Assembly (NCBI RefSeq): GCF_000381085.1
Contig: NZ_KB905899.1
Location: forward strand, 930,001-994,000
Length of the DNA stretch: 64,000 nucleotides
Direction of reading: 5' to 3'
Source of the DNA: Thiomicrorhabdus arctica DSM 13458
GTDB lineage: Bacteria > Pseudomonadota > Gammaproteobacteria > Thiomicrospirales > Thiomicrospiraceae
Shown here: positions 1 to 64,000 of the stretch, in pieces
How positions within the stretch are numbered: position 1 is the first letter of the stretch
Layout: every line of letters begins with the position of its first letter
Position numbers and translations under genes: made by a program
Notes under the pieces: generated by a model
The model's input: the letters and a program-made list of their open reading frames with translations, nothing else
Told to the model about the DNA's origin: nothing
Database searches by the model: none

Positions 1-94
1 AACTTTAATAGGCATTAGTATACGTCAATAAGCGTGCATTTAATTCGGTATAATAATCGCAATTCCGTTAAAAGCAGATAGAAAGCGTGACACA

Positions 95-955
95 ATGAAT
101 GATATTAATTTTTTTGAAAACCTGGAAACCACTGTTGCAATCGCGCTTGAAGAGGATATTAAATCGGGTGACTTAACGGCGAGCTTAATCCCAGAAGTGA
201 CTCAAGCAGAAGCCAATATTTTCTGCCGCGAAAAAGCCGTTATCTGTGGACGACCTTGGTTTGATGAAGTCTTTCGGCAAGTGGATCCAGACATGACAAT
301 CAAATGGCTTTGTGAAGAAGGTGAACACGTTACAGCGGACCAATGTGTATGCACCATTAAAGGTTCCGCCAGAAACATTTTAACGGCTGAAAGAACAGCG
401 CTTAATTTCCTACAAACCCTTTCCGCAACCGCCACTATAACGGCACAGTATGTTGTGCAATTACAGGGTTCCCATACGCAACTGTTGGACACACGTAAAA
501 CCCTGCCTGGCTTACGCCTCGGACAAAAGTATGCGGTGGCATGCGGTGGCGGCACAAACCATCGAATTGGTTTGTTTGACGCGATCTTAATCAAAGAAAA
601 TCATATTATGGCAGCAGGCGGTATTCGCCAAGCGGTTAGTACGGCCAAACAAATGCATCCCGACACAACGGTTGAAGTCGAAACCGAAAATTTAAAGGAA
701 GTGCAACAAGCCTTAGAGGCCGGAGCGGATATCATTATGCTCGATAACTTCTCTTTAGAGATGATGTCTCAGGCGGTGATACTCGTAGATCGCAAAGCCA
801 AGCTCGAAATCTCCGGTAATGTCGAACTATCCCATTTGCCACAACTCGTCAAAACTCAAGTGGATTTCATTTCTACCGGGGCAATCACCAAACACATTCA
901 AGCGATTGATCTTTCAATGCGTTTTAAGATGTCAACCGAATCGATGGCGAGCTAA
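95..955 (+). CDS. nadC: Nicotinate-nucleotide pyrophosphorylase (quinolinate phosphoribosyltransferase)
   Basis: Converts quinolinate and PRPP to nicotinate mononucleotide, CO2 and PPi in de novo NAD synthesis, in the cytoplasm. The 286-residue product has the normal family length. Family signatures are visible: DTRKTLPGLR near residues 132-141, a Gly-rich stretch followed by HRIGL near 156, EVETENL near 194 and MLDNF near 215, together forming the phosphate and quinolinate binding barrel. The start at 95 is the only ATG in a suitable position, with a weak purine stretch (gaaagcg) upstream and a TATAAT-like -10 at about 49-54. The antiporter gene begins 2 bases after the stop, so the two are probably cotranscribed. 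nadE, the last step of NAD synthesis, lies at 6-7.6 kb but is not in the same operon. Confidence 0.97.
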   Translation: MNDINFFENLETTVAIALEEDIKSGDLTASLIPEVTQAEANIFCREKAVICGRPWFDEVFRQVDPDMTIKWLCEEGEHVTADQCVCTIKGSARNILTAERTALNFLQTLSATATITAQYVVQLQGSHTQLLDTRKTLPGLRLGQKYAVACGGGTNHRIGLFDAILIKENHIMAAGGIRQAVSTAKQMHPDTTVEVETENLKEVQQALEAGADIIMLDNFSLEMMSQAVILVDRKAKLEISGNVELSHLPQLVKTQVDFISTGAITKHIQAIDLSMRFKMSTESMAS

Positions 956-957
956 TT

Positions 958-2952
958 ATGGGCGATCATATTCTCCTGCATATCGTTTTACTGCTCGGCA
1001 TTGCCGTGATCACGGTGTCGATTTTTAGACGTATGCATTTTCCGCCGATTCTGGGTTATATCATCGTCGGCATTATCGTCGGTCCAAGTGGTTTTGGTTG
1101 GATTCAAAATGAGGAGAGCATCTCCTTATTAGCTGAATTTGGCATTGTTTTTTTACTGTTTGCAATTGGTTTAGAGTTTTCCCTATCGCAAATGATTGCG
1201 ATGCGCAAGCAAGTGTTTGGACTAGGGACGGCTCAAGTATTGACCACCGGAGGCGTAGTGTATCTCATTGGTTGGTTAGCAGGCCTAGACGCTAATACCA
1301 ATATCGTCATTGCGGGCGCATTTGCTTTATCCTCAACCGCGATTGTCATTAAACAACTGACGGAACAGTCTGAGATTCAATCACGACATGGCCGTGCCAC
1401 CGTCGGTATTTTAATTTTTCAAGATATCATGGCCATTCCATTACTCATCTTAATTCCCGCATTAGCCATGAGCCAAGGCAGCGAAAATGCGCTTGCGATT
1501 ACACTCGGAATTTCTTTTCTAAAAGGGATTTTAGTCGTTGGTATCATGCACCTTATTGGTCGTTACTTGCTGCGCCCTCTTTTTCATGAAGTGGCCTCAG
1601 CGAAATCACAAGAACTGTTCACTCTAACCGTTCTCACCGTTGCATTAGGTGCGGCTGCTTTTACCGAAGAGATGGGGCTTTCAATGACGCTCGGTGCATT
1701 TTTGGCTGGCATGATGCTCAGTGAAACTGAATATCGCCATCAAATAGAGTCCGATATTCGTCCGTTTCAAGATATTTTATTAGGTCTATTTTTTGTCACT
1801 GTCGGCATGCTTATTTCACTTGATGTGCTTGCGAAACATTTCTGGCTAGTGGTATTAATTACGCTGGCAATTTTTGTTGTTAAAGGCGTCATAATCTACT
1901 TTGTTTCTCGCTTATTTAATAAAACACCGGGGGTTTCAGCACGTATCTCCATCTCCTTGTCTCAAGTAGGTGAGTTTGGACTGGTCTTGATGACCTTGGC
2001 TTTCACTTATAACTTACTGCCAGTTGAAACCGGTAACATTCTTCTCACCTCTGCAGTATTAAGCATGTCAATGGCTCCGTTTTTGGTTAAATTCAACGGT
2101 AAAATCGCCAAAGCATTACACAAGACCACCTATCATGAGAACCATAGTGAAATTGAACAGACTATTTCCACCAATAATCAGTTAATTTCGGATCACGTTA
2201 TCTTATGTGGCTTTGGACGGGTTGGTCAAACAGTGAGTCGGTTTTTACACAGTTCAAACAAAGCGTTTGTCGGTTTGGATATGGATATCAGGCGCGTTAA
2301 CGAGGCACGTGCGGCTGGTGAAAGCGTATATTATGGAGATGCATCCAAGCAAACTATTCTGCATGCTGCCGCCATCGAGCGCGCTAAGATTGTGATTATC
2401 ACGTTCAGTGATTTTCATGCAACCATCAAGACGCTCAAAGCGATTAGACAACATTACCCTGACATTCCAATACTGGTTAGAACGTTAGATGATCAATACC
2501 TCAACGAACTGACGGCCGCTGGCGCGAATGAAGTTGTGCCAGATACTTTCGAGTCGAGCATTATGTTAGCCTCTCACCTGTTATTGATGATTGGTCAGCC
2601 TCCCAGAAAAGTTCTAAAACAGACGCGTGAGGCGCGTAAGGATCGTTACCGTCTATTAGAAAACTTCTACCCCGGTGAAGATTCGAATAAACACAAGCAA
2701 CATCAAATTATGAAAAATATCATTCATACCATTATCCTGGATGAATCTGCTTATGCCGTCGGCAAGCAACTGAAAGAAATTCCGGTAGATTATCTTAAAA
2801 TTCATATTGAAGCCATTAAACGTGGCAATGTCAGAGGGGAGCACCCGACGGGAGAGACCGTACTGAAAGAGCTCGATAATGTGGTGATCAGTGGGCTACC
2901 TGAAGATATTGAAAAAGCGAACGACTACTTAAAAACAGGAACCTTATCGTAA
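958..2952 (+). CDS. Kef-type CPA2 cation:proton antiporter with RCK domain
   Basis: Inner-membrane monovalent cation/H+ antiporter of the CPA2 family, like KefB/KefC/YbaL. The first ~385 residues are a run of hydrophobic helices including the ILGYIIVGIIVGP segment and the AFALSSTAIVIK motif typical of Na+/H+ exchanger domains. A Rossmann TrkA-N domain starts near residue 413 (HVILCGFGRVGQ), and the last ~85 residues form a TrkA-C domain. At 664 residues it has family length. It starts 2 bases after nadC stops, so translation is probably coupled. The physiological ion (K+ or Na+) cannot be read from the sequence. A specific kefB or kefC name would be over-precise because no ancillary KefF/KefG gene is next to it. 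Confidence 0.93.
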   Translation: MGDHILLHIVLLLGIAVITVSIFRRMHFPPILGYIIVGIIVGPSGFGWIQNEESISLLAEFGIVFLLFAIGLEFSLSQMIAMRKQVFGLGTAQVLTTGGVVYLIGWLAGLDANTNIVIAGAFALSSTAIVIKQLTEQSEIQSRHGRATVGILIFQDIMAIPLLILIPALAMSQGSENALAITLGISFLKGILVVGIMHLIGRYLLRPLFHEVASAKSQELFTLTVLTVALGAAAFTEEMGLSMTLGAFLAGMMLSETEYRHQIESDIRPFQDILLGLFFVTVGMLISLDVLAKHFWLVVLITLAIFVVKGVIIYFVSRLFNKTPGVSARISISLSQVGEFGLVLMTLAFTYNLLPVETGNILLTSAVLSMSMAPFLVKFNGKIAKALHKTTYHENHSEIEQTISTNNQLISDHVILCGFGRVGQTVSRFLHSSNKAFVGLDMDIRRVNEARAAGESVYYGDASKQTILHAAAIERAKIVIITFSDFHATIKTLKAIRQHYPDIPILVRTLDDQYLNELTAAGANEVVPDTFESSIMLASHLLLMIGQPPRKVLKQTREARKDRYRLLENFYPGEDSNKHKQHQIMKNIIHTIILDESAYAVGKQLKEIPVDYLKIHIEAIKRGNVRGEHPTGETVLKELDNVVISGLPEDIEKANDYLKTGTLS

Positions 2953-2997
2953 TTATTGGGCCATGCGAATATTGGGCCATTCTAAAAATAAACGACC

Positions 2998-3807
2998 CTA
3001 TCCATTTCTGGTAGTAGGTTCTATCCAGATCAAACAGGCCATTCTGCCCGTCTGACCAGAGCGTCTATAAGAGAAAAAATCCTCGCTTAAAGCAAAAGAG
3101 CATAAATCTCCACCATATACATGAGACACGCCCAAATCATTCAACTCCTTTTTGACCAGGCCTGGTAGGTCTGCCAGATACTTTTTGGGAAGAGGTTTCG
3201 AGGGGGTTTCATCCCGTGGTTTAGCGTGGAAATAGCTTGAATTAGCGCTGTCTTGATCTATAAAGGTATCATAGACATCCTGCCCGACTTCAAAGTGCTG
3301 CATACTGATGGCTGGACCAATCCAGGCTATCAACTGTTCGGGGCATTGCTGAATGTCTGTTGGAAAGCTTTGAATCGTTTTGCGCACAATCCCTTTCGCC
3401 AACCCTTTCCAGCCTGCATGTACTGCAGAAACAATCGTGCCCGCTTGATTGGTGATTAAAATAGGTAAGCAATCCGCTGTCATGACCACCGAGACGATGC
3501 CTGGATTTTGTGTCCAAGACGCATCTGCAATAGGAGGTGGAAGCGAATGAGAAACTTGAGCATTCAGATTGGATTGGTCAAGCTGTATTGCTATATCCGT
3601 ATGTTGCTGATCTAACCAGATAGGTTCAGACGGCAGACAGGCCTGGTCAAAGAGTTGCTGACGATTAGCAACGACATTCTCTAGAAGATCGCCCACATGG
3701 GTGGCAAGATTGAAAGAATGAAAAGGGGCTTTGCTCATACCACCCTGGCGAGTGGTATAAATGGATTTAACCGTGCTGGGTACTGGCCAGTCAGGTTTGA
3801 TAAGCAT
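2998..3807 (-). CDS. pgeF: Purine nucleoside phosphorylase / laccase-domain protein (PgeF/YfiH)
   Basis: Member of the YfiH/LACC1 family, once called multicopper polyphenol oxidase. Characterised members are zinc-dependent purine nucleoside phosphorylases/adenosine deaminases, and E. coli PgeF edits wrongly built peptidoglycan precursors. The metal-site residues are present: QQHTD with His69, TADC with Cys113 and VHAGW with His130 of 269 residues. The gene follows rluD on the minus strand with a 43-base gap, the classic rluD-pgeF order. It carries one exact copy of the ACCAGGCCTGGT palindrome (3155-3166) and a near copy at 3636-3647. Confidence 0.95.
   Translation of the reverse strand: MLIKPDWPVPSTVKSIYTTRQGGMSKAPFHSFNLATHVGDLLENVVANRQQLFDQACLPSEPIWLDQQHTDIAIQLDQSNLNAQVSHSLPPPIADASWTQNPGIVSVVMTADCLPILITNQAGTIVSAVHAGWKGLAKGIVRKTIQSFPTDIQQCPEQLIAWIGPAISMQHFEVGQDVYDTFIDQDSANSSYFHAKPRDETPSKPLPKKYLADLPGLVKKELNDLGVSHVYGGDLCSFALSEDFFSYRRSGQTGRMACLIWIEPTTRNG
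3155..3166. repeat. Iterated palindrome ACCAGGCCTGGT, copy 1 (in pgeF)
   Basis: Exact 12-bp palindrome within pgeF, read in the gene as codons for Pro-Gly-Leu-Val. One of nine exact copies in the window. A two-mismatch relative (GACAGGCCTGGT) lies in the same gene at 3636-3647 but in a different reading frame, which argues for a DNA-level rather than a peptide-level signal. Confidence 0.85.
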
Positions 3808-3850
3808 ATTAATGGTTTTTATCCTACACTGACTAGCGCTTAACTTTTAA

Positions 3851-4894
3851 TTACTCAGGAATGTCTTCATCGGTCACATAAGCGACTTCAACGCCGTAAT
3901 CATAGTCAAAGCCATCATCGCCTTTCATTCTGGACTCATAGACTTCGACATCTTCACGTAAAACATCAATCAACTCGAATAAATCATCCGGCATTTCAAC
4001 CTTCCACTTCACTTTTTTGCCTGTCACCGGATGCGTAAAACTTAAGGCCCCTGCATGTAACGCTTGGCGTTTAAAGCCGCGTAAAAATGTGACGAACTCT
4101 TCAATCATTTTTTTAGGAATTTTAAAGCGTTTACCGTAAGTTTGATCACCGACTAATGGAAACCCTAAAGAAGCCATATGCACACGAATTTGATGAGTAC
4201 GTCCGGTTTCAAGCTTAACGCGAATACGCGTGTATTCTCTAAAGCGTTCTAAGACTCGGTAATGTGAAACCGCCTCTTTGCCACCAAAAGATCGGATGGC
4301 CATTTTAGTTCGGTCTTTAGCACTACGGCCAATAGGTGCATCGACTGTACCGCCAACTTTCATTTGTCCAACCACCACAGCATCATAGATACGCTCAACG
4401 TCATGGCGCTGTAACTGGTCGACTAGGTTGGTTTGCGCAGGAATGGTTTTAGCCACAACCATCAAACCTGACGTGTCTTTATCCAACCGGTGAACAATGC
4501 CGGCACGCGGCACGTCACGTAGCTTTGGGTTATGGTGAAGTAATGCATTCATCAAGGTCCCGTCTGGATTACCTGCACCAGGGTGCACGACTAAACCGAC
4601 GGGTTTATTAATGATCATCACCGCATCATCTTCATAGACGATGTCTAAGGGAATATCTTGAGCAATAGCATTCAAATCAGTATTGATTTCAACAACCAAT
4701 TCGACCTCTTCGCCCCCTAAAACGGGCTGTTTAGGTTTGGTCCAGGGCTGACCATTCACCACAACATTACCATCTTTAATCCACTGCTGAATTCGACTTC
4801 GAGAGTACTCAGGAAAAAGAGGTACAATTGCAATATCTAAACGTTCACCAAGGGCACTGTGGGGGATCGTTGCTGTTAATAGTTCTTTATTCAA
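3851..4894 (-). CDS. rluD: 23S rRNA pseudouridine synthase (positions 1911/1915/1917)
   Basis: RluA-family pseudouridine synthase modifying helix 69 of 23S rRNA. An S4 RNA-binding domain spans about residues 15-75, and the catalytic domain holds GIVHRLDKDTSG with the catalytic Asp at residue 138. At 347 residues it has RluD length (RluC is slightly shorter), and the neighbours, divergent bamD and downstream pgeF, are the conserved context of rluD in gammaproteobacteria. An acidic tail after residue ~320 is somewhat longer than usual. Confidence 0.95.
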   Translation of the reverse strand: MNKELLTATIPHSALGERLDIAIVPLFPEYSRSRIQQWIKDGNVVVNGQPWTKPKQPVLGGEEVELVVEINTDLNAIAQDIPLDIVYEDDAVMIINKPVGLVVHPGAGNPDGTLMNALLHHNPKLRDVPRAGIVHRLDKDTSGLMVVAKTIPAQTNLVDQLQRHDVERIYDAVVVGQMKVGGTVDAPIGRSAKDRTKMAIRSFGGKEAVSHYRVLERFREYTRIRVKLETGRTHQIRVHMASLGFPLVGDQTYGKRFKIPKKMIEEFVTFLRGFKRQALHAGALSFTHPVTGKKVKWKVEMPDDLFELIDVLREDVEVYESRMKGDDGFDYDYGVEVAYVTDEDIPE

Positions 4895-5035
4895 TTTATG
4901 ACCTTGCTCTCTTTTACGCTGACCGATTATTAAATAGCGAAAATGCGCATTTTATATAATGGAGAGGTGATTTGATAATATTTAAGTATGATACAATCAG
5001 TATCAATTTTATTAACGCCTATTGTACCTAAAAAT

Positions 5036-5908
5036 ATGAAAAAAACGCTGCTATCCACTCTGTTACTTGCAACCTTGACTTTGCAGGGCTGTTCAACCCT
5101 ATCCAATCTGATTGAAAAGCCCGATTCTGAAAAGTCGGTTGAAGAATTTTATCAAATTGCCACTGAAGCTTTTCAAGAGGGTCAATGGGATACTGCAATT
5201 CAAAGCTATGAAAAGCTTAAGTCTTTTTACCCTTATGGCGCCTATGCTGAACAGTCCTATACCGAATTAGCTTATGCTTATTATCGTTATGATGAACCAG
5301 AATCTGCTATTCGTGAATTAGAAGAATTTATTCGTCTCTTTCCAAAACACCCTGAAATTGCGTATGCTTACTATTTAAGAGCCGTGGCTGCTGATTCAAT
5401 TAATCGTAGTTGGTTAGATAAATATCTAACCGACCCCGCTTCTCGTGACAGTAAGTCAACCTTAAGAGCTTTTCGCTATTACAGCGAGCTGCTTAACAAA
5501 TTTCCTGAAAGCCGTTATGTTGCATCGGCCAGTAAGCGTTTAATTGTATTACGTAATCAAATGGCACGTCACGAACTTCAAGTTGCACAATATTACTTCA
5601 ATAAGCAAGCTTATTTGGCCGCGGCGAATCGTGCTCAATATATCGTCGAACATTATCCACGAGCCGCGGTGACTTTAGAGTCGCTCGCCATGTTAGAGCA
5701 GGCTTATGAAAAGCTTGGAATGACTGAAAATCTGGCAGATGTTAAACGCGTTTATGAATTAAATCGTGATCTCGAAGTCACAAATGTCATGCCTTCAAAA
5801 GAGGTAAGCATACCGGAAGATAAATCCGAACATAAACCAGAAGATAAACCAGAGGATAAAAGCTGGTGGTCTAAGGTAAGTGATAGCGTTGGCAGTCTAT
5901 TTGACTAA
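5036..5908 (+). CDS. bamD: Outer-membrane assembly lipoprotein BamD (ComL)
   Basis: Essential lipoprotein of the BAM complex that inserts beta-barrel proteins into the outer membrane. From the ATG at 5036 the product begins MKKTLLSTLLL with a lipobox LQGC (Cys19) followed by TPR-like helical repeats (residues ~35-240), as in BamD. The reading frame is open from an earlier ATG at 4988, but that would put 16 extra residues ahead of a normal signal peptide, so 5036 is preferred although neither start has a strong ribosome site. The last ~30 residues are an unusual charged tail rich in ED/KP repeats. Divergent from rluD and followed by a clear terminator. Confidence 0.93.
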   Translation: MKKTLLSTLLLATLTLQGCSTLSNLIEKPDSEKSVEEFYQIATEAFQEGQWDTAIQSYEKLKSFYPYGAYAEQSYTELAYAYYRYDEPESAIRELEEFIRLFPKHPEIAYAYYLRAVAADSINRSWLDKYLTDPASRDSKSTLRAFRYYSELLNKFPESRYVASASKRLIVLRNQMARHELQVAQYYFNKQAYLAAANRAQYIVEHYPRAAVTLESLAMLEQAYEKLGMTENLADVKRVYELNRDLEVTNVMPSKEVSIPEDKSEHKPEDKPEDKSWWSKVSDSVGSLFD

Positions 5909-5935
5909 GGATTAGTTCATTATTCACTTAAAGTA

Positions 5936-5964
5936 AAAGCCTCGTTTTAGACGAGGCTTTTTTT
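5936..5964 (+). terminator. Rho-independent terminator of bamD
   Basis: A 9-bp stem (AAAGCCTCG / CGAGGCTTT) with a 7-base loop is followed by a T tract. It lies 28 bases after the bamD stop. The A-rich side may also stop the convergent nadE transcript. Confidence 0.9.
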
Positions 5965-6018
5965 ATGGCGGTGTTTTAACCACCTATGAGTACTCTTCAC
6001 TCAAACGCTTAACTCGAT

Positions 6019-7647
6019 CTATTCTTTATAAAGACTGGTAATTGGATAGCGACGATCTCGCCCGAAAGCACGATGGGTTATTTTAATACCCGGCGCGGCT
6101 TGACGACGCTTGTATTCATTGCGGTTGATCATATTAATGACGCGACGCACATCATATTCAGGATAGCCCATATCAACGATCTGTTCAGGTGTCTTATCCT
6201 GATTGACGAACGCGTCAATAATGCTATCCAATACCTCATACTCTGGTAAAGAGTCTTGATCGACCTGATCAGGACGCAACTCAGCGGAAGGTGGTCGGGT
6301 AATCACTCTTTCTGGAATCACCAAAGAGACGCGATTGCGATATTCCGCCAAACGATATACTAAGGTTTTAGGGACATCTTTTAAGGGAGAGAATCCGCCG
6401 ACCATATCACCATACAACGTTGAATACCCTACTGCGACCTCACTTTTATTGCTGGTCGCCAACACCATTTTTCCAGTTTTATTGGAAATGGCCATTAAAA
6501 TGGTGCCACGAATGCGCGCTTGTAAATTTTCTTCGGTTAAATCGTCTTCCAGGCCAGCAAAGGTTTCGGCTAATGCCGATTCTAAAGCCAGATAACTGCC
6601 TTCAATTGGGATGGATTGGAAATTCACCCCCATCATTTGCGCTTGTTGCTCCGCATCCTCTTTACTGATATCTGCCGTGTACCGGAACGGCATCATCACA
6701 GCTTCGACATTCTCTGCGCCCAATGCATCGACAGCAATAGCAAGGGTTAAAGCGGAATCGATTCCGCCTGACAAACCTAATAAAATGCCTGAAAAACCAT
6801 TTTTAGACACATAGTCTTTAACGCCCATGATTAAAGCCTGATAAATACGCGCTTCACCTTCAAATATATCGGCTTTCTCTCCAGTGAGCATCACCACAGA
6901 GTCGTCTTGTTTAATGAACTGTACTGGCGATAAACAGACTTTAAACTCAGGACTTTGCACACAGACGTCACCTTCGGCATTGATGGCAAATGATCCACCA
7001 TCAAACACCAACTCATCTTGACCGCCCACTTGATTGACATAAATAATCGGTTTTTTAATTTCCTCAATGCGGCGCAATACGGTCTCTAAACGATCCTGAT
7101 GTTTTTCCGCAGAGAAAGGCGAAGCATTCAATGTCAGAATAACATCCGCGCCCGCTTCTTTCGCTTGTGTACTCGGTGAAATTTTCCAAATATCTTCACA
7201 AATCAGCAAACCGAAACGAATCCCATTATATTCCATGACGCAAGGTTGATGACCGACACTAAAATAACGTTGTTCATCAAATACACTGTAATTGGGTAAA
7301 TGTTGTTTCATATAGCTGGCCTGGATAATACCGCCTTCTATCCACGCAGCCATATTAAAGCGTTCACCCAACTCATCCATCATCGGATACCCAATCACAC
7401 AAACTACATCCAATACCTGTTCACCAATTTGAGATAACGCTTGATGAATTTGAGGGTAAAGTCCGTTTCTGAGCAATAAATCCTCTGGTGGATAGCCCGT
7501 GATGGTCATTTCCGGAAAAACCACGATATCCGCTGAATGGAGCTTTTTAGCCTGGCGAGCCGCATCGATGATACGTTTTACATTGCCAGAAATATCACCG
7601 ACAATCGGATCAATCTGAGCCATAACGACTGTTACAGTCTGTGTCAT
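6019..7647 (-). CDS. nadE: Glutamine-dependent NAD+ synthetase
   Basis: Amidates nicotinic acid adenine dinucleotide to NAD+ using glutamine nitrogen. The N-terminal nitrilase-fold glutaminase has the Glu46 (VFPEMTITGYPPEDLL), Lys114 (MKQHLPNY) and Cys150 (GLLICEDIW) triad. The C-terminal synthetase domain has the P-loop GLSGGIDSALT near residue 290 and the STLYGDMVGGFSPLKD segment. At 542 residues it is the two-domain form, which can use glutamine as well as ammonia. It stands alone on the minus strand. Confidence 0.96.
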   Translation of the reverse strand: MTQTVTVVMAQIDPIVGDISGNVKRIIDAARQAKKLHSADIVVFPEMTITGYPPEDLLLRNGLYPQIHQALSQIGEQVLDVVCVIGYPMMDELGERFNMAAWIEGGIIQASYMKQHLPNYSVFDEQRYFSVGHQPCVMEYNGIRFGLLICEDIWKISPSTQAKEAGADVILTLNASPFSAEKHQDRLETVLRRIEEIKKPIIYVNQVGGQDELVFDGGSFAINAEGDVCVQSPEFKVCLSPVQFIKQDDSVVMLTGEKADIFEGEARIYQALIMGVKDYVSKNGFSGILLGLSGGIDSALTLAIAVDALGAENVEAVMMPFRYTADISKEDAEQQAQMMGVNFQSIPIEGSYLALESALAETFAGLEDDLTEENLQARIRGTILMAISNKTGKMVLATSNKSEVAVGYSTLYGDMVGGFSPLKDVPKTLVYRLAEYRNRVSLVIPERVITRPPSAELRPDQVDQDSLPEYEVLDSIIDAFVNQDKTPEQIVDMGYPEYDVRRVINMINRNEYKRRQAAPGIKITHRAFGRDRRYPITSLYKE

Positions 7648-7730
7648 ATAGGAGTTATCTCTATTGGGTGTATTGCATACACCAACCCATTTAACGTTAT
7701 GGACTGGTTGTTTTATCGTTTTAAATGATC

Positions 7731-8615
7731 TTAAACGGAAAGCGCCTTGAGCATTGCATCACCCAGTTCGGCAGGCGAACGTACGATCGTAACGTTGGCA
7801 GATTCTAAAGCGGCAAACTTAGCTTCCGCAGTGCCTTTTCCGCCACTCACGATGGCACCTGCATGTCCCATGCGTTTACCAGCAGGTGCGGTAACGCCAG
7901 CGATATAGGCAACTACCGGTTTAGTCACATGCGCTTTAATGAATTCGGCGGCGTCTTCTTCAGCTTGTCCACCAATCTCGCCCACCATAATAATACCTTC
8001 GGTTAAAGGATCTGCCTGGAATAACCTTAAACAATCAATAAAATTCATGCCCTGAATAGGATCACCACCGATACCTACACAAGTTGACTGACCTAAGCCA
8101 TTTTGGGTGGTTTGATGAACGGCTTCATACGTCAAGGTTCCAGAGCGAGAAACGACTCCTATCTTTCCAGGTAGGTGAATGTGCCCAGGCATAATTCCAA
8201 TTTTACAACCCGTGCCATTGTCTCCAGGCGTAATCAAACCAGGACAATTAGGACCAATGAGATAGGCATCAGATTTTTCCAGTACTGCACGCACTTTCAA
8301 CATATCCGCAACCGGAATGCCTTCAGTAATACAGGTAATGACTTTAATACCGGCCGAAATGGCTTCAATGATAGAGTCTGCTGCAAAAGCCGGAGGTACA
8401 TAAATCATCGATGCTTGCGCACCCGCTAATTCAACTGCCTCTTTAACCGTATTGAAAACCGGTAGACCTAAATGAGTTTGCCCACCTTTACCAGGTGTGA
8501 CGCCGCCGACCATATTGGTGCCATAAGCAATCGCCTGCTCAGAGTGGAATGAGCCTTGTTTTCCAGTAAATCCTTGGCAGATGACTTTGGTGTTGTTCTC
8601 AATTAAAATGCTCAT
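7731..8615 (-). CDS. sucD: Succinyl-CoA synthetase, alpha subunit
   Basis: Forms the phosphohistidine intermediate in the reversible conversion of succinyl-CoA to succinate with NTP formation. The start at 8615 gives [18 protein letters not shown], preceded by AAGGAAA at good spacing; an 18-residue upstream extension in the same frame overlaps sucC and is rejected. CoA-binding Rossmann fold at the N-terminus, GPNCPG near 121-126, and the active-site His251 in [18 protein letters not shown]. 294 residues, full length. It follows sucC by 4 bases. No sucA/sucB or lpd lies beside the pair, unlike in E. coli. Confidence 0.96.
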
Positions 8616-8619
8616 TCTG

Positions 8620-9783
8620 TTATTTCCTTGCTGCTTCGACGACTTTAATAGCCGCATCGGCCAATCCATCTGCGGTAATAATACTCAAACCACTTTTGGC
8701 GAGTATTTCACGCCCTAGCTCCACATTGGTGCCTTCTAAACGCACAACCACTGGAATCGTCAAACCCACTTCTTGAACGGCCTGAATAATCCCTTCTGCG
8801 ATAAGATCACAACGCACAATGCCGCCAAAAATATTCACCAGAATAGACTTTACCTCTGAGGAAGACAAAATCAATTTAAAAGCTTCAGAAACACGTTCTG
8901 GAGTTGCCCCTCCCCCCACATCTAAAAAGTTAGCGGGTTCACCACCATTAAGCTTGATTAAATCCATGGTCGCCATCGCCAAACCTGCCCCATTGACCAT
9001 GCACCCAATATCGCCATCTAAAGCGATATAATTTAACTCATGTTCAGAAGCTTTCGCTTCACGCTCGTCTTCCTGAGTGAAGTCACGTAATTCAACCAGG
9101 CCTGGTTGTCTGTAAAGTGCGCTTGAATCAATACTGACCTTGGCATCCAAAGCAATCAGTTCATTGTCTGCAGTACGTACTAACGGATTGATTTCAAGCT
9201 GTGATACATCTTTATCCAACGTCAATTGGTAAAATTGTTTCATCAATTGACCCAACTGTTTGAAGGCTGTACCAGTGAGGCCCAGTGCAAAACCGATTTC
9301 ACGACACTGATAAGGCATCACCCCTACCGTCGGATCAATATGCACCGATAATATTTTTTCAGGTGTGGCTTCTGCGACCGCTTCAATATCCATTCCGCCG
9401 GCGGCAGAGATCACAAAAGTATGGGTGCGAGTGACCCGATCAACGACTAAACTCAGATAAAGCTCTTCTTCAATCGCAAGCGTTTCCTCGATTAACAAGC
9501 TGTTAATCGGCAGTTCCTTACCCGCGGTTTGCATTGTGGCTAAAGCACTGCCCAGCAATTTCGCAGAAACTTGATGCGCTTCTTCACGACTCGTCACCAA
9601 CTTTACGCCACCGGCTTTACCTCGTGCGCCCGCATGAATTTGAGCCTTTACGACCCAGCCCTTACTGTCGATGGAATCCAGTACGTCATCAAGTTGATCG
9701 AGTTCGGTGATTAAACGGCCTTTAGGAATGCCAATGCCATATTCGGCAAAAAGGGCTTTAGACTGATATTCATGTAAATTCAT
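8620..9783 (-). CDS. sucC: Succinyl-CoA synthetase, beta subunit
   Basis: ATP-grasp subunit that binds nucleotide and succinate and pairs with SucD. The start at 9783 gives [16 protein letters not shown], the family N-terminus; the frame stays open 6 codons further upstream. The ATP-grasp Gly-rich segment [12 protein letters not shown] and the C-terminal [13 protein letters not shown] phosphate-binding segment are intact over 387 residues. It is first in a two-gene operon with sucD. It contains a palindrome copy (9093-9108). Confidence 0.96.
9093..9108. repeat. Iterated palindrome, copy 2 (in sucC), 16-bp dyad
   Basis: The exact core ACCAGGCCTGGT at 9095-9106 is extended by CA/TG to a perfect 16-bp dyad inside sucC, where it encodes Pro-Gly-Leu-Val. 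Confidence 0.85.
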
Positions 9784-9939
9784 GTAAAGAAACGTCTCCA
9801 ACGTCCACTGCTTAAAACATTTCTGATCTATTTTCAGCAGGATTTTTAAGATAATTTAAAAGATAAAAATTGCTTTTATTGTATGATTTTTAGACAATGA
9901 TTGCATTAACAATTCCGAACCATTACTCGCGAGCCCCCC

Positions 9940-10221
9940 ATGAGAGCCATTGTCTTTTTACTATTTGTAGTTTTAATCTTCTTTATTATTCGATTTATTC
10001 TGAATCGAGTCATTCAAATCCGTGAACACAATAAAAAATTAGCAGAGGATAAAAAAGGCAGTCTGGCAGAAAACACAACTGAAGCAATGGTACGTTGCGC
10101 CCTATGCGACATCCACCTTCCGCAATCTGAGGCTTATTATGATGGCAAAGACACCTTTTGCAGTGAAGGCCATATGCACAAATTTCATCATCAAAAAAAC
10201 ACGACAACGACGGAAGATTAA
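9940..10221 (+). CDS. PP0621-family small membrane protein with Cys/His metal site
   Basis: A 93-residue protein of unknown function, resembling the PP0621 family. One transmembrane helix (residues ~3-22) is followed by a charged linker and a likely zinc-binding module: Cys53-x2-Cys56 and Cys74 with His78/His80 (CSEGHMHKFH). The start follows a GC-rich gap without a strong ribosome site. It is divergent from sucC and convergent with the FKBP gene, so it is probably monocistronic. Confidence 0.75.
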   Translation: MRAIVFLLFVVLIFFIIRFILNRVIQIREHNKKLAEDKKGSLAENTTEAMVRCALCDIHLPQSEAYYDGKDTFCSEGHMHKFHHQKNTTTTED

Positions 10222-10260
10222 ACAACTTAGTCCGTGTTTTAGGCGTTCTATCAGCACGCT

Positions 10261-10719
10261 TTAACCGCCGTTATTATGGATGGCTTTAATCGTTGCCGTA
10301 AACACCACCGTAGCATCCGCTAAGGGGTGATTAAAATCGATGATCACAGAATTGCCATCAACTTCATGCACTGTCCCTGGAATTTCTTCTCCCGTTGGGG
10401 TTTTGAAGCCAATGACATGTCCTGGATTCAAATCAATCTCTGCTGGAAACTCACTGCATAACATGGTTTGAACGTTATTGGGGTCAGACAAACCAAAAGC
10501 ACGTTCTGCCCCTAGTGTAAACTTCGCTGTTGTCCCTAACTCTAAACCCACTAACATCTCTTCAATACGATTCAAAAAGGTGCCATCGCCCAGTGTAAAT
10601 CTTAGCGTTTCACCCTCTGACGTCTCTTCTACAATGGTTTTATCGACCAACGCTAATTGAAACTCAATCTCAATGTCACTGCGCTCTTGAACAATTGGCA
10701 AAGGACTTTTTATGGCCAT
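10261..10719 (-). CDS. FKBP-type peptidyl-prolyl cis-trans isomerase (SlpA/FkpB-like)
   Basis: Catalyses proline isomerisation during protein folding. The 152-residue product has the short FKBP core with an inserted-in-flap domain (HVIGFKTPTGEE ... VHEVDGNSVIIDFNHPLA), the DFNHPLA signature of the SlyD/FkpB subgroup. There is no His-rich tail, so it is closer to FkpB (SlpA) than SlyD. The start at 10719 is preceded by AAGGAAAAC. In many gammaproteobacteria fkpB is next to ispH, which is not seen here. Confidence 0.88.
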   Translation of the reverse strand: MAIKSPLPIVQERSDIEIEFQLALVDKTIVEETSEGETLRFTLGDGTFLNRIEEMLVGLELGTTAKFTLGAERAFGLSDPNNVQTMLCSEFPAEIDLNPGHVIGFKTPTGEEIPGTVHEVDGNSVIIDFNHPLADATVVFTATIKAIHNNGG

Positions 10720-10759
10720 GATGTTTTCCTTATTTCTTCTATCTAAAAATAGTCTTAAA

Positions 10760-12019
10760 TTATGAAATTTTACTCGGGGCCTTACTATTATTTGCTTTAA
10801 TGGCTTTTGCCGTCGCTCTGGGTGAACGACTATTCACCTTATTGGGGGGAGAAAGACTTTCAACAACTTTATTCCGTCCTGTTTTCTTAGCTTTATACAA
10901 ACCTTCATCTGCAAACTTCAAAACGGCCTCCGGCACTTTATAGATTTTGTCATTTTCGGCAAGACCAATACTGATCTTCACTTGAGTTTGCACTGGTTTG
11001 CCATTCGCGATAAATTCTAAACTTTCTGCGGCGATGGCTGCGCGTAAACGTTCTAGTTCAGGCAAGGATTCTGCCGCCGTTTTACCTGCAAAGACTAAGG
11101 CGAACTCTTCTCCTCCATACCGATAAGCCCTACCGCCTGAAACGGTGTTAAGAATTGAGGCCACGGTACGCAAGACTTCATCGCCGATGTCATGCCCGTA
11201 GGTATCATTAAAACTTTTGAAGTGGTCGATATCGACCATTGCAATGCTGTATTTTCGACCTAAACCTAAAAAGGTTTCATAAAGCGCACGGCGTCCCATA
11301 ATTCCAGTTAACTCATCCGTATACGCAATATGATGCGAGTCGAAAATAACTGAGAAGATAATAATGGTCGCAGAAATCATTGAAAACCAAGCCAACATGC
11401 CCGGCTGGAAAAAGGCATTTAGCCCATAAGCCATCAACAGCAAGATGACCACAACGGCATGATATAAAACTTTAAAACGGTGATAACGTAATTTAAAAGA
11501 CAGTACAAAACCGGCCAATAAAAACATTAAACTGCTCGCAAACGGCAACTGAATGACTTGAGAACCTTCAATAACACGTAAACTTAATGGTTCAACCCAC
11601 TGGAGAGACAAATCCGTCATTAACCAATAAATAGCTATACCTTGAACAATAAACACCGATAAAACAGCGATATCAAAACGTTTATTGTAAATCCCTTTTT
11701 CAGGCAATAAAATCCAAAGCAATAAATTCAGCGGTAGTAGAAAAGCCAAAATAGGAAACAAAACGGCGCTCGATAAATTCATCTCTGAAGGCGCTGCGAA
11801 ATACGTCAATAAGCCGTTAAGCAAACCAATCGACATTAACACGAGAAAAGGCTGAATTCGGTTTAACCACAAACTAATAAAAATGCCAATTGCCACAACG
11901 ATATAAAGTGAATAGCTCAATAATGAATGCCATGCAACGGGCCAAAAGGCGATCTGCGTCGATTGCCAAATAGAAAACACAACGATACTAAACAACCAAA
12001 TATAATGCTTTATAACCAT
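10760..12019 (-). CDS. Membrane-bound diguanylate cyclase (GGDEF)
   Basis: Predicted to make c-di-GMP. The N-terminal ~225 residues contain about seven to eight hydrophobic helices (an MASE-like membrane sensor) followed by a GGDEF domain of ~165 residues. The active-site loop reads RYGGEEF near residue 301, and the metal and substrate segment DIDHFKSFNDTYGHDIGDEVL is intact, so it should be active. No RxxD inhibitory site is seen ahead of the loop. A basic tail of about 30 residues ends the protein. c-di-GMP made here could act on the riboswitch at 58.25 kb; that link is inference. Confidence 0.9.
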   Translation of the reverse strand: MVIKHYIWLFSIVVFSIWQSTQIAFWPVAWHSLLSYSLYIVVAIGIFISLWLNRIQPFLVLMSIGLLNGLLTYFAAPSEMNLSSAVLFPILAFLLPLNLLLWILLPEKGIYNKRFDIAVLSVFIVQGIAIYWLMTDLSLQWVEPLSLRVIEGSQVIQLPFASSLMFLLAGFVLSFKLRYHRFKVLYHAVVVILLLMAYGLNAFFQPGMLAWFSMISATIIIFSVIFDSHHIAYTDELTGIMGRRALYETFLGLGRKYSIAMVDIDHFKSFNDTYGHDIGDEVLRTVASILNTVSGGRAYRYGGEEFALVFAGKTAAESLPELERLRAAIAAESLEFIANGKPVQTQVKISIGLAENDKIYKVPEAVLKFADEGLYKAKKTGRNKVVESLSPPNKVNSRSPRATAKAIKANNSKAPSKIS

Positions 12020-12072
12020 AGACCAAGACCTTCTCTTCTCTTTACCGGTACATACTTTAAATTCAAATACAA

Positions 12073-12102
12073 AAAAGCCACATTATGAATAATGTGGCTT
12101 TT
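12073..12102 (-). terminator. Terminator after the 12149-12571 lipoprotein gene
   Basis: A 13-bp perfect stem (AAAAGCCACATTA / TAATGTGGCTTTT) with a TGAA loop. On the minus strand it ends in a run of six Ts, so it stops transcripts of the small lipoprotein genes ahead of the GGDEF gene. Confidence 0.92.
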
Positions 12103-12148
12103 GTTGACAGACTTTAATCCAGTCTAATTTTATTGCAAGACAGAGCAT

Positions 12149-12571
12149 TTAACTTTGGGTTTTTCCAAAGAGGGTGAACGGTTCATAAGGAACATCTTCA
12201 CACTTTATGTTCCACTCTAAAGTATAACCACAACCATTTCCACCAACACATTGCTCATGTGAATAGGCAAATTCCCCCGCCTTCTTAGCTTGACGGGACT
12301 GGTAAGTATAGCCTTTAGGACAAGATTCTCTGGCTTTAGCGCGCATAGCAAGACTATCCAAACTGCCAACTGGCTCATAAAATAGCTCTGACAACTTAAA
12401 GTTATCATCATCTATTTTTTTAACCTGAACGTCGCTTGTCATAGATTGCAACTTATCGCTTAAACTGACGACACCTTGACCCACCGCATCCAAACCACCG
12501 GTTACACTAGAGCATCCCGCTAACAACGTTAAACTGATTGCTAACAAGGATGTTTTAGCCGAGGTTTGCAT
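12149..12571 (-). CDS. Small Cys-rich lipoprotein, function unknown
   Basis: A 140-residue lipoprotein. The start at 12571 gives MQTSAKTSLLAISLTLLAGCSS with the lipobox Cys at residue 20 and AAAGGG upstream; the frame is open 10 codons further. The C-terminal half has paired cysteines (GYTYQSRQAKK, QCVGGNGCGYTL, IKCEDVPYEP) that could form disulfides in the periplasm. No named domain is recognised. It heads away from two other small exported proteins on the same strand, which may form a loose group. Confidence 0.7.
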   Translation of the reverse strand: MQTSAKTSLLAISLTLLAGCSSVTGGLDAVGQGVVSLSDKLQSMTSDVQVKKIDDDNFKLSELFYEPVGSLDSLAMRAKARESCPKGYTYQSRQAKKAGEFAYSHEQCVGGNGCGYTLEWNIKCEDVPYEPFTLFGKTQS

Positions 12572-12715
12572 AAAGGACCCTTTGAATTCAACCATCTTCA
12601 TTATTACTGTTCGCTCTACGTTAAGAATGAAAGAATCATATCAAAAATCAGCCGACCACAGGTGATTTTCTTACATTGTCGCCTCTACTCAGAGGCCCAA
12701 ATAAATCACCTAACA

Positions 12716-13030
12716 TTACTGTTTAATTGACTGTCCAGGAAAAGCCTCTTCTTTAACGCCAATTTCAGCAATCACGAAACATAAATTAGTATGAACTTTT
12801 TTGCCATCAATCAAGATAGAAGTCCCGTCAGAATCTTCCGGGTTGATTCTCACATCACCCTGATATACTTTAATCAACTTACCTGTCATGCAACTGTATA
12901 ACTCAACAGTTCTCTCTAAACCCACCCAATCGGATTGAAGGTTTTTTGCGCTGTTGGCGACTTTATCGCACCCCGTCAAAAAAGAGGTACTTAACAGCAG
13001 GCTCAGTGATACCCACATTATTTTCTGCAT
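12716..13030 (-). CDS. Small lipoprotein, function unknown
   Basis: A 104-residue product with a clear lipoprotein signal peptide, MQKIMWVSLSLLLSTSFLTGC, Cys at residue 21. The mature part is short and predicted beta-rich (YQGDVRINPEDSDGTSILIDGKKVHT) with two cysteines. Not assigned to any family. It lies between two other small exported proteins on the same strand, 49 bases downstream of the 13080-13388 gene. Confidence 0.65.
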   Translation of the reverse strand: MQKIMWVSLSLLLSTSFLTGCDKVANSAKNLQSDWVGLERTVELYSCMTGKLIKVYQGDVRINPEDSDGTSILIDGKKVHTNLCFVIAEIGVKEEAFPGQSIKQ

Positions 13031-13079
13031 TTTTTCTTCCTCTGAGTTCTAACGAACGGCTAGAATTTATAAAGCCACT

Positions 13080-13388
13080 CTATTGTTGTGGTATACCATT
13101 CTCATCAACATTAGGCTTTGAAGGATGTTTCGCACTCTCTTTTACATCTTTCCAGGCTTCTTTATAGGTTTCTTTATCGCCTAATTTTTTTATATCGTCT
13201 ATCGGCTCTTCGCTTGACTCTGTTACTTCTTCTTTCACATCTTTTGCACCATCGGTCACGGAGTTCCAAACAGAGGAAGCGGCATCTTTAGTCTCACCCC
13301 AAGTATCACTCCACCAACCAGCTTGTGCATTCAAAGAGACAGAACTGATTAAAAGCGCTCCAAGCGTCATTAATAATTGCTTTTTCAT
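13080..13388 (-). CDS. Small periplasmic protein, function unknown
   Basis: A 102-residue secreted protein. Signal peptide MKKQLLMTLGALLISSVSLNAQA with likely cleavage after Ala23, giving a mature protein starting GWWSDTW. The mature chain is helical, very charged (acidic plus lysine) and has Trp at intervals, like an amphipathic or colicin-immunity-like helix bundle. No family recognised. It is first of three small exported-protein genes on the minus strand. Confidence 0.65.
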   Translation of the reverse strand: MKKQLLMTLGALLISSVSLNAQAGWWSDTWGETKDAASSVWNSVTDGAKDVKEEVTESSEEPIDDIKKLGDKETYKEAWKDVKESAKHPSKPNVDENGIPQQ

Positions 13389-13615
13389 TATGTTTATCCT
13401 ATTTTTTATTTAACGCCCAATTAACTTAACCTGTAAAGATCACGGTTAAAAGTCTTGAATATACTTATTCAGTACAGACATTACCATACCATTCAAAATG
13501 CAACCACATTTTGTTTGCAACTTGTTGATAAAATAGTTTACAGAATAGTTACCAGCTCTGATTGAAGCCATTAAAATATCTTTATTCAAATCCCTACACA
13601 TTTAAACTGAGCACC

Positions 13616-14923
13616 ATGTCTTCTAAAACGTCTTCAAAAACACTCCTAATCATTGGCTATGTCTGGCCTGAGCCTAATTCATCTGCGGCAGGCACGCACA
13701 TGATGCAGTTGATACATTTTTTTCTAAAACAAGGCTGGTCTATCACTTTTGCCAGCCCTTGCAATCTCGGAGAGCATAAAGCTGACTTATTGAGCCTAGG
13801 GATTAATGAACAATTAATTGAGTTGAATAATGAAAGCTTTGATCTGTTTATTCAACAACTTCAACCAGGCCTGGTGATTTTTGATCGCTTCATGATGGAG
13901 GAACAATTTGGCTGGCGTATTGAAAAACAAGCACCTCACGCAGTCCGAATTCTCAATACGGAAGATTTACACAGTCTAAGAGCGGTTCGTCAACAGCTTA
14001 TTAAGGATTATCTCAATACCCAGCCTGACATAACTGATTTACAAAAGGTGCCATTGCACGATGCGCAGCGCCTTTTCGAGAAGATGGCCACCTCGGATCT
14101 CACCAAACGAGAAATTGCCGCCATCTTTCGCTGTGACTTAACCTTGATGATCTCTGAATTTGAGATGGACCTGCTGCAACAGCAGTTTCAAGTGCCTATT
14201 CGTCAGCTAATTTATCTGCCATTTCAATATGAAAAGCTACCGACAAGTGCACTCAAAGCATTCGAAATGCGTCAACATTTCATAGCCATAGGCAATTTTA
14301 GACACGAGCCTAACTGGGATGCCGTTCTATGGTTAAAACAAGAAATATGGCCTCTAATTCGTCAACAACTTCCACGAGCTGAACTGCATATTTATGGAGC
14401 ATACCCCAGCAAGAAAGCAACCCAATTGCATAATCCTAAACAAGGATTTCACGTCATGGGATGGGCTGAAAATGCATTTGATGTCCTCTCTCAAGCCAGG
14501 GTGTGTTTAGCCCCTTTACGTTTCGGAGCTGGGATCAAAGGCAAGCTTGCTGAAGCAATGCTTTGCGGAACGCCTAATGTCACGACTTCCATTGGCTGTG
14601 AATCGATGCAAATAATAAACTCAGAAGCCTGGGGAGGTGCGATTGCCAACCAACCACATGAATTTGCAGAACAAGCTGTAAGGTTATACCAGGATGCTGC
14701 AGTGTGGCAAAAGGCTCAAAAACAAGGTTATAAAATCGTGACTGATCGCTATTTACAAACCCCAACAAGATCACAACTTCTATTAGATAAAATCAATGAA
14801 TTAATGACAGACATCACTACGCACCGAACGGCCAACTTTATTGGCGCGATGCTAAACCACCATCACCATAAAAGCACACAATATATGTCACAATGGATAG
14901 AAGTTAAAAATAGACTAGAATAA
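13616..14923 (+). CDS. Group 1 (GT-B fold) glycosyltransferase
   Basis: Predicted cytoplasmic sugar transferase of the Glyco_trans_1_4 type. The C-terminal domain shows [39 protein letters not shown], with the Glu-Ala-Met and donor-binding loop typical of the family. The frame opens at a TTG at 13562, but the ATG at 13616 ([20 protein letters not shown]) puts the first Rossmann strand at the expected place and is preferred. 435 residues. No sugar-pathway genes flank it, so the acceptor is unknown. It contains palindrome copy 3. Confidence 0.85.
13864..13875. repeat. Iterated palindrome ACCAGGCCTGGT, copy 3 (in glycosyltransferase)
   Basis: Exact 12-bp copy within the glycosyltransferase gene, again read as Pro-Gly-Leu-Val. 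Confidence 0.85.
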
Positions 14924-14963
14924 CCTCAAATCTCACTCAAGCAGATGCGGACCTAAATACAGT

Positions 14964-15263
14964 ATGAATAACACAACAGAAAAAGCGAAATTAACCATCA
15001 CAGCTCAAGACAGAGTTCATCCAAAAGACCCTTTACATGGTATCTCTTTAAAAGAGATTGTGACAAGCCTTGAAGAACATTATGGTTGGGAAAAACTCGC
15101 CTCGTTAATTCCCATTAACTGCTTTAAAAGTGATCCAAGTATTAAATCAAGCCTGACCTTCTTAAGAAAAACGCCTTGGGCGAGAACGAAAGTTGAAGAG
15201 CTCTATGTAAAATCGAGTCAAAACTGGGGGAAATACAAGAAAGCCGCAGTCGATAAGCCGTGA
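14964..15263 (+). CDS. VF530 / DUF2132 family DNA-binding-like protein
   Basis: A 99-residue protein matching the VF530 family (DUF2132), small helical proteins of unknown role. Signature segments are [26 protein letters not shown] and [24 protein letters not shown], which cover nearly the whole protein. It starts 40 bases after the glycosyltransferase and may share its transcript. Confidence 0.85.
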
Positions 15264-15288
15264 GAACCACGACTTCAAAAGGATGTTA

Positions 15289-15714
15289 TTATTTTAACGT
15301 AGTGATAAATTCAGAGACTTGGTCAATGCCTTGTTCACTAAGAACACCTGCCATTGAAATCATGACGCTGGCATTAACACCTCGTGGCTCTCCACTCTTA
15401 TAAAGGTTAAGCTTGGTGACCAACTCTTCTTTACTTTGGTTGTTAATCCGTGGACCAATACCACCGTCACCTTTGATACCATGACAGCCTAAACAAGTCA
15501 CATACAACCTCTCGCCAGGGTTGATCGTGCTTATCAAGAGTTTTGATGTCTGCGGAAGCTTAAACTCTTCGGTTGTTGCATTCTGTTCAGTACAGCCTGA
15601 AAGCACCCATAAACTACTGATCAACAAGAGAGCTAATAACGGTTGAATATATGTTGAAATCAAACGGAATGACAACGATTTTGATTTGAGGGTAGATTGA
15701 TTGCGATAAGTCAT
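15289..15714 (-). CDS. Lipoprotein c-type cytochrome (class I, monoheme)
   Basis: An exported electron carrier. A long basic N-terminus leads into a hydrophobic segment and the lipobox SGC (Cys41). The haem site CLGCH covers residues 74-78. The segment KGDGGIGPRINNQ after the haem matches the paralogue at 15811-16332. 141 residues. The sixth ligand is probably one of the methionines in SVMISMAGVLS. Together the two genes look like a tandem duplication, but this copy lacks the Pro-Ala linker. Confidence 0.88.
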   Translation of the reverse strand: MTYRNQSTLKSKSLSFRLISTYIQPLLALLLISSLWVLSGCTEQNATTEEFKLPQTSKLLISTINPGERLYVTCLGCHGIKGDGGIGPRINNQSKEELVTKLNLYKSGEPRGVNASVMISMAGVLSEQGIDQVSEFITTLK

Positions 15715-15744
15715 ACGGCATCTCCAAAACGCATTGTTAAATAC

Positions 15745-15787
15745 AAAAAAGGGCTCTAAAGAAATCTTTAAGACCTCCTTAGAACCC
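15745..15787 (-). terminator. Terminator between the two cytochrome c genes
   Basis: On the minus strand GGGTTCTAA and TTAGAGCCC form a 9-bp stem with one G-U pair, followed by six Ts. It stops the upstream cytochrome transcript, so the two cytochrome genes are probably not one operon. Confidence 0.7.
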
Positions 15788-15810
15788 CTATTTGACCAAA
15801 ACGAATCAAC

Positions 15811-16332
15811 TTATTTTAATGTAACGACATACTCGGCAATCGCTTTCATATCATCCTCTGACAAACCAGCCGCCATAGGCGCCATCATACCTGTCATAGG
15901 TCCCATCTGCTCACCCGCTTTGTATTTCTTAAGTTTCGCGACAATGTCTTCAGGTTTTTGATTATTTAAACGCGGTCCAAGTCCACCTTCCGCTTTAGCA
16001 CCATGACAACCGACACAAGTTGCATAGATTTTTTCACCATTGGGTGCAGCAGCAACTTCTTTAGCCATTTCAGCTTGTTTTTCGACAACTGGGGCTGGAG
16101 CAGGTTTAGGAGCAAGCAGAGGTGCTGGTTTAGGAGCCGGCTGAAGTGCGGGTTTTGGTGCTTCAACAACGGTAGGCTGTTTCACATCCATAGCACTTTG
16201 TTGTGTTGTGGCTTTGTTAGCCGATGACGCTTCATCTGTATCACTGGAACAGCCCGTACTTAATACGACTGCACCGCTTAGTAACGCGTAAGAAACTAAG
16301 CGTGTAACCTTTGTATTTGAAATTCTTTGCAT
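15811..16332 (-). CDS. Lipoprotein c-type cytochrome with Pro/Ala-rich linker
   Basis: A membrane-anchored monoheme cytochrome. Lipobox STGC gives Cys28 as the lipid site. A spacer of repeated PKPA/PAP units spans roughly residues 57-84, which would let the haem domain reach across the periplasm. Haem motif CVGCH is at 106-110 and Met-rich MGPMTGMMAPMAAG supplies the distal ligand. 173 residues. The paralogue downstream shares the GGLGPRLNNQ segment. In sulfur oxidisers such cytochromes often feed terminal oxidases; the partner here is unknown. Confidence 0.9.
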   Translation of the reverse strand: MQRISNTKVTRLVSYALLSGAVVLSTGCSSDTDEASSANKATTQQSAMDVKQPTVVEAPKPALQPAPKPAPLLAPKPAPAPVVEKQAEMAKEVAAAPNGEKIYATCVGCHGAKAEGGLGPRLNNQKPEDIVAKLKKYKAGEQMGPMTGMMAPMAAGLSEDDMKAIAEYVVTLK

Positions 16333-16495
16333 GGTATTACCCTCTAATTTTGACTATTTTTCTAGCTGAACAACCGTCTAAAAGACGTACAAATACCCAA
16401 AATGAGTACTCTATGTTTGCACAGTGTATAAAGGTTTTTGAAACTTCTCAAGCTTAACACTTAAATAAGTATAAGTATTTATTAAAACCAAATGC

Positions 16496-19093
16496 TTAAG
16501 CGGCAAGTAGAACAACTTTTTTACTAGCCGACTGGTTAAGCTTATTCAAAGCAGCATCCAATTCATTGGTAATCGTCACAAAGGCATCAAGCAAACTATC
16601 TTTTTCTTTTAACATATCAAAAGTCATTGAACTCTTCGATTCTTTTATTAAAATAATATCCTGCACCAATTTGTGCTGCCTCTGATGTAACTCTTGGGCT
16701 TTAATAAACTCAGGCAAAGCCTGAATTGAAGAATCTGATTGTATCAAGCTCCCTAAGACTTTCCCTACGCCAGACTTGAGAGGATCTACTGCAGCCTCCA
16801 TATCCACAACCACATTTATACCATTCAAATAGGATTGAATGTTCGTACGCCAGATGCGCATAGACTGCCTTACATCCGACATGCGAATCCCATGCAAAGG
16901 TGGTGTCACCTGGGTTAAATCCTGTGCCTTACTGTCATCTATTTGGAACTTACTGGTTTCACCGTTCAACAGCACGGCTTGTTGTTTTAAAGATTCCGCA
17001 GCGGCGGACGTTTCTTCAACCAAAGCCGCATTACTTTGAATATTTTGATCTAAATGACTAATGGCTTGAGCAATTTCTGTTACCGAATGTTGTTGTTCAC
17101 CAATTGACAATACGACCGAACTCAGTGCTGAGCCGATATGTGTAACGCTTTCATTAACCACTTCGAAAGCTTGGTTTGTCTCCTGAACTTTATCCACGCC
17201 TTCTTTTACCTTAATGACAGATGCATCAATGAGTTTTTTAATGTCTTTAGCAGCATCAGCAGACTTTTGTGCAAGTGAACGTACCTCTCCAGCAACCACG
17301 GCAAAACCACGGCCATGCTCACCGGCTCTTGCAGCTTCCACCGCAGCGTTCAAGGCCAGTAAATTTGTTTGAAATGCAATGCCGTCAATAATACTGATTA
17401 TATTTGCAATTTTCATAGACGTTTCTTGAATTTCTTCAATCGCATTGACGGTCGCACCCAAGGCAAGTTTTGCATTATTGTTTTCTGAAATAGTACGGCT
17501 TGTTAAACCGTGGACAGCATTCAGTTCAGTTGTATTCTCTTTTTGTAAACCGTGTACCATTTGCATTGACGCATTGATTTGCTCTAGGCTAGCCGCTGCT
17601 TGCTGGGTTCTATCAGACAAGTCCAAAGCAGTATTAGACGATTTATCGGCGGCTGTTCTTACGGTATCTGTTGCCTGTTTTATATACCAAACAATGACAC
17701 TCAAATTATCTAATGAGACATTGGTTGCCCCTTTCATCGCCGCTAAAGACCCCTGTAGATCCTTATCTACCCTGCCACGTAAATCTCCGGTTGCCAGTTT
17801 TGTCATGACAAAAACGGTGTTTTCAATAATGGCATTAAATTCTGCCAATAATGAATTTATGTTGTTTGAAGTGTCTAAGAAGAATCCACTTAAATTTTCT
17901 GTTTCTATATGTAAATCCGTGTGTCCAATAGAAGCAAGTTCTAGCGTCGACCGCAAATTGCTCTCAATACTTCTTTGCTGAGTCAAATCTTGCCATTCTA
18001 TGACGGTTCCTATCTGTTCACCCATCTCGTTAACGACCGGTTTAACTTTTAGGTAAACGGTTAACTCTCCAAATGTTTCTTCAAAACTTTGCATGTTATT
18101 TAATTCCCTAAAGCAGGCTTTATCAAAAATTTCGAGTAATTGGGCACCCACAACATTTTCGATTGAAAAATCAGTGCAACAACTTGGAAAAGTCCTCTCT
18201 TGTCCAAAAAACAGCGATTGTAATTCATTATTTAAATAAATAACCACACCCGCTTTATCAACCATCATGACATTCGCAGAAGCACTGTCTAGTGCAGATT
18301 TTAGACGAGTACTTCGATTCAATTTTGATTGCGAATCGTCATACATAGCGCCCAATTGCACCTGCATCATTTTTACTGCAGAAACCAATTTACTTAATGA
18401 ATGTTTACCATAAAAATTCACCTGGCCGGTAAAATCCCCTTGTCGCATATTATCCATTAACACTTTAGCCTTACCTAGACGGTTAAAAACGTATTTTTTA
18501 CCTGCCCAAGCATAACCATAAAAACCCACAGCAACAATTGCGACCCACTCAACGGGCAAACTCACCAGGCCTGCTTGAATTAATACCGCAAAACTTCCTA
18601 ATAACCCAATCATCAATAGCATGAGATTAATTGGGTGAAAATGGTTGAACAAGCAAACTTTTTGCAAGCGGTTTATAGAATAACCATTTGAGATCGATTT
18701 TTGACCTCGCTGTATTTCTTTATACCATTGTGTCGTTAAGACTTTAGCTTGTGAACTTATCGCTCGACTAACAGATAAATACCCCACCACAGAACCATCT
18801 TCTAATATGGGTGTTGCATTTACTTCAACCCAATAATAACCGCCATCTTTACGCTTATTTTTGACCACTTGGACCCAAGGCTTTCCGGCTTGCAAAGTTT
18901 TCCACAAATCTTTAAATAACTCTTTTGGAACATCAGTGTGACAAATAATGTTGTGAGGCTGTCCAATCAATTCATTTTTGGTATAACCACAGGCTGCCTC
19001 AAAAGCATCATTCACTTCTATAATAAGGCCATTTAAGTCTGTTTTAGACACAATTGAACCCAAACTTTGAATATCCATTTCCATATTTTCCAT
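16496..19093 (-). CDS. PAS-containing methyl-accepting chemotaxis protein with degenerate CZB tail
   Basis: An Aer-like receptor for energy or redox taxis. N-terminal PAS domain (residues ~10-115), two hydrophobic segments (~150-195), a second PAS (~264-378), then the cytoplasmic signalling bundle with the invariant hairpin [15 protein letters not shown] near residue 590. The last ~100 residues resemble a chemoreceptor zinc-binding (CZB) domain: [15 protein letters not shown] retains HxxxH near 803, but the usual first His and the Cys of the C-x-LGxW motif are replaced ([15 protein letters not shown]). Zinc binding is therefore doubtful. 865 residues. It lies 27 bases downstream of the broken EAL gene and may be expressed with it. 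Confidence 0.93.
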
Positions 19094-19120
19094 GACTAGT
19101 GACTTCCTTTAACTTTATGC

Positions 19121-20375
19121 TTAGACAGTAATCTGTACAGATTCCGTAGATTTATCGTGATAAGCCATATCAAAACACACTACAACGATCACACCGTTCG
19201 CCCGCACAACTTTTGAAATGGTTAAACACAATTGCATATCAATCAACGATCGATAAGGCTTTGAAACATAAATTTGGTCAGGCTGTTGCATTGCTTTGAC
19301 GAAATATTGGCGATTTTTCCAACACAACCCCTTGCCTTTTCGGAACACTTCTAGACGGCCAATGATTTCATCAGAACTGTCTTCATCGCTAATTTGATAA
19401 CCACATTCGTCCAACACAAAATTGCGTTTTACAAAAGACAATAGCCCTATTTTGGCCATTTCTTCCTCAAGAATTTCCTGACTGTGGAGGCCTTCTAGAC
19501 TGGCAAAAAATGCTTCATAACCTTTTCTTTGTATTCCTCGAACAAACGCTTTTTCTCGAAGATAGTCAGGATAAGACTCAATGACATCCTTCACTAGCTC
19601 CTGGCCTTCAAGAAGCTTGTCAAACGTTTTACAGGGTCTAGCAAAATAAAATCCTTGCACTAAGTCCACCCCAACATCCATCGCTAATAAGGCTTGTTCT
19701 TTAGTTTCGATGCCTTCTAATAAACAGACACTGCCAGCTTCTTTAATCAGTTTTGTGAGATTACGTAAAACACTTTGACTACGTAAACTCTTGGTTGCTT
19801 CTAATAAAACACCCCTATCAAGCTTCACGATATCCGGTTGTGCCTTCCAAATTCGATCTACATTAGAGTGCCCGGCACCAAAATCATCTAATGCAATAAG
19901 ACACCCTAATTTTCTAAGAACCAAAATAATCTCTTCAAATAAAACCTCATCACTAATTTCACTTTCAACGACTTCAATGACGACTTCATAACCCTGCATC
20001 TTAAACTTTGTAATTAAATCGCCCAGGCAAATGTCACTTAGGTTCGTCACCCCCCTGGAAATCTAAATTTAAGAACAACCAGCTGTTCGGTATTTTGGAG
20101 GTTTGCCAGTTGCGTAAATGAAGTGTATTCAATCGTTGGCTAAATTCAGCATTTGTAAGTTCATTAGGGACACGTAAGCACTCATTAACAGATACTTGAA
20201 ACCCTGTTTTCTCTGATCGTCCACGCACCAATGCCTCAGCGCCAATACAAGCTTGGTTAGAAAAGCTATAAATTGGTTGAAAGACGGAATAGAGTTCTTT
20301 TCCCTCCATTTCCATTACATTTAGTTTCGACTTAACAAGTTGACTCTCTATAATGCCTTGCGGTCTAACATTCAT
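19121..20375 (-). pseudogene. EAL-domain c-di-GMP phosphodiesterase with C-terminal sensor, split by a frameshift at a G6 tract
   Basis: Two overlapping frames together encode one protein. The first (20375 to 20034) starts MNVRPQGIIESQ and holds EALVRGRSEKTG and SWLFLNLDFQGG. The second (20050 to 19121) continues with TNLSDICLGDL, VVES, DDFGAGHSN, VKLDRG, LLEGIETKEQ and VQGFYFARP. All catalytic EAL motifs are therefore present but in two frames. The break sits at six G residues on the coding strand (20050-20055). With five Gs the text reads FQGVTNLSDI without interruption. After the EAL domain a ~170-residue region ends KNRQYFVKAMQ...YVSKPYRSL, like a PDC/Cache sensor. It could be an error in the read, a fixed mutation, or a phase-variable switch. 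Confidence 0.85.
20050..20055 (-). repeat. Homopolymer G6 tract at the EAL frameshift
   Basis: Six Cs on the plus strand (six Gs in the coding sense) mark exactly the point where the EAL reading frame changes. Loss of one G, or skipping of one base by RNA polymerase or ribosome, restores a continuous frame. Confidence 0.9.
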
Positions 20376-20423
20376 CGTTATTCATCCAATACCTGTGTTG
20401 TAAACTGCATCAATTGCTTAGTA

Positions 20424-21281
20424 TTATTTCTCACTAATTACAAACTTACTGTAAACCGAAAGTGATAAAATAATTAAAGACACGCCAATAATCAGATAAA
20501 GTGCATAAATCATTTGACTTGGATCATCCAATGCAATCTTAAAGACCACCATCAAGGCTTCGATAGAGAGCGCGATAATAATCGCCGTTAAAAACTTAAG
20601 CAGCAACCTGCTTTCATCTTTCTTATCAGAGTAGGCCTTAAAAAACACCTCTCGTTCTAACAATGTCTTAGCCAAATCAAAAATAGCCAACCCCATTGTC
20701 AATGCAATAATTGGTTTAAAAACACTTTCTAGACTGTAATTTTCAGGCGCCAATAATTGAGATGACAAGTAATCATAAAAGGCATAACCAATCGACATTA
20801 AAGAGAAAAACATTAATGAAACGCCAATAGCCAAGTAAAAATACTTGGTCACTCGATTAAATATACTGTGGCGTTCCAGCACACCAAATAATGTCAATAA
20901 AATGGTTATATTAAAATCAAAGAAAAAGTATTGATCTCCTATGGAATACATCAGAGTGACACAGGGCTCACCTGTAGCGGAACTAATATAAGGCGTACTA
21001 ATCGCCACATTTTCATCTCTGGCTTCAACCTTAGAGATTAAATACGTTCTATTTTTACCGATTGAACTTTCATCAATAGAACTTCTTTTAATATTTGGGG
21101 AGGTTTGATTATAAGACTGATCTGCAATATAGATCAGCTCTAGACTTGGGAAAATAGCAAATAACTGCTTTATTTCAGGCAAGCCAGATTGCGCGATATG
21201 ACCATTAGTGCGAATAGTTTCAATTAACAACTTCTCTATTTCCAACCTATTCTGGTTGTAGAGGGTAATCACTTCTTGCAT
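20424..21281 (-). CDS. Membrane protein with N-terminal PDC-like sensor region, function unknown
   Basis: A 285-residue protein. The first ~125 residues look like a PDC/Cache-type sensor (FAIFPSLELIYIADQ, YISSATGEPCVTLMYS) and are followed by about four transmembrane helices (~148-170, ~190-215, ~237-257, ~262-282). No output domain is present. It lies 48 bases upstream of the EAL gene on the same strand, so the pair probably act together, one sensing at the membrane and the other degrading c-di-GMP. The assignment rests on pattern recognition only. Confidence 0.6.
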   Translation of the reverse strand: MQEVITLYNQNRLEIEKLLIETIRTNGHIAQSGLPEIKQLFAIFPSLELIYIADQSYNQTSPNIKRSSIDESSIGKNRTYLISKVEARDENVAISTPYISSATGEPCVTLMYSIGDQYFFFDFNITILLTLFGVLERHSIFNRVTKYFYLAIGVSLMFFSLMSIGYAFYDYLSSQLLAPENYSLESVFKPIIALTMGLAIFDLAKTLLEREVFFKAYSDKKDESRLLLKFLTAIIIALSIEALMVVFKIALDDPSQMIYALYLIIGVSLIILSLSVYSKFVISEK

Positions 21282-21390
21282 AAGACCTCCTTGTCTATTG
21301 TTGTAATTAGTTAAGCGTCTTAAGCTAAAATCTTTCTTTCAAAAAACTAGACGGTTTAACTTAACGCCTTAAAATAGTATTTAAAATGAC

Positions 21391-22185
21391 TTAGTGTTCG
21401 ACCTTTCTTTGCTTTTCATATAAAAATCGCATCACCTCTGAACGATAATGGTTATAAGTTGGGTCATCAGCCAGTGCCAACCGATCTCTTGGATGTGGTA
21501 AATCTATTTTTAAAATTTCACCAATGGTTGCATTTGGACCATTAGTCATCATGACAATTCGATCTGATAACAAGACCGCTTCATCGACATCATGGGTAAT
21601 CATAATCACCGTGTTATTTAACGCTTTCTGTATCTCCATCAAGGAATCCTGCAAATGCGCTCTCGTTAATGCATCGAGAGCCCCAAATGGCTCATCCATT
21701 AGCATCACTTCAGGCTGCATCGCTAAAGCTCTGGCAATCCCAACACGTTGTTTCATTCCACCAGAGATCTCGTCAGGTCGTTTATGCATCGCATGATCCA
21801 TATGAACGAGTTTTAAGTTGTACTCAATCCACTCTTTTTTCTCAGCGGCCGTTTTACTTTTCTTAAAGACTTGGTCAACGGCTAATTCGACGTTTTCATA
21901 AGCACTCAACCAAGGTAATAAAGAATGGTTTTGGAAAACGACCGCTCTTTCTGGACCGGGTGAATTCACTTCACGTCCATCTAAAAGTACACCACCTTCC
22001 GTCGCTTCATAAAGCCCGGCAACAATGTTTAACACGGTTGATTTACCACAACCTGAGTGACCAATCAGAGAGACGAATTCTCCTTGATCAATTTTTAAAT
22101 TAATATCTCTAAGGGCTCGAAAAGGCCCTCTTGGGGTTGGAAACTCAATTCCAACATTGGTTAATTCTAAGTGGACTTCTGACAT
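21391..22185 (-). CDS. nrtD: Nitrate/nitrite ABC transporter ATP-binding protein
   Basis: ATPase that powers nitrate import. Walker A is GHSGCGKSTVLNIV, the signature is EISGGMKQRVGIARAL and Walker B is VMLMDEPFGALDALTRAHLQ, the form typical of the NrtD/TauB/SsuB group. 264 residues, a single ABC domain without the NrtC-type fused binding domain. It is the last gene of nrtA-nrtB-nrtD, 28 bases after nrtB. Substrate is assigned from the neighbours. Confidence 0.92.
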   Translation of the reverse strand: MSEVHLELTNVGIEFPTPRGPFRALRDINLKIDQGEFVSLIGHSGCGKSTVLNIVAGLYEATEGGVLLDGREVNSPGPERAVVFQNHSLLPWLSAYENVELAVDQVFKKSKTAAEKKEWIEYNLKLVHMDHAMHKRPDEISGGMKQRVGIARALAMQPEVMLMDEPFGALDALTRAHLQDSLMEIQKALNNTVIMITHDVDEAVLLSDRIVMMTNGPNATIGEILKIDLPHPRDRLALADDPTYNHYRSEVMRFLYEKQRKVEH

Positions 22186-22213
22186 TTAAATTCTCCTAAC
22201 CCTATTGGCTTTA

Positions 22214-23221
22214 TTAACGCAATGTTGCTGACTTATCCCAAGATACGGCTTGCTGAATCATCAACATGCCTCTATCTAAAATAAATCCAACAATACCGAT
22301 TACAACCACTGCAACCATAATGCGTCCTAAAGAATCAGAACTTCCATTTTGGAACTCATCCCAAACAAACTTACCTAAACCAGGGTTTTGAGCCAACATT
22401 TCTGCTGCAATCAAGACCATCCAAGCAATACCAAAAGAGATACGTAAACCGGTAAACATCATAGGAATTGAGCATGGCAGCACAATTTTTCGAATATGAG
22501 TCCACCAATTTAAACTCAGTACTTGGCTGACATTTTTAAGATCTTGAGTCACCGTGGCAACGCCAGCAGCCGTATTAATAATGGTTGGCCACAAACAACA
22601 CAGTAAAACCGTAAACATAGAGTTTAAGAACGCCTTATCAAACATAGGATCATCCGTGACATAGACAGCCGAGACCACCATGGTGACTAAAGGTAACCAA
22701 GCTAAGGGAGAAACGGGTTTAAATATTTGAATAATAGGATTAAATGCGGCATAAGCATTACTACTTAACCCAATAACAATGCCAATCGGTACGGCAATCA
22801 AAGAGGCTAGTAAAAAACCACTAATGACAGTAACTAAACTACGACCAATCTGGTCAAAAAAAGTAGGTGGACCTGTGTAATCACGGACTTTAACCTCTGC
22901 TTCTGAATTGGCGGCCAATTTTTTCTCATTACGAACATATTGTCGTTCGTAAAATGCCTGCTCTTTTAGAGAAGAGGCTTTAGCTTCATCCACTAAAGAA
23001 ACAAACTGTTCATAGGTCTGTTGAGGGCCTGGAAACTGACCTAAAGAAGTATGGATATGGGATGCAGCACCTTGCCAAATGAGCAGAAAAACAAAAATAC
23101 CTGTTAAAGGCAAACCAACCATCTTCACTATGGCATTAAGCTGACCTTTACGATTCTCGCCAATAACCAGTTTATAAAAGGGCTCGATTGTTGGCCATTT
23201 TAAAGGATTCATATATTTCAC
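22214..23221 (-). CDS. nrtB: Nitrate/nitrite ABC transporter permease
   Basis: Inner-membrane channel subunit of a BPD-type importer. One helix near residues 30-50, then a hydrophilic segment (~55-120) found in NrtB/CmpB proteins, then a block of five to six helices. Near the end GIAWMVLIAAEMLAQNPGLGKFVWDEFQN is the NrtB-type continuation of the EAA loop that contacts the ATPase. 335 residues. A hairpin with 7-bp arms (ACTCTAT / ATAGAGT, 23249-23277) lies between nrtA and nrtB and could stabilise or process the message. Confidence 0.92.
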   Translation of the reverse strand: MKYMNPLKWPTIEPFYKLVIGENRKGQLNAIVKMVGLPLTGIFVFLLIWQGAASHIHTSLGQFPGPQQTYEQFVSLVDEAKASSLKEQAFYERQYVRNEKKLAANSEAEVKVRDYTGPPTFFDQIGRSLVTVISGFLLASLIAVPIGIVIGLSSNAYAAFNPIIQIFKPVSPLAWLPLVTMVVSAVYVTDDPMFDKAFLNSMFTVLLCCLWPTIINTAAGVATVTQDLKNVSQVLSLNWWTHIRKIVLPCSIPMMFTGLRISFGIAWMVLIAAEMLAQNPGLGKFVWDEFQNGSSDSLGRIMVAVVVIGIVGFILDRGMLMIQQAVSWDKSATLR

Positions 23222-23291
23222 CTTTGAATGAGTTGAATACTCAAAAATACTCTATCAACACACGGTGCCAATAGAGTCATTTATGATTGAA

Positions 23292-24686
23292 TTAAAGTTT
23301 AGTTGAACCCTTAAGTCCGATTGTCATGCTGTCAATATAGGCATTCGGTTTAGTACCATCATAGGGAACACCATCCATAAAGTCGTTTTGAACACCACGG
23401 AAACCATCTGATTCAGACACACCAGGGAAGTCAGTTTCTTTAAATTTACCGTCAGCAATCAACTCATTAACGGCTTGTTTGTAAATATCAGGACGATACA
23501 CCTTTTTAGCCATGTCTTTGTACCAAGAATCCGTTTTCTGTTCAGAAATTTGTCCCCAACGACGCATTTGAGTCATGTACCAAATGGCATCTGAATAGTA
23601 CGGATAGGTTGCGTTATAACGGAAGAACACATTGAAATCGGGCTCAGAACGCTGATCCCCTTTTTCATATTCAAATGTACCCGTCATTGAATTAGCAATG
23701 ACTTTGTAATCTGCTCCAACATAGTTTGATTTAGATAAAATTTTCACTGCTGCTGGACGGTTTTTATTGTTTTCAGCATCTAACCAATAGGCTGCTCGGA
23801 TCATTGCTTTAACGACACGAATCGTTGTGTTTGGATACTTCTCATAGAAATCTTCACGCAGTCCAAATACTTTTTCAGGATTGTTCTTTTGAATTGAGTT
23901 ATCAGAGATCACTGGGACACCAATGCCTTTAAAAACAGCTTGCTGATTCCAAGGCTCGCCAACACAGTAACCTTCAATCGTGCCAGCCTCCATAGTCGCA
24001 GGCATTTGAGGTGGCGGCGTAACAGAAAGCAAAACGTCAGCCTCCAACGTTCCTGCCGTATTGCCCCTGTCAGGTGCATAAAAACCTGGATTTAACCCCC
24101 CTGCGGCTAGCCAATAACGTAGTTCATAATTATGTGTTGAAACAGGAAAGACCATACCCATTTTGAAAGACTTACCAGCGTCTTTATAAGATTGTACGAC
24201 AGGCTTTAAAGCTGAGGCGCTGATGGGGTGTACAGGTTTGTCGCCATCCATCTTGACGTACGGCTTCATTGCAGCCCAAGTCTTGTTGGAAACCGTAATG
24301 GCGTTGCCATTTAAATCCATTGAGATAGGAGTAATAATATTTGCTTTGGTGCCGTACCCCATTGTCGCGGCAATCGGCTGACCCGCTAACATGTGCGCAC
24401 CGTCCAACTGGCCGTCAATAACGCGATCTAAGAGTACCTTCCAGTTGGCTTGCGCTTCTAACTGAACATAGAGCCCTTCATCTTCGAAATAACCATTTTC
24501 AGCAGCAATAGCTAAAGGTGCCATATCCGTTAATTTGATAAAACCAAATTTTAACTCTTCTTTTTCGGGTGCGCCTAAGGCGTAGGCACTAGAAACATAG
24601 GCACCTGATGAAAATGCCATAACGGTACTCACTGCAAGTACGGTTTTCTTTAAGAAATGACGACGTGATGATTTGAATGCAGACAT
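23292..24686 (-). CDS. nrtA: Nitrate/nitrite ABC transporter substrate-binding protein, Tat-exported
   Basis: Periplasmic binding component for nitrate uptake. A twin-arginine signal [17 protein letters not shown] is followed by the mature sequence [22 protein letters not shown], characteristic of NrtA/CmpA. YCVGEPWN is the family motif around the nitrate site. 464 residues. A good ribosome site (aaaggaaggg) precedes the start. Expression is probably controlled by the sigma54-type promoter and ANTAR leader upstream. Confidence 0.94.
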
Positions 24687-24746
24687 GGCAAGACCCTTCC
24701 TTTATTTATATGTATTTACTAAACTTACAAAGCTTAAAGAATTCAG

Positions 24747-24830
24747 ATATATAAATAGAAGGGATATGATTGCTCTACAGCCCTCCCATCAATAGGAAGA
24801 ATTCTAGAGCAACATTACTCGATTAACTTA
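24747..24830 (-). promoter_or_regulatory. nrtA leader: ANTAR-type antitermination RNA and overlapping terminator
   Basis: On the minus strand, two small hairpins have six-base loops with A at position 1 and G at position 4, the signature bound by ANTAR proteins. P1 has loop AUCGAG (24818-24823) on a short stem with a mismatch. P2 has loop AUUGAU (24788-24793) closed by CUUCCU / GGGAGG. Downstream, GGAGGG (24781-24786) can instead pair with CCCUUC (24758-24763), followed by a U-rich tract, to give a terminator that excludes P2. This is the expected architecture for NasT control: antiterminator formed, terminator prevented, nrtABD expressed. Read by eye, not folded computationally. Confidence 0.7.
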
Positions 24831-24839
24831 GTAACAATC

Positions 24840-24857
24840 AAGCATACCGTAGGCCAA
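24840..24857 (-). promoter_or_regulatory. Sigma54-type promoter of nrtABD
   Basis: The minus strand reads TTGGCCTACGGTATGCT: GG and GC are separated by exactly ten bases, as in -24/-12 promoters (TGGC...TGC). Transcription would start near 24830, just upstream of the ANTAR hairpins. About 75-125 bases upstream lies the dyad CACCAAAA / TTTTGGTG (24932-24965), with NtrC-like half-sites TGCACCA and TGGTG. Confidence 0.6.
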
Positions 24858-25049
24858 TATTAAATTTATCATTATTTTCATGGTGTTAATAAAAATAACA
24901 CAACATAACCAGTTATTTAAACATGGGTTATCACCAAAAAAGACTGCCTTACATTTATTTTGGTGCAACCGTTCTTTAGATAGTGATGAACAGAATAGAA
25001 GTTTAGAAAAGTATATGAGAAATTTAGGCGAATAATGGAAACAGAGGAA

Positions 25050-26201
25050 CTAAAGAAAGAGATCCTCTCCCAACAAATACCTTTCATTTACCCGAGGAAC
25101 AGCATGCTCTCCTTCCACTTTTGAATTTACACTCGGAACAGAAATGCCATGCGCCAACAATATTTTACGATACAAATCGGTCCGATACGTTGCTGCAACA
25201 ACGGCTTTAATATCAAAATCTCCAGAAATCTGACCGACAGCCTGCATTTGTTGCAAAATCCACTCTGCATGAGATTGCCACGGGAAATTGGCTTGATGCT
25301 TAAAGGGCAGTGAAAAATTTGGAACACTACGACACGTTTTATAGACTGGGTTACAAACCTGGCCACTGAGCGCACTCTCAATACTGGACACCGGTGCATT
25401 GACATACTCTTCCATCGCCAAATAAGAGATCAATGCTGGACGATTCTCCGCGTGATCAATCCACCGACTTGCTTGATATAATGCCCAAATTAGCCTGTTA
25501 TGAATATCCGAATTGTTTTTTGCCCACTCTTCAGTGACCGCTAACACTTTCTCTGGCGCATTATTCCAGATTTCACAACCCGTTATAATCGTTACACCTA
25601 CTCGCCGCTTGACCGCATGCGTATTCCAGGGCTCACCGACACAATAACCATCAATAACCTCCTCCTCCAAGGCTTGAACGACGCGGGATGGCGGCACAAC
25701 TAACACCTCTACATCCTCATTAATATCGACCCCTACTGTTTGCAACCAATGACTTAACAAGTAGTAATGCATCGAAAAAGGAAAAACCACAGCGAAGCGT
25801 AACTTAGCCTTAAACTGCTCTTTGCGAACCTTTATAACCTGCTTTAAAACACTGGCGGTTTTTTCAGGACACTCAATTAACTCAGGTTCGTAAGCAAGCA
25901 TCGCCTCAAACAATACATTAGAAACACTTACTGCATTGCCATTCAATCCAAATGAGTATGCCGTTAGCAATGGCTTTTTAATGCCACTCTGCCCTAAGGT
26001 TGTTGCTATCAACATCGGGGCCAACATATGTGCGGCATCAAACTCACCATAGACGAGTTTATCTCGAATATTTGCCCAAGAAACCTCTTTGCAAAGAGTG
26101 ACATCCAACCCTTCCTGCGCAAAAAAACCCTCTTCTTTAGCGACAATCAAAGGCGCACAGTCCGTCAATGGGCTAAACCCTACTTTTATCTTATCCAACA
26201 T
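25050..26201 (-). CDS. nasS: NasS-like cytoplasmic nitrate sensor (NrtA-family protein without signal peptide)
   Basis: Closely related in pattern to NrtA ([30 protein letters not shown]) but it starts directly with the mature domain and lacks any export signal, so it should stay in the cytoplasm. Known NasS proteins bind nitrate or nitrite and hold the ANTAR protein NasT inactive until the ligand arrives. 383 residues. The gene starts 12 bases after the first ANTAR gene with GAGGTG as ribosome site, which supports a NasT-NasS pair. A second transporter binding protein is the alternative, but absence of a signal peptide argues against it. Confidence 0.85.
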   Translation of the reverse strand: MLDKIKVGFSPLTDCAPLIVAKEEGFFAQEGLDVTLCKEVSWANIRDKLVYGEFDAAHMLAPMLIATTLGQSGIKKPLLTAYSFGLNGNAVSVSNVLFEAMLAYEPELIECPEKTASVLKQVIKVRKEQFKAKLRFAVVFPFSMHYYLLSHWLQTVGVDINEDVEVLVVPPSRVVQALEEEVIDGYCVGEPWNTHAVKRRVGVTIITGCEIWNNAPEKVLAVTEEWAKNNSDIHNRLIWALYQASRWIDHAENRPALISYLAMEEYVNAPVSSIESALSGQVCNPVYKTCRSVPNFSLPFKHQANFPWQSHAEWILQQMQAVGQISGDFDIKAVVAATYRTDLYRKILLAHGISVPSVNSKVEGEHAVPRVNERYLLGEDLFL

Positions 26202-26213
26202 GCAAATAACACC

Positions 26214-26819
26214 TCATATCTCCATTCCTAACACGCTGATAATATTCTGCGCGACATCCGCTAAGGATTTATTTTGATCCATAGACATTTTTATAATGGC
26301 CTGATGCGCTTCCTGCTCCGTTGTATTTTTATGCTGGACTAACAACTTCTTCGCTTTTTGCACCATCTTATTAGTTTGCAATTCACTCTTTGTCTGTAAT
26401 AACTCATCCTTTAAAGCTTGATACTCCCTAAATCTAGCAATCGCTACCCGCATAATTGAGCGCACTCTTTCAGGGTCTGTATTACGCGCGATATAACCAC
26501 TGACACCCGAACGGATGGCCTCGCGCACAACCGTATCATTATCTTCATCCGCGAACATTACCACTGGCAATGGGTTATGCTCATTTAATAAAGAGACACT
26601 TTCTAGCATATCCCTATCTGGTGAATCGGTATCAATCACAATCATATCCGGCATAATTCTGGCAATTTGTGCCAATAAGTTTGGCCCAGGACTTAAGCGC
26701 TTGATCACTTCATACCCCTGATCCTGAAGGGCCTGACCCAACAGTGCCGAACGCGCGGTATCAGTATCCACCAAGACAACTCTTAGAAACTCACCCCAAT
26801 CCTTAATCACTGAAGCCAC
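26214..26819 (-). CDS. nasT: NasT-like ANTAR response regulator (transcription antiterminator)
   Basis: N-terminal receiver-like domain (residues ~12-125; DTD and VIDTDSPD acidic segments) followed by a coiled linker and a C-terminal ANTAR RNA-binding domain (KAKKLLVQHKNTTEQEAHQAIIKMSMDQNKSLADVAQNI). 201 residues. It probably binds the two-hairpin leader upstream of nrtA and prevents termination when NasS releases it. The frame begins at a GTG at 26819; the first conserved strand (LRVVLVD) starts 11 codons later, so the true start is uncertain. It overlaps no neighbour and sits 33 bases after a second ANTAR gene. Confidence 0.87.
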   Translation of the reverse strand: MASVIKDWGEFLRVVLVDTDTARSALLGQALQDQGYEVIKRLSPGPNLLAQIARIMPDMIVIDTDSPDRDMLESVSLLNEHNPLPVVMFADEDNDTVVREAIRSGVSGYIARNTDPERVRSIMRVAIARFREYQALKDELLQTKSELQTNKMVQKAKKLLVQHKNTTEQEAHQAIIKMSMDQNKSLADVAQNIISVLGMEI

Positions 26820-26852
26820 TCTTCATGTTTAACAATATAATTAAAACAGGCA

Positions 26853-27458
26853 TCATGCAGACAAAGCCACTATGACATCGCAAATTTCATGTGCGACAAT
26901 GGATATTTTTTTACCTTGATCCATCGCCAGTTTGCGCATAGTCTTATATGCTTGATCTTCTGTCATTTTCTTGTGCTCCATCAATAATCCTTTTGCCTTT
27001 TCAATCACCGCGCGCTCGGACAATTTATTTTTAACCTGCGCCAACTCCTTGCGTACTGCGAAACATTCATTGAAACGCGCCATCGCCACATCAATAATAG
27101 GCCTAATTCGATTAGCATCCTTACCATCCACAATGTAAGCCGTCACTCCAACTTTCACCGACTTGGCAATAACCAATGAATCACGTTCACAACTAAAACA
27201 GACGACAGGAAGCGGGCAAAATTGATGCACAATCGCAAATTGCTCAAACAATGCTGTTGAGGGTTTTTTTACATCCAAAACAATCAAGTCCGCAGACATT
27301 TCATTCAGAACATTTAACACATTAGAATCAGTCGAAATTATTTTGATCTGGGTAATACCTGAACGCCTCAGCCCTGCTTCAATCTCATGCGTATTAGCAA
27401 CCTCATCACTGACCAGTAGCACTTTAAAATCTGCTTTCACAATATCAATCTCCATCAT
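26853..27458 (-). CDS. Second ANTAR response regulator, NasT paralogue
   Basis: Same architecture as the next gene: receiver-like domain (FKVLLVSDE, DLIVLDVKKPS) and ANTAR domain (EKAKGLLMEHKKMTEDQAYKTMRKLAMDQGKKISIVAHEI). 201 residues. The two share domain layout but differ at most positions, so this is an old duplication rather than a recent one. It may bind a different leader, form a heterodimer with NasT, or respond to nitrite or ammonium instead. First gene of the minus-strand group ANTAR-nasT-nasS. Confidence 0.85.
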   Translation of the reverse strand: MMEIDIVKADFKVLLVSDEVANTHEIEAGLRRSGITQIKIISTDSNVLNVLNEMSADLIVLDVKKPSTALFEQFAIVHQFCPLPVVCFSCERDSLVIAKSVKVGVTAYIVDGKDANRIRPIIDVAMARFNECFAVRKELAQVKNKLSERAVIEKAKGLLMEHKKMTEDQAYKTMRKLAMDQGKKISIVAHEICDVIVALSA

Positions 27459-27478
27459 TAAGAACCTATTTCATAAAG

Positions 27479-27603
27479 CTTATCCAAGCCCATAAAAATT
27501 AAACATTTTAAATACAATCACTTAACTATTTATTAAGCCTTTATTAAGGCAACATCTAATAATATTGCACCCTAAACTCTTAGAGCTGCATTAACATGGT
27601 GCA
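27479..27603 (-). promoter_or_regulatory. Putative NtrC site and weak sigma54-like promoter upstream of the ANTAR-nasT-nasS genes
   Basis: TGCATTAACATGGTGCA at 27587-27603 differs at two positions from the NtrC consensus TGCACCAACATGGTGCA. A second half-site TTGCACC lies at 27565-27571. About 100 bases downstream on the minus strand, GG-N10-GC (TGGGCTTGGATAAGCTT, near 27479-27495) resembles a weak sigma54 promoter. The spacing fits NtrC control, but the promoter match is poor outside the GG/GC pair. Between here and gnd (to 27924) I see nothing else. Confidence 0.4.
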
Positions 27604-27924
27604 CTACTGCCCTTGTTCGTACATTTTAAAAATCTATGGCTTCAAACAATCGAGAACTGCACGCAGAATTTAAGTGAAAGAATAAAAACAATTTAAATAA
27701 TCAGCTCTGGTTATTTATAAATTTCCGCTTTTCTTCTGCGTAATTACCTGTAGAATTAAAAGTAAGTTTGCAGCGTCGCAAACACCTAAATATTGGCTAA
27801 ATCTGCCACACCTCTTCTAAAACGAATGCAGTGTCACCCGACTAGCCATGCTACCTAAGCATCCAACAAATAAATTTTTTCGTATTAAAGACATAAAAAT
27901 ATTCGATCAAATAAGGAGATTGAC

Positions 27925-28845
27925 ATGAAATTAGCAATGATTGGCCTAGGCAGAATGGGAGCAAATATGGTTCGACGTCTAGCAAAAGATAATCATCAGA
28001 TCGTTGCCTACAATCGCTCAGAGCAAGTTGCAATTGACCTGGCAAAAGAAGATGAAAATATACAAGCGGTTACCTCATTTAAAGCCGTTATTGACAACCT
28101 AAGCGCACCGCGCATTATCTGGTTAATGGTGCCACATGAACACGTTGATACAACCATTGAAACCATCATTGAAGCGGGATTAGAGCCGGGTGATTTAATC
28201 ATTGATGGCGGTAATTCAAACTACAAGCAGTCTCAAAGACGCGAGTTGGAGTTGGAAGCAAGAGGTTATCGTTTTATGGACAGCGGAACCTCTGGCGGCG
28301 TCTGGGGTTTAGAGAATGGCTACAGTCTAATGGTTGGTGGTAAAAAAGAGACCGTTGCCTTGGTTGAACCCGCCCTGAAGTCTCTGGCCCCTTCATACGA
28401 TACGGGTTGGGGACATGTTGGACCTGCTGGCGCTGGGCATTATGTCAAAATGGTTCATAACGGAATTGAATACGGCATGATGCAAGCGTTTGCAGAAGGC
28501 TTTGAACTGATGGAAGATAAGCCGGGCATGGATTTAGACATGACGCAAATCTCACAAATATGGCAACACGGCAGCGTGGTTCGCTCATGGTTACTCGACT
28601 TAATTGCAGATGCCATGAAACAGGATGTCGCCTTAAGTGGCTTAAGTGATTATGTGGATGACTCTGGCGAAGGTCGCTGGACAATTGAAGCCTCTATCGA
28701 GCAAGCGGTTCCTGCACCCGTTTTGAGCTTGGCATTGCAAATGCGCTTCCGTAGCCGACAGGAAAATACCTACTCTGGCAAGGTTCTCAATGCGATGCGC
28801 GCAGGTTTTGGTGGGCACTCCATTAAACCAGTAAAAAACAAGTAA
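27925..28845 (+). CDS. gnd: 6-phosphogluconate dehydrogenase, short form
   Basis: Oxidative decarboxylation of 6-phosphogluconate to ribulose 5-phosphate. The N-terminal nucleotide fold AMIGLGRMGANMVRRL, the substrate site DSGTSGGVWGLENG and the catalytic Lys in HYVKMVHNGIEYG are intact. At 306 residues it is the short GndA/YqeC-type enzyme, which in characterised cases prefers NAD+, rather than the ~470-residue NADP+ enzyme. The ribosome site AAGGAG is well placed. It leads a three-gene operon with zwf and pgl covering the oxidative pentose phosphate branch. Confidence 0.95.
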   Translation: MKLAMIGLGRMGANMVRRLAKDNHQIVAYNRSEQVAIDLAKEDENIQAVTSFKAVIDNLSAPRIIWLMVPHEHVDTTIETIIEAGLEPGDLIIDGGNSNYKQSQRRELELEARGYRFMDSGTSGGVWGLENGYSLMVGGKKETVALVEPALKSLAPSYDTGWGHVGPAGAGHYVKMVHNGIEYGMMQAFAEGFELMEDKPGMDLDMTQISQIWQHGSVVRSWLLDLIADAMKQDVALSGLSDYVDDSGEGRWTIEASIEQAVPAPVLSLALQMRFRSRQENTYSGKVLNAMRAGFGGHSIKPVKNK

Positions 28846-28864
28846 CCTTACGGATGGACTTGAG

Positions 28865-30430
28865 ATGACAAAGCGAAAAGCAAGCAAACAGCCCTTGGAG
28901 GCTGAAACCCACGAGACCGGCAATGAAAGCATTGTGCTAGCAAAAGCAGCTGATCCATCCAATATTGTTATATTTGGTGCCACCGGTGATTTGACCAAAC
29001 GTAAGCTTATCCCTTCCCTTATTCGTATGCTCGATTGCGGATTAGTGCACAAAGACAGCCGAATTATTGGACTGGTGAATAAACGGAGCAAAGAAGAGTG
29101 GATTCAAATCCTCTTTGATGGTCTGGTGGAAATAGACCATGCCATTATTAAAAGCCCAAAAAAATGGAAGGCGTTTACCGAAAAATTGATTTTAGTGCCT
29201 GGCGACTTAAACCGGGATAAAAGCTATTCACTGCTAGCCGAAGCCATCCTTCCTCTAGGCAACTGCAAGCAAAAAAACGCGATGTTTTACTGTGCTATCC
29301 CCCCTGCTTGGTATGGCAAAGTCGCACAAGGTTTAGGAAAAGCAGGTTTAGTGTCAGAAGCCGAAGGTTACCGTAGAATTGTCATTGAAAAACCCTTTGG
29401 TATGAACCTGGAAACCTCTTTGGCGCTAAACGCTGAGTTACAAGCCGTTTTTAATGAAAATCAAATTTATCGAATAGACCATTATTTGGGAAAAGAAAGT
29501 GTCCAAAACCTATTAGTCTACCGCTTTGCCAACGGCATTATGGAACCACTCTGGAACCGAAACTACATTGATAATATACAAATCAATGTCTCTGAAACAT
29601 TAGGCATTGAGTACCGCGCACAATATTATGAAAAAGCAGGCGCCCTACGTGACATGATTCAAAGTCATCTCATGCAAGTCATGACTTTAGTGGCCATGGA
29701 ACCGCCGGTCGAATTCACAGAAGACGCTGTACGTGATGAAAAAATCAAAGTCCTACGTGCGGTACGACGATTTAAACCCGAAGATATTGACTCATTAACG
29801 GTTGCCGCTCAATATGCAAAAGGGGTGATACGTGGTGAAATCAAACCTGCCTACGTTGCAGAAGAAGGTGTCTCTCCAGACTCTGTCACTGAAACATTTG
29901 CGGCAGTACGCTTTCAAATTGATAACTGGCGTTGGCAAGGCGTTCCCTTTATTTTAACCTCTGGAAAACGTCTGCCGTGTCGAATGTCTGAAGTCATCAT
30001 TCGCTTCAAAAAACCGCCTTTTAATCTCTTTAATGAACACGCTTCACTGCCAACCTCCAACGCACTCATTTTCAGACTACAACCAGACAGTGGCATCGTC
30101 TTAAGAATAAACGCTAAAAAACCAGGTCAAACCACAGACAACGAAGTCATGGAAATGCATGCTCCTTATGCGAATACCGATGCGGTAGCGGATGCTTACG
30201 AAGTCCTTATGCATGATGTACTGACAGGAGATGGCACGCTGTTTTCTCGGGCAGATGAAGTCAATGAGTCCTGGGCTATTATAGAACCTATCCTAAATGC
30301 TTGGAAAAACCGGGTCTCAATTGATCGTTACCCCGCAGGAAGTTGTGAGATTACAGCAATGGATAAACTTACCAAAGACTGTTTGTGTGGCTGGTACCAA
30401 CCGGGCCAAGATCAGAGCAACGAGGAGTAA
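28865..30430 (+). CDS. zwf: Glucose-6-phosphate 1-dehydrogenase
   Basis: First enzyme of the oxidative pentose phosphate pathway, giving 6-phosphogluconolactone and reduced nicotinamide cofactor. The nucleotide-binding segment IFGATGDLTKRKL follows a ~35-residue polar extension, and the active-site motif RIDHYLGKESVQNLL is intact. 521 residues, slightly longer than usual because of that extension. An in-frame Met further in is not available before the conserved strand, so the annotated start is kept. 19 bases after gnd and 3 bases before pgl. Confidence 0.95.
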   Translation: MTKRKASKQPLEAETHETGNESIVLAKAADPSNIVIFGATGDLTKRKLIPSLIRMLDCGLVHKDSRIIGLVNKRSKEEWIQILFDGLVEIDHAIIKSPKKWKAFTEKLILVPGDLNRDKSYSLLAEAILPLGNCKQKNAMFYCAIPPAWYGKVAQGLGKAGLVSEAEGYRRIVIEKPFGMNLETSLALNAELQAVFNENQIYRIDHYLGKESVQNLLVYRFANGIMEPLWNRNYIDNIQINVSETLGIEYRAQYYEKAGALRDMIQSHLMQVMTLVAMEPPVEFTEDAVRDEKIKVLRAVRRFKPEDIDSLTVAAQYAKGVIRGEIKPAYVAEEGVSPDSVTETFAAVRFQIDNWRWQGVPFILTSGKRLPCRMSEVIIRFKKPPFNLFNEHASLPTSNALIFRLQPDSGIVLRINAKKPGQTTDNEVMEMHAPYANTDAVADAYEVLMHDVLTGDGTLFSRADEVNESWAIIEPILNAWKNRVSIDRYPAGSCEITAMDKLTKDCLCGWYQPGQDQSNEE

Positions 30431-30433
30431 GTA

Positions 30434-31099
30434 ATGGATCATTATCATATATATGACAATACCGAGCAGCTCGCGGAAGCCGCTGCTCATTTTATCGTTC
30501 AAAAAATCAATGAATGTTTACGTCATCAGCCCCGCTGCCGAATTGCACTGCCTGGAGGTAACACCCCAGCACCTTGTCTAGACAAACTCTCAAGGTTCGC
30601 TCTACCATGGGAGCAAATAGAGTGGTATATGGGGGATGAACGCTGTCTGCCTTCAGGAGATCGCGAACGTAATGATAGCATGGTGTCTAAAACACTTTTT
30701 AATGGACAAGGCCCCTCAAAAAAGCACTTTTACCCAATTAAAGCTGAATTAGGTGCCGAGGAAGCGGTTAAAGACTACCAACCCAAAATAGAGGCTTTCG
30801 ATGCGTTTGATATAGTTATTTTAGGCATGGGAGAAGACGGTCATACAGCCAGCCTATTTCCCAATAATAAGGCATTAACGAGCCAAGATTCGGTGGTTGC
30901 GGTATTCCATGCGCCAAAACTACCAGAAGAACGGGTTTCCTTAAGTCTAAACACACTCATCAAAGCAAAATACCGCATTGTTCTAACATCTGGTGAGAGT
31001 AAAAAAGAGGTCTTGAAAAGGTTGACGATGGGCGAAAAACTTCCCATCAGTCTCATTGGCCCTAAACATTGGTTTCTAGACCAAGCCGCTATAGGTTAA
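30434..31099 (+). CDS. pgl: 6-phosphogluconolactonase
   Basis: Hydrolyses 6-phosphogluconolactone, linking Zwf and Gnd. A 221-residue DevB/Pgl-type protein of the NagB superfamily: ALPGGNTPAPCLDKL, WYMGDERCLP and LGMGEDGHTASLFP are the family phosphate- and substrate-binding segments. It begins 3 bases after zwf, so the three genes are one operon with the complete oxidative branch. Confidence 0.94.
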   Translation: MDHYHIYDNTEQLAEAAAHFIVQKINECLRHQPRCRIALPGGNTPAPCLDKLSRFALPWEQIEWYMGDERCLPSGDRERNDSMVSKTLFNGQGPSKKHFYPIKAELGAEEAVKDYQPKIEAFDAFDIVILGMGEDGHTASLFPNNKALTSQDSVVAVFHAPKLPEERVSLSLNTLIKAKYRIVLTSGESKKEVLKRLTMGEKLPISLIGPKHWFLDQAAIG

Positions 31100-31301
31100 A
31101 TTTTCTCCATTCAAGCCCGTCAAAATGATGGACTACCCCCACCTAATGATTGAACACTAATTTCAAACGAGACACACCTAATCAGGTTACTTTACCACCC
31201 TACACTTGAGGGCAAACGCTTAGCACATGGTGGAAGCTTCTCTCATCAACTATTGAGGTGTATTGTGAGCGATTTGATTCAAAACTAGGTCGCCCTATTT
31301 A

Positions 31302-31313
31302 ACCAGGCCTGGT
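31302..31313. repeat. Iterated palindrome ACCAGGCCTGGT, copy 4 (intergenic)
   Basis: Exact copy between the convergent pgl and GH17-GT2 genes. The rest of this 265-base gap shows no clear gene or T-tailed terminator. Confidence 0.8.
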
Positions 31314-31364
31314 CAGTTCAAGTCATCTTTACGTTTTTTCTCACTCGCACATTTTGCAAGCGAG

Positions 31365-33995
31365 TTATTCAAGCGGCGGAGTGACGGTATGACACGCTGA
31401 TTTGTTGGCTTCAACCCCCACCCAAGCCGCAGATAATTTAGGCATAGCACTGATTAAAGACAAAATCAGAGCCGCTAAATAAGGAATGATTTGAACGACC
31501 ATAACGATTATCCATAATGTCGTTTCAAATGAGTCCAAGCCTACACGCCAAACAATCAACCCCATCAAAACCAGCAAAAGAGTTGCCATAAAGGTTTCCA
31601 TCCTGGCATCAATGAAGGCTTGGGTAAATGCTAGCGTATCCGCCTGTTTTGGCGTGCGTACAAAAGGCATTTGACGGCCGATGAATAAACCAGACAATAC
31701 CGCCATTGCAATCGCGTGGGACAAAGCTAAACCAGCAATTGCCGCGCATAAGGCGGTTATAAAAGAGGTTTTCACCTGCCCTATGTACAAAATTAGCATT
31801 TTGATGACTTTGAACCCAAAAAACGCAATCGGAATCAGTGAAAAAATCATCTGCGGTGCGTTGAATTCAATGGGATTGGCAATCATCAAAGCAGACCAGA
31901 CGATGGCCATCAGCGTGAAAATAAAGTTAAAACCATCCGCAATCCAAGGCAACCATCCCGCGACAAAATGATAACGCTGACCAGACTGGAGCTTGGTGCT
32001 TTTCCAGTGCAGCAAGGCTTTAGAATGTTCACGCAAAATCTGCATAGCACCATATGCCCATCGGTATCGCTGCTGCTTATAATCAATAAAAGTATCAGGC
32101 ATTAAACCTTTACCAAAACTCTGTTCAACATAGGCCGCCTGGTGACCATGCTCAAAAATTTTCAACCCTAAGTCGGCATCTTCGGTAATCGTCGTTTCAC
32201 CCCAACCACCTACTTCTTCGAGTACACTCCGACGCACAATGGTCATAGTGCCGTGCTGAATAATCGCATTACGCTCATTACGCGTAACCATACCGAGATG
32301 AAAAAATCCTTTATACTCTGCATAACACATCGCTTTAAAAGCATTTTGTTGATGATCACGATAATCTTGCGGTGCTTGCACAATGGCAATCTCAGGGTTG
32401 ATTAACTGGGCCGCAAGCTGTCTTAACCAACAAGGCTCAACCATATAGTCGCTGTCAATCACGGCAATGGCTTTGGCTTCAGGCACGGTCTGTTTTAGGG
32501 CAAAATTCAATGCACCTGCCTTATAACCCGCGAGTGGAGACTCATGAAAAAATCGGAAGCGTTCGCCCAGCAGCAGACAATGGGCTTCAACGGGTTCCCA
32601 AACCTCTGGATCCTGGGTGTTATTGTCGATCACAATGACTTCAAAGTTCGGGTAATCCATCTCAGCTAACGCATTTAAGGTTTCAATCATCATCTCTGGC
32701 GGTTCGCTGTATGCTGGAATATGTACCGAAACAAAAGGCAAGTTTTCATCGGTCGTCTCTGTCTCGATCAGCACCCTTCTGCGAGATTTATACCAAATCG
32801 CCTCAGCCCACTCATGTGCTTCCGTTAAAATCACCACCAAAACACCCACAACACCTAGCAACAGTAGTACACCCACCAGAGCACTTACCCAGCTTTGATA
32901 ATGGATTGAATAATCATAAACAAGCCATACAATCACAGACGAAGCCATGAACGATGAGCCCACCAAAAATCCACGACCACGGTTATCCAAAGTTGAACTA
33001 TCGATGAGTAAAACCATAATCAAAAAAATGGCCAACAAGACTGAAGATGCCGCAAGCAATCGCCACTCAGGCACGGCAATAATAGAGGAACGAAATTCAA
33101 ATTTTGCTTGGCGGTTAACGTCATATACTCCCCAATAACCGCCAACAGAGCCTTCTAGGCGATCTTTCCAGGGTTGGTCAAAAGCTTCCATGATATAAAA
33201 GGTATAATTTTCCTGATTGGCTCTTTCAATAAAACGGCGCAAGAACTTCGCCTCATTCGATTTAGACGCCGAAGCTTCCTTGATTGAGCGCCCACTACTT
33301 GGCCAACCTACCTCGGCAATCACAATAGGTTTATTAGGGAAAGTAGCTTTCAATAGATTCATTTTCTCAACGATATAATCTGTTGCTGAATCCATTGCAA
33401 TACCCTCCCAAAATGGCAGCATATGGACGGCAAGGTAATCTACATGTTCAGCTAATTCAGGGTGCTTTATCCATATATCCCATGGTTCAGCAGTACTCAC
33501 TGGAACGTCGACTTTACTGCGCAATGCATCAAGATAAGCAATCATCTGTTCTGGTGTTAAGTCCTTGCGTAATACCGATTCATTTCCCGCCATAACCCTA
33601 ACAATATTGTAGGGTTTGTTTTTGACTATGCTCACGAGGCTATCCAGCTCAATTTGATTGGTCTCGAGATTGTCATCCAGCCAAGCACCAAGAGCGACAT
33701 TAATTTTATACTTACTTGCTAAAGCCGGAATTTCACCAAAAACACCGTTCACCGTATAGGTACGAATGGCATGAGTTGATTGTGACAAAATCTGTATATC
33801 TTGTGCGACGGATTCACGTGAAGGATAAAGACTTGTAAACGGACTCTCGCCTTCTTGATAAGGAGAAAAAGCGAAACCGGGTATTTTATTAGGCCATGGT
33901 GGCTCTTGGCTTGGATTGTTAAAATAACCCCACAGACCAAAAACAAATAAAACAAATGCAAGTACAATTAAATAAGTATGTTTAGAACCAGTCAT
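31365..33995 (-). CDS. Membrane glucan synthase: GH17-like domain fused to family 2 glycosyltransferase
   Basis: An inner-membrane protein expected to build and remodel a beta-glucan. The start at 33995 (MTGSKHTYLIV) follows AGGAG at 8 bases; a 19-codon upstream extension is rejected. TM1 (~5-25) is followed by a periplasmic GH17-like domain (~40-310) with the acid/base Glu in MAGNES (~137) and the nucleophile Glu in VIAEVGWPSSG (~227). After more helices comes a processive GT2 domain: DSDYM (~513), TITEDAD (~604) and QQRYRW (~643), then four to five helices. Domain content matches NdvB-type proteins for cyclic or beta-1,3-glucans, but the product is not proven. 876 residues, monocistronic. 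Confidence 0.88.
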   Translation of the reverse strand: MTGSKHTYLIVLAFVLFVFGLWGYFNNPSQEPPWPNKIPGFAFSPYQEGESPFTSLYPSRESVAQDIQILSQSTHAIRTYTVNGVFGEIPALASKYKINVALGAWLDDNLETNQIELDSLVSIVKNKPYNIVRVMAGNESVLRKDLTPEQMIAYLDALRSKVDVPVSTAEPWDIWIKHPELAEHVDYLAVHMLPFWEGIAMDSATDYIVEKMNLLKATFPNKPIVIAEVGWPSSGRSIKEASASKSNEAKFLRRFIERANQENYTFYIMEAFDQPWKDRLEGSVGGYWGVYDVNRQAKFEFRSSIIAVPEWRLLAASSVLLAIFLIMVLLIDSSTLDNRGRGFLVGSSFMASSVIVWLVYDYSIHYQSWVSALVGVLLLLGVVGVLVVILTEAHEWAEAIWYKSRRRVLIETETTDENLPFVSVHIPAYSEPPEMMIETLNALAEMDYPNFEVIVIDNNTQDPEVWEPVEAHCLLLGERFRFFHESPLAGYKAGALNFALKQTVPEAKAIAVIDSDYMVEPCWLRQLAAQLINPEIAIVQAPQDYRDHQQNAFKAMCYAEYKGFFHLGMVTRNERNAIIQHGTMTIVRRSVLEEVGGWGETTITEDADLGLKIFEHGHQAAYVEQSFGKGLMPDTFIDYKQQRYRWAYGAMQILREHSKALLHWKSTKLQSGQRYHFVAGWLPWIADGFNFIFTLMAIVWSALMIANPIEFNAPQMIFSLIPIAFFGFKVIKMLILYIGQVKTSFITALCAAIAGLALSHAIAMAVLSGLFIGRQMPFVRTPKQADTLAFTQAFIDARMETFMATLLLVLMGLIVWRVGLDSFETTLWIIVMVVQIIPYLAALILSLISAMPKLSAAWVGVEANKSACHTVTPPLE

Positions 33996-34390
33996 TATTT
34001 GCACTCCTAGAGATGACAGCATACGAGGGTATATTTGACTATTCTCACCCATTTAGTGCCTTTTGGGGAGTTGAAACTAAAATAGTTTAATTTAGGCTGT
34101 TCATTTTAGACTAAATAAACCGACATCAAACTTGCGGATAATACACAGATTGAATGCTTGTTCGAAAGATTAACGCGCATGACTTGCTGTTTAAAGTATA
34201 GCACTCCACCATGAGAGACAGCGTTGTGTAAAGAGAAGGTGTTCATGTTCGATTTACTTGAACTGAACATTGAGCAGAACAATCTGTCAGTCAGGCATCA
34301 CTTATACATAAAACGCATATCTAAGAAATGGCTAAGCTAGGCAAGCCTGCTTTGTGAAGTTCCCCGTTAGAATCACTAAATTTCAGACAT
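33996..34390. other. Intergenic region without detectable gene
   Basis: About 400 bases between the GH17-GT2 gene and the tRNA-Leu terminator. It probably holds the promoter of the glucan synthase gene. I see no open frame with a ribosome site and no obvious RNA structure. Confidence 0.5.
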
Positions 34391-34427
34391 AAAAAAACCC
34401 CGTAAGCCATTGAGCTTACGAGGTTTT
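34391..34427 (-). terminator. Terminator of the pgsA-tRNA transcript
   Basis: A 14-bp stem with one mismatch (ACCCCGTAAGC / GCTTACGAGGT in the core), loop CATTGA, followed on the minus strand by seven Ts. It is directly downstream of tRNA-Leu. Confidence 0.93.
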
Positions 34428-34433
34428 AGAATA

Positions 34434-34520
34434 TGGTGCCCAGGGCCGGACTCGAACCGGCAAGGTGTTGCCACCGGGGGATTTTAAGTCCCCTGCGTCT
34501 ACCAATTTCGCCACCTGGGC
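34434..34520 (-). tRNA. tRNA-Leu (anticodon TAA)
   Basis: 87 nt with a genomically encoded CCA. On the minus strand it begins GCCCAGGTGGCGAAATTGG and ends CCTGGGCACCA, closing a 7-bp acceptor stem. A long variable arm typical of class II tRNAs is present and the anticodon loop reads ACTTAAAAT. Third tRNA of the Gly-Cys-Leu group, equivalent to leuZ after pgsA in E. coli. Confidence 0.95.
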
Positions 34521-34575
34521 AGATAGCTAACATTTAAAATGCTAAGTCAAAATTTATCAAATTTCCAAATGTAAA

Positions 34576-34649
34576 TGGAGGCGGAACCCGGAGTCGAACC
34601 GAGGTAGATGGATTTGCAATCCACTGCATAGCCACTTTGCTATTCCGCC
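34576..34649 (-). tRNA. tRNA-Cys (anticodon GCA)
   Basis: 74 nt with encoded CCA. It starts GGCGGAATAGC and ends TTCCGCCTCCA, with anticodon loop ATTGCAAAT and a GTTCGACTC T-arm. The middle tRNA of the cluster. Confidence 0.95.
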
Positions 34650-34657
34650 AATATATT

Positions 34658-34732
34658 TGGAGCGGGAAACGAGGATCGAACTCGCGACCCCAACCTTGGC
34701 AAGGTTGTGCTCTACCGCTGAGCTATTCCCGC
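34658..34732 (-). tRNA. tRNA-Gly (anticodon GCC)
   Basis: 75 nt with encoded CCA. It starts GCGGGAATAGCTCAGCGG and ends TTTCCCGCTCCA; anticodon loop CTTGCCAAG. First of three tRNAs cotranscribed behind pgsA, the same order (Gly-Cys-Leu) as glyW-cysT-leuZ in E. coli. Confidence 0.95.
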
Positions 34733-34836
34733 TTGATGTGGCGTATTATAGGGAATCGACTTTAAACGTCAAGCAATTTTTAGTAAAAATCCGAAAAGAA
34801 AGTTCAGTTAACAAGGCTTAAAGCACGAAAACAAAA

Positions 34837-35415
34837 TTATCCTTCTGATTTGACTGAACGGATGATTTCTGGCAATGCGGCTTTGGTATATTGAATCCAA
34901 GTAATCACCGTCAGGGTTGCTGCAAAGTACAACATTGGGAAACCGAGCTCGCCCCAATTGACACCCCACAACTCGCCACCGTACAACAACCACGTCAATG
35001 CGGCCAGCTGTGAAGCTGTCTTAAGCTTTCCTAAGTTAGACACGGCCACAACTTCACGAGCATTATTCTCAGCCATCCATTCACGTAAAGCTGATATGCC
35101 AATTTCACGCATCATAATTAAAACGGCTGAAATAATCACATAAATATTATCGTGATACTCTGCCGCGACGACAATCAGCGCCGCGGCCACAATCAACTTA
35201 TCCGCAACAGGATCCAGAAAAGCACCCAATTTACTATCAACACCTAATTTTCTGGCTAAATAGCCATCAAACCAATCGGTAATGGCGGCCACCATAAAGG
35301 CTAACCCTGCCCAGTAACGGGCGTCTTCTATCGGCGCGTAGTAACAGATCAAAAATACTGGAATTAAAACAACGCGTGACCAGGTCATCATCATCGGGAG
35401 GGATCGTAAATTCAT
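34837..35415 (-). CDS. pgsA: CDP-diacylglycerol-glycerol-3-phosphate 3-phosphatidyltransferase
   Basis: Makes phosphatidylglycerol phosphate in the inner membrane. The CDP-alcohol phosphotransferase signature DWFDGYLARKLGVDSKLGAFLDPVADK (with the D-x2-DG...G...D-x3-D metal residues) is intact. The start at 35415 (MNLRSLPMMMTWSRV) gives the family N-terminus; the frame runs 15 codons upstream without a ribosome site. 192 residues, four to five helices. It follows uvrC and precedes the three tRNAs, a conserved gammaproteobacterial block. Confidence 0.95.
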   Translation of the reverse strand: MNLRSLPMMMTWSRVVLIPVFLICYYAPIEDARYWAGLAFMVAAITDWFDGYLARKLGVDSKLGAFLDPVADKLIVAAALIVVAAEYHDNIYVIISAVLIMMREIGISALREWMAENNAREVVAVSNLGKLKTASQLAALTWLLYGGELWGVNWGELGFPMLYFAATLTVITWIQYTKAALPEIIRSVKSEG

Positions 35416-35495
35416 AATTTTCTTTTTTTCTTTAATAATAGATAGGAGGAATACTATCATAAGCTAAGAATGTTTAAGGTGATTCACCCCAGTTT

Positions 35496-37442
35496 TTATA
35501 AACTTCCATGAAAAAAATCATAGATTCGTTGTGCTTTGTCCTGACTGACCCCTTTGACTTTACTTAACTCAGAGATTGAAGCTAGCTTAACCTCCGTTAA
35601 TCCACCGAAGTGTAACAGTAAAATTTTTCGGGTTTTCGGCCCTATGCCTTCAATGGACTCTAAATTAGAATGGGTTTGCGCTTTGGTGCGTTTGGCTCTA
35701 TGCGCTGTAATAGCAAAGCGGTGTGCTTCATCACGAATATGGTTTATTAGATGTAATGCTATATCATCCGACTCTAAATCAATGCCTTGCATATTATAAG
35801 GCGTATAAAGCACCTCTAAGCCCGCCTTACGCCCCTCGCCTTTAGCAACAGAGACCAAAGGAATATTGTCTAACTCCAATCCCTTAAGAACCTCAATGGC
35901 TTGGTTCAGCTGACCCTTACCGCCATCCACGACAATTAAATCTGGTAACTGGGCCGATTCTGTTTTTAAACGACTGTAACGCCGCTCCAGGACTTGAAAC
36001 ATGGCGGCATAATCGTCGCCCCCAGTAATGCCTGAGATATTGAATTTTCGATAGGCCTGGGTGTTTGGAATACCTTCTGCAAACACTACACAACTTGCAA
36101 TCGTCAACTCGCCCATAGTATGACTAATATCAAAACACTCCATGTAGTTCGGCGGGTTCACTAACCCTAAAGCTTCTTGTAAGGCTTTGACGCGCTGAAC
36201 CTGAGTCGCTTTCTGGGTAACATGTTGCTTTAGCCCTGCATTGGCATTGGTTTGTGCTAACTTAATTAAACCTTTTGCGGTCTGTTGAACGGGCTGTTTT
36301 ATTTTAACCAGGCCTAGTCGTTTATCTTTTAACCACGACTCTAATCCAGCTTGCTCGGTTAATTTGATCGGCAGTAAAATTTCAGCAGGCACTGGATGAG
36401 ATTGATAGTGCTGGGTGACAAAAGCCGCTAACACGTCTTGTTCTTCGGCTGAATCCATATATTTTGGATAGAAGTGCTCACTGCCCCACAGGTTGCCACC
36501 TCGATACATCATTAAACAGACACAGACTTGATTAGCCTGTTCAGCCGTAACAATCACATCTATATCTTTAGTACCAGGTTGATTAATAAGATGCTGACTC
36601 TGTATCGCCCTTAAAGCCGCCACCTTATCGCGATAGGATGCTGCCTGTTCAAACTCTAAAGAGTCAGCTGCCTGCTCCATCTTTTCACCAAGCACTTCAA
36701 TGACCCTAAAGCTTTTGCCCTGCAGAAACATCAACGTATGCTCAACATCCTCTTGGTAGGCTTCCTTTGTCACCAATCCATCAACGCATGGGCCCGAACA
36801 GCGTTTAATTTGGTATTGCAGACACGGACGCGAACGATGGTTAAAAACGCTTTCGGCACACTGCCTTACTGGAAAAATCTTTTGTAAAGCCTGTAAGGTT
36901 TGATGGACCGCTGACGTATTTGGGAAAGGGCCAAAATACTCCCCTATTCGGCGCTTTGCGCCACGATGGTAACTTAATGCGGGATACTCTTTGCCTGTAG
37001 AAACATAAATAGAGGGATAAGATTTATCATCTCTAAAGAGAATATTGTATTTAGGTTTGTGGCGCTTAATGAGAGTGTTTTCGAGAATTAAGGCTTCGCT
37101 CTCTGTATCAGTGACCGTCACTTCAACTTTGGCAACCTGCTCAACCATAGAAGCCGTCTTGATCTCATCATGCCTTTTCTTAAAATAACTGCTGACTCGA
37201 CGTTTTAGATTTTTGGCCTTACCGACATAGATAATCACGCCTTTTTTATTCAACATCCGATAGACGCCAGGTCGCTGTGTTAACTGCTTTAAGAAAGCAT
37301 CTATATCAAATTCGAATAAAGCACTCCCTGACAGTTCCACAGGCGGCAAGCTATCTTCCTGCATATCGGTAGCTTGAATAAGTTCTGTCTGACTTTTGGC
37401 AGACTCACTATTTTTTAGAGTAGGCGTATTTTCTTGGGTCAT
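35496..37442 (-). CDS. uvrC: Excinuclease ABC subunit C
   Basis: Makes the two incisions in nucleotide excision repair. GIY-YIG domain (RPGVYRMLNKKGVIIYVGKAKNLKRRV) near residues 55-80, UVR motif (DSLEFEQAASYRDKVAALRAI), an RNase H-like domain (YMECFDISHTMGE...VVDGGKGQLNQA) and C-terminal helix-hairpin-helix repeats (LESIEGIGPKTRKILL). With the ATG at 37442 the protein is 648 residues, about 40 longer than E. coli UvrC because of a polar N-terminal extension. The frame opens 16 codons earlier, overlapping the promoter region of the divergent SppA gene. Confidence 0.95.
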   Translation of the reverse strand: MTQENTPTLKNSESAKSQTELIQATDMQEDSLPPVELSGSALFEFDIDAFLKQLTQRPGVYRMLNKKGVIIYVGKAKNLKRRVSSYFKKRHDEIKTASMVEQVAKVEVTVTDTESEALILENTLIKRHKPKYNILFRDDKSYPSIYVSTGKEYPALSYHRGAKRRIGEYFGPFPNTSAVHQTLQALQKIFPVRQCAESVFNHRSRPCLQYQIKRCSGPCVDGLVTKEAYQEDVEHTLMFLQGKSFRVIEVLGEKMEQAADSLEFEQAASYRDKVAALRAIQSQHLINQPGTKDIDVIVTAEQANQVCVCLMMYRGGNLWGSEHFYPKYMDSAEEQDVLAAFVTQHYQSHPVPAEILLPIKLTEQAGLESWLKDKRLGLVKIKQPVQQTAKGLIKLAQTNANAGLKQHVTQKATQVQRVKALQEALGLVNPPNYMECFDISHTMGELTIASCVVFAEGIPNTQAYRKFNISGITGGDDYAAMFQVLERRYSRLKTESAQLPDLIVVDGGKGQLNQAIEVLKGLELDNIPLVSVAKGEGRKAGLEVLYTPYNMQGIDLESDDIALHLINHIRDEAHRFAITAHRAKRTKAQTHSNLESIEGIGPKTRKILLLHFGGLTEVKLASISELSKVKGVSQDKAQRIYDFFHGSL

Positions 37443-37495
37443 AGGCTCGAACAGGGTAGAATTACAAAACTTGAAATTATTATAAGGCATTCAAA

Positions 37496-38449
37496 ATGGA
37501 ACAAGAGTCTCAAAAATCAGAAAATAGCTTTAATCGACTGGCCACGGCCGTAGAGTCTCTGGTCAAACAAGAACGTTGGACTCGCCGTTTTGCCAATTTT
37601 CTAAAACTGGCCATTGCGGCCTACATCATTTTCTTTATTTATATGGCCACTCAAAGCATAGGCTCTTTGAACGATATTGATGGATTGTCTGCAGGTAAAG
37701 ATCATGTCGCTGTTGTCAGAATTGAAGGCCCCATTATGCCAGGGTCTAAAATCAGTGCTGAAAAAATCAATCCTTTGTTAGAACAAGCTTTTAGTAACAA
37801 GCATAGTAAAGCCGTCATTATTAAAGCAAACTCTCCTGGTGGAAGCCCCGTTCAGTCAGCCTTGATTAATGATGAAATTACACGTTTGAAAAAAATCTAT
37901 AACAAGCCAGTTTACGTCGTCGTTGAAGACCTATGTGCATCTGGCTGTTATTACATTGCAGTGGCGGCCGATGAGATCTATGCCAATAAAGGATCGATGA
38001 TTGGTTCTATCGGTGTGCGTATGGACTCTTTCGGTGTTACGGGCTTAATGGACAAGATCGGGATTGAAAACCGCTCAATGCATGCCGGAGCCCACAAAAC
38101 CTTTATTGACCCTTTCAGCCCTAAAGACGAAGCAGGGCGCGCTTTTTTCCAAGAAAAAGTGCTCGAAAAAACACATCAACTGTTTATTTCTGCCGTACGT
38201 GAGGGTCGTGGAGATCGCATTAAAGAGACCGAAAACACCTATACAGGTTTAGTCTGGTTAGGAGAAGATGCGATGGCCAATGGTATGATTGATGGCCTTA
38301 GTGATTTAAACAGTGTGGCGCGTGATATTATCGGTGTTAAAAATGTGCGTTATTACGAAGGTGAGAAAAGCATTATGGAAGAGTTACTGGGGGATATTAC
38401 CTCTGAAACCTCGAGTAAATTATCACTCTATTTAAGTACTCTGCATTAA
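37496..38449 (+). CDS. Membrane-anchored serine peptidase, S49 (SppA/SohB-like)
   Basis: A signal-peptide peptidase-like enzyme. One transmembrane helix (~34-56) anchors a periplasmic protease with the Ser/Lys dyad: Ser149 in DLCASGCYYIA and Lys201 in GAHKTFIDPFSP. RIEGPI and NSPGGSP are further family motifs. At 317 residues it is the short single-domain form, like archaeal and Bacillus SppA, rather than the two-domain E. coli enzyme. It is divergent from uvrC with only a few bases between the open frames, and is followed by a terminator. Confidence 0.9.
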   Translation: MEQESQKSENSFNRLATAVESLVKQERWTRRFANFLKLAIAAYIIFFIYMATQSIGSLNDIDGLSAGKDHVAVVRIEGPIMPGSKISAEKINPLLEQAFSNKHSKAVIIKANSPGGSPVQSALINDEITRLKKIYNKPVYVVVEDLCASGCYYIAVAADEIYANKGSMIGSIGVRMDSFGVTGLMDKIGIENRSMHAGAHKTFIDPFSPKDEAGRAFFQEKVLEKTHQLFISAVREGRGDRIKETENTYTGLVWLGEDAMANGMIDGLSDLNSVARDIIGVKNVRYYEGEKSIMEELLGDITSETSSKLSLYLSTLH

Positions 38450-38513
38450 CCTTTTTAAAGCCCCACTGATTGATCCATACATACAATCATGTCTGGTGGC
38501 TTTCTTAGGGATA

Positions 38514-38540
38514 AAAAAGCCTGATAAACTCAGGCTTTTT
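38514..38540. terminator. Bidirectional terminator between convergent genes
   Basis: An 11-bp stem AAAAAGCCTGA / TCAGGCTTTTT with loop TAAAC. The A and T tracts on both sides suit termination of both the SppA-like gene and the convergent lipoprotein gene. Confidence 0.9.
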
Positions 38541-38570
38541 GTCTCTAAAATTAATAATTCTCGCTGTGCT

Positions 38571-39149
38571 CTATAGTAAATTCAAAGACTTCATTGACTC
38601 TAAGGTCCATTCAACCTCTTCAACCCCATAAGCAAGACCATTCTCTTTTTGATAGGTTAACATCGCCCGCTGAGTTCTGTCATCCCACAGGCCATTCAAC
38701 AAATTTGATCTAGTTACTTTCTCTGACGTTAAATAGCCTTTATCATGCAGACTGGCTTGCACTTTAATAATATTTTTCACGGTAAAATGCTTTTTACAAA
38801 TAGCGGCACGATAACTTTCTCTCTGCTCAGAAATTTGCACTTTGGTATCAGATGATAACGTTTGAGCAGGCACCGTCACACGCACTATACAGTTCCCTGC
38901 AAGTACGGGTAAGTTCATCTTTTTCAGATGGGCAAATACGCTCGCTCTCACCACTTGTTGCTTATACTCTGCTTGAACTCTTACACGCTCTGCGGCCTTG
39001 GCTTTATGAATCATTAAGTCAATATCTGTTTGTGAGATGCCCCCGTGATTGGCCGAATCCATCCTCTTAACCACACTCTCCGAACAGCCTATTAAACTTA
39101 TCGAAGAAAATATGAGAAGTGTACTGACGGAAAGTCTAAATATGAACAT
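38571..39149 (-). CDS. Lipoprotein with C-terminal peptidoglycan-binding-like segment
   Basis: Start at 39149 follows AAGGGG at 5 bases; the upstream ATG in frame is rejected. The signal MFIFRLSVSTLLIFSSISLIGC places the lipid Cys at residue 22. Residues ~130-190 (VQASLHDKGYLTS...LNGLWDDRTQRAMLTYQKENGLAYG) resemble a PG_binding_1 repeat with its typical L-G-WDD-RTQ-AML-YQ pattern. 192 residues. The middle part is helical and charged. Probably periplasmic and cell-wall associated; no more can be said. Confidence 0.7.
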   Translation of the reverse strand: MFIFRLSVSTLLIFSSISLIGCSESVVKRMDSANHGGISQTDIDLMIHKAKAAERVRVQAEYKQQVVRASVFAHLKKMNLPVLAGNCIVRVTVPAQTLSSDTKVQISEQRESYRAAICKKHFTVKNIIKVQASLHDKGYLTSEKVTRSNLLNGLWDDRTQRAMLTYQKENGLAYGVEEVEWTLESMKSLNLL

Positions 39150-39241
39150 GCTTACCCCTTTTAATCTATTTTTCAAATAACGATCATTTTAACGTATTAC
39201 TTTCGATGATACAGCCTGTTGAGAGGGTGATTTTTAGGCAT

Positions 39242-39278
39242 AAAAAAACCGCTTTTGACATACGTCAGAAGCGGTTTT
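39242..39278 (-). terminator. Terminator of acnB
   Basis: A 15-bp stem with one mismatch (AACCGCTTTTGAC / GTCAGAAGCGGTT core) and loop ATAC, ending in a T-run on the minus strand, directly after the acnB stop. Confidence 0.93.
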
Positions 39279-39304
39279 CTATTAAAAGGCCGTTAACAAG
39301 AGAG

Positions 39305-41878
39305 TTAACCTACTGCAACGCCAATTTCTGCCAATGTTTTTGGCGACACGACGTCGTAGTCCGCCATCTCATCAAACTGTAAGTAACGATAAACATCATC
39401 CCCCATGGTATCCAGCATCGCCACTTCTTTTAGATATTCAGCTGGCGTCGGCAATTTACCTAAAGCAGCACAGACCGCCGCTAACTCGGCAGAACCCAGG
39501 TAAACGTTTGCGCCATTCCCCAAACGATTCGGGAAGTTACGGGTAGAGGTTGAGAACACAGTGGCACCATCCATAACACGGGCTTGGTTCCCCATACACA
39601 GTGAGCAACCCGGCATCTCGGTACGCGCACCGACTCGGCCATAAATACTGTAATACCCCTCTTCAATCAACTGACGTTCATCCATTTTGGTAGGGGGTGC
39701 AATCCACAGACGCGTTGGTACATTACCCATACTCTCTAACACTTTACCCGCTGCACGATAGTGACCGATATTGGTCATACATGAACCGATAAAGACTTCA
39801 TCAATTTTGGTGCCCGCTACATCAGATAATAACTTAACATCATCTGGATCATTCGGACAAGCTACGATCGGCTCTTTGATTTCGTTTAAGTCAATTTCAA
39901 TCACGGCCGCATAATCTGCATCGGCATCCGCTGACAATAACTGTGGATTATTTATCCATGCCTGCATCTCATCACGACGACGTAACAATGTACGCGCATC
40001 GGCATACCCGTTTTCGACCATCCAGTCGATTAATGCCATATTTGATTTTAAGTAAGCAATAATAGGTTCTTCAGATAACTTAACCACACAACCATTTGCA
40101 GAACGTTCAGCGGAGGCATCAGACAACTCAAATGCTTGCTCTACGGCTAGGTGTTCAAGCCCTTCAATCTCTAATACACGACCATTAAAGACATTCTTTT
40201 TACCTTTCTTCTCAATCGTCAATGAACCTTCTTGAATCGCTTGGTAAGGAATGGCGTTGACCAAATCACGCAATGTGACACCTGGCTGCATTTTGCCTTT
40301 AAAACGCACCAATACTGACTCAGGCATATTCAAAGGCATAACACCCAAAGTTGCCCCAAAAGCCACCAAACCAGAACCCGCAGGGAAAGAGATACCAATC
40401 GGGAAACGCGTATGAGAATCGCCTCCCGTACCCACAGTATCAGGCAGTAACAGACGGTTTAACCAAGAGTGAATAACGCCGTCACCAGGACGTAACGCCA
40501 CCCCACCACGACTGGTCATAAAGTCTGGTAACGAGTGCTGTAAAGTAATATCGACCGGCTTTGGATACGCGGCGGTGTGACAGAAAGACTGCATGACTAA
40601 ATCGGCAGAGAAACCTAAACAAGCCAACTCTTTCATCTCATCACGGGTCATTGCACCAGTGGTGTCTTGAGAACCGACGGTGGTCATGTGGGGTTCGCAG
40701 TACATCCCAGGACGAACACCCGCAATACCACACGCCTTACCGACCATTTTTTGAGCCAAGGTATAACCGTGGTTTGCTTGCGACTTATCTGACGGACGAA
40801 TAAATATTTCGGAAGGGCCCATTCCTAACGCAGTACGCGCCTTATCCGTTAAACCACGACCGATTATTAATGGGACACGTCCACCAGCACGTACTTCGTC
40901 CGGCATGGTCTCTGGAGCAATCTCAAAAGTAGAGAGAGTCTCCCCTGCTTCGTTAGTGACTTTACCAGCGTATGGGTGAATCGTAATCACATCACCCATA
41001 TTCATAGAATCAACATCACACTCAATCGGTAATGAGCCTGAATCTTCAGCAGTATTGAAGAAAATGGGTGCAATTTTGCCACCTAAAACCACGCCACCTT
41101 GGCGTTTATTCGGGACATAATGAATGTCTTCACCAAAGAACCACATAACCGAGTTCATAGCCGATTTACGAGATGAGCCCGTTCCAACCACATCGCCAAC
41201 ATAAGCAACCGTATGGCCTTTGGCTTTTAATTGATCCATCACAGCGCCGACATCATCAATACGCGCCGCTAACATCTCTTTAGCATGTAGTGGAATATCA
41301 GGACGTGACCATGCAGCTGTCGCTGGAGAGAGATCATCGGTATTGGTTTCACCTTCCACCTTGAAAACGGTTACGGTAATTTCTTCTGGCATCTTTGGTT
41401 TATTGGTAAACCATTCGGCATTTGCCCACGACTGCATTACCTGCATCGCATAATCGTTAGTTTTCGATTTCTCGACCACATCATGATACGCATCGTAAAC
41501 CAATAACGTTTTAGAAAGCGCCTTTACTGCAGCTTCTGCGACATTGGCTTTGTCACTGTCTAACAAGCTAATTAAAGGTTGAACGTTATAACCGCCAAGC
41601 ATTGTGCCTAACAAAAACGTCGCTTGTTCAGCAGAGATTAAGTCATTGGTCATCGTGCCATTCGCCACATCTGTTAAAAAGCCAGCCTTAACATAAGAAG
41701 CTTCATCCACGCCTGGCGGTACGCGATTCGTTAACAAGTCCACCACAAAACTTTCTTCACCGGCTGGTGGATTTTTAATCAACTCAACCAATGAAGCAGT
41801 TTGTTCCGCGGTTAGCGGTAACGGCGGCAGACCTTGCTCTGAACGTTCTGCAACGTGACTACGGTAGGCATCTAACAT
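39305..41878 (-). CDS. acnB: Aconitate hydratase B
   Basis: Isomerises citrate to isocitrate (and hydrates 2-methylaconitate) through a [4Fe-4S] cluster. The AcnB-type HEAT-like N-terminal domain precedes the swivel domain, unlike AcnA. Cluster ligands lie in [17 protein letters not shown] and [15 protein letters not shown]. 857 residues against 865 in E. coli. Monocistronic with its own terminator. Together with sucCD it covers parts of the TCA cycle; the other genes are outside the window. Confidence 0.97.
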
Positions 41879-42270
41879 GATGAGATTTCTCCTGAAAATT
41901 AAAATTTGAATGCACGTATTTTATCACAGTAAAAAACGGATGGTTTCTGGATTGTCTGGGGTTTTTCATGGGATTAAAATCTAACAGGTCTCGGTAGATT
42001 GAGACCATGAATGAAAGAGACGTTTATTTTGCTTGCCTTATTACGAATTTTTGCTAACATCATAAGTGATTTTATTATAATCACAAGATTATTGGCATTG
42101 AGTATATTAATACTCTCTTCCTACCTGCTGGACTTATATTCCAAATGCAGGTTACTCAAGTGTACACGCCAATCTGTAAAATTATTTATGACCAAGTTAG
42201 CCTCTGAATGGGTTGCAGGGGCCATGGTTACCCACTTGCATCAACCTCTATTTATAAGGAGTCAACCATT
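41879..42270. other. Intergenic region between acnB and the Met/Gly-rich protein gene
   Basis: About 390 bases containing the divergent promoters. An open frame at 42011-42274 (87 residues) overlaps the next gene start, has no ribosome site and no recognisable family, so it is not called. No RNA structure is evident. Confidence 0.5.
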
Positions 42271-42798
42271 ATGAAACACACATTGATTATATCTGCTTTA
42301 ACTGGCGTCTTATCGCTGTCCACTGGCTATGCGCTGGCGGCAGGCCAAGAGAGTTCATCCACACAAGACACTGTCTACGGTAGTCAAATGATGACGCAAC
42401 AGGAACGTGCAGAATATCGTAGCAAACTGAATGCCGCTAAAACGGCTACACAAAAAGAACAGATCCGTAATGAACATCATCAAAGTATGCAAGAACGTGC
42501 GAAATCACAGGGACTTAGCCTACCCGACTCACCCTCGATGCAAAAAAATAACATGAGACAGGGTAACGGCATGGGTTCAGGCAATGATATGAAAGGCATG
42601 GGTTCAGGACACGAAATGAAAGGCATGGGATCGGGCAATGGTATGGATGACATGGGGGCTGACGGAAACATGAAATCTGGCGGAGACATGGAATCAGGCA
42701 GTGGGATGGAATCGGACAGTAACAAGGGATATGGAAGAGGCATGGGAACTGGCAAACGCATGCCATCTGGTGAGGATATGGAGTCTGAAGACCGCTAA
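42271..42798 (+). CDS. Secreted Met/Gly-rich protein with conserved ER(M/A)xxAKT core
   Basis: Start at 42271 follows AAGGAG at 9 bases. Signal peptide MKHTLIISALTGVLSLSTGYALA. A short conserved core follows (MTQQERAEYRSKLNAAKTATQKEQIRNEHHQSMQERAKSQG), a pattern I recall from uncharacterised exported proteins of proteobacteria. From residue ~95 on the chain is made of repeats of the type GMGSGNDMK / GMGSGHEMK, very rich in Met and Gly with regularly spaced acidic residues. Met-rich exported tails often bind copper, but no copper genes are adjacent, so that is only a suggestion. 175 residues. Confidence 0.7.
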   Translation: MKHTLIISALTGVLSLSTGYALAAGQESSSTQDTVYGSQMMTQQERAEYRSKLNAAKTATQKEQIRNEHHQSMQERAKSQGLSLPDSPSMQKNNMRQGNGMGSGNDMKGMGSGHEMKGMGSGNGMDDMGADGNMKSGGDMESGSGMESDSNKGYGRGMGTGKRMPSGEDMESEDR

Positions 42799-43296
42799 TC
42801 CTGACCTCTCCTGGAATTTTAAAGTTCGTATGCAGTAAAGAAGCTTGGACGAGACATCTTTTGTATGCACCGTCCATTCATTTTAAATCTAGAAGCTTAA
42901 ATCTGTTAACACATTGACGCTGGACCACTAGAGTCAATCAAATACAAGTCACTTGTCATTAATCATTAATCATTAATCATTAATTGTGTCGTATTTAATA
43001 CCGTGGATATAGCCTTTCACATTAATTAACTCTACTTTAGCTTACATTCCTAAACATATTGCTCTCTTTCCAGAGAAACTCTCGCATTCATCTGTACGCA
43101 CTCTTAGGAGTGTAAAAAATCTTCCTCAACTCCGTCCCTAACGTGATGCATTTGTAACTAACCACGCCAGGTTGAGAATGCCTTATAAACTCATATCATA
43201 AGATAGGAAAATCAACCGTCATTATCAAGACTTTGAAGAAATTAGAGGTTAAAAAAGATCAGAACATTTTAACGAGCTAGTCCACTAAAAGGGCTT
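42799..43296. other. Intergenic region with a small tandem repeat
   Basis: About 500 bases between the Met/Gly-rich and DUF2254 genes. It holds four perfect copies of CATTAAT (42957-42984). No gene or terminator recognised. Confidence 0.55.
42957..42984. repeat. Tandem repeat (CATTAAT)x4
   Basis: Four perfect head-to-tail copies of a 7-base unit, 28 bases in all, in a non-coding region. Length polymorphism would be expected. Confidence 0.95.
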
Positions 43297-44592
43297 CTAA
43301 GCGTTCTGAGAAGATGCAAACCTGGCAGCATCACGTATGGCCGTCAAATCTTCAGTTATATCCAGTACAAGTTGCGCACGTTTCAGTGCCAGTTGACTAT
43401 GATACTCGGCGGCCTCTCGCATTTCTGAACCCCCTGTTGATGCAAGAGAGTGTAGCGCTTTTTGTAACCGCACTGACACTTCGACAGTACTTGCGCCGTC
43501 ACGGGCAATGGCCGTAAAAGCGTCATCGAACATATCACTCACCGAGACTTCAGGGACTTCTACTCGATCGTACTTTGGAACAGATTCATCTTTATCTTTA
43601 GCCTTATCGTCGGACTCAAACCCACTCCATAAGGCAAAAAGTCGCACCATGGTTCCTATAATATCAATGGCTGTACCCGGATCATTAACGGCTGGTGACA
43701 AAGCTCGTCCGGCAATTTCCGACAATACAACCAAACCAAATCGTGGGTCGTCATCAAACAGGCGATCATTTCCGATTTGGAACGAGTCAATAACACCTTT
43801 GTGGTTCATTTTAGGCCGGTCGCTAGGCAAGGTACTGACGTAGGCCAAAGCTCTTCCAGGCACGGCGAATGTGCCTGGCAAAGCCGCCACCACCACCCGC
43901 ACTTCATATTCTTCAGCCCACGTTTGAAGTGCAGCAATATCGATGTGTTGAACATAACCCACCTTTTCCGCAAACACAGCAAATCCTAGCGCTTGTCCAC
44001 TGACTGGCATGCCATAAAGCGTTGGGCCTTTTCGTCGACGTCGCAAGGCATCGGCAGTCGCCTTTTCAACCTTGCTAATCGTCGAGCCCATACGCCCCAG
44101 TCGGGCGACTCGATCAACCCAACGGACAAACATAATGATGACCAAGCCAAATACACTCGTTGTCAAAACAAAAAGAATAAAAAGACCTGCCGTCATAAAA
44201 TATTCATTCTTGACTGCAGTGAGAGCCACTATGCTAAAAATAAAGGCACCCACAAAAGTAGAAAGCGCATTCTGGGACGCATCATCTGCGACGACCAAAG
44301 TAAATGAACGAGGAGTTGCCGTGCTGCTTGCCGAAGCGTAAGCAGAGACCATTGAACCTACCGAAAAGGTGGCGATCACCAACATACTGGTGGCCATGAT
44401 GGACAACAGTGTCACAAGAGATTCTTCTGCAATCACAGGGACGATATTCGCTAAAGAAGTACCATCTGCAAATTTTGCGGTGAAGACCATCGCGATTGAG
44501 AGTAGACAAACGGCCAACGGCTTTACCCAAAGCCGGTCACGAAACCGATTGAGGATAACTCTGACTCGGTCCGATGAAAAAATAGAGGCCAT
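43297..44592 (-). CDS. DUF2254 family membrane protein
   Basis: A predicted inner-membrane protein of unknown function. Start at 44592 follows AAGGA; the frame opens nine codons earlier. Four helices in the first ~190 residues, then a soluble domain with GFAVFAEKVGYVQHID, RFGLVVLSEIAGRALSPAVNDPGTA, which are the DUF2254 hallmarks. 431 residues. First accessory gene on the minus strand; not obviously linked in function to the two small membrane proteins upstream. Confidence 0.85.
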   Translation of the reverse strand: MASIFSSDRVRVILNRFRDRLWVKPLAVCLLSIAMVFTAKFADGTSLANIVPVIAEESLVTLLSIMATSMLVIATFSVGSMVSAYASASSTATPRSFTLVVADDASQNALSTFVGAFIFSIVALTAVKNEYFMTAGLFILFVLTTSVFGLVIIMFVRWVDRVARLGRMGSTISKVEKATADALRRRRKGPTLYGMPVSGQALGFAVFAEKVGYVQHIDIAALQTWAEEYEVRVVVAALPGTFAVPGRALAYVSTLPSDRPKMNHKGVIDSFQIGNDRLFDDDPRFGLVVLSEIAGRALSPAVNDPGTAIDIIGTMVRLFALWSGFESDDKAKDKDESVPKYDRVEVPEVSVSDMFDDAFTAIARDGASTVEVSVRLQKALHSLASTGGSEMREAAEYHSQLALKRAQLVLDITEDLTAIRDAARFASSQNA

Positions 44593-44702
44593 CTTAAAGT
44601 CCTTTTTGCCGCTAAACAACAGAATAACCTGGCAACCGTTCAGTGGGTACGTTTTCCTGTTGAAACGGCAATCAGGTTATGTTTTTACGAGCGACTATTG
44701 AG

Positions 44703-44954
44703 TTAGGCCCTCTTGACGAGACTGATTATAAATAACAAAATAATAGCGCCAATTGTGGCCATAATAATAGCACCGAATAAGCCACCCGTTATAACATTAA
44801 GCAAACCGAATATAAAACCACCCAATATAGCGCCTAGAATTCCGACAATGATATTGCCTATGAGACCAAAGCCTCTTCCCTTCATTATGTTGCCGGCAAG
44901 CCAACCAGCCAATGCACCCACAGCGATAAATACGATTAAGCTTATTATATCCAT
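44703..44954 (-). CDS. GlsB/YeaQ/YmgE family small membrane protein
   Basis: 83 residues, three hydrophobic helices with the Gly-rich repeated pattern GWLAGNIMKGRGFGLIGNIIVGILGAILGG typical of the transglycosylase-associated (GlsB/YeaQ) family. In other bacteria such genes are stress-induced, often by the general stress or envelope response. It lies 13 bases downstream of the DUF3185 gene, so the two form an operon. Confidence 0.88.
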   Translation of the reverse strand: MDIISLIVFIAVGALAGWLAGNIMKGRGFGLIGNIIVGILGAILGGFIFGLLNVITGGLFGAIIMATIGAIILLFIISLVKRA

Positions 44955-44967
44955 ATTGCCTCCAAGG

Positions 44968-45177
44968 TTATTTTCTAGCGAAAAGGAAGAGACCTACAAC
45001 AAAACTGATCGCGCCAGTAATGTAGTATGTCATGACCTTATCTGTGTCTGCTCCTGTCACCGCTTCTGTTATCTGTGATCCGACAGAATCAGATAATTGA
45101 AACCCCCATACTGCAAGACCAATTCCTAAAACCATTAAGGCAAGACCCATAACTTTCATTGTCGCTGCTGAACCCAT
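44968..45177 (-). CDS. DUF3185 family small membrane protein
   Basis: 69 residues from the ATG at 45177, which has AGGAG at 8 bases. Two transmembrane helices (VMGLALMVLGIGLAVWGF and YITGAISFVVGLFLFARK) separated by a short polar loop (SVGSQITEAVTGA). The pattern matches DUF3185. Function unknown; paired with the GlsB-like gene. Confidence 0.8.
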   Translation of the reverse strand: MGSAATMKVMGLALMVLGIGLAVWGFQLSDSVGSQITEAVTGADTDKVMTYYITGAISFVVGLFLFARK

Positions 45178-45297
45178 TTGTTGAACTCCTATCATTTAAA
45201 AAAGACTAAATATATTTAATATAAAAACTAACGCTTAACCTAAATTGTTAAGAGTGGGCGTTAGCCTTTTAACTTTCGATGTTAATAAAAACCTAAT

Positions 45298-45372
45298 ATT
45301 AATAAGTATTTTAACTAACTATTGTAAGTTGGTTCAATACTATCAAATTAATTATTGGTTTGGTAGCTTATT
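45298..45372 (+). repeat. Dispersed intergenic repeat, copy A
   Basis: Contains AAGTATTTTAACTAA, then CAATACTATCAAATTAAT and GGTTTGGTAGCTTATT. Copy B at 56.0 kb matches all three blocks, and the similarity with B may extend upstream to the CGTTAGCC at about 45258. Confidence 0.6.
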
Positions 45373-45414
45373 TTTTCATCATATTGCCACACAGGCTCTT
45401 GTGAACAAGCCTAT

Positions 45415-45436
45415 AAACAACCAGGCCTGGTTGTTT
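45415..45436. repeat. Iterated palindrome, copy 5 (intergenic, 22-bp dyad)
   Basis: The 12-bp core at 45420-45431 is extended by AAACA / TGTTT flanks into a perfect 22-bp dyad, 43 bases downstream of repeat copy A. Confidence 0.9.
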
Positions 45437-45548
45437 TGATATAAATAGACAAGACAACCCCCTCTTTCAATAACGACACCTTACCACTGGCTCTTGACAA
45501 ATGAATAGAATAATCTAGGTTCAATGACCCATTAACGCCGAGTGTTAC

Positions 45549-46886
45549 TTATGGTTGTGATGTATTTTCATCGGACTCAACCGGATGGTATCGCAAGAAA
45601 AGCGCTTCACCTATTAGGATGAGTAACATGACTGTCACAGCAACGCCTACCACCAGTAAATCACTTGATATTTTTACCCAGAGGAATCCTGTCAGAACAA
45701 TCAGATCAAGAATGATCGCGGTTATAAGAATAGCACTATGGGCACCAATTTCTTGTCGGAGATGACGGAACACACCCCAATGGAGAGCAATATCCATTAT
45801 CAAGTAAAAAATAATGCCTAACGCCGCGATGCGTGACAGATCAAAGAAAGCCGTCAATAACAGACCCAAAACGACGGTATAGACCAAGGTATGCTTTTGG
45901 ATATTGCCCGGCATTCCAAAATGGCTGTGGGGAACAAGTTTCATATCAGTCAGCATGGCCAACATCCTTGAAACTGCAAATATGCTGGCAATCACCCCGC
46001 CCGCTGTCGCCAGCATAGCCAGCACAACGGTAAACCATACAGCATATTTACCAAGCGCCGGTTTAGCGGCTGCGGCTAGCGAGTAATTCTTCGTATCAAT
46101 AATTTCCTGAAGCGATAAATTGCTTGCGACAGCAAAGCCCACCAGTGCATATATAACAACACAGAGCGCGATGGAAATGATGATGGCTCTGCCCACATTC
46201 CGGTGTGGGTCTTTCAGCTCCGAACCACTATTTGTAATGGTTGTAAACCCTTTAAAAGCCAGAATACCAAGCGCCGTCGCCCCCAAAAAACCCGTCAAAG
46301 AGGTATCAAGATTCTGAGCTGAGAAATTCACTTCGGTGGAATCGGCTACGACAACCCCAACAATGCCAAACAAAACGATGCCGCCAATTTTGATAAACCC
46401 AAGTACTGATGAGACCCCTTGGATCATACTATTAGCCGATAAATTGATTAAAAAGGCCACCACTAATAATGCAACACCCAATGTCGGTACCAGCAAACTT
46501 GAATCACTGATTTCAAATAACTGTAGAGTGTAAGATCCAAATGTACGCGCCAGAAAACTCTGGGCAATGACCATCGAAAAATACATCAATAGAGCAAAGA
46601 AAGCCGTGGTCAATGTACTGCCATAGGCCTTTTTTAGGTACATAGCTATTCCGCCAGCCGATGGATACGCATTTGACATTTTGATATATGAGTAGGCGCT
46701 AAAGGAAACGACCAGCGCGGCCGAAAGAAACGCCAGAGGGAAAAGATTCCCGGTCATTTCAGCCATCTGACCGGTCAGGGCAAATATGCCTGCCCCAATC
46801 ATCACCCCTGTGCCAAGGGCAACCGCTCCGACCAATGTCAGACTGTCTTTGCGGTATCGTGAGGTCCTATCTTCAGTCATGTCCAT
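45549..46886 (-). CDS. APC-family amino acid permease
   Basis: Twelve-helix importer of the amino acid-polyamine-organocation superfamily. TLVGAVALGTGVMIGAGIFALTG near residues 16-38 is the helix-1 binding motif, and TNSGSELKDPHRNVGRAI around 215-232 is the conserved loop. 445 residues. Substrate cannot be assigned. The ATG at 46886 is followed by a second at 46880, either possible. Downstream lies repeat copy A, upstream copy C. Confidence 0.85.
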   Translation of the reverse strand: MDMTEDRTSRYRKDSLTLVGAVALGTGVMIGAGIFALTGQMAEMTGNLFPLAFLSAALVVSFSAYSYIKMSNAYPSAGGIAMYLKKAYGSTLTTAFFALLMYFSMVIAQSFLARTFGSYTLQLFEISDSSLLVPTLGVALLVVAFLINLSANSMIQGVSSVLGFIKIGGIVLFGIVGVVVADSTEVNFSAQNLDTSLTGFLGATALGILAFKGFTTITNSGSELKDPHRNVGRAIIISIALCVVIYALVGFAVASNLSLQEIIDTKNYSLAAAAKPALGKYAVWFTVVLAMLATAGGVIASIFAVSRMLAMLTDMKLVPHSHFGMPGNIQKHTLVYTVVLGLLLTAFFDLSRIAALGIIFYLIMDIALHWGVFRHLRQEIGAHSAILITAIILDLIVLTGFLWVKISSDLLVVGVAVTVMLLILIGEALFLRYHPVESDENTSQP

Positions 46887-47462
46887 ACTTTCGCTACTCT
46901 CTCATTGTTCAGGATTGATATTCTTTATCCTGGTGGTTCGAATGCCCGACTTTATGGGCCACTAAAGTGCAACCTAAGAACATTTTATATTTCAATAAAA
47001 ACTCATTATTAAAGTTGAATCCTTCTGAAGGCCTGATTCTAATGCAACGGCTTTACGACTTCTCTACAGAAAAAAATAATAGAGGCAAAGTAAAATTAAC
47101 CTTACGACGAAACCTTAATCTATCCATATACGATCTATCCATATACGATTTTATTAAACTTTTACTGCATTAAACAGTTTATTGTTAAGTATTTTAACTA
47201 ATCACATTGAGCCGCTCCAATATAGCAAATTAAGGAATGCTTTGGCAATGTGTATCCTGTGTATTTCCACACGGACCCGAGTAATAAAATCATACAATAA
47301 TGACATTTATGTTTTCAAACATGGTCATTGCAAGACTCTAAAACACATAACATTTAGAACAGCACCCCTTCTATTAAGCCGCTTAGGCGCACATTATAGG
47401 CGGACAGAAAAGAGCGGTCTCCATGCCCTTCTGGCATCACTTTACTGAAGTAGAGCCAACGT
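46887..47462. other. Intergenic region with repeat copy C and a 15-bp direct repeat
   Basis: Nearly 580 bases. It contains repeat copy C (47184-47250) and two adjacent copies of CTATCCATATACGAT (47120-47149). Open frames at 46967-47173 and 47182-47448 have no ribosome site and overlap the repeats, so they are not called. Confidence 0.5.
47184..47250 (+). repeat. Dispersed intergenic repeat, copy C
   Basis: GTTAAGTATTTTAACTAA at the left end equals copy A over 16-17 bases. It continues CCAATATAGCAAATTAA and TTTGGCAA, with a CCACACGG block further on resembling CCACACAGG near copy A. Confidence 0.6.
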
Positions 47463-48539
47463 TTATTTTTTACCCTTACCAAAGAGATTCAGGAGATCCT
47501 GTCTCAGGATTGGCAGAATATCTTTTACCAAAGATTCTTTAACAAGCTTGATTTGAAGTGCTTTTCCGTCCTTATGCAACGCTTTTATACAACTGTTTTT
47601 AAGCCTGTTATTTTGTATATATTTAAGCGCCTTAACATCTTTAGCCACCGCTTCAAGACAGATTTCTTTAGTCTGATGAGTGATATATTTAAGAGCATAA
47701 AAATTGGTACGAACGGCCTCTAAACAAATTTCGTCGGTTTGATTTTTAACGTAACCCACGAGTACCCCATCATGTCGAACTGCGATAAGACACATCTCTT
47801 CTGTTTGATGTTTTACATACTCAAGTGCGGCTCCATTTCGACGCACAGCGATAAGGCACATCTCTTCTGTTTGATCCTGTACGTGCCTCAGAGCAAGGGG
47901 ACTTTTATGAACCGCTTCAAGACAAATTTCTTGCGTTTGCTTTGTAACGTACTTGAGTGCATTGCCATTTTGACGAACAGCTTCCAGAGATATTTCTCGC
48001 GTTTGATTGGTGACGTATTCAAGAGTTGATCCATTCTGACGCACGGCTGCCAGGCATAATGCATCAGTTTTATGCTTTATAAACTTAAGATTGTCGGCGT
48101 CTTTAGTGATCGCTAATTGACATATTTCATCGGTCTGTTCAACGACATATTCGAAGGCGTATCCATTTTTAGTGACCGCTGCAAGGCATATCTCTTCCGT
48201 CTGATGTTCAACCATCCGCAGAACGGTTCCTGTTTCACGTACTGCCGCTAGACATATTCTATCCGTTTGATGGATAACATACATCAATGCCGTCCCTCGA
48301 TGATGAACGGCTTCTAGACATATTTCTTCTGTTTGGTTACGAACATACTGCAACGCCATATAGTCTTGCCGAACCGCTGCCAGACAGATTTCTAGCGTTT
48401 GATCGCTGACATATTCAAGAGCAGATCCATTTTCACGGACGGCTTCCAAGCAGATCTCTTCCGTTTGGTTTTTAATGTGCTTAAGTGCTAATCCATTTTC
48501 ACGGACGGCGTTAAGGTCTTTTAGTTGCTCGGTCATCAT
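47463..48539 (-). CDS. Solenoid protein of 22-residue repeats (DUF4116-like)
   Basis: 358 residues composed of about fourteen tandem units of 22 residues, of the form LEAVRENGSALEYVSDQTLEIC. Each unit has conserved Ala-Val, Gly/Asp, Ala-Leu, Val, Gln-Thr and a terminal Ile-Cys. The pattern resembles DUF4116, which forms helical repeats. No signal peptide or membrane segment, so it is cytoplasmic. The Cys at nearly every repeat end is striking. Ribosome site is weak. The last ~45 residues (KEGLVKDILPILRQDLLNLFGKG-type) depart from the repeat. Function unknown; perhaps a binding scaffold. Confidence 0.75.
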   Translation of the reverse strand: MMTEQLKDLNAVRENGLALKHIKNQTEEICLEAVRENGSALEYVSDQTLEICLAAVRQDYMALQYVRNQTEEICLEAVHHRGTALMYVIHQTDRICLAAVRETGTVLRMVEHQTEEICLAAVTKNGYAFEYVVEQTDEICQLAITKDADNLKFIKHKTDALCLAAVRQNGSTLEYVTNQTREISLEAVRQNGNALKYVTKQTQEICLEAVHKSPLALRHVQDQTEEMCLIAVRRNGAALEYVKHQTEEMCLIAVRHDGVLVGYVKNQTDEICLEAVRTNFYALKYITHQTKEICLEAVAKDVKALKYIQNNRLKNSCIKALHKDGKALQIKLVKESLVKDILPILRQDLLNLFGKGKK

Positions 48540-48660
48540 GGCCTATCTATCGTTGATGCAAAATGAATGATGTCACTTTTTTAGGTGATAAAAAAGGAGA
48601 CACTCTGTTTTAATTTTTTGTTGAATAAGAGACAACTATTACGCGTTGTTCTACCATCCT

Positions 48661-48690
48661 TTTAAGATGGTCCAATATATCAAATTTACC
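48661..48690 (+). repeat. Dispersed intergenic repeat, copy E (core only)
   Basis: Shares the central block TCCAATATATCAAATT with copies B and C; its flanks have diverged. Next to it GGATCTTGGTAAATT repeats part of the element in inverted form. Confidence 0.45.
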
Positions 48691-49009
48691 AAGGATCTTG
48701 GTAAATTAACGCCTCATTTACATTCCATTATGACAATATTTCCTCCCACCTCTTTTAACCCTATTATTACGTTCTATAAAATTTGAAGACAGAAGCAGAG
48801 TAAGTGCAAATTACGAGCATGCAATTGAGCTTAATTCGATGTAGGTCATGATTAGGAGGGATTGTGATGCTGCGTGCTAGAAATAAGTTAAAAGAGAAAA
48901 ATTAAGCGTAAACGGAATGTCGTTGATGCATTAAGTCGGCGGGTCGTGATGAAATCAAATAAATTTCACTCCGTTCCCAAATTTATATAAGCTTTTTCAT
49001 GATCTATTT

Positions 49010-49051
49010 TTAATGACATAACGTTAATGACATAACTTTAATGACATAACG
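49010..49051. repeat. Tandem repeat (TTAATGACATAACK)x3
   Basis: Three head-to-tail copies of a 14-base unit differing only at the last base (G, T, G), in non-coding DNA upstream of nothing obvious. Confidence 0.9.
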
Positions 49052-49171
49052 GATGTGTTTGTCGGCTGCTTTATTTAGGTTTGCACGCAATATCCTATTT
49101 TTTACAAATTCGATTCCTTTCGTAAACCAATGACCAAGTGACACTCCTTCTATTTTCATTTAGACAATGCA

Positions 49172-51178
49172 TTAAGCAACGGTTGGATGCCGTAGCGCCG
49201 CCCAGCTTTTTAGAGCCATGTCTTGTACTTGATCGAATTCTTCTGTGGGCAGTTCGATCATGTCTGTCTGCATTGGAATGGACTCGTCATGAAAAATATA
49301 CAGGCGTGAAGCCAGTTCAGGGAACGGCAGAGATGCTTCGCCGAAACGTTCACCGTGTCCGTGGGTGGAGACCACCACACCATTACCCCAGTCCTGACCA
49401 CTGTCATTATTGGGGTTGTAAAAATACACACGCATCACCTCACCCTGGTCGAGGGCAACGCGCAACAAAGTGATGGCATGCCAGCCCACGAATTGAGCAT
49501 TACTGTCGGTCACCGCAATGCCCGCCGGCTGTGGATGAATCACTGGTTGATTGCCATTGTATAATGGGTGATAACTGCGATAGAACTGGGCGAGATAATG
49601 GGTATAATCCTGTTTCATCTTACCCGTAGCAACATCTACGGCAATGAAGAATTCGCGTCCCACCCACCAACCGTGAAATTCTGGGTTAATCCAACGGTGT
49701 GGGTCTTCTCCCCGTCCCACACAAGCCTCACCCATAGCGTGATACACCCGATCAAGATGAGGCACAAGTACAATCGAAACTGGATCGGTATCGAGTGGAA
49801 TATCACTCGCCAGACCAGGGGGGAGTTCCGCGGAAGCAATGAGCTGGCCTTCGAAATTCATCTGAATATTATCAAAACGAGCCGCCTGTGCAATTAGGTG
49901 GAGTAAGAAGTCTGGATCGTTATATGACCACATAGAAATGGCGCGTGCCGACTGGCAAGTGGGGTTATTACCTTGACCCACACCCAGTGGCTGACCCAGA
50001 ACAGAAATCACCCCCGCAAGCAGGCGTACCCTAGGCGTCACTTCATCGCCATAAGCCGTCTGCAGTGCCGTTTTGGCCTGTGCCGAGGGCTGTAAATTAA
50101 GCTGACGCCATAACCCTGGAGCAATGGGTGGTGAATAGAGAATACCGCGCTCCAGTAGCATCGCCAATCCATATACTGTCTGTGCGGTTTGCGGGTGAAT
50201 GGCTTCTTCAATGAGCTTGTGAATCAAGTCCTGATAAGTGCGCAGAGCATCCAGCCCAGTACTACTCAGACCCAAAGCATCTGGTATTAACTGGCTTTGC
50301 TCATGTTGCAGTAACCAACGCAGGTAGCCGGCGTGGTAATCGGATACTAAACCAACGTCTAGCATTGCCCGGGAGAAACCATAGGCTTCCCGTTGCAGGG
50401 TCGGAAAGTCCATGACCTCCAATCGCAATAGGTAGACCTCCATCCCAGGATCATCTAGGCAGCCCTGGGTCGGACTGAACAGTGCACTGATCAATCGATC
50501 CGATCCCAATAAAGCTTCCCCAATATTACCCACTCCCTCTGTCAGGGTCAGGGCTATTTGGGTCACCATCGTTTTCACACCATCGACCTGAATAGGTCGC
50601 TGAGCCAATATGCGCCATATTTCTTCAATCAGGCTACCGAGAATATTTTCAAACCCTATGTGTTCCAGCAGATAACGAAACAGTGCTTGGAGCCCATCTC
50701 CCAAACGACCAAGCCGAGTCCGTTGGGTCTCATTAGCAAGCCCAAACTGATAACTGAGATTCAGTGCCAGCACCTGGGTGAGGAAATGGCGTGCCTGCTC
50801 GACGGAAATGCCTTCATGCTTGTGCACGCCCTTAGCAATTGCCAGCAGTCGCAATTCACTCAGACATTCCAATATAACCAAAGATTTACTGCCCTGTTCA
50901 AGCGTATTGTGTACCAGACTAGGCAACAGTGCACCTGGCTCAGCCCAATCAGTGCCGTCAAATAGTTCGGCATCATCCAGCCTAGGCGCCAGAGCATAGA
51001 GTTGTTGAATGCCACCCGGTTGTGCCAACATGCGCCCGGCTAATTCCAATACTGGCGACTGGAAGTTAAGCCTAGCGAAGGAGCTGGCCTGTTCTAATTG
51101 ACCTATGGCATGCTCCAGCTTTTCTTGCAGCAGCCGAGTTTGTTCATTAGTAGCAGCCGGTTCCGCGTTGGCGTTCAT
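49172..51178 (-). CDS. Large protein with helical N-terminus and papain-like C-terminal domain, function unknown
   Basis: 668 residues; ATG at 51178 has AAGGA at about 7 bases. Not recognised as a named family. The first ~380 residues are predicted mostly helical with heptad-like leucines. From ~400 the pattern suggests a papain/transglutaminase fold: QGNNPTCQSARAISMW with Cys near 408, GWHAITLL with His near 565, and YNPNNDSGQDWG with Asn/Asp near 589, in the Cys-His-Asn order of C1-like enzymes. It begins 11 bases after the ATP-grasp gene, so the two are coexpressed. The base composition is visibly GC-richer than the flanks, suggesting transfer. Substrate unknown. Confidence 0.65.
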   Translation of the reverse strand: MNANAEPAATNEQTRLLQEKLEHAIGQLEQASSFARLNFQSPVLELAGRMLAQPGGIQQLYALAPRLDDAELFDGTDWAEPGALLPSLVHNTLEQGSKSLVILECLSELRLLAIAKGVHKHEGISVEQARHFLTQVLALNLSYQFGLANETQRTRLGRLGDGLQALFRYLLEHIGFENILGSLIEEIWRILAQRPIQVDGVKTMVTQIALTLTEGVGNIGEALLGSDRLISALFSPTQGCLDDPGMEVYLLRLEVMDFPTLQREAYGFSRAMLDVGLVSDYHAGYLRWLLQHEQSQLIPDALGLSSTGLDALRTYQDLIHKLIEEAIHPQTAQTVYGLAMLLERGILYSPPIAPGLWRQLNLQPSAQAKTALQTAYGDEVTPRVRLLAGVISVLGQPLGVGQGNNPTCQSARAISMWSYNDPDFLLHLIAQAARFDNIQMNFEGQLIASAELPPGLASDIPLDTDPVSIVLVPHLDRVYHAMGEACVGRGEDPHRWINPEFHGWWVGREFFIAVDVATGKMKQDYTHYLAQFYRSYHPLYNGNQPVIHPQPAGIAVTDSNAQFVGWHAITLLRVALDQGEVMRVYFYNPNNDSGQDWGNGVVVSTHGHGERFGEASLPFPELASRLYIFHDESIPMQTDMIELPTEEFDQVQDMALKSWAALRHPTVA

Positions 51179-51189
51179 CACGTATTCCT

Positions 51190-52416
51190 TCAGATATAAT
51201 AATCGAGCTCTTCCTGGGCTTTTAGTAGATCTCGTAGACGATATGGATCCTCTCCAAAAAAGTATACCAGACCCCAGTGTGTGCCGAAGGCGCTACGCTT
51301 AGGCACTTTGTTTTGCATAGGCGACTGCAGTTCATGAAACTCAAAATAACTATCATTTTCGGTCGCTTCCGGTATTTTAAGTTCACTGATGACGCGTCGG
51401 CGCGGATAAACACCAAAGCAACCAGCATGTCCTTTGGCGTCCACCACTTCCCGTGGGAAAAACGCTTTAATTTCCTCATCGGTGGTTTTCGGGTCAAACA
51501 TCATAACGAGAGCCTGGTAGGCGCTGAAACCATAGGCACGTTCAATCAGCTCGAAGGCATTGAAACCTGGTGGCCGGTAAGCCACCTCACCGAAGTACAT
51601 TTTACCATCACTGGTCACAAAATATTCGGGATGTATGAAACCGAAGTCGATATCGAAGGTTTCGATCAGCTTTTCGATTTCCGCAACCACCTGGGGCCGC
51701 CACTTTTCCAGGTCGGGGGTGGCGGGTACGAACACCGAGTACCCCAGAGTGACATACTCAGATATATTTAGAAAATGGATCTTTCGGTTTTTGATAAACG
51801 CCTCGACGGCAAATTCCCATCCGTCGAGGTGGCTTTCCACCAGTGCGGGAAATTCTTCATCGGGTATATTAGCCACATCGTCTGGGGTGCGGATAACATA
51901 GTGCCCCAGACAGCCAGCTTTGTTGAAGGCTTTAAGGTGAATCGGGTCATTGGGATCACCATCCAATTTTAATAGAGCCTGATTGACCCGTTTGAGAAAA
52001 TGGATAACATCATCCCTGTCGTGCGCCTCTTCAAAGATGCCGACACGAATGCCGCCAAGCTGCGCACGTCGTTTCATCATTGCCTTGTCACGGAACAGTA
52101 ATGATTGACCCATAAAACGTGGGTTGTTCAGCAATACTGAGTTGATTGCGCCAGCCCATTCCACCGTTTCTTCAAACAGTGGAATAGCGACATCGACGCC
52201 CTCCTTTTTTAATTGTTCGGCAATCTCCATGGAACACTCATTTAGCTGTTCGAAATTCCAGGAAATGAAAGGTATGCTGTGTTCCTTCGCATATTCTTCT
52301 GCCCATGATGGTGCGACAATGACATAACGACGGTCAAAATTTTCAAGGGCGTTAATGGCATTTACACTCCAGCCAAGAATGGCTACATAGCCTTTATCAG
52401 GATTTTTTGGTGTCAT
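51190..52416 (-). CDS. ATP-grasp ligase-like protein
   Basis: Start at 52416 follows AGGAGG at 6 bases, an ideal site; a 19-codon extension is rejected. The N-terminal ~110 residues form a pre-ATP-grasp Rossmann-like domain (VAILGWSVNAINAL). ATP-grasp features are LKAFNKAGCLG (~162), FPALVESHLDGWEFAVEAF and FGFIHPEYFVTSDGKMYFGEVAYRPPGF (~258-280), the latter carrying the metal-binding Glu and the Arg-Pro-Pro-Gly loop. 408 residues. Such enzymes join a carboxylate to an amine or thiol through an acyl phosphate. No known pathway genes are near; its partner is the papain-like protein just downstream. Confidence 0.8.
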   Translation of the reverse strand: MTPKNPDKGYVAILGWSVNAINALENFDRRYVIVAPSWAEEYAKEHSIPFISWNFEQLNECSMEIAEQLKKEGVDVAIPLFEETVEWAGAINSVLLNNPRFMGQSLLFRDKAMMKRRAQLGGIRVGIFEEAHDRDDVIHFLKRVNQALLKLDGDPNDPIHLKAFNKAGCLGHYVIRTPDDVANIPDEEFPALVESHLDGWEFAVEAFIKNRKIHFLNISEYVTLGYSVFVPATPDLEKWRPQVVAEIEKLIETFDIDFGFIHPEYFVTSDGKMYFGEVAYRPPGFNAFELIERAYGFSAYQALVMMFDPKTTDEEIKAFFPREVVDAKGHAGCFGVYPRRRVISELKIPEATENDSYFEFHELQSPMQNKVPKRSAFGTHWGLVYFFGEDPYRLRDLLKAQEELDYYI

Positions 52417-52632
52417 ATTAAGCCTCCTAAGGGGGTAGAGGGAATCTATAACGCTAAAACGTGAACCGTGCAAAAGTTGTACTGGTCATCCACATCCGCG
52501 TTATCGGATTGAAAATAAGTTTTGAGTGGAAAAAGTGAAGATGGGTCAAATATAAATGCAGACTCCGCTAAAGCTTTAGGATTTACAACCGCTAACGTTT
52601 GACTGGACATGCAAGTAAAACACCTTATAAAT

Positions 52633-52700
52633 ACGTAATTTAACGAACACTCTTACCTTCAAGTAATATATCAAACTAATAACTGTATGGGTAATTTATC
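52633..52700 (+). repeat. Dispersed intergenic repeat, copy D (diverged)
   Basis: TACGTAATTTAACGAA, AATATATCAAACTAATAACTG and GGGTAATTTAT align loosely with the blocks of copy B. This is the most diverged of the five copies. Confidence 0.4.
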
Positions 52701-52746
52701 TTACTGAATAATTCCCACATTCAACATGGAAATACATCATAAAATT

Positions 52747-52760
52747 AACCAGGCCTGGTT
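52747..52760. repeat. Iterated palindrome, copy 6 (intergenic, 14-bp dyad)
   Basis: Core ACCAGGCCTGGT at 52748-52759 with A/T flanks, between the NRAMP gene and the ATP-grasp gene. Confidence 0.85.
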
Positions 52761-52862
52761 GGTTGAGAAGAATGGCACTTCGGGAGAGAGGCAGATGAAT
52801 GGATTTAAAAGCTCGCTTTTTTCACAATGAGGCAAGCATGAAAATGGCTGTGTGAATAGGAT

Positions 52863-54140
52863 TCACACAGCTTTCAAGGCATCAATGGTCAACATGATCA
52901 ATAGCCAAAGATTCAATGCAACAATAATTGCCGTGGCCGACCAAGCTGTTACCTTGGTTTTTAGATCATTCGTCAGATCCCCCATCAGGTGTGGATTGGA
53001 GGTCATCCTCACTAAGGGAATCACCGCAAACGGCAATTGCATAGATAAAACGACCTGAGACAATACCAACAGGCTTAAGGGTTTGGCACTCATCAATATG
53101 GCTAAAGCGGCTGGAAACATGGTCGCTAAACGTATGTAGAGACGAATTTTGAGGATATTGAGGGGTCTTTTTTTAAAAAAGGATTCAAATACAATTTGCC
53201 CAGCCAAGGTTCCGGTGGTCGAACTGGCAATCCCCGACGCCAATAAAGCGATCGCAAACGTTAATGCGGCGGCATCACCTAATAATGGCCCCAGGGTTTT
53301 ATAGGCCTCATCAATATCGGTAATGAGTAAACCTTGTTCATGAAATGCCGCTGAAGCCATGATTAAAATGGCTGAATTAACCAGCCATGCACCTACTAGC
53401 GCGATAACCGTATCCCATTTCATCATTTTGTAGAAACGTTGACGCACCTCTTTAACATCTCCATTGCCTTCTCGACGGCTAATTACTTGATGCGAATGTA
53501 AATAGAGGTTATGCGGCATAACAGTTGCCCCTAAAATACCCATGGCAATAAACAGTGCGGTGGTATCCAAAATAGTTGCATTGGGTATGGCCATTGCAGA
53601 AATGACCTCCGCCCACTGTGGCTCTGCCAACCAGAGCTCAACCACGTATCCCAAACCGATCGTCACCACAAAGGCCATAATGGTCATTTCAACCCAACGA
53701 AAACCAAAACGCTCCAGCCACAAAATCAGTAACACATCAAAAATAGTTAGAAAAATCCCCACTACCAATGGAATATCAAACAGCAGATTTAAAGCGATCG
53801 CTACCCCTAAAAACTCTGCCAAATCCGTTGCTACCATAGCGATAGCGGCAGAGGAGAGCAATAAGGTACCGCCGTTTCCAGGGTGTTGCTGGCGAATCAT
53901 TTGTGCAAGATTTTTACCCGTTGCAATGCCCAACTTGGCACTCAATAACTGCATTAAAATGGCGATTAATGAGGCCAAAGTAATCACCCACAAGAGGTCA
54001 TAACCATAACGAGAGCCCGCCTCCAATGAAGTCGCCCAATTTCCTGGGTCCATATACCCGACTGAGACCAAAAATGCGGGTCCTATGAAAAACCAAAACG
54101 AACGTTTGGTACTCAAAGATGTGTTTACAGAATGGCTCAT
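52863..54140 (-). CDS. mntH: NRAMP-family divalent metal (Mn2+/Fe2+) transporter
   Basis: Proton-coupled metal importer with eleven helices. The metal-site motif DPGN is at residues 31-34 (GYMDPGNWATSLEAG) and MPHNLYLHS near 216 supplies the second half-site. 425 residues. A perfect AAGTTAGC-N4-GCTAACTT dyad lies upstream (54225-54244), like MntR operators, which supports manganese regulation. The symbol is based on family only. Confidence 0.9.
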   Translation of the reverse strand: MSHSVNTSLSTKRSFWFFIGPAFLVSVGYMDPGNWATSLEAGSRYGYDLLWVITLASLIAILMQLLSAKLGIATGKNLAQMIRQQHPGNGGTLLLSSAAIAMVATDLAEFLGVAIALNLLFDIPLVVGIFLTIFDVLLILWLERFGFRWVEMTIMAFVVTIGLGYVVELWLAEPQWAEVISAMAIPNATILDTTALFIAMGILGATVMPHNLYLHSHQVISRREGNGDVKEVRQRFYKMMKWDTVIALVGAWLVNSAILIMASAAFHEQGLLITDIDEAYKTLGPLLGDAAALTFAIALLASGIASSTTGTLAGQIVFESFFKKRPLNILKIRLYIRLATMFPAALAILMSAKPLSLLVLSQVVLSMQLPFAVIPLVRMTSNPHLMGDLTNDLKTKVTAWSATAIIVALNLWLLIMLTIDALKAV

Positions 54141-54197
54141 AGTGATCTTATTAACTTTATTGTTTTATAATTCAGTGATCTATTATTAACCTAAAAA

Positions 54198-54218
54198 TAG
54201 ATTAATTAGACTAATCTA
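54198..54218. promoter_or_regulatory. Dyad TAGATTA-N7-TAATCTA upstream of NRAMP gene
   Basis: Perfect 7-bp arms around a 7-base centre, about 60 bases before the start. It could be a second regulator site or overlap the promoter. Confidence 0.4.
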
Positions 54219-54224
54219 ATCCAT

Positions 54225-54244
54225 AAGTTAGCCATAGCTAACTT
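54225..54244. promoter_or_regulatory. Putative MntR-type operator
   Basis: AAGTTAGC CATA GCTAACTT is a perfect 8-bp-armed dyad with 4-base spacer. It shares the TAGC-N4-GCTA centre and spacing with the published MntR box AACATAGC-N4-GCTATGTT. It sits 85 bases upstream of the NRAMP start. Confidence 0.5.
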
Positions 54245-54631
54245 TAGTGAATAACTATAACAAAAATGAATAAGCAATACAGATATTTCAGTCACTTGGC
54301 AAGTTTTTATATAAGAAAATAAACAATTGTTTGTTGGTCTTATTTAAGAGACAGCATCCAGCAAACAATAAAAATCAAGGAAACGATGAATAACGCCTTT
54401 AAAACCCTTTACAGAGTTGGTATTCGATTCGCAAAGTCCATCCCTAAAATCGACAGGCCTGGTCAGTGCTTGTTTTTTTTTGATTTTGAAAGCATGAAAA
54501 CAGCAGGGAAAATGAAGGGTTATCTATAGAATGTAAAACGAACGCGTTAACACTCACCCGACAGACGGCTTCAATGAGGAGAATTTAACTTCGATTCAAT
54601 TGTGTTTTCACTCTCAGGTCATATTTCAGGG

Positions 54632-55765
54632 TCAACGTGGGCTTAATAAAGCGATGTTATTGGCATGAAAGAGCGCCGCCTCCTTCACTGCAGCACAGCC
54701 ATCATCTATCGGCAGTATATTGATGTCAGTGATAGTGTTTCCGGCCAGTGCATTGACTACCGCATGTCCGCTGTCACCCAATGCTTTGGTATTGTACCCC
54801 CCTTCAAGCATCAGGACTAACCGTCCATCACAGAGTTCATCGGCTAGAGCACAGACACTCTGAGTAATTGCAGCATAGCCGGTCTCATCCATGGCAAACG
54901 TCATGTCGAGATAATGGCAATCAAAACCCGAAGAAATCAATAGAATATCGGGTTGAAATGCCCGTGCAGCCGGACTTACTATCTGCTTAAATACTTCAAG
55001 CAATGCCGCATTACCACTCCCTCTTGGCAAGGGTACATTAAGGGTGTAACCCACCCCCGCTCCTTCGCCAGTTTCAGTCAGCAACCCTGTGCCGGGATAA
55101 AAAGGTGCCTCACAATGACTGTCGACCAGCAATACGTTCGGATTGGCATAAAAGATGGCCTGGGTACCGTTGCCGTGATGCATGTCCCAGTCCCAGATCA
55201 TGACCCGTGCATCACCGAGTGCGAGGCGGGCATGCGCGGCAGTGACCGCCATATTATTATAAAGACAGAAACCCATTGCGCGATCGGCCATGGCGTGATG
55301 CCCGGGTGGGCGCACGATACAAAATGCACGGCGTGCTTGACCTGTGGCTATAGCATCTATGGCGCAAACCCCCGACCCTGCAGCCAGGCCAGCAGCCACA
55401 ACGCTGTGCGGCGATACGGCGGTCGTGTCCTGAAAAAGCCAGCCCGACTGACCTTCTAATGTTGGTATATAACCCACATAAGCGGCATCATGTGCCTGTT
55501 CAAGTTGAGCCACACTGGCAGCGACTGGTGGCATCCAGCGTACGCCTTCAATAGGTTCGAGAAAGAGTCGATCCACGATAGCGGTCAAACGTCCCGGACG
55601 CTCGGGATGGTCGTAGGTCTCAAGATTAGTGTCGGGAGATTGCAGCGCTATCATGGCCTTGACCGCATCAGTCCATTCGGGATGCCCCGGGTCCCACCCT
55701 TGCGGATTATGGCCGAGCATGCCCGGATCATAATAGATTAATACTGGGACCCTTATATCTGTCAT
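54632..55765 (-). CDS. Histone deacetylase-like amidohydrolase (acetylpolyamine/acuC family)
   Basis: A zinc-dependent deacetylase-fold enzyme that removes acetyl groups from lysine-like or polyamine amides. The motifs are RPPGHHAMADRAMGF (His156-His157), DWDMHHGNGTQ (Asp194, His196 as zinc ligands) and SSGFDCHYLD (Asp282). The C-terminal LMLEGGYN is also typical. 377 residues. Its DNA is clearly GC-richer than the AT-rich gaps on both sides, suggesting horizontal origin. It is monocistronic, followed by the metal-operator region and preceded by a long gap with repeat B. Confidence 0.9.
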   Translation of the reverse strand: MTDIRVPVLIYYDPGMLGHNPQGWDPGHPEWTDAVKAMIALQSPDTNLETYDHPERPGRLTAIVDRLFLEPIEGVRWMPPVAASVAQLEQAHDAAYVGYIPTLEGQSGWLFQDTTAVSPHSVVAAGLAAGSGVCAIDAIATGQARRAFCIVRPPGHHAMADRAMGFCLYNNMAVTAAHARLALGDARVMIWDWDMHHGNGTQAIFYANPNVLLVDSHCEAPFYPGTGLLTETGEGAGVGYTLNVPLPRGSGNAALLEVFKQIVSPAARAFQPDILLISSGFDCHYLDMTFAMDETGYAAITQSVCALADELCDGRLVLMLEGGYNTKALGDSGHAVVNALAGNTITDINILPIDDGCAAVKEAALFHANNIALLSPR

Positions 55766-56508
55766 CCAAGTTCCATCTGTAACACCAGCGTGCCCTTGAC
55801 GAACTGCAGTGGCGTGTTAACTCGATTGAATACAATGCTTTTAAAAATTAGCATAAAACTGAAAGTATGCTTATTATTTAACAAGTTATGAGGGAAATAT
55901 AACATGGTCAATTAACCTTATTTTTAGGACCTTGTATTTAAAAAAGGAACACTGTTTCGTTAACCTTTACGGTCATTAAAAGCCGCTTCACATTAAGTAT
56001 TTTTACCAATAAATAAAGCTCGGCCAATATATCAAATTAATGCTGGGTTTGGTAGTTTATTCTGTTATGACACTCCTGCTTTGGAATGCTTTTTAAAAGT
56101 AACCTAGCTTGATTATTTTTAAAAAGGACATTTAAAATAACTCAAAATTAACAGGTAACACCCTCTTTTTTACTTGGTAATTTTATTTTGGAGTGGTTTT
56201 TAAGGATAGAGGCCATCCCTAAACAAAAGTTGGGAGGAGTAACTTTTTTCATTATAAGTGGCTTGTTGATATTGGAGATTTAGAACATTCTGAAATAGTG
56301 GGTTCCGTTGGATTCGTTATCGTAGGTTAGCTAAAGTTTGATTAAAGTCTTGATACATTCCCGCGAAACATGACCTAAACCTTAAGATGTCAGTAATCAC
56401 ATGATGAACGATTAATATCTTATTTCATTCGGCGTATAGTGAAGGTGAGTGCGTAAATTCACTCAGGATTATTTCAATTTTATTCTATGACTAATTCAGA
56501 GGTGACAT
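55766..56508. other. Long intergenic region with repeat copy B
   Basis: About 740 bases between divergent genes. Repeat B (55992-56060) is the only element seen. No RNA or gene recognised. Confidence 0.5.
55992..56060 (+). repeat. Dispersed intergenic repeat, copy B
   Basis: ATTAAGTATTTTTACCAA, GGCCAATATATCAAATTAATG and GGGTTTGGTAGTTTAT match copy A block for block. Upstream CGTTAACCTTT also lines up with CGTTAGCCTTT near copy A. Confidence 0.6.
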
Positions 56509-56733
56509 ATGAAAAAACAACTGATTGCACTACTTATGGGTGTGGCTTTTACCTCCTCAGCTTTCGCATTAGATCAAAGTCCAGTTGACGTTAAAGGCTC
56601 AGGCGCCGCGATGGAACAGGGCTTTGAGGCTTGGGCAAAAGATGTTTTAAACTATGGAGGAAAAGGCGGACAGGTTCTTGCAGGTGAAGTGAAGGCATGG
56701 GTTCAGGACTATAATAAAATGCCTCACACCTAA
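56509..56733 (+). CDS. Small secreted protein, function unknown
   Basis: 74 residues. A clear signal peptide MKKQLIALLMGVAFTSSAFA with cleavage after Ala20 and an AGAGGTGAC ribosome site. The mature ~54-residue chain (LDQSPVDVKGSGAAMEQGFEAWAKDVLNYGG) is neutral, helical and rich in Gly. No family recognised. It is the only plus-strand gene among minus-strand accessory genes. Confidence 0.65.
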   Translation: MKKQLIALLMGVAFTSSAFALDQSPVDVKGSGAAMEQGFEAWAKDVLNYGGKGGQVLAGEVKAWVQDYNKMPHT

Positions 56734-57040
56734 GATAAATGCCCTCTTATTTCACTCTCTCTTTTAAGACTGCAAAGACGACATTAAGAGCGACCCTATT
56801 CTATTGACCGTATGCTATTAATAGGGAAGCTCCTTATCCGGTTCCAGAATTGTTCATTTAACAAAGTGGTGGTTTTGAAACTGACCAGGCCTGGTCAGAT
56901 TTAAAACGAAACGTTTTTTGAATGGTAAAGGACTAATGTTTTGACGATATCCTTGTTTATATGATCTAGCAAAACTTAAAAATCGTGCCTGCCCCCATTT
57001 ATTCTGATGGGTATCATAGCCTTTGGTTTTTCAAGGATTC
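56734..57040. other. Intergenic region with palindrome copy 7
   Basis: Just over 300 bases between convergent genes. Only the palindrome is noted; no attC-like site is seen here at the 3' side of the 57041-57598 gene. Confidence 0.5.
56881..56898. repeat. Iterated palindrome, copy 7 (18-bp dyad)
   Basis: Core at 56884-56895 extended by CTG/CAG to a perfect 18-bp dyad. Confidence 0.9.
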
Positions 57041-57598
57041 TCACCCTGCCTCTATCCCGCTTAATACCTTATAAAACGCGTCATACAAATCCCTCAACAC
57101 TTCCGGATCGATAACGCCTTTTTCTATGGTGAATTCCAAGAAAGGCTCCTTCTCTTTTTGACCGTCTACAGGATGATGTGTAATGTGTAATGCAAACCGG
57201 GATAGTGACTGAAATAACTCTCTAACGTTTACGTCAGAGAATATCCGACGCGTTCGTTCCCGGTCATTCGTTTTTATGATGAGTGCTTCATCAAATTCCG
57301 GGTAACCAATCACCACATCCTCCATGCCGAAAAACTTTTCGACTGTGTCTATGAAATCTTGGTGATGCAGAGCAAGACGAAAGTCATGTTCCGATGCAAC
57401 AGGCGCTTCAAAAGAAGTTAACTCATAACCGCTTTCAAAACCACCGCCCAGATCAATATCAATCACCAGTTCCACTTTCCTCCCGTCTTGCACCAGAAAG
57501 ACGTTGTAATTATAAATTTCTTGGCCAGATAGATCATCAGATACCTGCTGCCAGATATCATCTGTAGTGCTACCAGAGATCTGTTTTGTTGCTGCCAT
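57041..57598 (-). CDS. Hypothetical cytoplasmic protein downstream of an attC-like site
   Basis: 185 residues from the ATG at 57598, which has AGGA at 8 bases. No family recognised. Predicted alpha/beta, soluble, with IGYPEFDEALIIKTNDRERTRRIFSDVNVRELFQSL and a segment LHITHHPVD. No signal peptide. It lies 190 bases downstream on the minus strand of a site that resembles an integron attC, so it could be an acquired cassette gene. Possibly a stand-alone effector or immunity-type protein, but nothing decides this. Confidence 0.6.
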   Translation of the reverse strand: MAATKQISGSTTDDIWQQVSDDLSGQEIYNYNVFLVQDGRKVELVIDIDLGGGFESGYELTSFEAPVASEHDFRLALHHQDFIDTVEKFFGMEDVVIGYPEFDEALIIKTNDRERTRRIFSDVNVRELFQSLSRFALHITHHPVDGQKEKEPFLEFTIEKGVIDPEVLRDLYDAFYKVLSGIEAG

Positions 57599-57786
57599 AT
57601 GTTTCATCCTTTTAAAATACCTGAATAACCTTAGTCGTTAGTTTTACTTTCTAAAACGAGCCATCCATGAGGGCTAGCTTAGACAGTAGAACAGCAATGG
57701 TAGCCACCACTACGATCCAGAATAACCAGTCAAGCTATAGTGGTGTTGTCACTTTGTCCAATTGCGTTTACCTGCAAATTATGCAG

Positions 57787-57839
57787 GCCTAACGTTAGAA
57801 CTAAACGGCTGCGCAGTCGGGTTAAGTGAGTTGTTAGAC
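57787..57839 (-). other. Integron attC-like recombination site
   Basis: On the minus strand the site reads from R'' GTCTAAC to R' GTTAGGC, both fitting RYYYAAC and GTTRRRY. Inner arms are ACTTAACCC and an imperfect partner. From memory, the first 24 bases are about 80% identical to the attC of aadA1 cassettes. At 53 bp it is slightly shorter than the usual 57-bp minimum. No integrase gene, attI, or second canonical attC is visible. Confidence 0.5.
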
Positions 57840-57952
57840 AAAGCCTACAGAACAATTGCGGTAATTTTGCGACCAAAGTTCAATGTTTTATTGTTGTTAG
57901 CTGGCAATTAACTGTACAGATAAGTACGTAATTTGTAAAGAAGGTATTTATA

Positions 57953-57974
57953 AACTGACCAGGCCTGGTCAGTT
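57953..57974. repeat. Iterated palindrome, copy 8 (22-bp dyad)
   Basis: Core at 57958-57969 extended by AACTG/CAGTT into a perfect 22-bp dyad. Confidence 0.9.
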
Positions 57975-58047
57975 CTTGCGGGCTTTTGATTTTGGAATAG
58001 TTTAAAACGTTAAGAGAAACCGACGTGTCGTTTTTAGAAATTGAAAT

Positions 58048-58090
58048 TAAAGGGTAGCGCTTGCAACTTGAACCTAAGGCGTCCCCTTTA
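58048..58090. mobile_element. Solo IS30-family end inside a TAAAGGG/CCCTTTA dyad
   Basis: CTTGCAACTTGAACCTAAG (58060-58078) is identical to 19 bases of the IS30-type ends at 60.9 and 61.95 kb. It is flanked symmetrically by TAAAGGG and CCCTTTA. It looks like a scar or a hot-spot target; IS30-type elements prefer palindromic targets. Confidence 0.65.
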
Positions 58091-58240
58091 TCATTCACCT
58101 TCACACTCTTTTATTGACATACAGAGCCTTGTCATAAAACAGTAATTTTAAGATGCACTCATGTCACATTACCCCCTACTTAGATATCTTATAATCTTCG
58201 CAAAACCGTTAACCACTACTCTCCACGAGTGCTTGTGGTT

Positions 58241-58335
58241 TTCTCTATTTTTAGGCCAAACTTGGTGTGAACCAAGGACGGAAAGTCATGGATCTTTTAC
58301 TCAGTATAAAGACCGCCAGACTGCAAAGTAAGAGA
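58241..58335 (+). promoter_or_regulatory. c-di-GMP-I (GEMM-I) riboswitch
   Basis: The sequence shows the GEMM order of elements: GGCCAAAC, a P2 hairpin CTTGGT with the GNRA loop GTGA and ACCAAG, then GACGGAAAGTC (tetraloop receptor, consensus GACGCAAAGCC), a variable P3 and the closing GCCAGACTGC (consensus GCCAGGTTGC). P1 can form between TCTCTATTTTTAGGC and GCAAAGTAAGAGA. The 3' strand of P1 overlaps AAGAG, which can pair with CTCT just downstream to form a T-tailed terminator, so ligand probably controls read-through into the MCP gene. Position 90-150 bases upstream of a chemoreceptor is typical for this class. Confidence 0.82.
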
Positions 58336-58486
58336 CGCTAATCTAACCTCTGCCTTATTTTGTCCTTTTTTATAAGAATCAATTTGAATAAGAAACCTAA
58401 CTCTCATCAATTAAATCGCCATTAAATTTACATGAACAAACAATTAAATTTGGTTCTCTGGGAACATTCAAAATACAGGAAGAATT

Positions 58487-60781
58487 ATGCGAAACAACGG
58501 CACAGTTACACAGAAAGAATACGATTTAGAGCCGGGCATCACCATCGTCTCTAGAACCGACACCCATGGCAATATCCTCTCTGCAAATGACGCATTTATT
58601 GAAGCAAGTGGTTATGAGTGGAGTGAACTAGTGGGTCAGCCGCATAATATGTTAAGACACCCAGATGTTCCAGAAGCTGTTTTCAAAGATTTCTGGCAAA
58701 CGTTACAAGCTGGGAAGCCTTGGACACAAACTGTTAAAAATCGTCGTAAAAATGGCGACCACTATTGGGTTGTAGCAAATGCCACTCCCATCTTCGAAAA
58801 AGGTGTTATCACCGGATATATGTCTGTTAGAACGGCCACCACTGTAGTTCAAAAATCTGCAGCCGAACAAGCTTACCGTGATATTGGGGCCGGCAAGATA
58901 AAATTAGTGAATGGAAATATTGCTACATTTAAAGATAAGATGAAACCCACACGCTACTTGAATGCATCACAACTAATTATCACACTCTCGACTCTGCTAC
59001 TTTTATCTGCATCCACCCCAATGGTATTCCAACATATTTTTGAAATCATCCCTCAAGGCGTTTTTGAAGTATTTAATACCCTCTTAGTGGCATTAATTAT
59101 TCTATCGGCCAGTAGCAATTCTAAGCAGCTCAAACTTTTAAATATGCACATTACCAATATATCTTCTGGAAATTTTAATAACCATATAGAATCAAAAGGT
59201 ACCAGTTTGGTATCAAACATTTTAGGACGTCTCCACTCTTTACAAATTAAATTTGGTGCGGATATGGATGATGTGAAAGCATCGTTGAAAAGCTCACAAC
59301 GTATTGAAAGCGCCCTAAGTGCAACCTCTTCCAACATTATGGTCATTGATCAATTCCATAGCATTATTTTCATGAACAACTCGGCTGTAGACATGTTTAA
59401 GTCCGTTGAAAAAGAGCTACAGAAAGACCTACCCAGCTTCAACTCCAATCATTTGATCAGACAAAACTTCGATATTTTTCATAAAAATCCAGAGCAGCAA
59501 AGAAAAACGTTAGAAACCCTAACAGACACTTATAAAACGCGCATTACCAATTCTGGCGTTATTTTAGATTTAGTCATTGACCCTATCTGGGACGAAAACA
59601 ATGAACGACTCGGCACCGTTGTTGAGTGGAAAAATATGACCGAACAGCTCGCGATCGAAGCCAATATTGAGAAAATTGTTGAAAATGCGTCTCAAGGTTT
59701 ACTCAGTGGTCGAATTCAAGATAATCAGTTAAACGGGTTTGAGAAAAAACTATCCGTCTCAATTAACAGTTTGCTTGAAAGCTTCTCTGGAACCACTCAA
59801 ATGTTGAACTCGATTCTTTCAAGCATGAGTAATGGAGATATGACTCAACGCATTGAAGGTGACTATATAGGTGAGCTTTTAGATATGAAAATTGCCGTTA
59901 ATCTTGCACTAACAAATATTGAGACTACTTTAGGCCACGTTAAAATTGGCGCGGAATCTATTGATAACATGACAAATGAAGTTGCCGTATCTAGTGATGA
60001 TTTATCACAAAGAACACAACAACAAGCCACCTCATTGGAGCTCACAGCAACCAGCATGGAAGAGCTAACGTCAACAGTACAACAATCTAGCAAGAACACC
60101 GAGCAAGCCAATATACTCGCACACAATGCTGCGACAGAGGCAAAAGAAGGCATTATTGTTATGAGCCGCACCATTGAAGCGATGAATGAAATCACCGCGT
60201 TAAGTAAAAAAATCGGTGAAATCACCAGCGTGATTGATAGCATTGCATTCCAAACCAACCTACTGGCTTTGAATGCCGCGGTTGAAGCCGCACGAGCGGG
60301 AGAGCATGGTCGAGGTTTTGCAGTCGTTGCCGGAGAAGTAAGAAACCTTGCTCAAAAGTCAGCCAGTGCCGCAAAAGACATCTCAACTTTAATCGGATCC
60401 GCCACTCAGAAAATTGAAAGCGGAACTGAATTGGTAGAGCAAACCAACGTTATGTTTGAAGGCATGGTAGGTAAAATTAATGAAGTAGAAAGCCTAGTCT
60501 CAGAAATTGCAGCCACGGCTCATGAGCAAAATAAAGGTTTGGAGAAAATAAACACAGCTATTTCACAATTAGACCAAACAACTCAACAGAATGCGGCCTT
60601 AGTAGAGGAACTCTCATCTACTGCGGGTAATATGCATGATGCCGCGAATCAGCAATCACAATTTATTGAATGTTTTAAAATTAACACGAGCCGAGAAAGT
60701 TTAGCGAAGCCCTCAGTAAATGACATGACCCGTCCTCATGTAAGACAACCAAAGCGTCTGGCATTGGCAAGTGCGGCCTGA
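58487..60781 (+). CDS. PAS-containing methyl-accepting chemotaxis protein, riboswitch-controlled
   Basis: 764-residue Aer-like receptor. PAS1 (~20-118: NDAFIEASGYEWSELVGQPHN), two helices (~158-205), PAS2 (~270-390), and the signalling bundle with hairpin [24 protein letters not shown] (~595-620). Residue DPIWDENNERLGTVVEWKNMTEQ resembles the equivalent segment of the 16.5-19.1 kb receptor, with which it shares overall plan, but there is no CZB-like tail. It ends with a short basic RQPKRLALASAA tail. Under control of the c-di-GMP riboswitch upstream. Confidence 0.93.
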   Translation: MRNNGTVTQKEYDLEPGITIVSRTDTHGNILSANDAFIEASGYEWSELVGQPHNMLRHPDVPEAVFKDFWQTLQAGKPWTQTVKNRRKNGDHYWVVANATPIFEKGVITGYMSVRTATTVVQKSAAEQAYRDIGAGKIKLVNGNIATFKDKMKPTRYLNASQLIITLSTLLLLSASTPMVFQHIFEIIPQGVFEVFNTLLVALIILSASSNSKQLKLLNMHITNISSGNFNNHIESKGTSLVSNILGRLHSLQIKFGADMDDVKASLKSSQRIESALSATSSNIMVIDQFHSIIFMNNSAVDMFKSVEKELQKDLPSFNSNHLIRQNFDIFHKNPEQQRKTLETLTDTYKTRITNSGVILDLVIDPIWDENNERLGTVVEWKNMTEQLAIEANIEKIVENASQGLLSGRIQDNQLNGFEKKLSVSINSLLESFSGTTQMLNSILSSMSNGDMTQRIEGDYIGELLDMKIAVNLALTNIETTLGHVKIGAESIDNMTNEVAVSSDDLSQRTQQQATSLELTATSMEELTSTVQQSSKNTEQANILAHNAATEAKEGIIVMSRTIEAMNEITALSKKIGEITSVIDSIAFQTNLLALNAAVEAARAGEHGRGFAVVAGEVRNLAQKSASAAKDISTLIGSATQKIESGTELVEQTNVMFEGMVGKINEVESLVSEIAATAHEQNKGLEKINTAISQLDQTTQQNAALVEELSSTAGNMHDAANQQSQFIECFKINTSRESLAKPSVNDMTRPHVRQPKRLALASAA

Positions 60782-60814
60782 AAACTTTCTAACCAAAAAC
60801 CTAAACAGTATAAA

Positions 60815-60875
60815 TTGATTGAATCAGTCTTGTCGAATCATATTAACAGTGTTGCACTTGCAACTTGAACCTAAG
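60815..60875 (+). mobile_element. Relic of the right end of a second IS30-family copy
   Basis: 61 bases identical, with a single mismatch, to positions 61910-61970 (the transposase C-terminus plus right inverted repeat). It ends 13 bases before the left end of the intact element, so the two ends face each other as an almost perfect hairpin. It lies just after the MCP stop. Confidence 0.9.
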
Positions 60876-60888
60876 TTTCACAAAAAAG

Positions 60889-61970
60889 CTTAGGTTCAAG
60901 TTGCAAGTGCAACACATTCAATCAGAATGTATACATGAGCAATTATTATCATTTAAGTCCTGAAGAACGCGCGATCCTTATGATTAAACATCATCAAGGC
61001 CATTCAACCAGATCAATCGGTCGGTTTCTAAACCGTTCGGCCTCGACAATCTGTAGAGAATTGAACAGAAACTCAACTAATAAAGATTCTGGTTACTGTG
61101 CGAGCACTGCGGGTCGTCAATATTTTCAAAGCCGTAAGCGCTCTGTTAGACAGCCAAAACTCATTCCTAATACTCCATTGTACGATAAAGTTAAAGCATG
61201 GTTAACTTACAAACAATGGTCTCCTATGCAAATATCTGGCACACTTAAACGTCTTTATCCAAATCAAAGTGATATGCAAGTGAGCCATGAAACCATCTAT
61301 ACCTGTATTTATGCTCATCCTAAAGGTGAGCTTAAAAAAATGATGGTTCAATCCTTACGCAGAGCTAAATCAAAAAGAGGCCCTAGAGGCTCTAAAACCA
61401 GTAATTACAATAGTGTTAAGCTGACGGAAGATCAGAAAATAGAGAACCGTCCCGTTGAAATCAATGACCGTATTTTAGAAGGACACTGGGAAGGTGATTT
61501 AATTGTAGGGTCAAAAAATCAATCTTGTGTTGGAACATTGGTGGAACGCAAAACAGGGTTTCTAGCTTTATGTAAAATGGCGAGTAAAAGTGCCTTGGAT
61601 GTGCGTACTGGTTTTGAATTACAGATGAAAAAGTTGCCAGATTTTTTACGGTTGTCGATGACTTACGATAGAGGTTCTGAGATGTCTCAACATCCGATTA
61701 TGTCTCAGAACTTAGATATGAAAGTCTACTTTGCTGACCCACACTCTCCGTGGCAAAGAGGGTCGAATGAAAACATCAACGGGCTACTACGGCAATACTT
61801 ACCAAAAGGCACCGATTTAAAACAGCACAGCCAAGGCGATTTAGATAAGATTGCTTGGCTACTAAATACTCGCCCAAGAAAAAGATACGAATTTAGAACG
61901 CCGCAAGAGTTGATGGAATCAGTCTTGTCGAATCATATTAACAGTGTTGCACTTGCAACTTGAACCTAAG
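60889..61970 (+). mobile_element. IS30-family insertion sequence, intact
   Basis: 1082 bases with 27-bp perfect inverted repeats (CTTAGGTTCAAGTTGCAAG... at 60889-60915 and its complement at 61944-61970). One transposase gene; its stop lies within the right repeat. No clear target duplication is visible on the outside (AG left, CG right), consistent with the disturbed left flank. Confidence 0.92.
60935..61963 (+). CDS. IS30-family transposase
   Basis: Full-length (342 residues) DDE transposase. An N-terminal helix-turn-helix (LSPEERAILMIKHHQGHSTRSIGRFLNRSASTICRELNRN) is followed by an integrase core with the triad Asp188 (EGHWEGDLIVG), Asp245 (TYDRGSE) and Glu279 (PWQRGSNENINGLLRQYLP), the IS30 signature. 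Open and undamaged, so likely active. Start at 60935 lies just inside the left inverted repeat. Confidence 0.96.
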   Translation: MSNYYHLSPEERAILMIKHHQGHSTRSIGRFLNRSASTICRELNRNSTNKDSGYCASTAGRQYFQSRKRSVRQPKLIPNTPLYDKVKAWLTYKQWSPMQISGTLKRLYPNQSDMQVSHETIYTCIYAHPKGELKKMMVQSLRRAKSKRGPRGSKTSNYNSVKLTEDQKIENRPVEINDRILEGHWEGDLIVGSKNQSCVGTLVERKTGFLALCKMASKSALDVRTGFELQMKKLPDFLRLSMTYDRGSEMSQHPIMSQNLDMKVYFADPHSPWQRGSNENINGLLRQYLPKGTDLKQHSQGDLDKIAWLLNTRPRKRYEFRTPQELMESVLSNHINSVALAT

Positions 61971-62180
61971 CGATACCCTTTTAACTCTTGCCGTAATTAA
62001 AAACAACCCATCCACAAGTGATTTCACCATCCCACTTAATGTCATCCAATGTAACAAACTAACCAACTCTTTAATAGGTTAAGGCTCTATTTAAAATAGT
62101 TAATATCATCCCCTTCTCTCACTACTATTCATTGTTTCTCTTTACCCTTTAAAGCATAAATAGCCCAAGGTCTTTTAAGG

Positions 62181-62186
62181 TATAAT
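62181..62186 (+). promoter_or_regulatory. Possible -10 element of purB
   Basis: A perfect TATAAT lies 60 bases before the purB start. No good -35 hexamer is found at the right distance. Confidence 0.35.
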
Positions 62187-62233
62187 AAGCGCCATTAAAA
62201 TTACTGTACTTTTCTACTCAAGTTTATACTTAA

Positions 62234-63646
<1,413 letters not shown>

Positions 63647-63789
63647 TTACGTTTAGTTCACCGCTATAGCACGTTACTTCTTCGTCAGAATCGGTTGTGT
63701 ACACTTGTACACGCCCTCTTTCTTCCTCGATTTAACGCACTCTATCAACGAACTAATTCGCAATTTAATATCCTAGTTTAGAAGATTTT

Positions 63790-63831
63790 AAAACCCACCA
63801 GGCCTGGTCAAACAGCTTGAGTGGGTTTTTT
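63790..63831 (+). terminator. Terminator of purB with palindrome in its loop
   Basis: A 9-bp stem AAAACCCAC / GTGGGTTTT followed by a T-tract; the 22-base loop contains palindrome copy 9 (63797-63808, which overlaps the last base of the stem). Confidence 0.9.
63797..63808. repeat. Iterated palindrome ACCAGGCCTGGT, copy 9
   Basis: Exact core copy located within the loop region of the purB terminator. Confidence 0.9.
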
Positions 63832-63870
63832 GTTTGTTTCACCAACACACTACTTGAATGAGAACTCCTG

Positions 63871-64000
63871 ATGATTCAATTTAACGATACTGATTTAAAA
63901 ACTTTTTTGAATGAATTCTGGCAGAAGAAACCCTTAGTGATTCGAAATGCCCTGCCTGATTTTGAATCGCCTGTTTCGGCTGAGGAACTGGGGGGGCTGT
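63871..64000 (+). CDS. Cupin-fold 2-oxoglutarate oxygenase, RoxA/YcfD-like (partial)
   Basis: The window ends inside this gene. The first 43 residues, MIQFNDTDLKTFLNEFWQKK then PLVIRNALPDFESPVSAEEL, match the start of JmjC-type ribosomal oxygenases (E. coli YcfD/RoxA hydroxylates an arginine of ribosomal protein L16). Catalytic His/Asp residues lie beyond the edge. Position after purB supports the call. Confidence 0.75.
   Translation, partial: MIQFNDTDLKTFLNEFWQKKPLVIRNALPDFESPVSAEELGGL

What the first reader, a model, noticed from the sequence alone, without database searches (positions are those of the whole stretch)
49172..52416. Two-gene ATP-grasp plus papain-like module of unknown function
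An ATP-grasp ligase-like gene with an ideal ribosome site is followed after 11 bases by a 668-residue protein whose C-terminal part shows Cys (~408), His (~565) and Asn/Asp (~589) in papain order. ATP-grasp/peptidase-fold pairs are known in peptide-tag and amide-ligation systems. No known natural-product, glutathione or cyanophycin genes accompany this pair, so it may be a new ligase/transferase system. Composition differs from flanks, hinting at transfer.
Basis: partly seen in the sequence, partly recalled or inferred. Interest (0 to 1): 0.72.

Follow-up and report, generated by a model that had tools for sequence, protein, structure and literature searches.

The report
Salt-linked amide ligase and papain-like module
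Two neighbouring genes, one for an enzyme that probably joins amino acids and one for a new papain-like enzyme, travel together through salt-adapted bacteria along with a third gene for a deacetylase, which points to an undescribed pathway that makes and remodels a small amide compound or tag.

Summary
P2 (51190-52416, -; 408 aa, ATP-grasp) is followed after 11 bases by P1 (49172-51178, -; 668 aa). P1 matches no Pfam, NCBIfam or PADLOC family. It is a ~390-residue helical domain plus a probable papain-like domain, with Q402, C408, H567 and N588 invariant in 94 of 94 aligned proteins. P2's nearest folds are L-amino-acid ligases. The pair is a real module: in 369 Gammaproteobacteria genomes the same 13 carry both and none carries one alone, and 97 of 111 collected loci have them adjacent, in four arrangements. 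(1) Every genome with full-length P1 in two draws (13 of 13; 9 of 9; two genomes shared) also encodes ectoine synthase, against 57 of 369 and 51 of 339 overall. (2) A histone-deacetylase-like amidohydrolase subfamily (P3; window 54632-55765) tracks the pair: 19 of 22 P1 genomes, 0 of 22 ectoine-synthase-positive controls, 0 of 28 close kin, and next to the pair in eight other loci. I infer a ligase / papain-like amidase-or-transferase / deacetylase set in salt-adapted bacteria, analogous to but not a member of glutathionylspermidine synthetase/amidase. The substrate is unknown; no reaction is shown.

The parts
51190..52416 (-). P2: 408-aa ATP-grasp protein, L-amino-acid-ligase-like
   Evidence: Sub-threshold ATP-grasp_4 hit, 19.9 bits vs 27; structural neighbours BL00235, RizA and YwfE/BacD; E264, E277, R281, G284 invariant
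49172..51178 (-). P1: 668-aa protein, N-terminal all-helical domain (about 7-395) and C-terminal probable papain-like domain (about 400-635); C408, H567, N588, Q402
   Evidence: No family hits; AlphaFold2 model, mean pLDDT 85.8; weak calpain/staphopain/C1 matches; residues invariant in 94 of 94
54632..55765 (-). P3: HDAC-class-II-like amidohydrolase, 377 aa
   Evidence: PF00850, 285.4 bits; nearest solved relatives HDAC6 and HDAH; subfamily adjacent to the pair in 8 other loci; 19 of 22 vs 0 of 22 and 0 of 28 genomes
52863..54140 (-). Nramp-family transporter between P3 and P2; probably not part of the module
   Evidence: PF01566; no relative in the 97 loci searched
52423..52428 (-). AGGAGG ribosome-binding site of P2
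   Evidence: Read from the sequence

Best explanation
P2, P1 and P3 form an amide-chemistry module in salt-adapted, ectoine-synthesising bacteria. SHOWN by computation: P2 has an ATP-grasp fold closest to amino-acid ligases; P1 is a family absent from Pfam with an invariant papain-type Gln/Cys/His/Asn set; P1 and P2 occur, lie and diverge together; an HDAC-like amidohydrolase subfamily tracks them; every genome with a full-length P1 in two draws also has ectoine synthase. INFERRED: P2 uses ATP to activate a carboxylate as an acyl-phosphate and join it to an amine. P1 attacks an amide or ester carbonyl with C408 (activated by H567, oriented by N588, oxyanion held by Q402) through an acyl-enzyme, and either hydrolyses the conjugate or passes the acyl group to another amine. 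P3 removes an acetyl cap from the amine or the product. The whole makes, trims or recycles a small amide conjugate (dipeptide, amino-acyl amine or acylated polyamine/diamine) whose level matters under salt stress, probably in the cytosol (localisation not tested). This works like glutathionylspermidine synthetase/amidase (ATP-grasp ligase plus papain-like amidase on one pool), with different proteins.
For: P1/P2 co-occurrence: the same 13 of 369 genomes (P1 at E<=0.001, P2 at E<=1e-60), none with one alone (Fisher 3e-24). Adjacency (under 600 bp) in 97 of 111 loci: 90 P2-P1, 2 P1-P2, 3 divergent, 2 convergent. Distance-matrix correlation r 0.86 for 94 loci, 0.67 for 54 non-redundant, 0 of 2000 permutations as high in either. 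Ligase fold: BL00235 Z 25.8 and RizA Z 24.4, YwfE/BacD 21.3-21.4; PurK-type 20.7 and below. Papain signature invariant (also 16 of 16); the model puts H567 in a strand and N588 just after the next strand. Ectoine synthase in 13 of 13 (class) and 9 of 9 (phylum) genomes with full-length P1 (p 8e-12 and 2e-8; by genus in the class draw 5e-9). P3: 19 of 22 vs 0 of 22 controls vs 0 of 28 kin. Other amide enzymes beside some P1 copies: GCS2-like ligase plus AstE/AspA-like protein (L145, L148; weak Pfam hits), Amidoligase_2 plus Peptidase_C26 (L065, with relatives in L064), ectoine synthase (L032) and ectoine hydroxylase (L063).
Against: No substrate or activity is known. The best papain-like fold match has Z 5.4, below helical matches of the N-terminal domain (up to 7.1); no Foldseek hit passes E 0.001; a profile search finds no papain relative; the oxyanion loop (400-407) and loop 495-507 are modelled with pLDDT under 50. 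The residue conservation is partly biased: the scan that found most homologues used patterns containing C408 and N588, although H567 was in no pattern and the 16 were not found by patterns. P3 is not found at E 1e-60 in G011 and G220, and G438 has only a weak hit; away from the pair it has no constant neighbour. Nine loci show P1 without P2 nearby and three P2 without P1. 44 of 57 ectoine-synthase genomes in the class draw lack P1, and ectoine synthase may only mark salt tolerance. Well-studied Halomonas species are not known (recalled) to hold a major unexplained amide solute.
Confidence: 0.5

Rival explanations
1. The module makes a new peptide-type compatible solute (for instance a capped dipeptide or amino-acid amide): P2 forms the peptide bond, P1 amidates or trims it, P3 controls the acetyl cap.
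For: Link to ectoine synthase, with ectC right after P2 in L032 and ectD beside P1 in L063; ligase fold. N-carbamoyl-glutamine amide and N-acetylglutaminylglutamine amide are known solutes, and a 2005 review says the enzymes for the neutral dipeptide and derivatised amino acid 'have not been explored' (PMC1224877, passages; enzymes for the dipeptide were found later, recalled).
Against: Halomonas solutes are well studied and no such major solute is known there (recalled). P2 matches no NCBIfam model at cut-off. Only 13 of 57 ectoine-synthase-positive genomes carry it.
Confidence: 0.2
2. A protein-tagging system: P2 adds an amino acid or peptide to proteins, P1 removes it (deconjugating protease), P3 deacetylates lysines to expose the site.
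For: ATP-grasp RimK with the protease RimB, and RloC with RloA, are precedents, the latter linked to osmotic stress (PMC12239564, passages). P1's large helical domain could bind proteins. P3's nearest solved relatives are HDAC6 and HDAH.
Against: P2's nearest folds are free-amino-acid ligases. No recurrent small tag gene within 2 kb in 54 loci. GCS2-like and Amidoligase_2 neighbours of some copies fit small molecules as well.
Confidence: 0.12
3. P1 is simply a peptidase that degrades P2's peptide product, or cell peptides, for nitrogen or osmotic recycling; no transferase chemistry.
For: Papain-type active site; Peptidase_C26 and AstE/AspA-like neighbours of some copies would be hydrolases.
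Against: The partnership with a ligase suggests a shared pool rather than general proteolysis. No signal-peptide search was run; none is obvious by eye in the P1 N-terminus.
Confidence: 0.2
4. The ectoine and P3 associations are only a shadow of halophily and shared ancestry; P1/P2 have an unrelated job.
For: The 80 named relatives kept are mostly from genera known for saline habitats (habitat recalled, not tested). P3 is unlinked in many P1 genomes and has no constant neighbour there.
Against: P3 is absent from 22 ectoine-synthase-positive genomes and from 28 close relatives without P1, and sits beside the pair in eight loci with varied orientation.
Confidence: 0.2

Closest known systems
L-amino-acid ligases (BL00235, RizA, YwfE/BacD)
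   Same: ATP-grasp fold over nearly the full length (Z 25.8, 24.4, 21.3-21.4); E-V-x-x-R at the second metal site as in BL00235 (alignment)
   Different: 13-17% identity; constant papain-like partner
Glutathionylspermidine synthetase/amidase and trypanothione synthetase
   Same: ATP-grasp ligase combined with a papain-like Cys amidase (amidase classed as CHAP/C51.A in PMC10318531, passages; ligase fold recalled)
   Different: Separate genes; no CHAP or GSP_synth hit up to E 1; P1 has an extra ~390-residue helical domain
Papain-like clan CA peptidases (calpain, staphopain, C1)
   Same: Q-x5-C, H, N order and a weakly similar core
   Different: No sequence match to any Pfam or PDB member
HDAC6/HDAH/acetylpolyamine amidohydrolase family (for P3)
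   Same: Full PF00850 domain with PGHHA, WDxHHG, GFD and EGGY motifs
   Different: Own subfamily of two branches 47-49% identical; hits start at query residue 20 or earlier in the 19 P1 genomes, at 37 or later in the generic HDAC hits listed
N-acetylglutaminylglutamine amide and N-carbamoylglutamine amide solutes
   Same: Salt-linked, amide-capped amino-acid products (PMC1224877, passages)
   Different: P1 and P2 match no NCBIfam family at cut-off
Rim and Rlo operons of Pseudomonas
   Same: ATP-grasp protein with a dedicated peptidase; Rlo has an osmotic role (PMC12239564, passages)
   Different: Aspartic peptidase, not papain-like
ATP-grasp and 'New_papain' genes in predicted methionyl-tRNA-synthetase-like peptide clusters
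   Same: ATP-grasp ligases and a newly described papain-like family in one kind of gene cluster (PMC2922099, passages)

Membership tests
ATP-grasp superfamily (P2) | ATP-grasp fold | tested here: met
   342 Foldseek matches at E<=0.001; the 50 rows shown are ATP-grasp enzymes; Z up to 25.8
ATP-grasp superfamily (P2) | Conserved acidic metal ligands | tested here: met
   E264 and E277 invariant in A2 and A4; their role as ligands is inferred from the alignment with BL00235
L-amino-acid ligase | ATP-dependent joining of two amino acids | not testable with these tools
   Needs assay
Papain-like clan CA | Gln / Cys / His / Asn in papain order, invariant | tested here: met
   94 of 94 and 16 of 16 found without patterns; the scan patterns held C408 and N588
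Papain-like clan CA | Papain-like fold | tested here: inconclusive
   Clan CA chains recur for residues 375-640 but Z is at most 5.4 and Foldseek E above 1
Papain-like clan CA | Thiol-dependent hydrolase or transferase activity | not testable with these tools
   Needs assay
Glutathionylspermidine synthetase/amidase | GSP_synth and CHAP domains | tested here: not met
   Neither is among the Pfam hits up to E 1
NCBIfam-modelled ligases (NAGGN enzymes and others) | Match above curated cut-off | tested here: not met
   P2 best hit PRK07206 20.9 bits vs cut-off 302; P1 none
Known anti-phage defence systems | PADLOC match | tested here: not met
   0 families for both
HDAC-like amidohydrolase (P3) | PF00850 above cut-off with catalytic motifs | tested here: met
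   285.4 bits vs 27.9; motifs in alignment
Ribosomal-peptide (RiPP) ATP-grasp system | Recurrent precursor-peptide gene beside the ligase | tested here: not met
   54 non-redundant loci, ORFs of 22-110 aa within 2 kb; the 12 largest clusters hold at most 5 loci and lie inside other genes where checked. A precursor elsewhere in the genome is not excluded

The most novel reading that the evidence does not exclude
A new, horizontally spreading three-enzyme cycle of salt adaptation, found alongside ectoine synthesis: an amino-acid ligase, an unrecognised papain-like acyl-transferase family and a dedicated HDAC-like deacetylase build and remodel an unknown acylated-amine metabolite, a bacterial counterpart of the trypanothione/glutathionylspermidine cycle in salt-adapted bacteria.
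Probability: 0.3. Interest if true: 0.78.

Novelty: new variant of a known kind. Interest (0 to 1): 0.64.

Why it matters
The pattern gives a concrete lead: a metabolite or tag tied to salt adaptation in ectoine producers, including the industrial genus Halomonas, with three candidate genes that can be deleted singly. It also gives a bacterial HDAC-like subfamily a frequent genetic partner; such enzymes mostly lack assigned substrates (recalled).

Tried and rejected
Ruled out or left unsupported: a RiPP-type precursor peptide beside the pair (2060 small ORFs in 54 loci; the 12 largest clusters hold at most 5 loci and, where I checked coordinates, lie inside the deacetylase, Mqo or other larger genes); a defence system; a phage origin (no match); a constant fourth gene (apart from the pair and the deacetylase, the recurrent neighbour clusters are mostly Halomonas or Marinobacter synteny, or families spread at varied distances of several kb; I did not annotate them all; P3 loci away from the pair share no neighbour beyond near relatives). 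A sequence link of P1 to papain was not found. PHROGs was not scanned. Neighbours that proved housekeeping or non-recurrent: Mqo, ExaC aldehyde dehydrogenase, ABC permeases, fatty-acid desaturase, pseudouridine synthase, Nramp.

Rows dropped. From A3: L052 (P1 split in two ORFs) and L064 (no intact ORF in my call), then 55 of the remaining 78 loci were used plus the window (the rest judged by me to be near-duplicates). From A4: L061 and L067 (short), L069, L079, L120, L126 (P2 in two pieces), then 46 of the remaining 72 plus the window. The 94 loci are those with exactly one P1 and one P2 ORF less than 1200 bp apart, near-duplicates and the window included. The 111 loci include several copies from one genome and close relatives, so they are not independent. 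G722 (74-residue hit, E 3e-4, no ectoine synthase) is not counted as P1; counting it gives p 2e-7. The 22 controls were 22 of the 44 P1-negative matches, the first in listing order except that I skipped G042, G053 and G017 (own family) and G118, G126, G164, G188 and G257 (weak, partial or incomplete). The 28 kin were 28 of the 40 P1-negative genomes of two genera, chosen for completeness. P3 queries used the L030 relative, whose own genome (G405) is one of the 19; without it 18 of 21.
Full report
OBSERVATION. The window holds, on the minus strand, P2 (51190-52416, 408 aa) and, 11 bases later, P1 (49172-51178, 668 aa). P2 has AGGAGG six bases before its ATG. P1 is richer in G+C (51%) than the nine other genes measured (40-48%); P2 (47%) is not, and third-position G+C does not single the genes out.

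FAMILIES. P1 has no match up to E 1 in Pfam, NCBIfam or PADLOC; of 16 homologues scanned against Pfam, one has a single hit at E 0.029. P2 has only sub-threshold ATP-grasp hits.

DISTRIBUTION. In the order, 3 of 62 genomes carry P1, and only 1 of the 32 of the window's own genus. In a class draw, 13 of 369 genomes carry P1 and the same 13 carry P2 at E<=1e-60; with the two relatives from the order draw, 15 of 15 P1 genomes have P2. A scan of named genomes found at least 582 relatives; the 80 kept include Halomonas, Marinobacter, Salinivibrio, Microbulbifer, Rhodobacteraceae, Hoyosella, Nocardia, Desulfobulbaceae and one bin labelled Planctomycetaceae. No relative was found in phage records or viral contigs; one was found in plasmid records, a 1.8-Mb Halomonas replicon that carries both genes.

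LINKAGE. Of 111 loci examined, 97 have P1 and P2 less than 600 bp apart: 90 P2-P1 on one strand, 2 P1-P2, 3 divergent, 2 convergent. One (L032) has the third gene between them, one same-strand locus counts as separated (by the coordinates this is L052, whose P1 is in two pieces), 9 show P1 only and 3 P2 only. Several single loci are extra copies in genomes that also have a pair (L028, L029, L145, L146, L148, L156); in G347 P1 and P2 lie about 55 kb apart; L058 lies near a contig end; in L064 my ORF call missed P1, which tblastn sees; L056 has no P2 within 10 kb. Changing order and orientation argues against inherited synteny alone. P1 and P2 distance matrices agree (r 0.86 for 94 loci, 0.67 for 54 non-redundant; 0 of 2000 permutations as high), though shared species history contributes. 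In the P1 tree two Thermodesulfobacteriota rows fall in a supported set of eight with Gammaproteobacteria and the window, and Actinomycetota fall in two places, in line with transfer but not proof of it.

ACTIVE SITE. In 94 of 94 aligned P1 proteins Q402, G403, P406, T407, C408, H567, A568, N588, P589 and N590 do not vary; nor do D492, H494, W496, N498 and E500. Caution: the scan behind most of these loci used two patterns, one with the C408 region and one with the N588 region; H567 was in neither, and in the 16 proteins, found by whole-protein search, all four are invariant. The order Q-x5-C ... H-A ... N resembles papain (recalled). In P2, E264, E277, R281 and G284 are invariant; BL00235 has E-V-x-x-R at the second site too.

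STRUCTURE. P1 models at mean pLDDT 85.8, with helices from 7 to 395 and a mixed domain from 400 on; H567 lies in the 563-576 strand, N588 just after the 582-587 strand; 400-407 and 495-507 are under 50. No Foldseek match reaches E 0.001. Of 967 chains realigned, calpain cores match within 375-637 at Z 5.2-5.4 over 169-190 residues and two P. distasonis cysteine peptidases at 5.3-5.4, at a level the tool itself calls middling; the top rows are helical proteins on the N-terminal domain, Z up to 7.1. So the papain-like fold is plausible, not shown. P2 (mean pLDDT 75.7) matches L-amino-acid ligases best: 3vot Z 25.8, 4wd3 24.4, 3wo1/3wnz/3vmm 21.3-21.4; 4dim (a phosphoribosylglycinamide synthetase) intervenes at 23.6, and PurK-type enzymes follow at 20.7 and below.

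SALT LINK. Ectoine synthase (PF06339) matches in 57 of 369 genomes of the class draw (53 over the cut-off) and in 13 of the 13 with P1. In a phylum draw of 339, 51 match (50 over the cut-off), and 9 of the 9 with full-length P1; a tenth genome, G722, has a 74-residue P1 hit at E 3e-4 and no ectoine synthase. Fisher p 8e-12 and 2e-8 (2e-7 with G722); by genus in the class draw 5e-9. G000 and G423 are in both draws. In the order, 44 of 62 match, so that draw says little. Conversely, 44 of the 57 in the class draw lack P1. In L032 ectoine synthase, that genome's only one found, follows P2 on the same strand; in L063 the ectoine hydroxylase lies about 440 bp from P1 on the other strand. In the window's own genome ectoine synthase sits about 760 kb from the pair. 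Whether the link is to ectoine itself or to salt tolerance is open.

THIRD COMPONENT. An HDAC-like amidohydrolase lies in the window at 54632-55765, 2.2 kb from P2 with an Nramp gene between. Of the 111 loci, eight others have a relative within 570 bp of the pair: L027, L030, L032 (between P1 and P2), L050, L052, L053, L081 (cut by the contig end) and L152, on either strand; three of these are Desulfobulbaceae bins. Weaker relatives lie 3 and 9 kb away in L114 and L072. Genome-wide, at E<=1e-90, the subfamily is in 19 of 22 P1 genomes (no hit at 1e-60 in G011 and G220; E 2e-65 in G438) and 0 of 22 ectoine-synthase-positive genomes without P1, where two hits reach about 1e-61. One of the 19 is the query's own genome; in G721 the aligned frame has one TAG. 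Five of the 19 (G000, G218, G319, G328, G421) have only the second branch, E 1e-96 to 1e-103; the first branch alone gives 14 of 22. Among 28 P1-negative close kin, 24 have HDAC-like proteins at E<=1e-20, none better than 4e-63. Fisher p 2e-9, by genus 7e-8 (13 of 15 vs 0 of 20), 5e-11 against kin. The 1e-90 line was drawn after seeing the scores; between 2e-65 and 1e-96 lies only a 117-residue fragment in the query's own genome. Away from the pair, P3 has no constant neighbour in 16 regions.

OTHER AMIDE ENZYMES. Extra P1 copies in two genomes of one genus sit with a GCS2-like ligase (23.3 and 26.8 bits, cut-off 21) and an AstE/AspA-like protein (23.8 and 24.8 bits, below the cut-off of 25) (L145, L148). 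In Salinivibrio L065 the pair is followed by an Amidoligase_2 protein (201.8 bits) and a Peptidase_C26 protein (157.4 bits), with relatives of both in L064. Most other neighbours scanned are housekeeping or unassigned genes.

MECHANISM. I favour a ligase that builds an amide, a papain-like enzyme that hydrolyses or exchanges it through a Cys acyl-enzyme, and a deacetylase acting on the same pool. Glutathionylspermidine synthetase/amidase shows that such an arrangement exists (papain-like classification; the rest recalled). Steps shown: linkage, co-occurrence, residue conservation, folds (P2 firmly, P1 weakly). Steps inferred: every reaction, the substrate and the location.

LITERATURE. Nine searches: ATP-grasp with papain-like, operon, osmolyte (11 papers); Halomonas with ATP-grasp, hypothetical protein, salt stress (none); N-acetylglutaminylglutamine amide with ectoine (16, 12 listed); ectoine with ATP-grasp (5); L-amino-acid ligase with papain, gene cluster, halophiles (16, 12 listed); HDAC-like with ATP-grasp, cysteine protease, neighbourhood (1); glutathionylspermidine with ATP-grasp, CHAP, amidase (50, 10 listed); hydroxyectoine with ATP-dependent ligase (none); solitary ectC (6). 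No listed title or abstract start describes this module; of four papers I read passages only. The most relevant survey of amidoligase neighbourhoods (Iyer et al. 2009) is not held, and the 'New_papain' family of PMC2922099 could not be compared, so a prior mention of P1 cannot be excluded.

VERDICT. A real and widespread module that these searches did not find described. New family within known or probable folds; strong genetic association; mechanism open.

Noticed in passing
window 3155, 9095, 13864, 31302, 45420, 52748, 56884, 57958, 63797: Palindrome ACCAGGCCTGGT occurs 9 times exactly (11 with one mismatch; 0.09 expected) and 333 times in the whole genome against 0 for the reversed control: a highly iterated palindrome of unknown role.
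   Followed up: partly
window 58245-58328: c-di-GMP-I riboswitch (55.5 bits, cut-off 35) on the + strand, upstream of the gene at 58487-60781, which reads as a PAS/chemoreceptor protein (which covered 44000-60000; gene name by reading).
   Followed up: no
window 47463-48539: Protein with nine DUF4116 repeats encoded by 66-base repeats, with no relative in the 97 P1 loci searched.
   Followed up: no
L145 11035-14841; L148 10847-13368: Extra P1 copies followed by a divergent GCS2-like ligase and an AstE/AspA-like protein (in L145 a metallo-beta-lactamase-fold gene lies between): a second P1 context without P2.
   Followed up: partly
L065 12100-13781; L064 12109-13790: Salinivibrio: Amidoligase_2 protein plus Peptidase_C26 protein after the pair.
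   Followed up: partly
L153 12210-13532: Phage-integrase-family gene near a P1 copy, a possible trace of mobility.
   Followed up: no
window 26214-27458: Two tandem, similar response-regulator-like genes beside a nitrate-type ABC transport set; seen by reading only.
   Followed up: no
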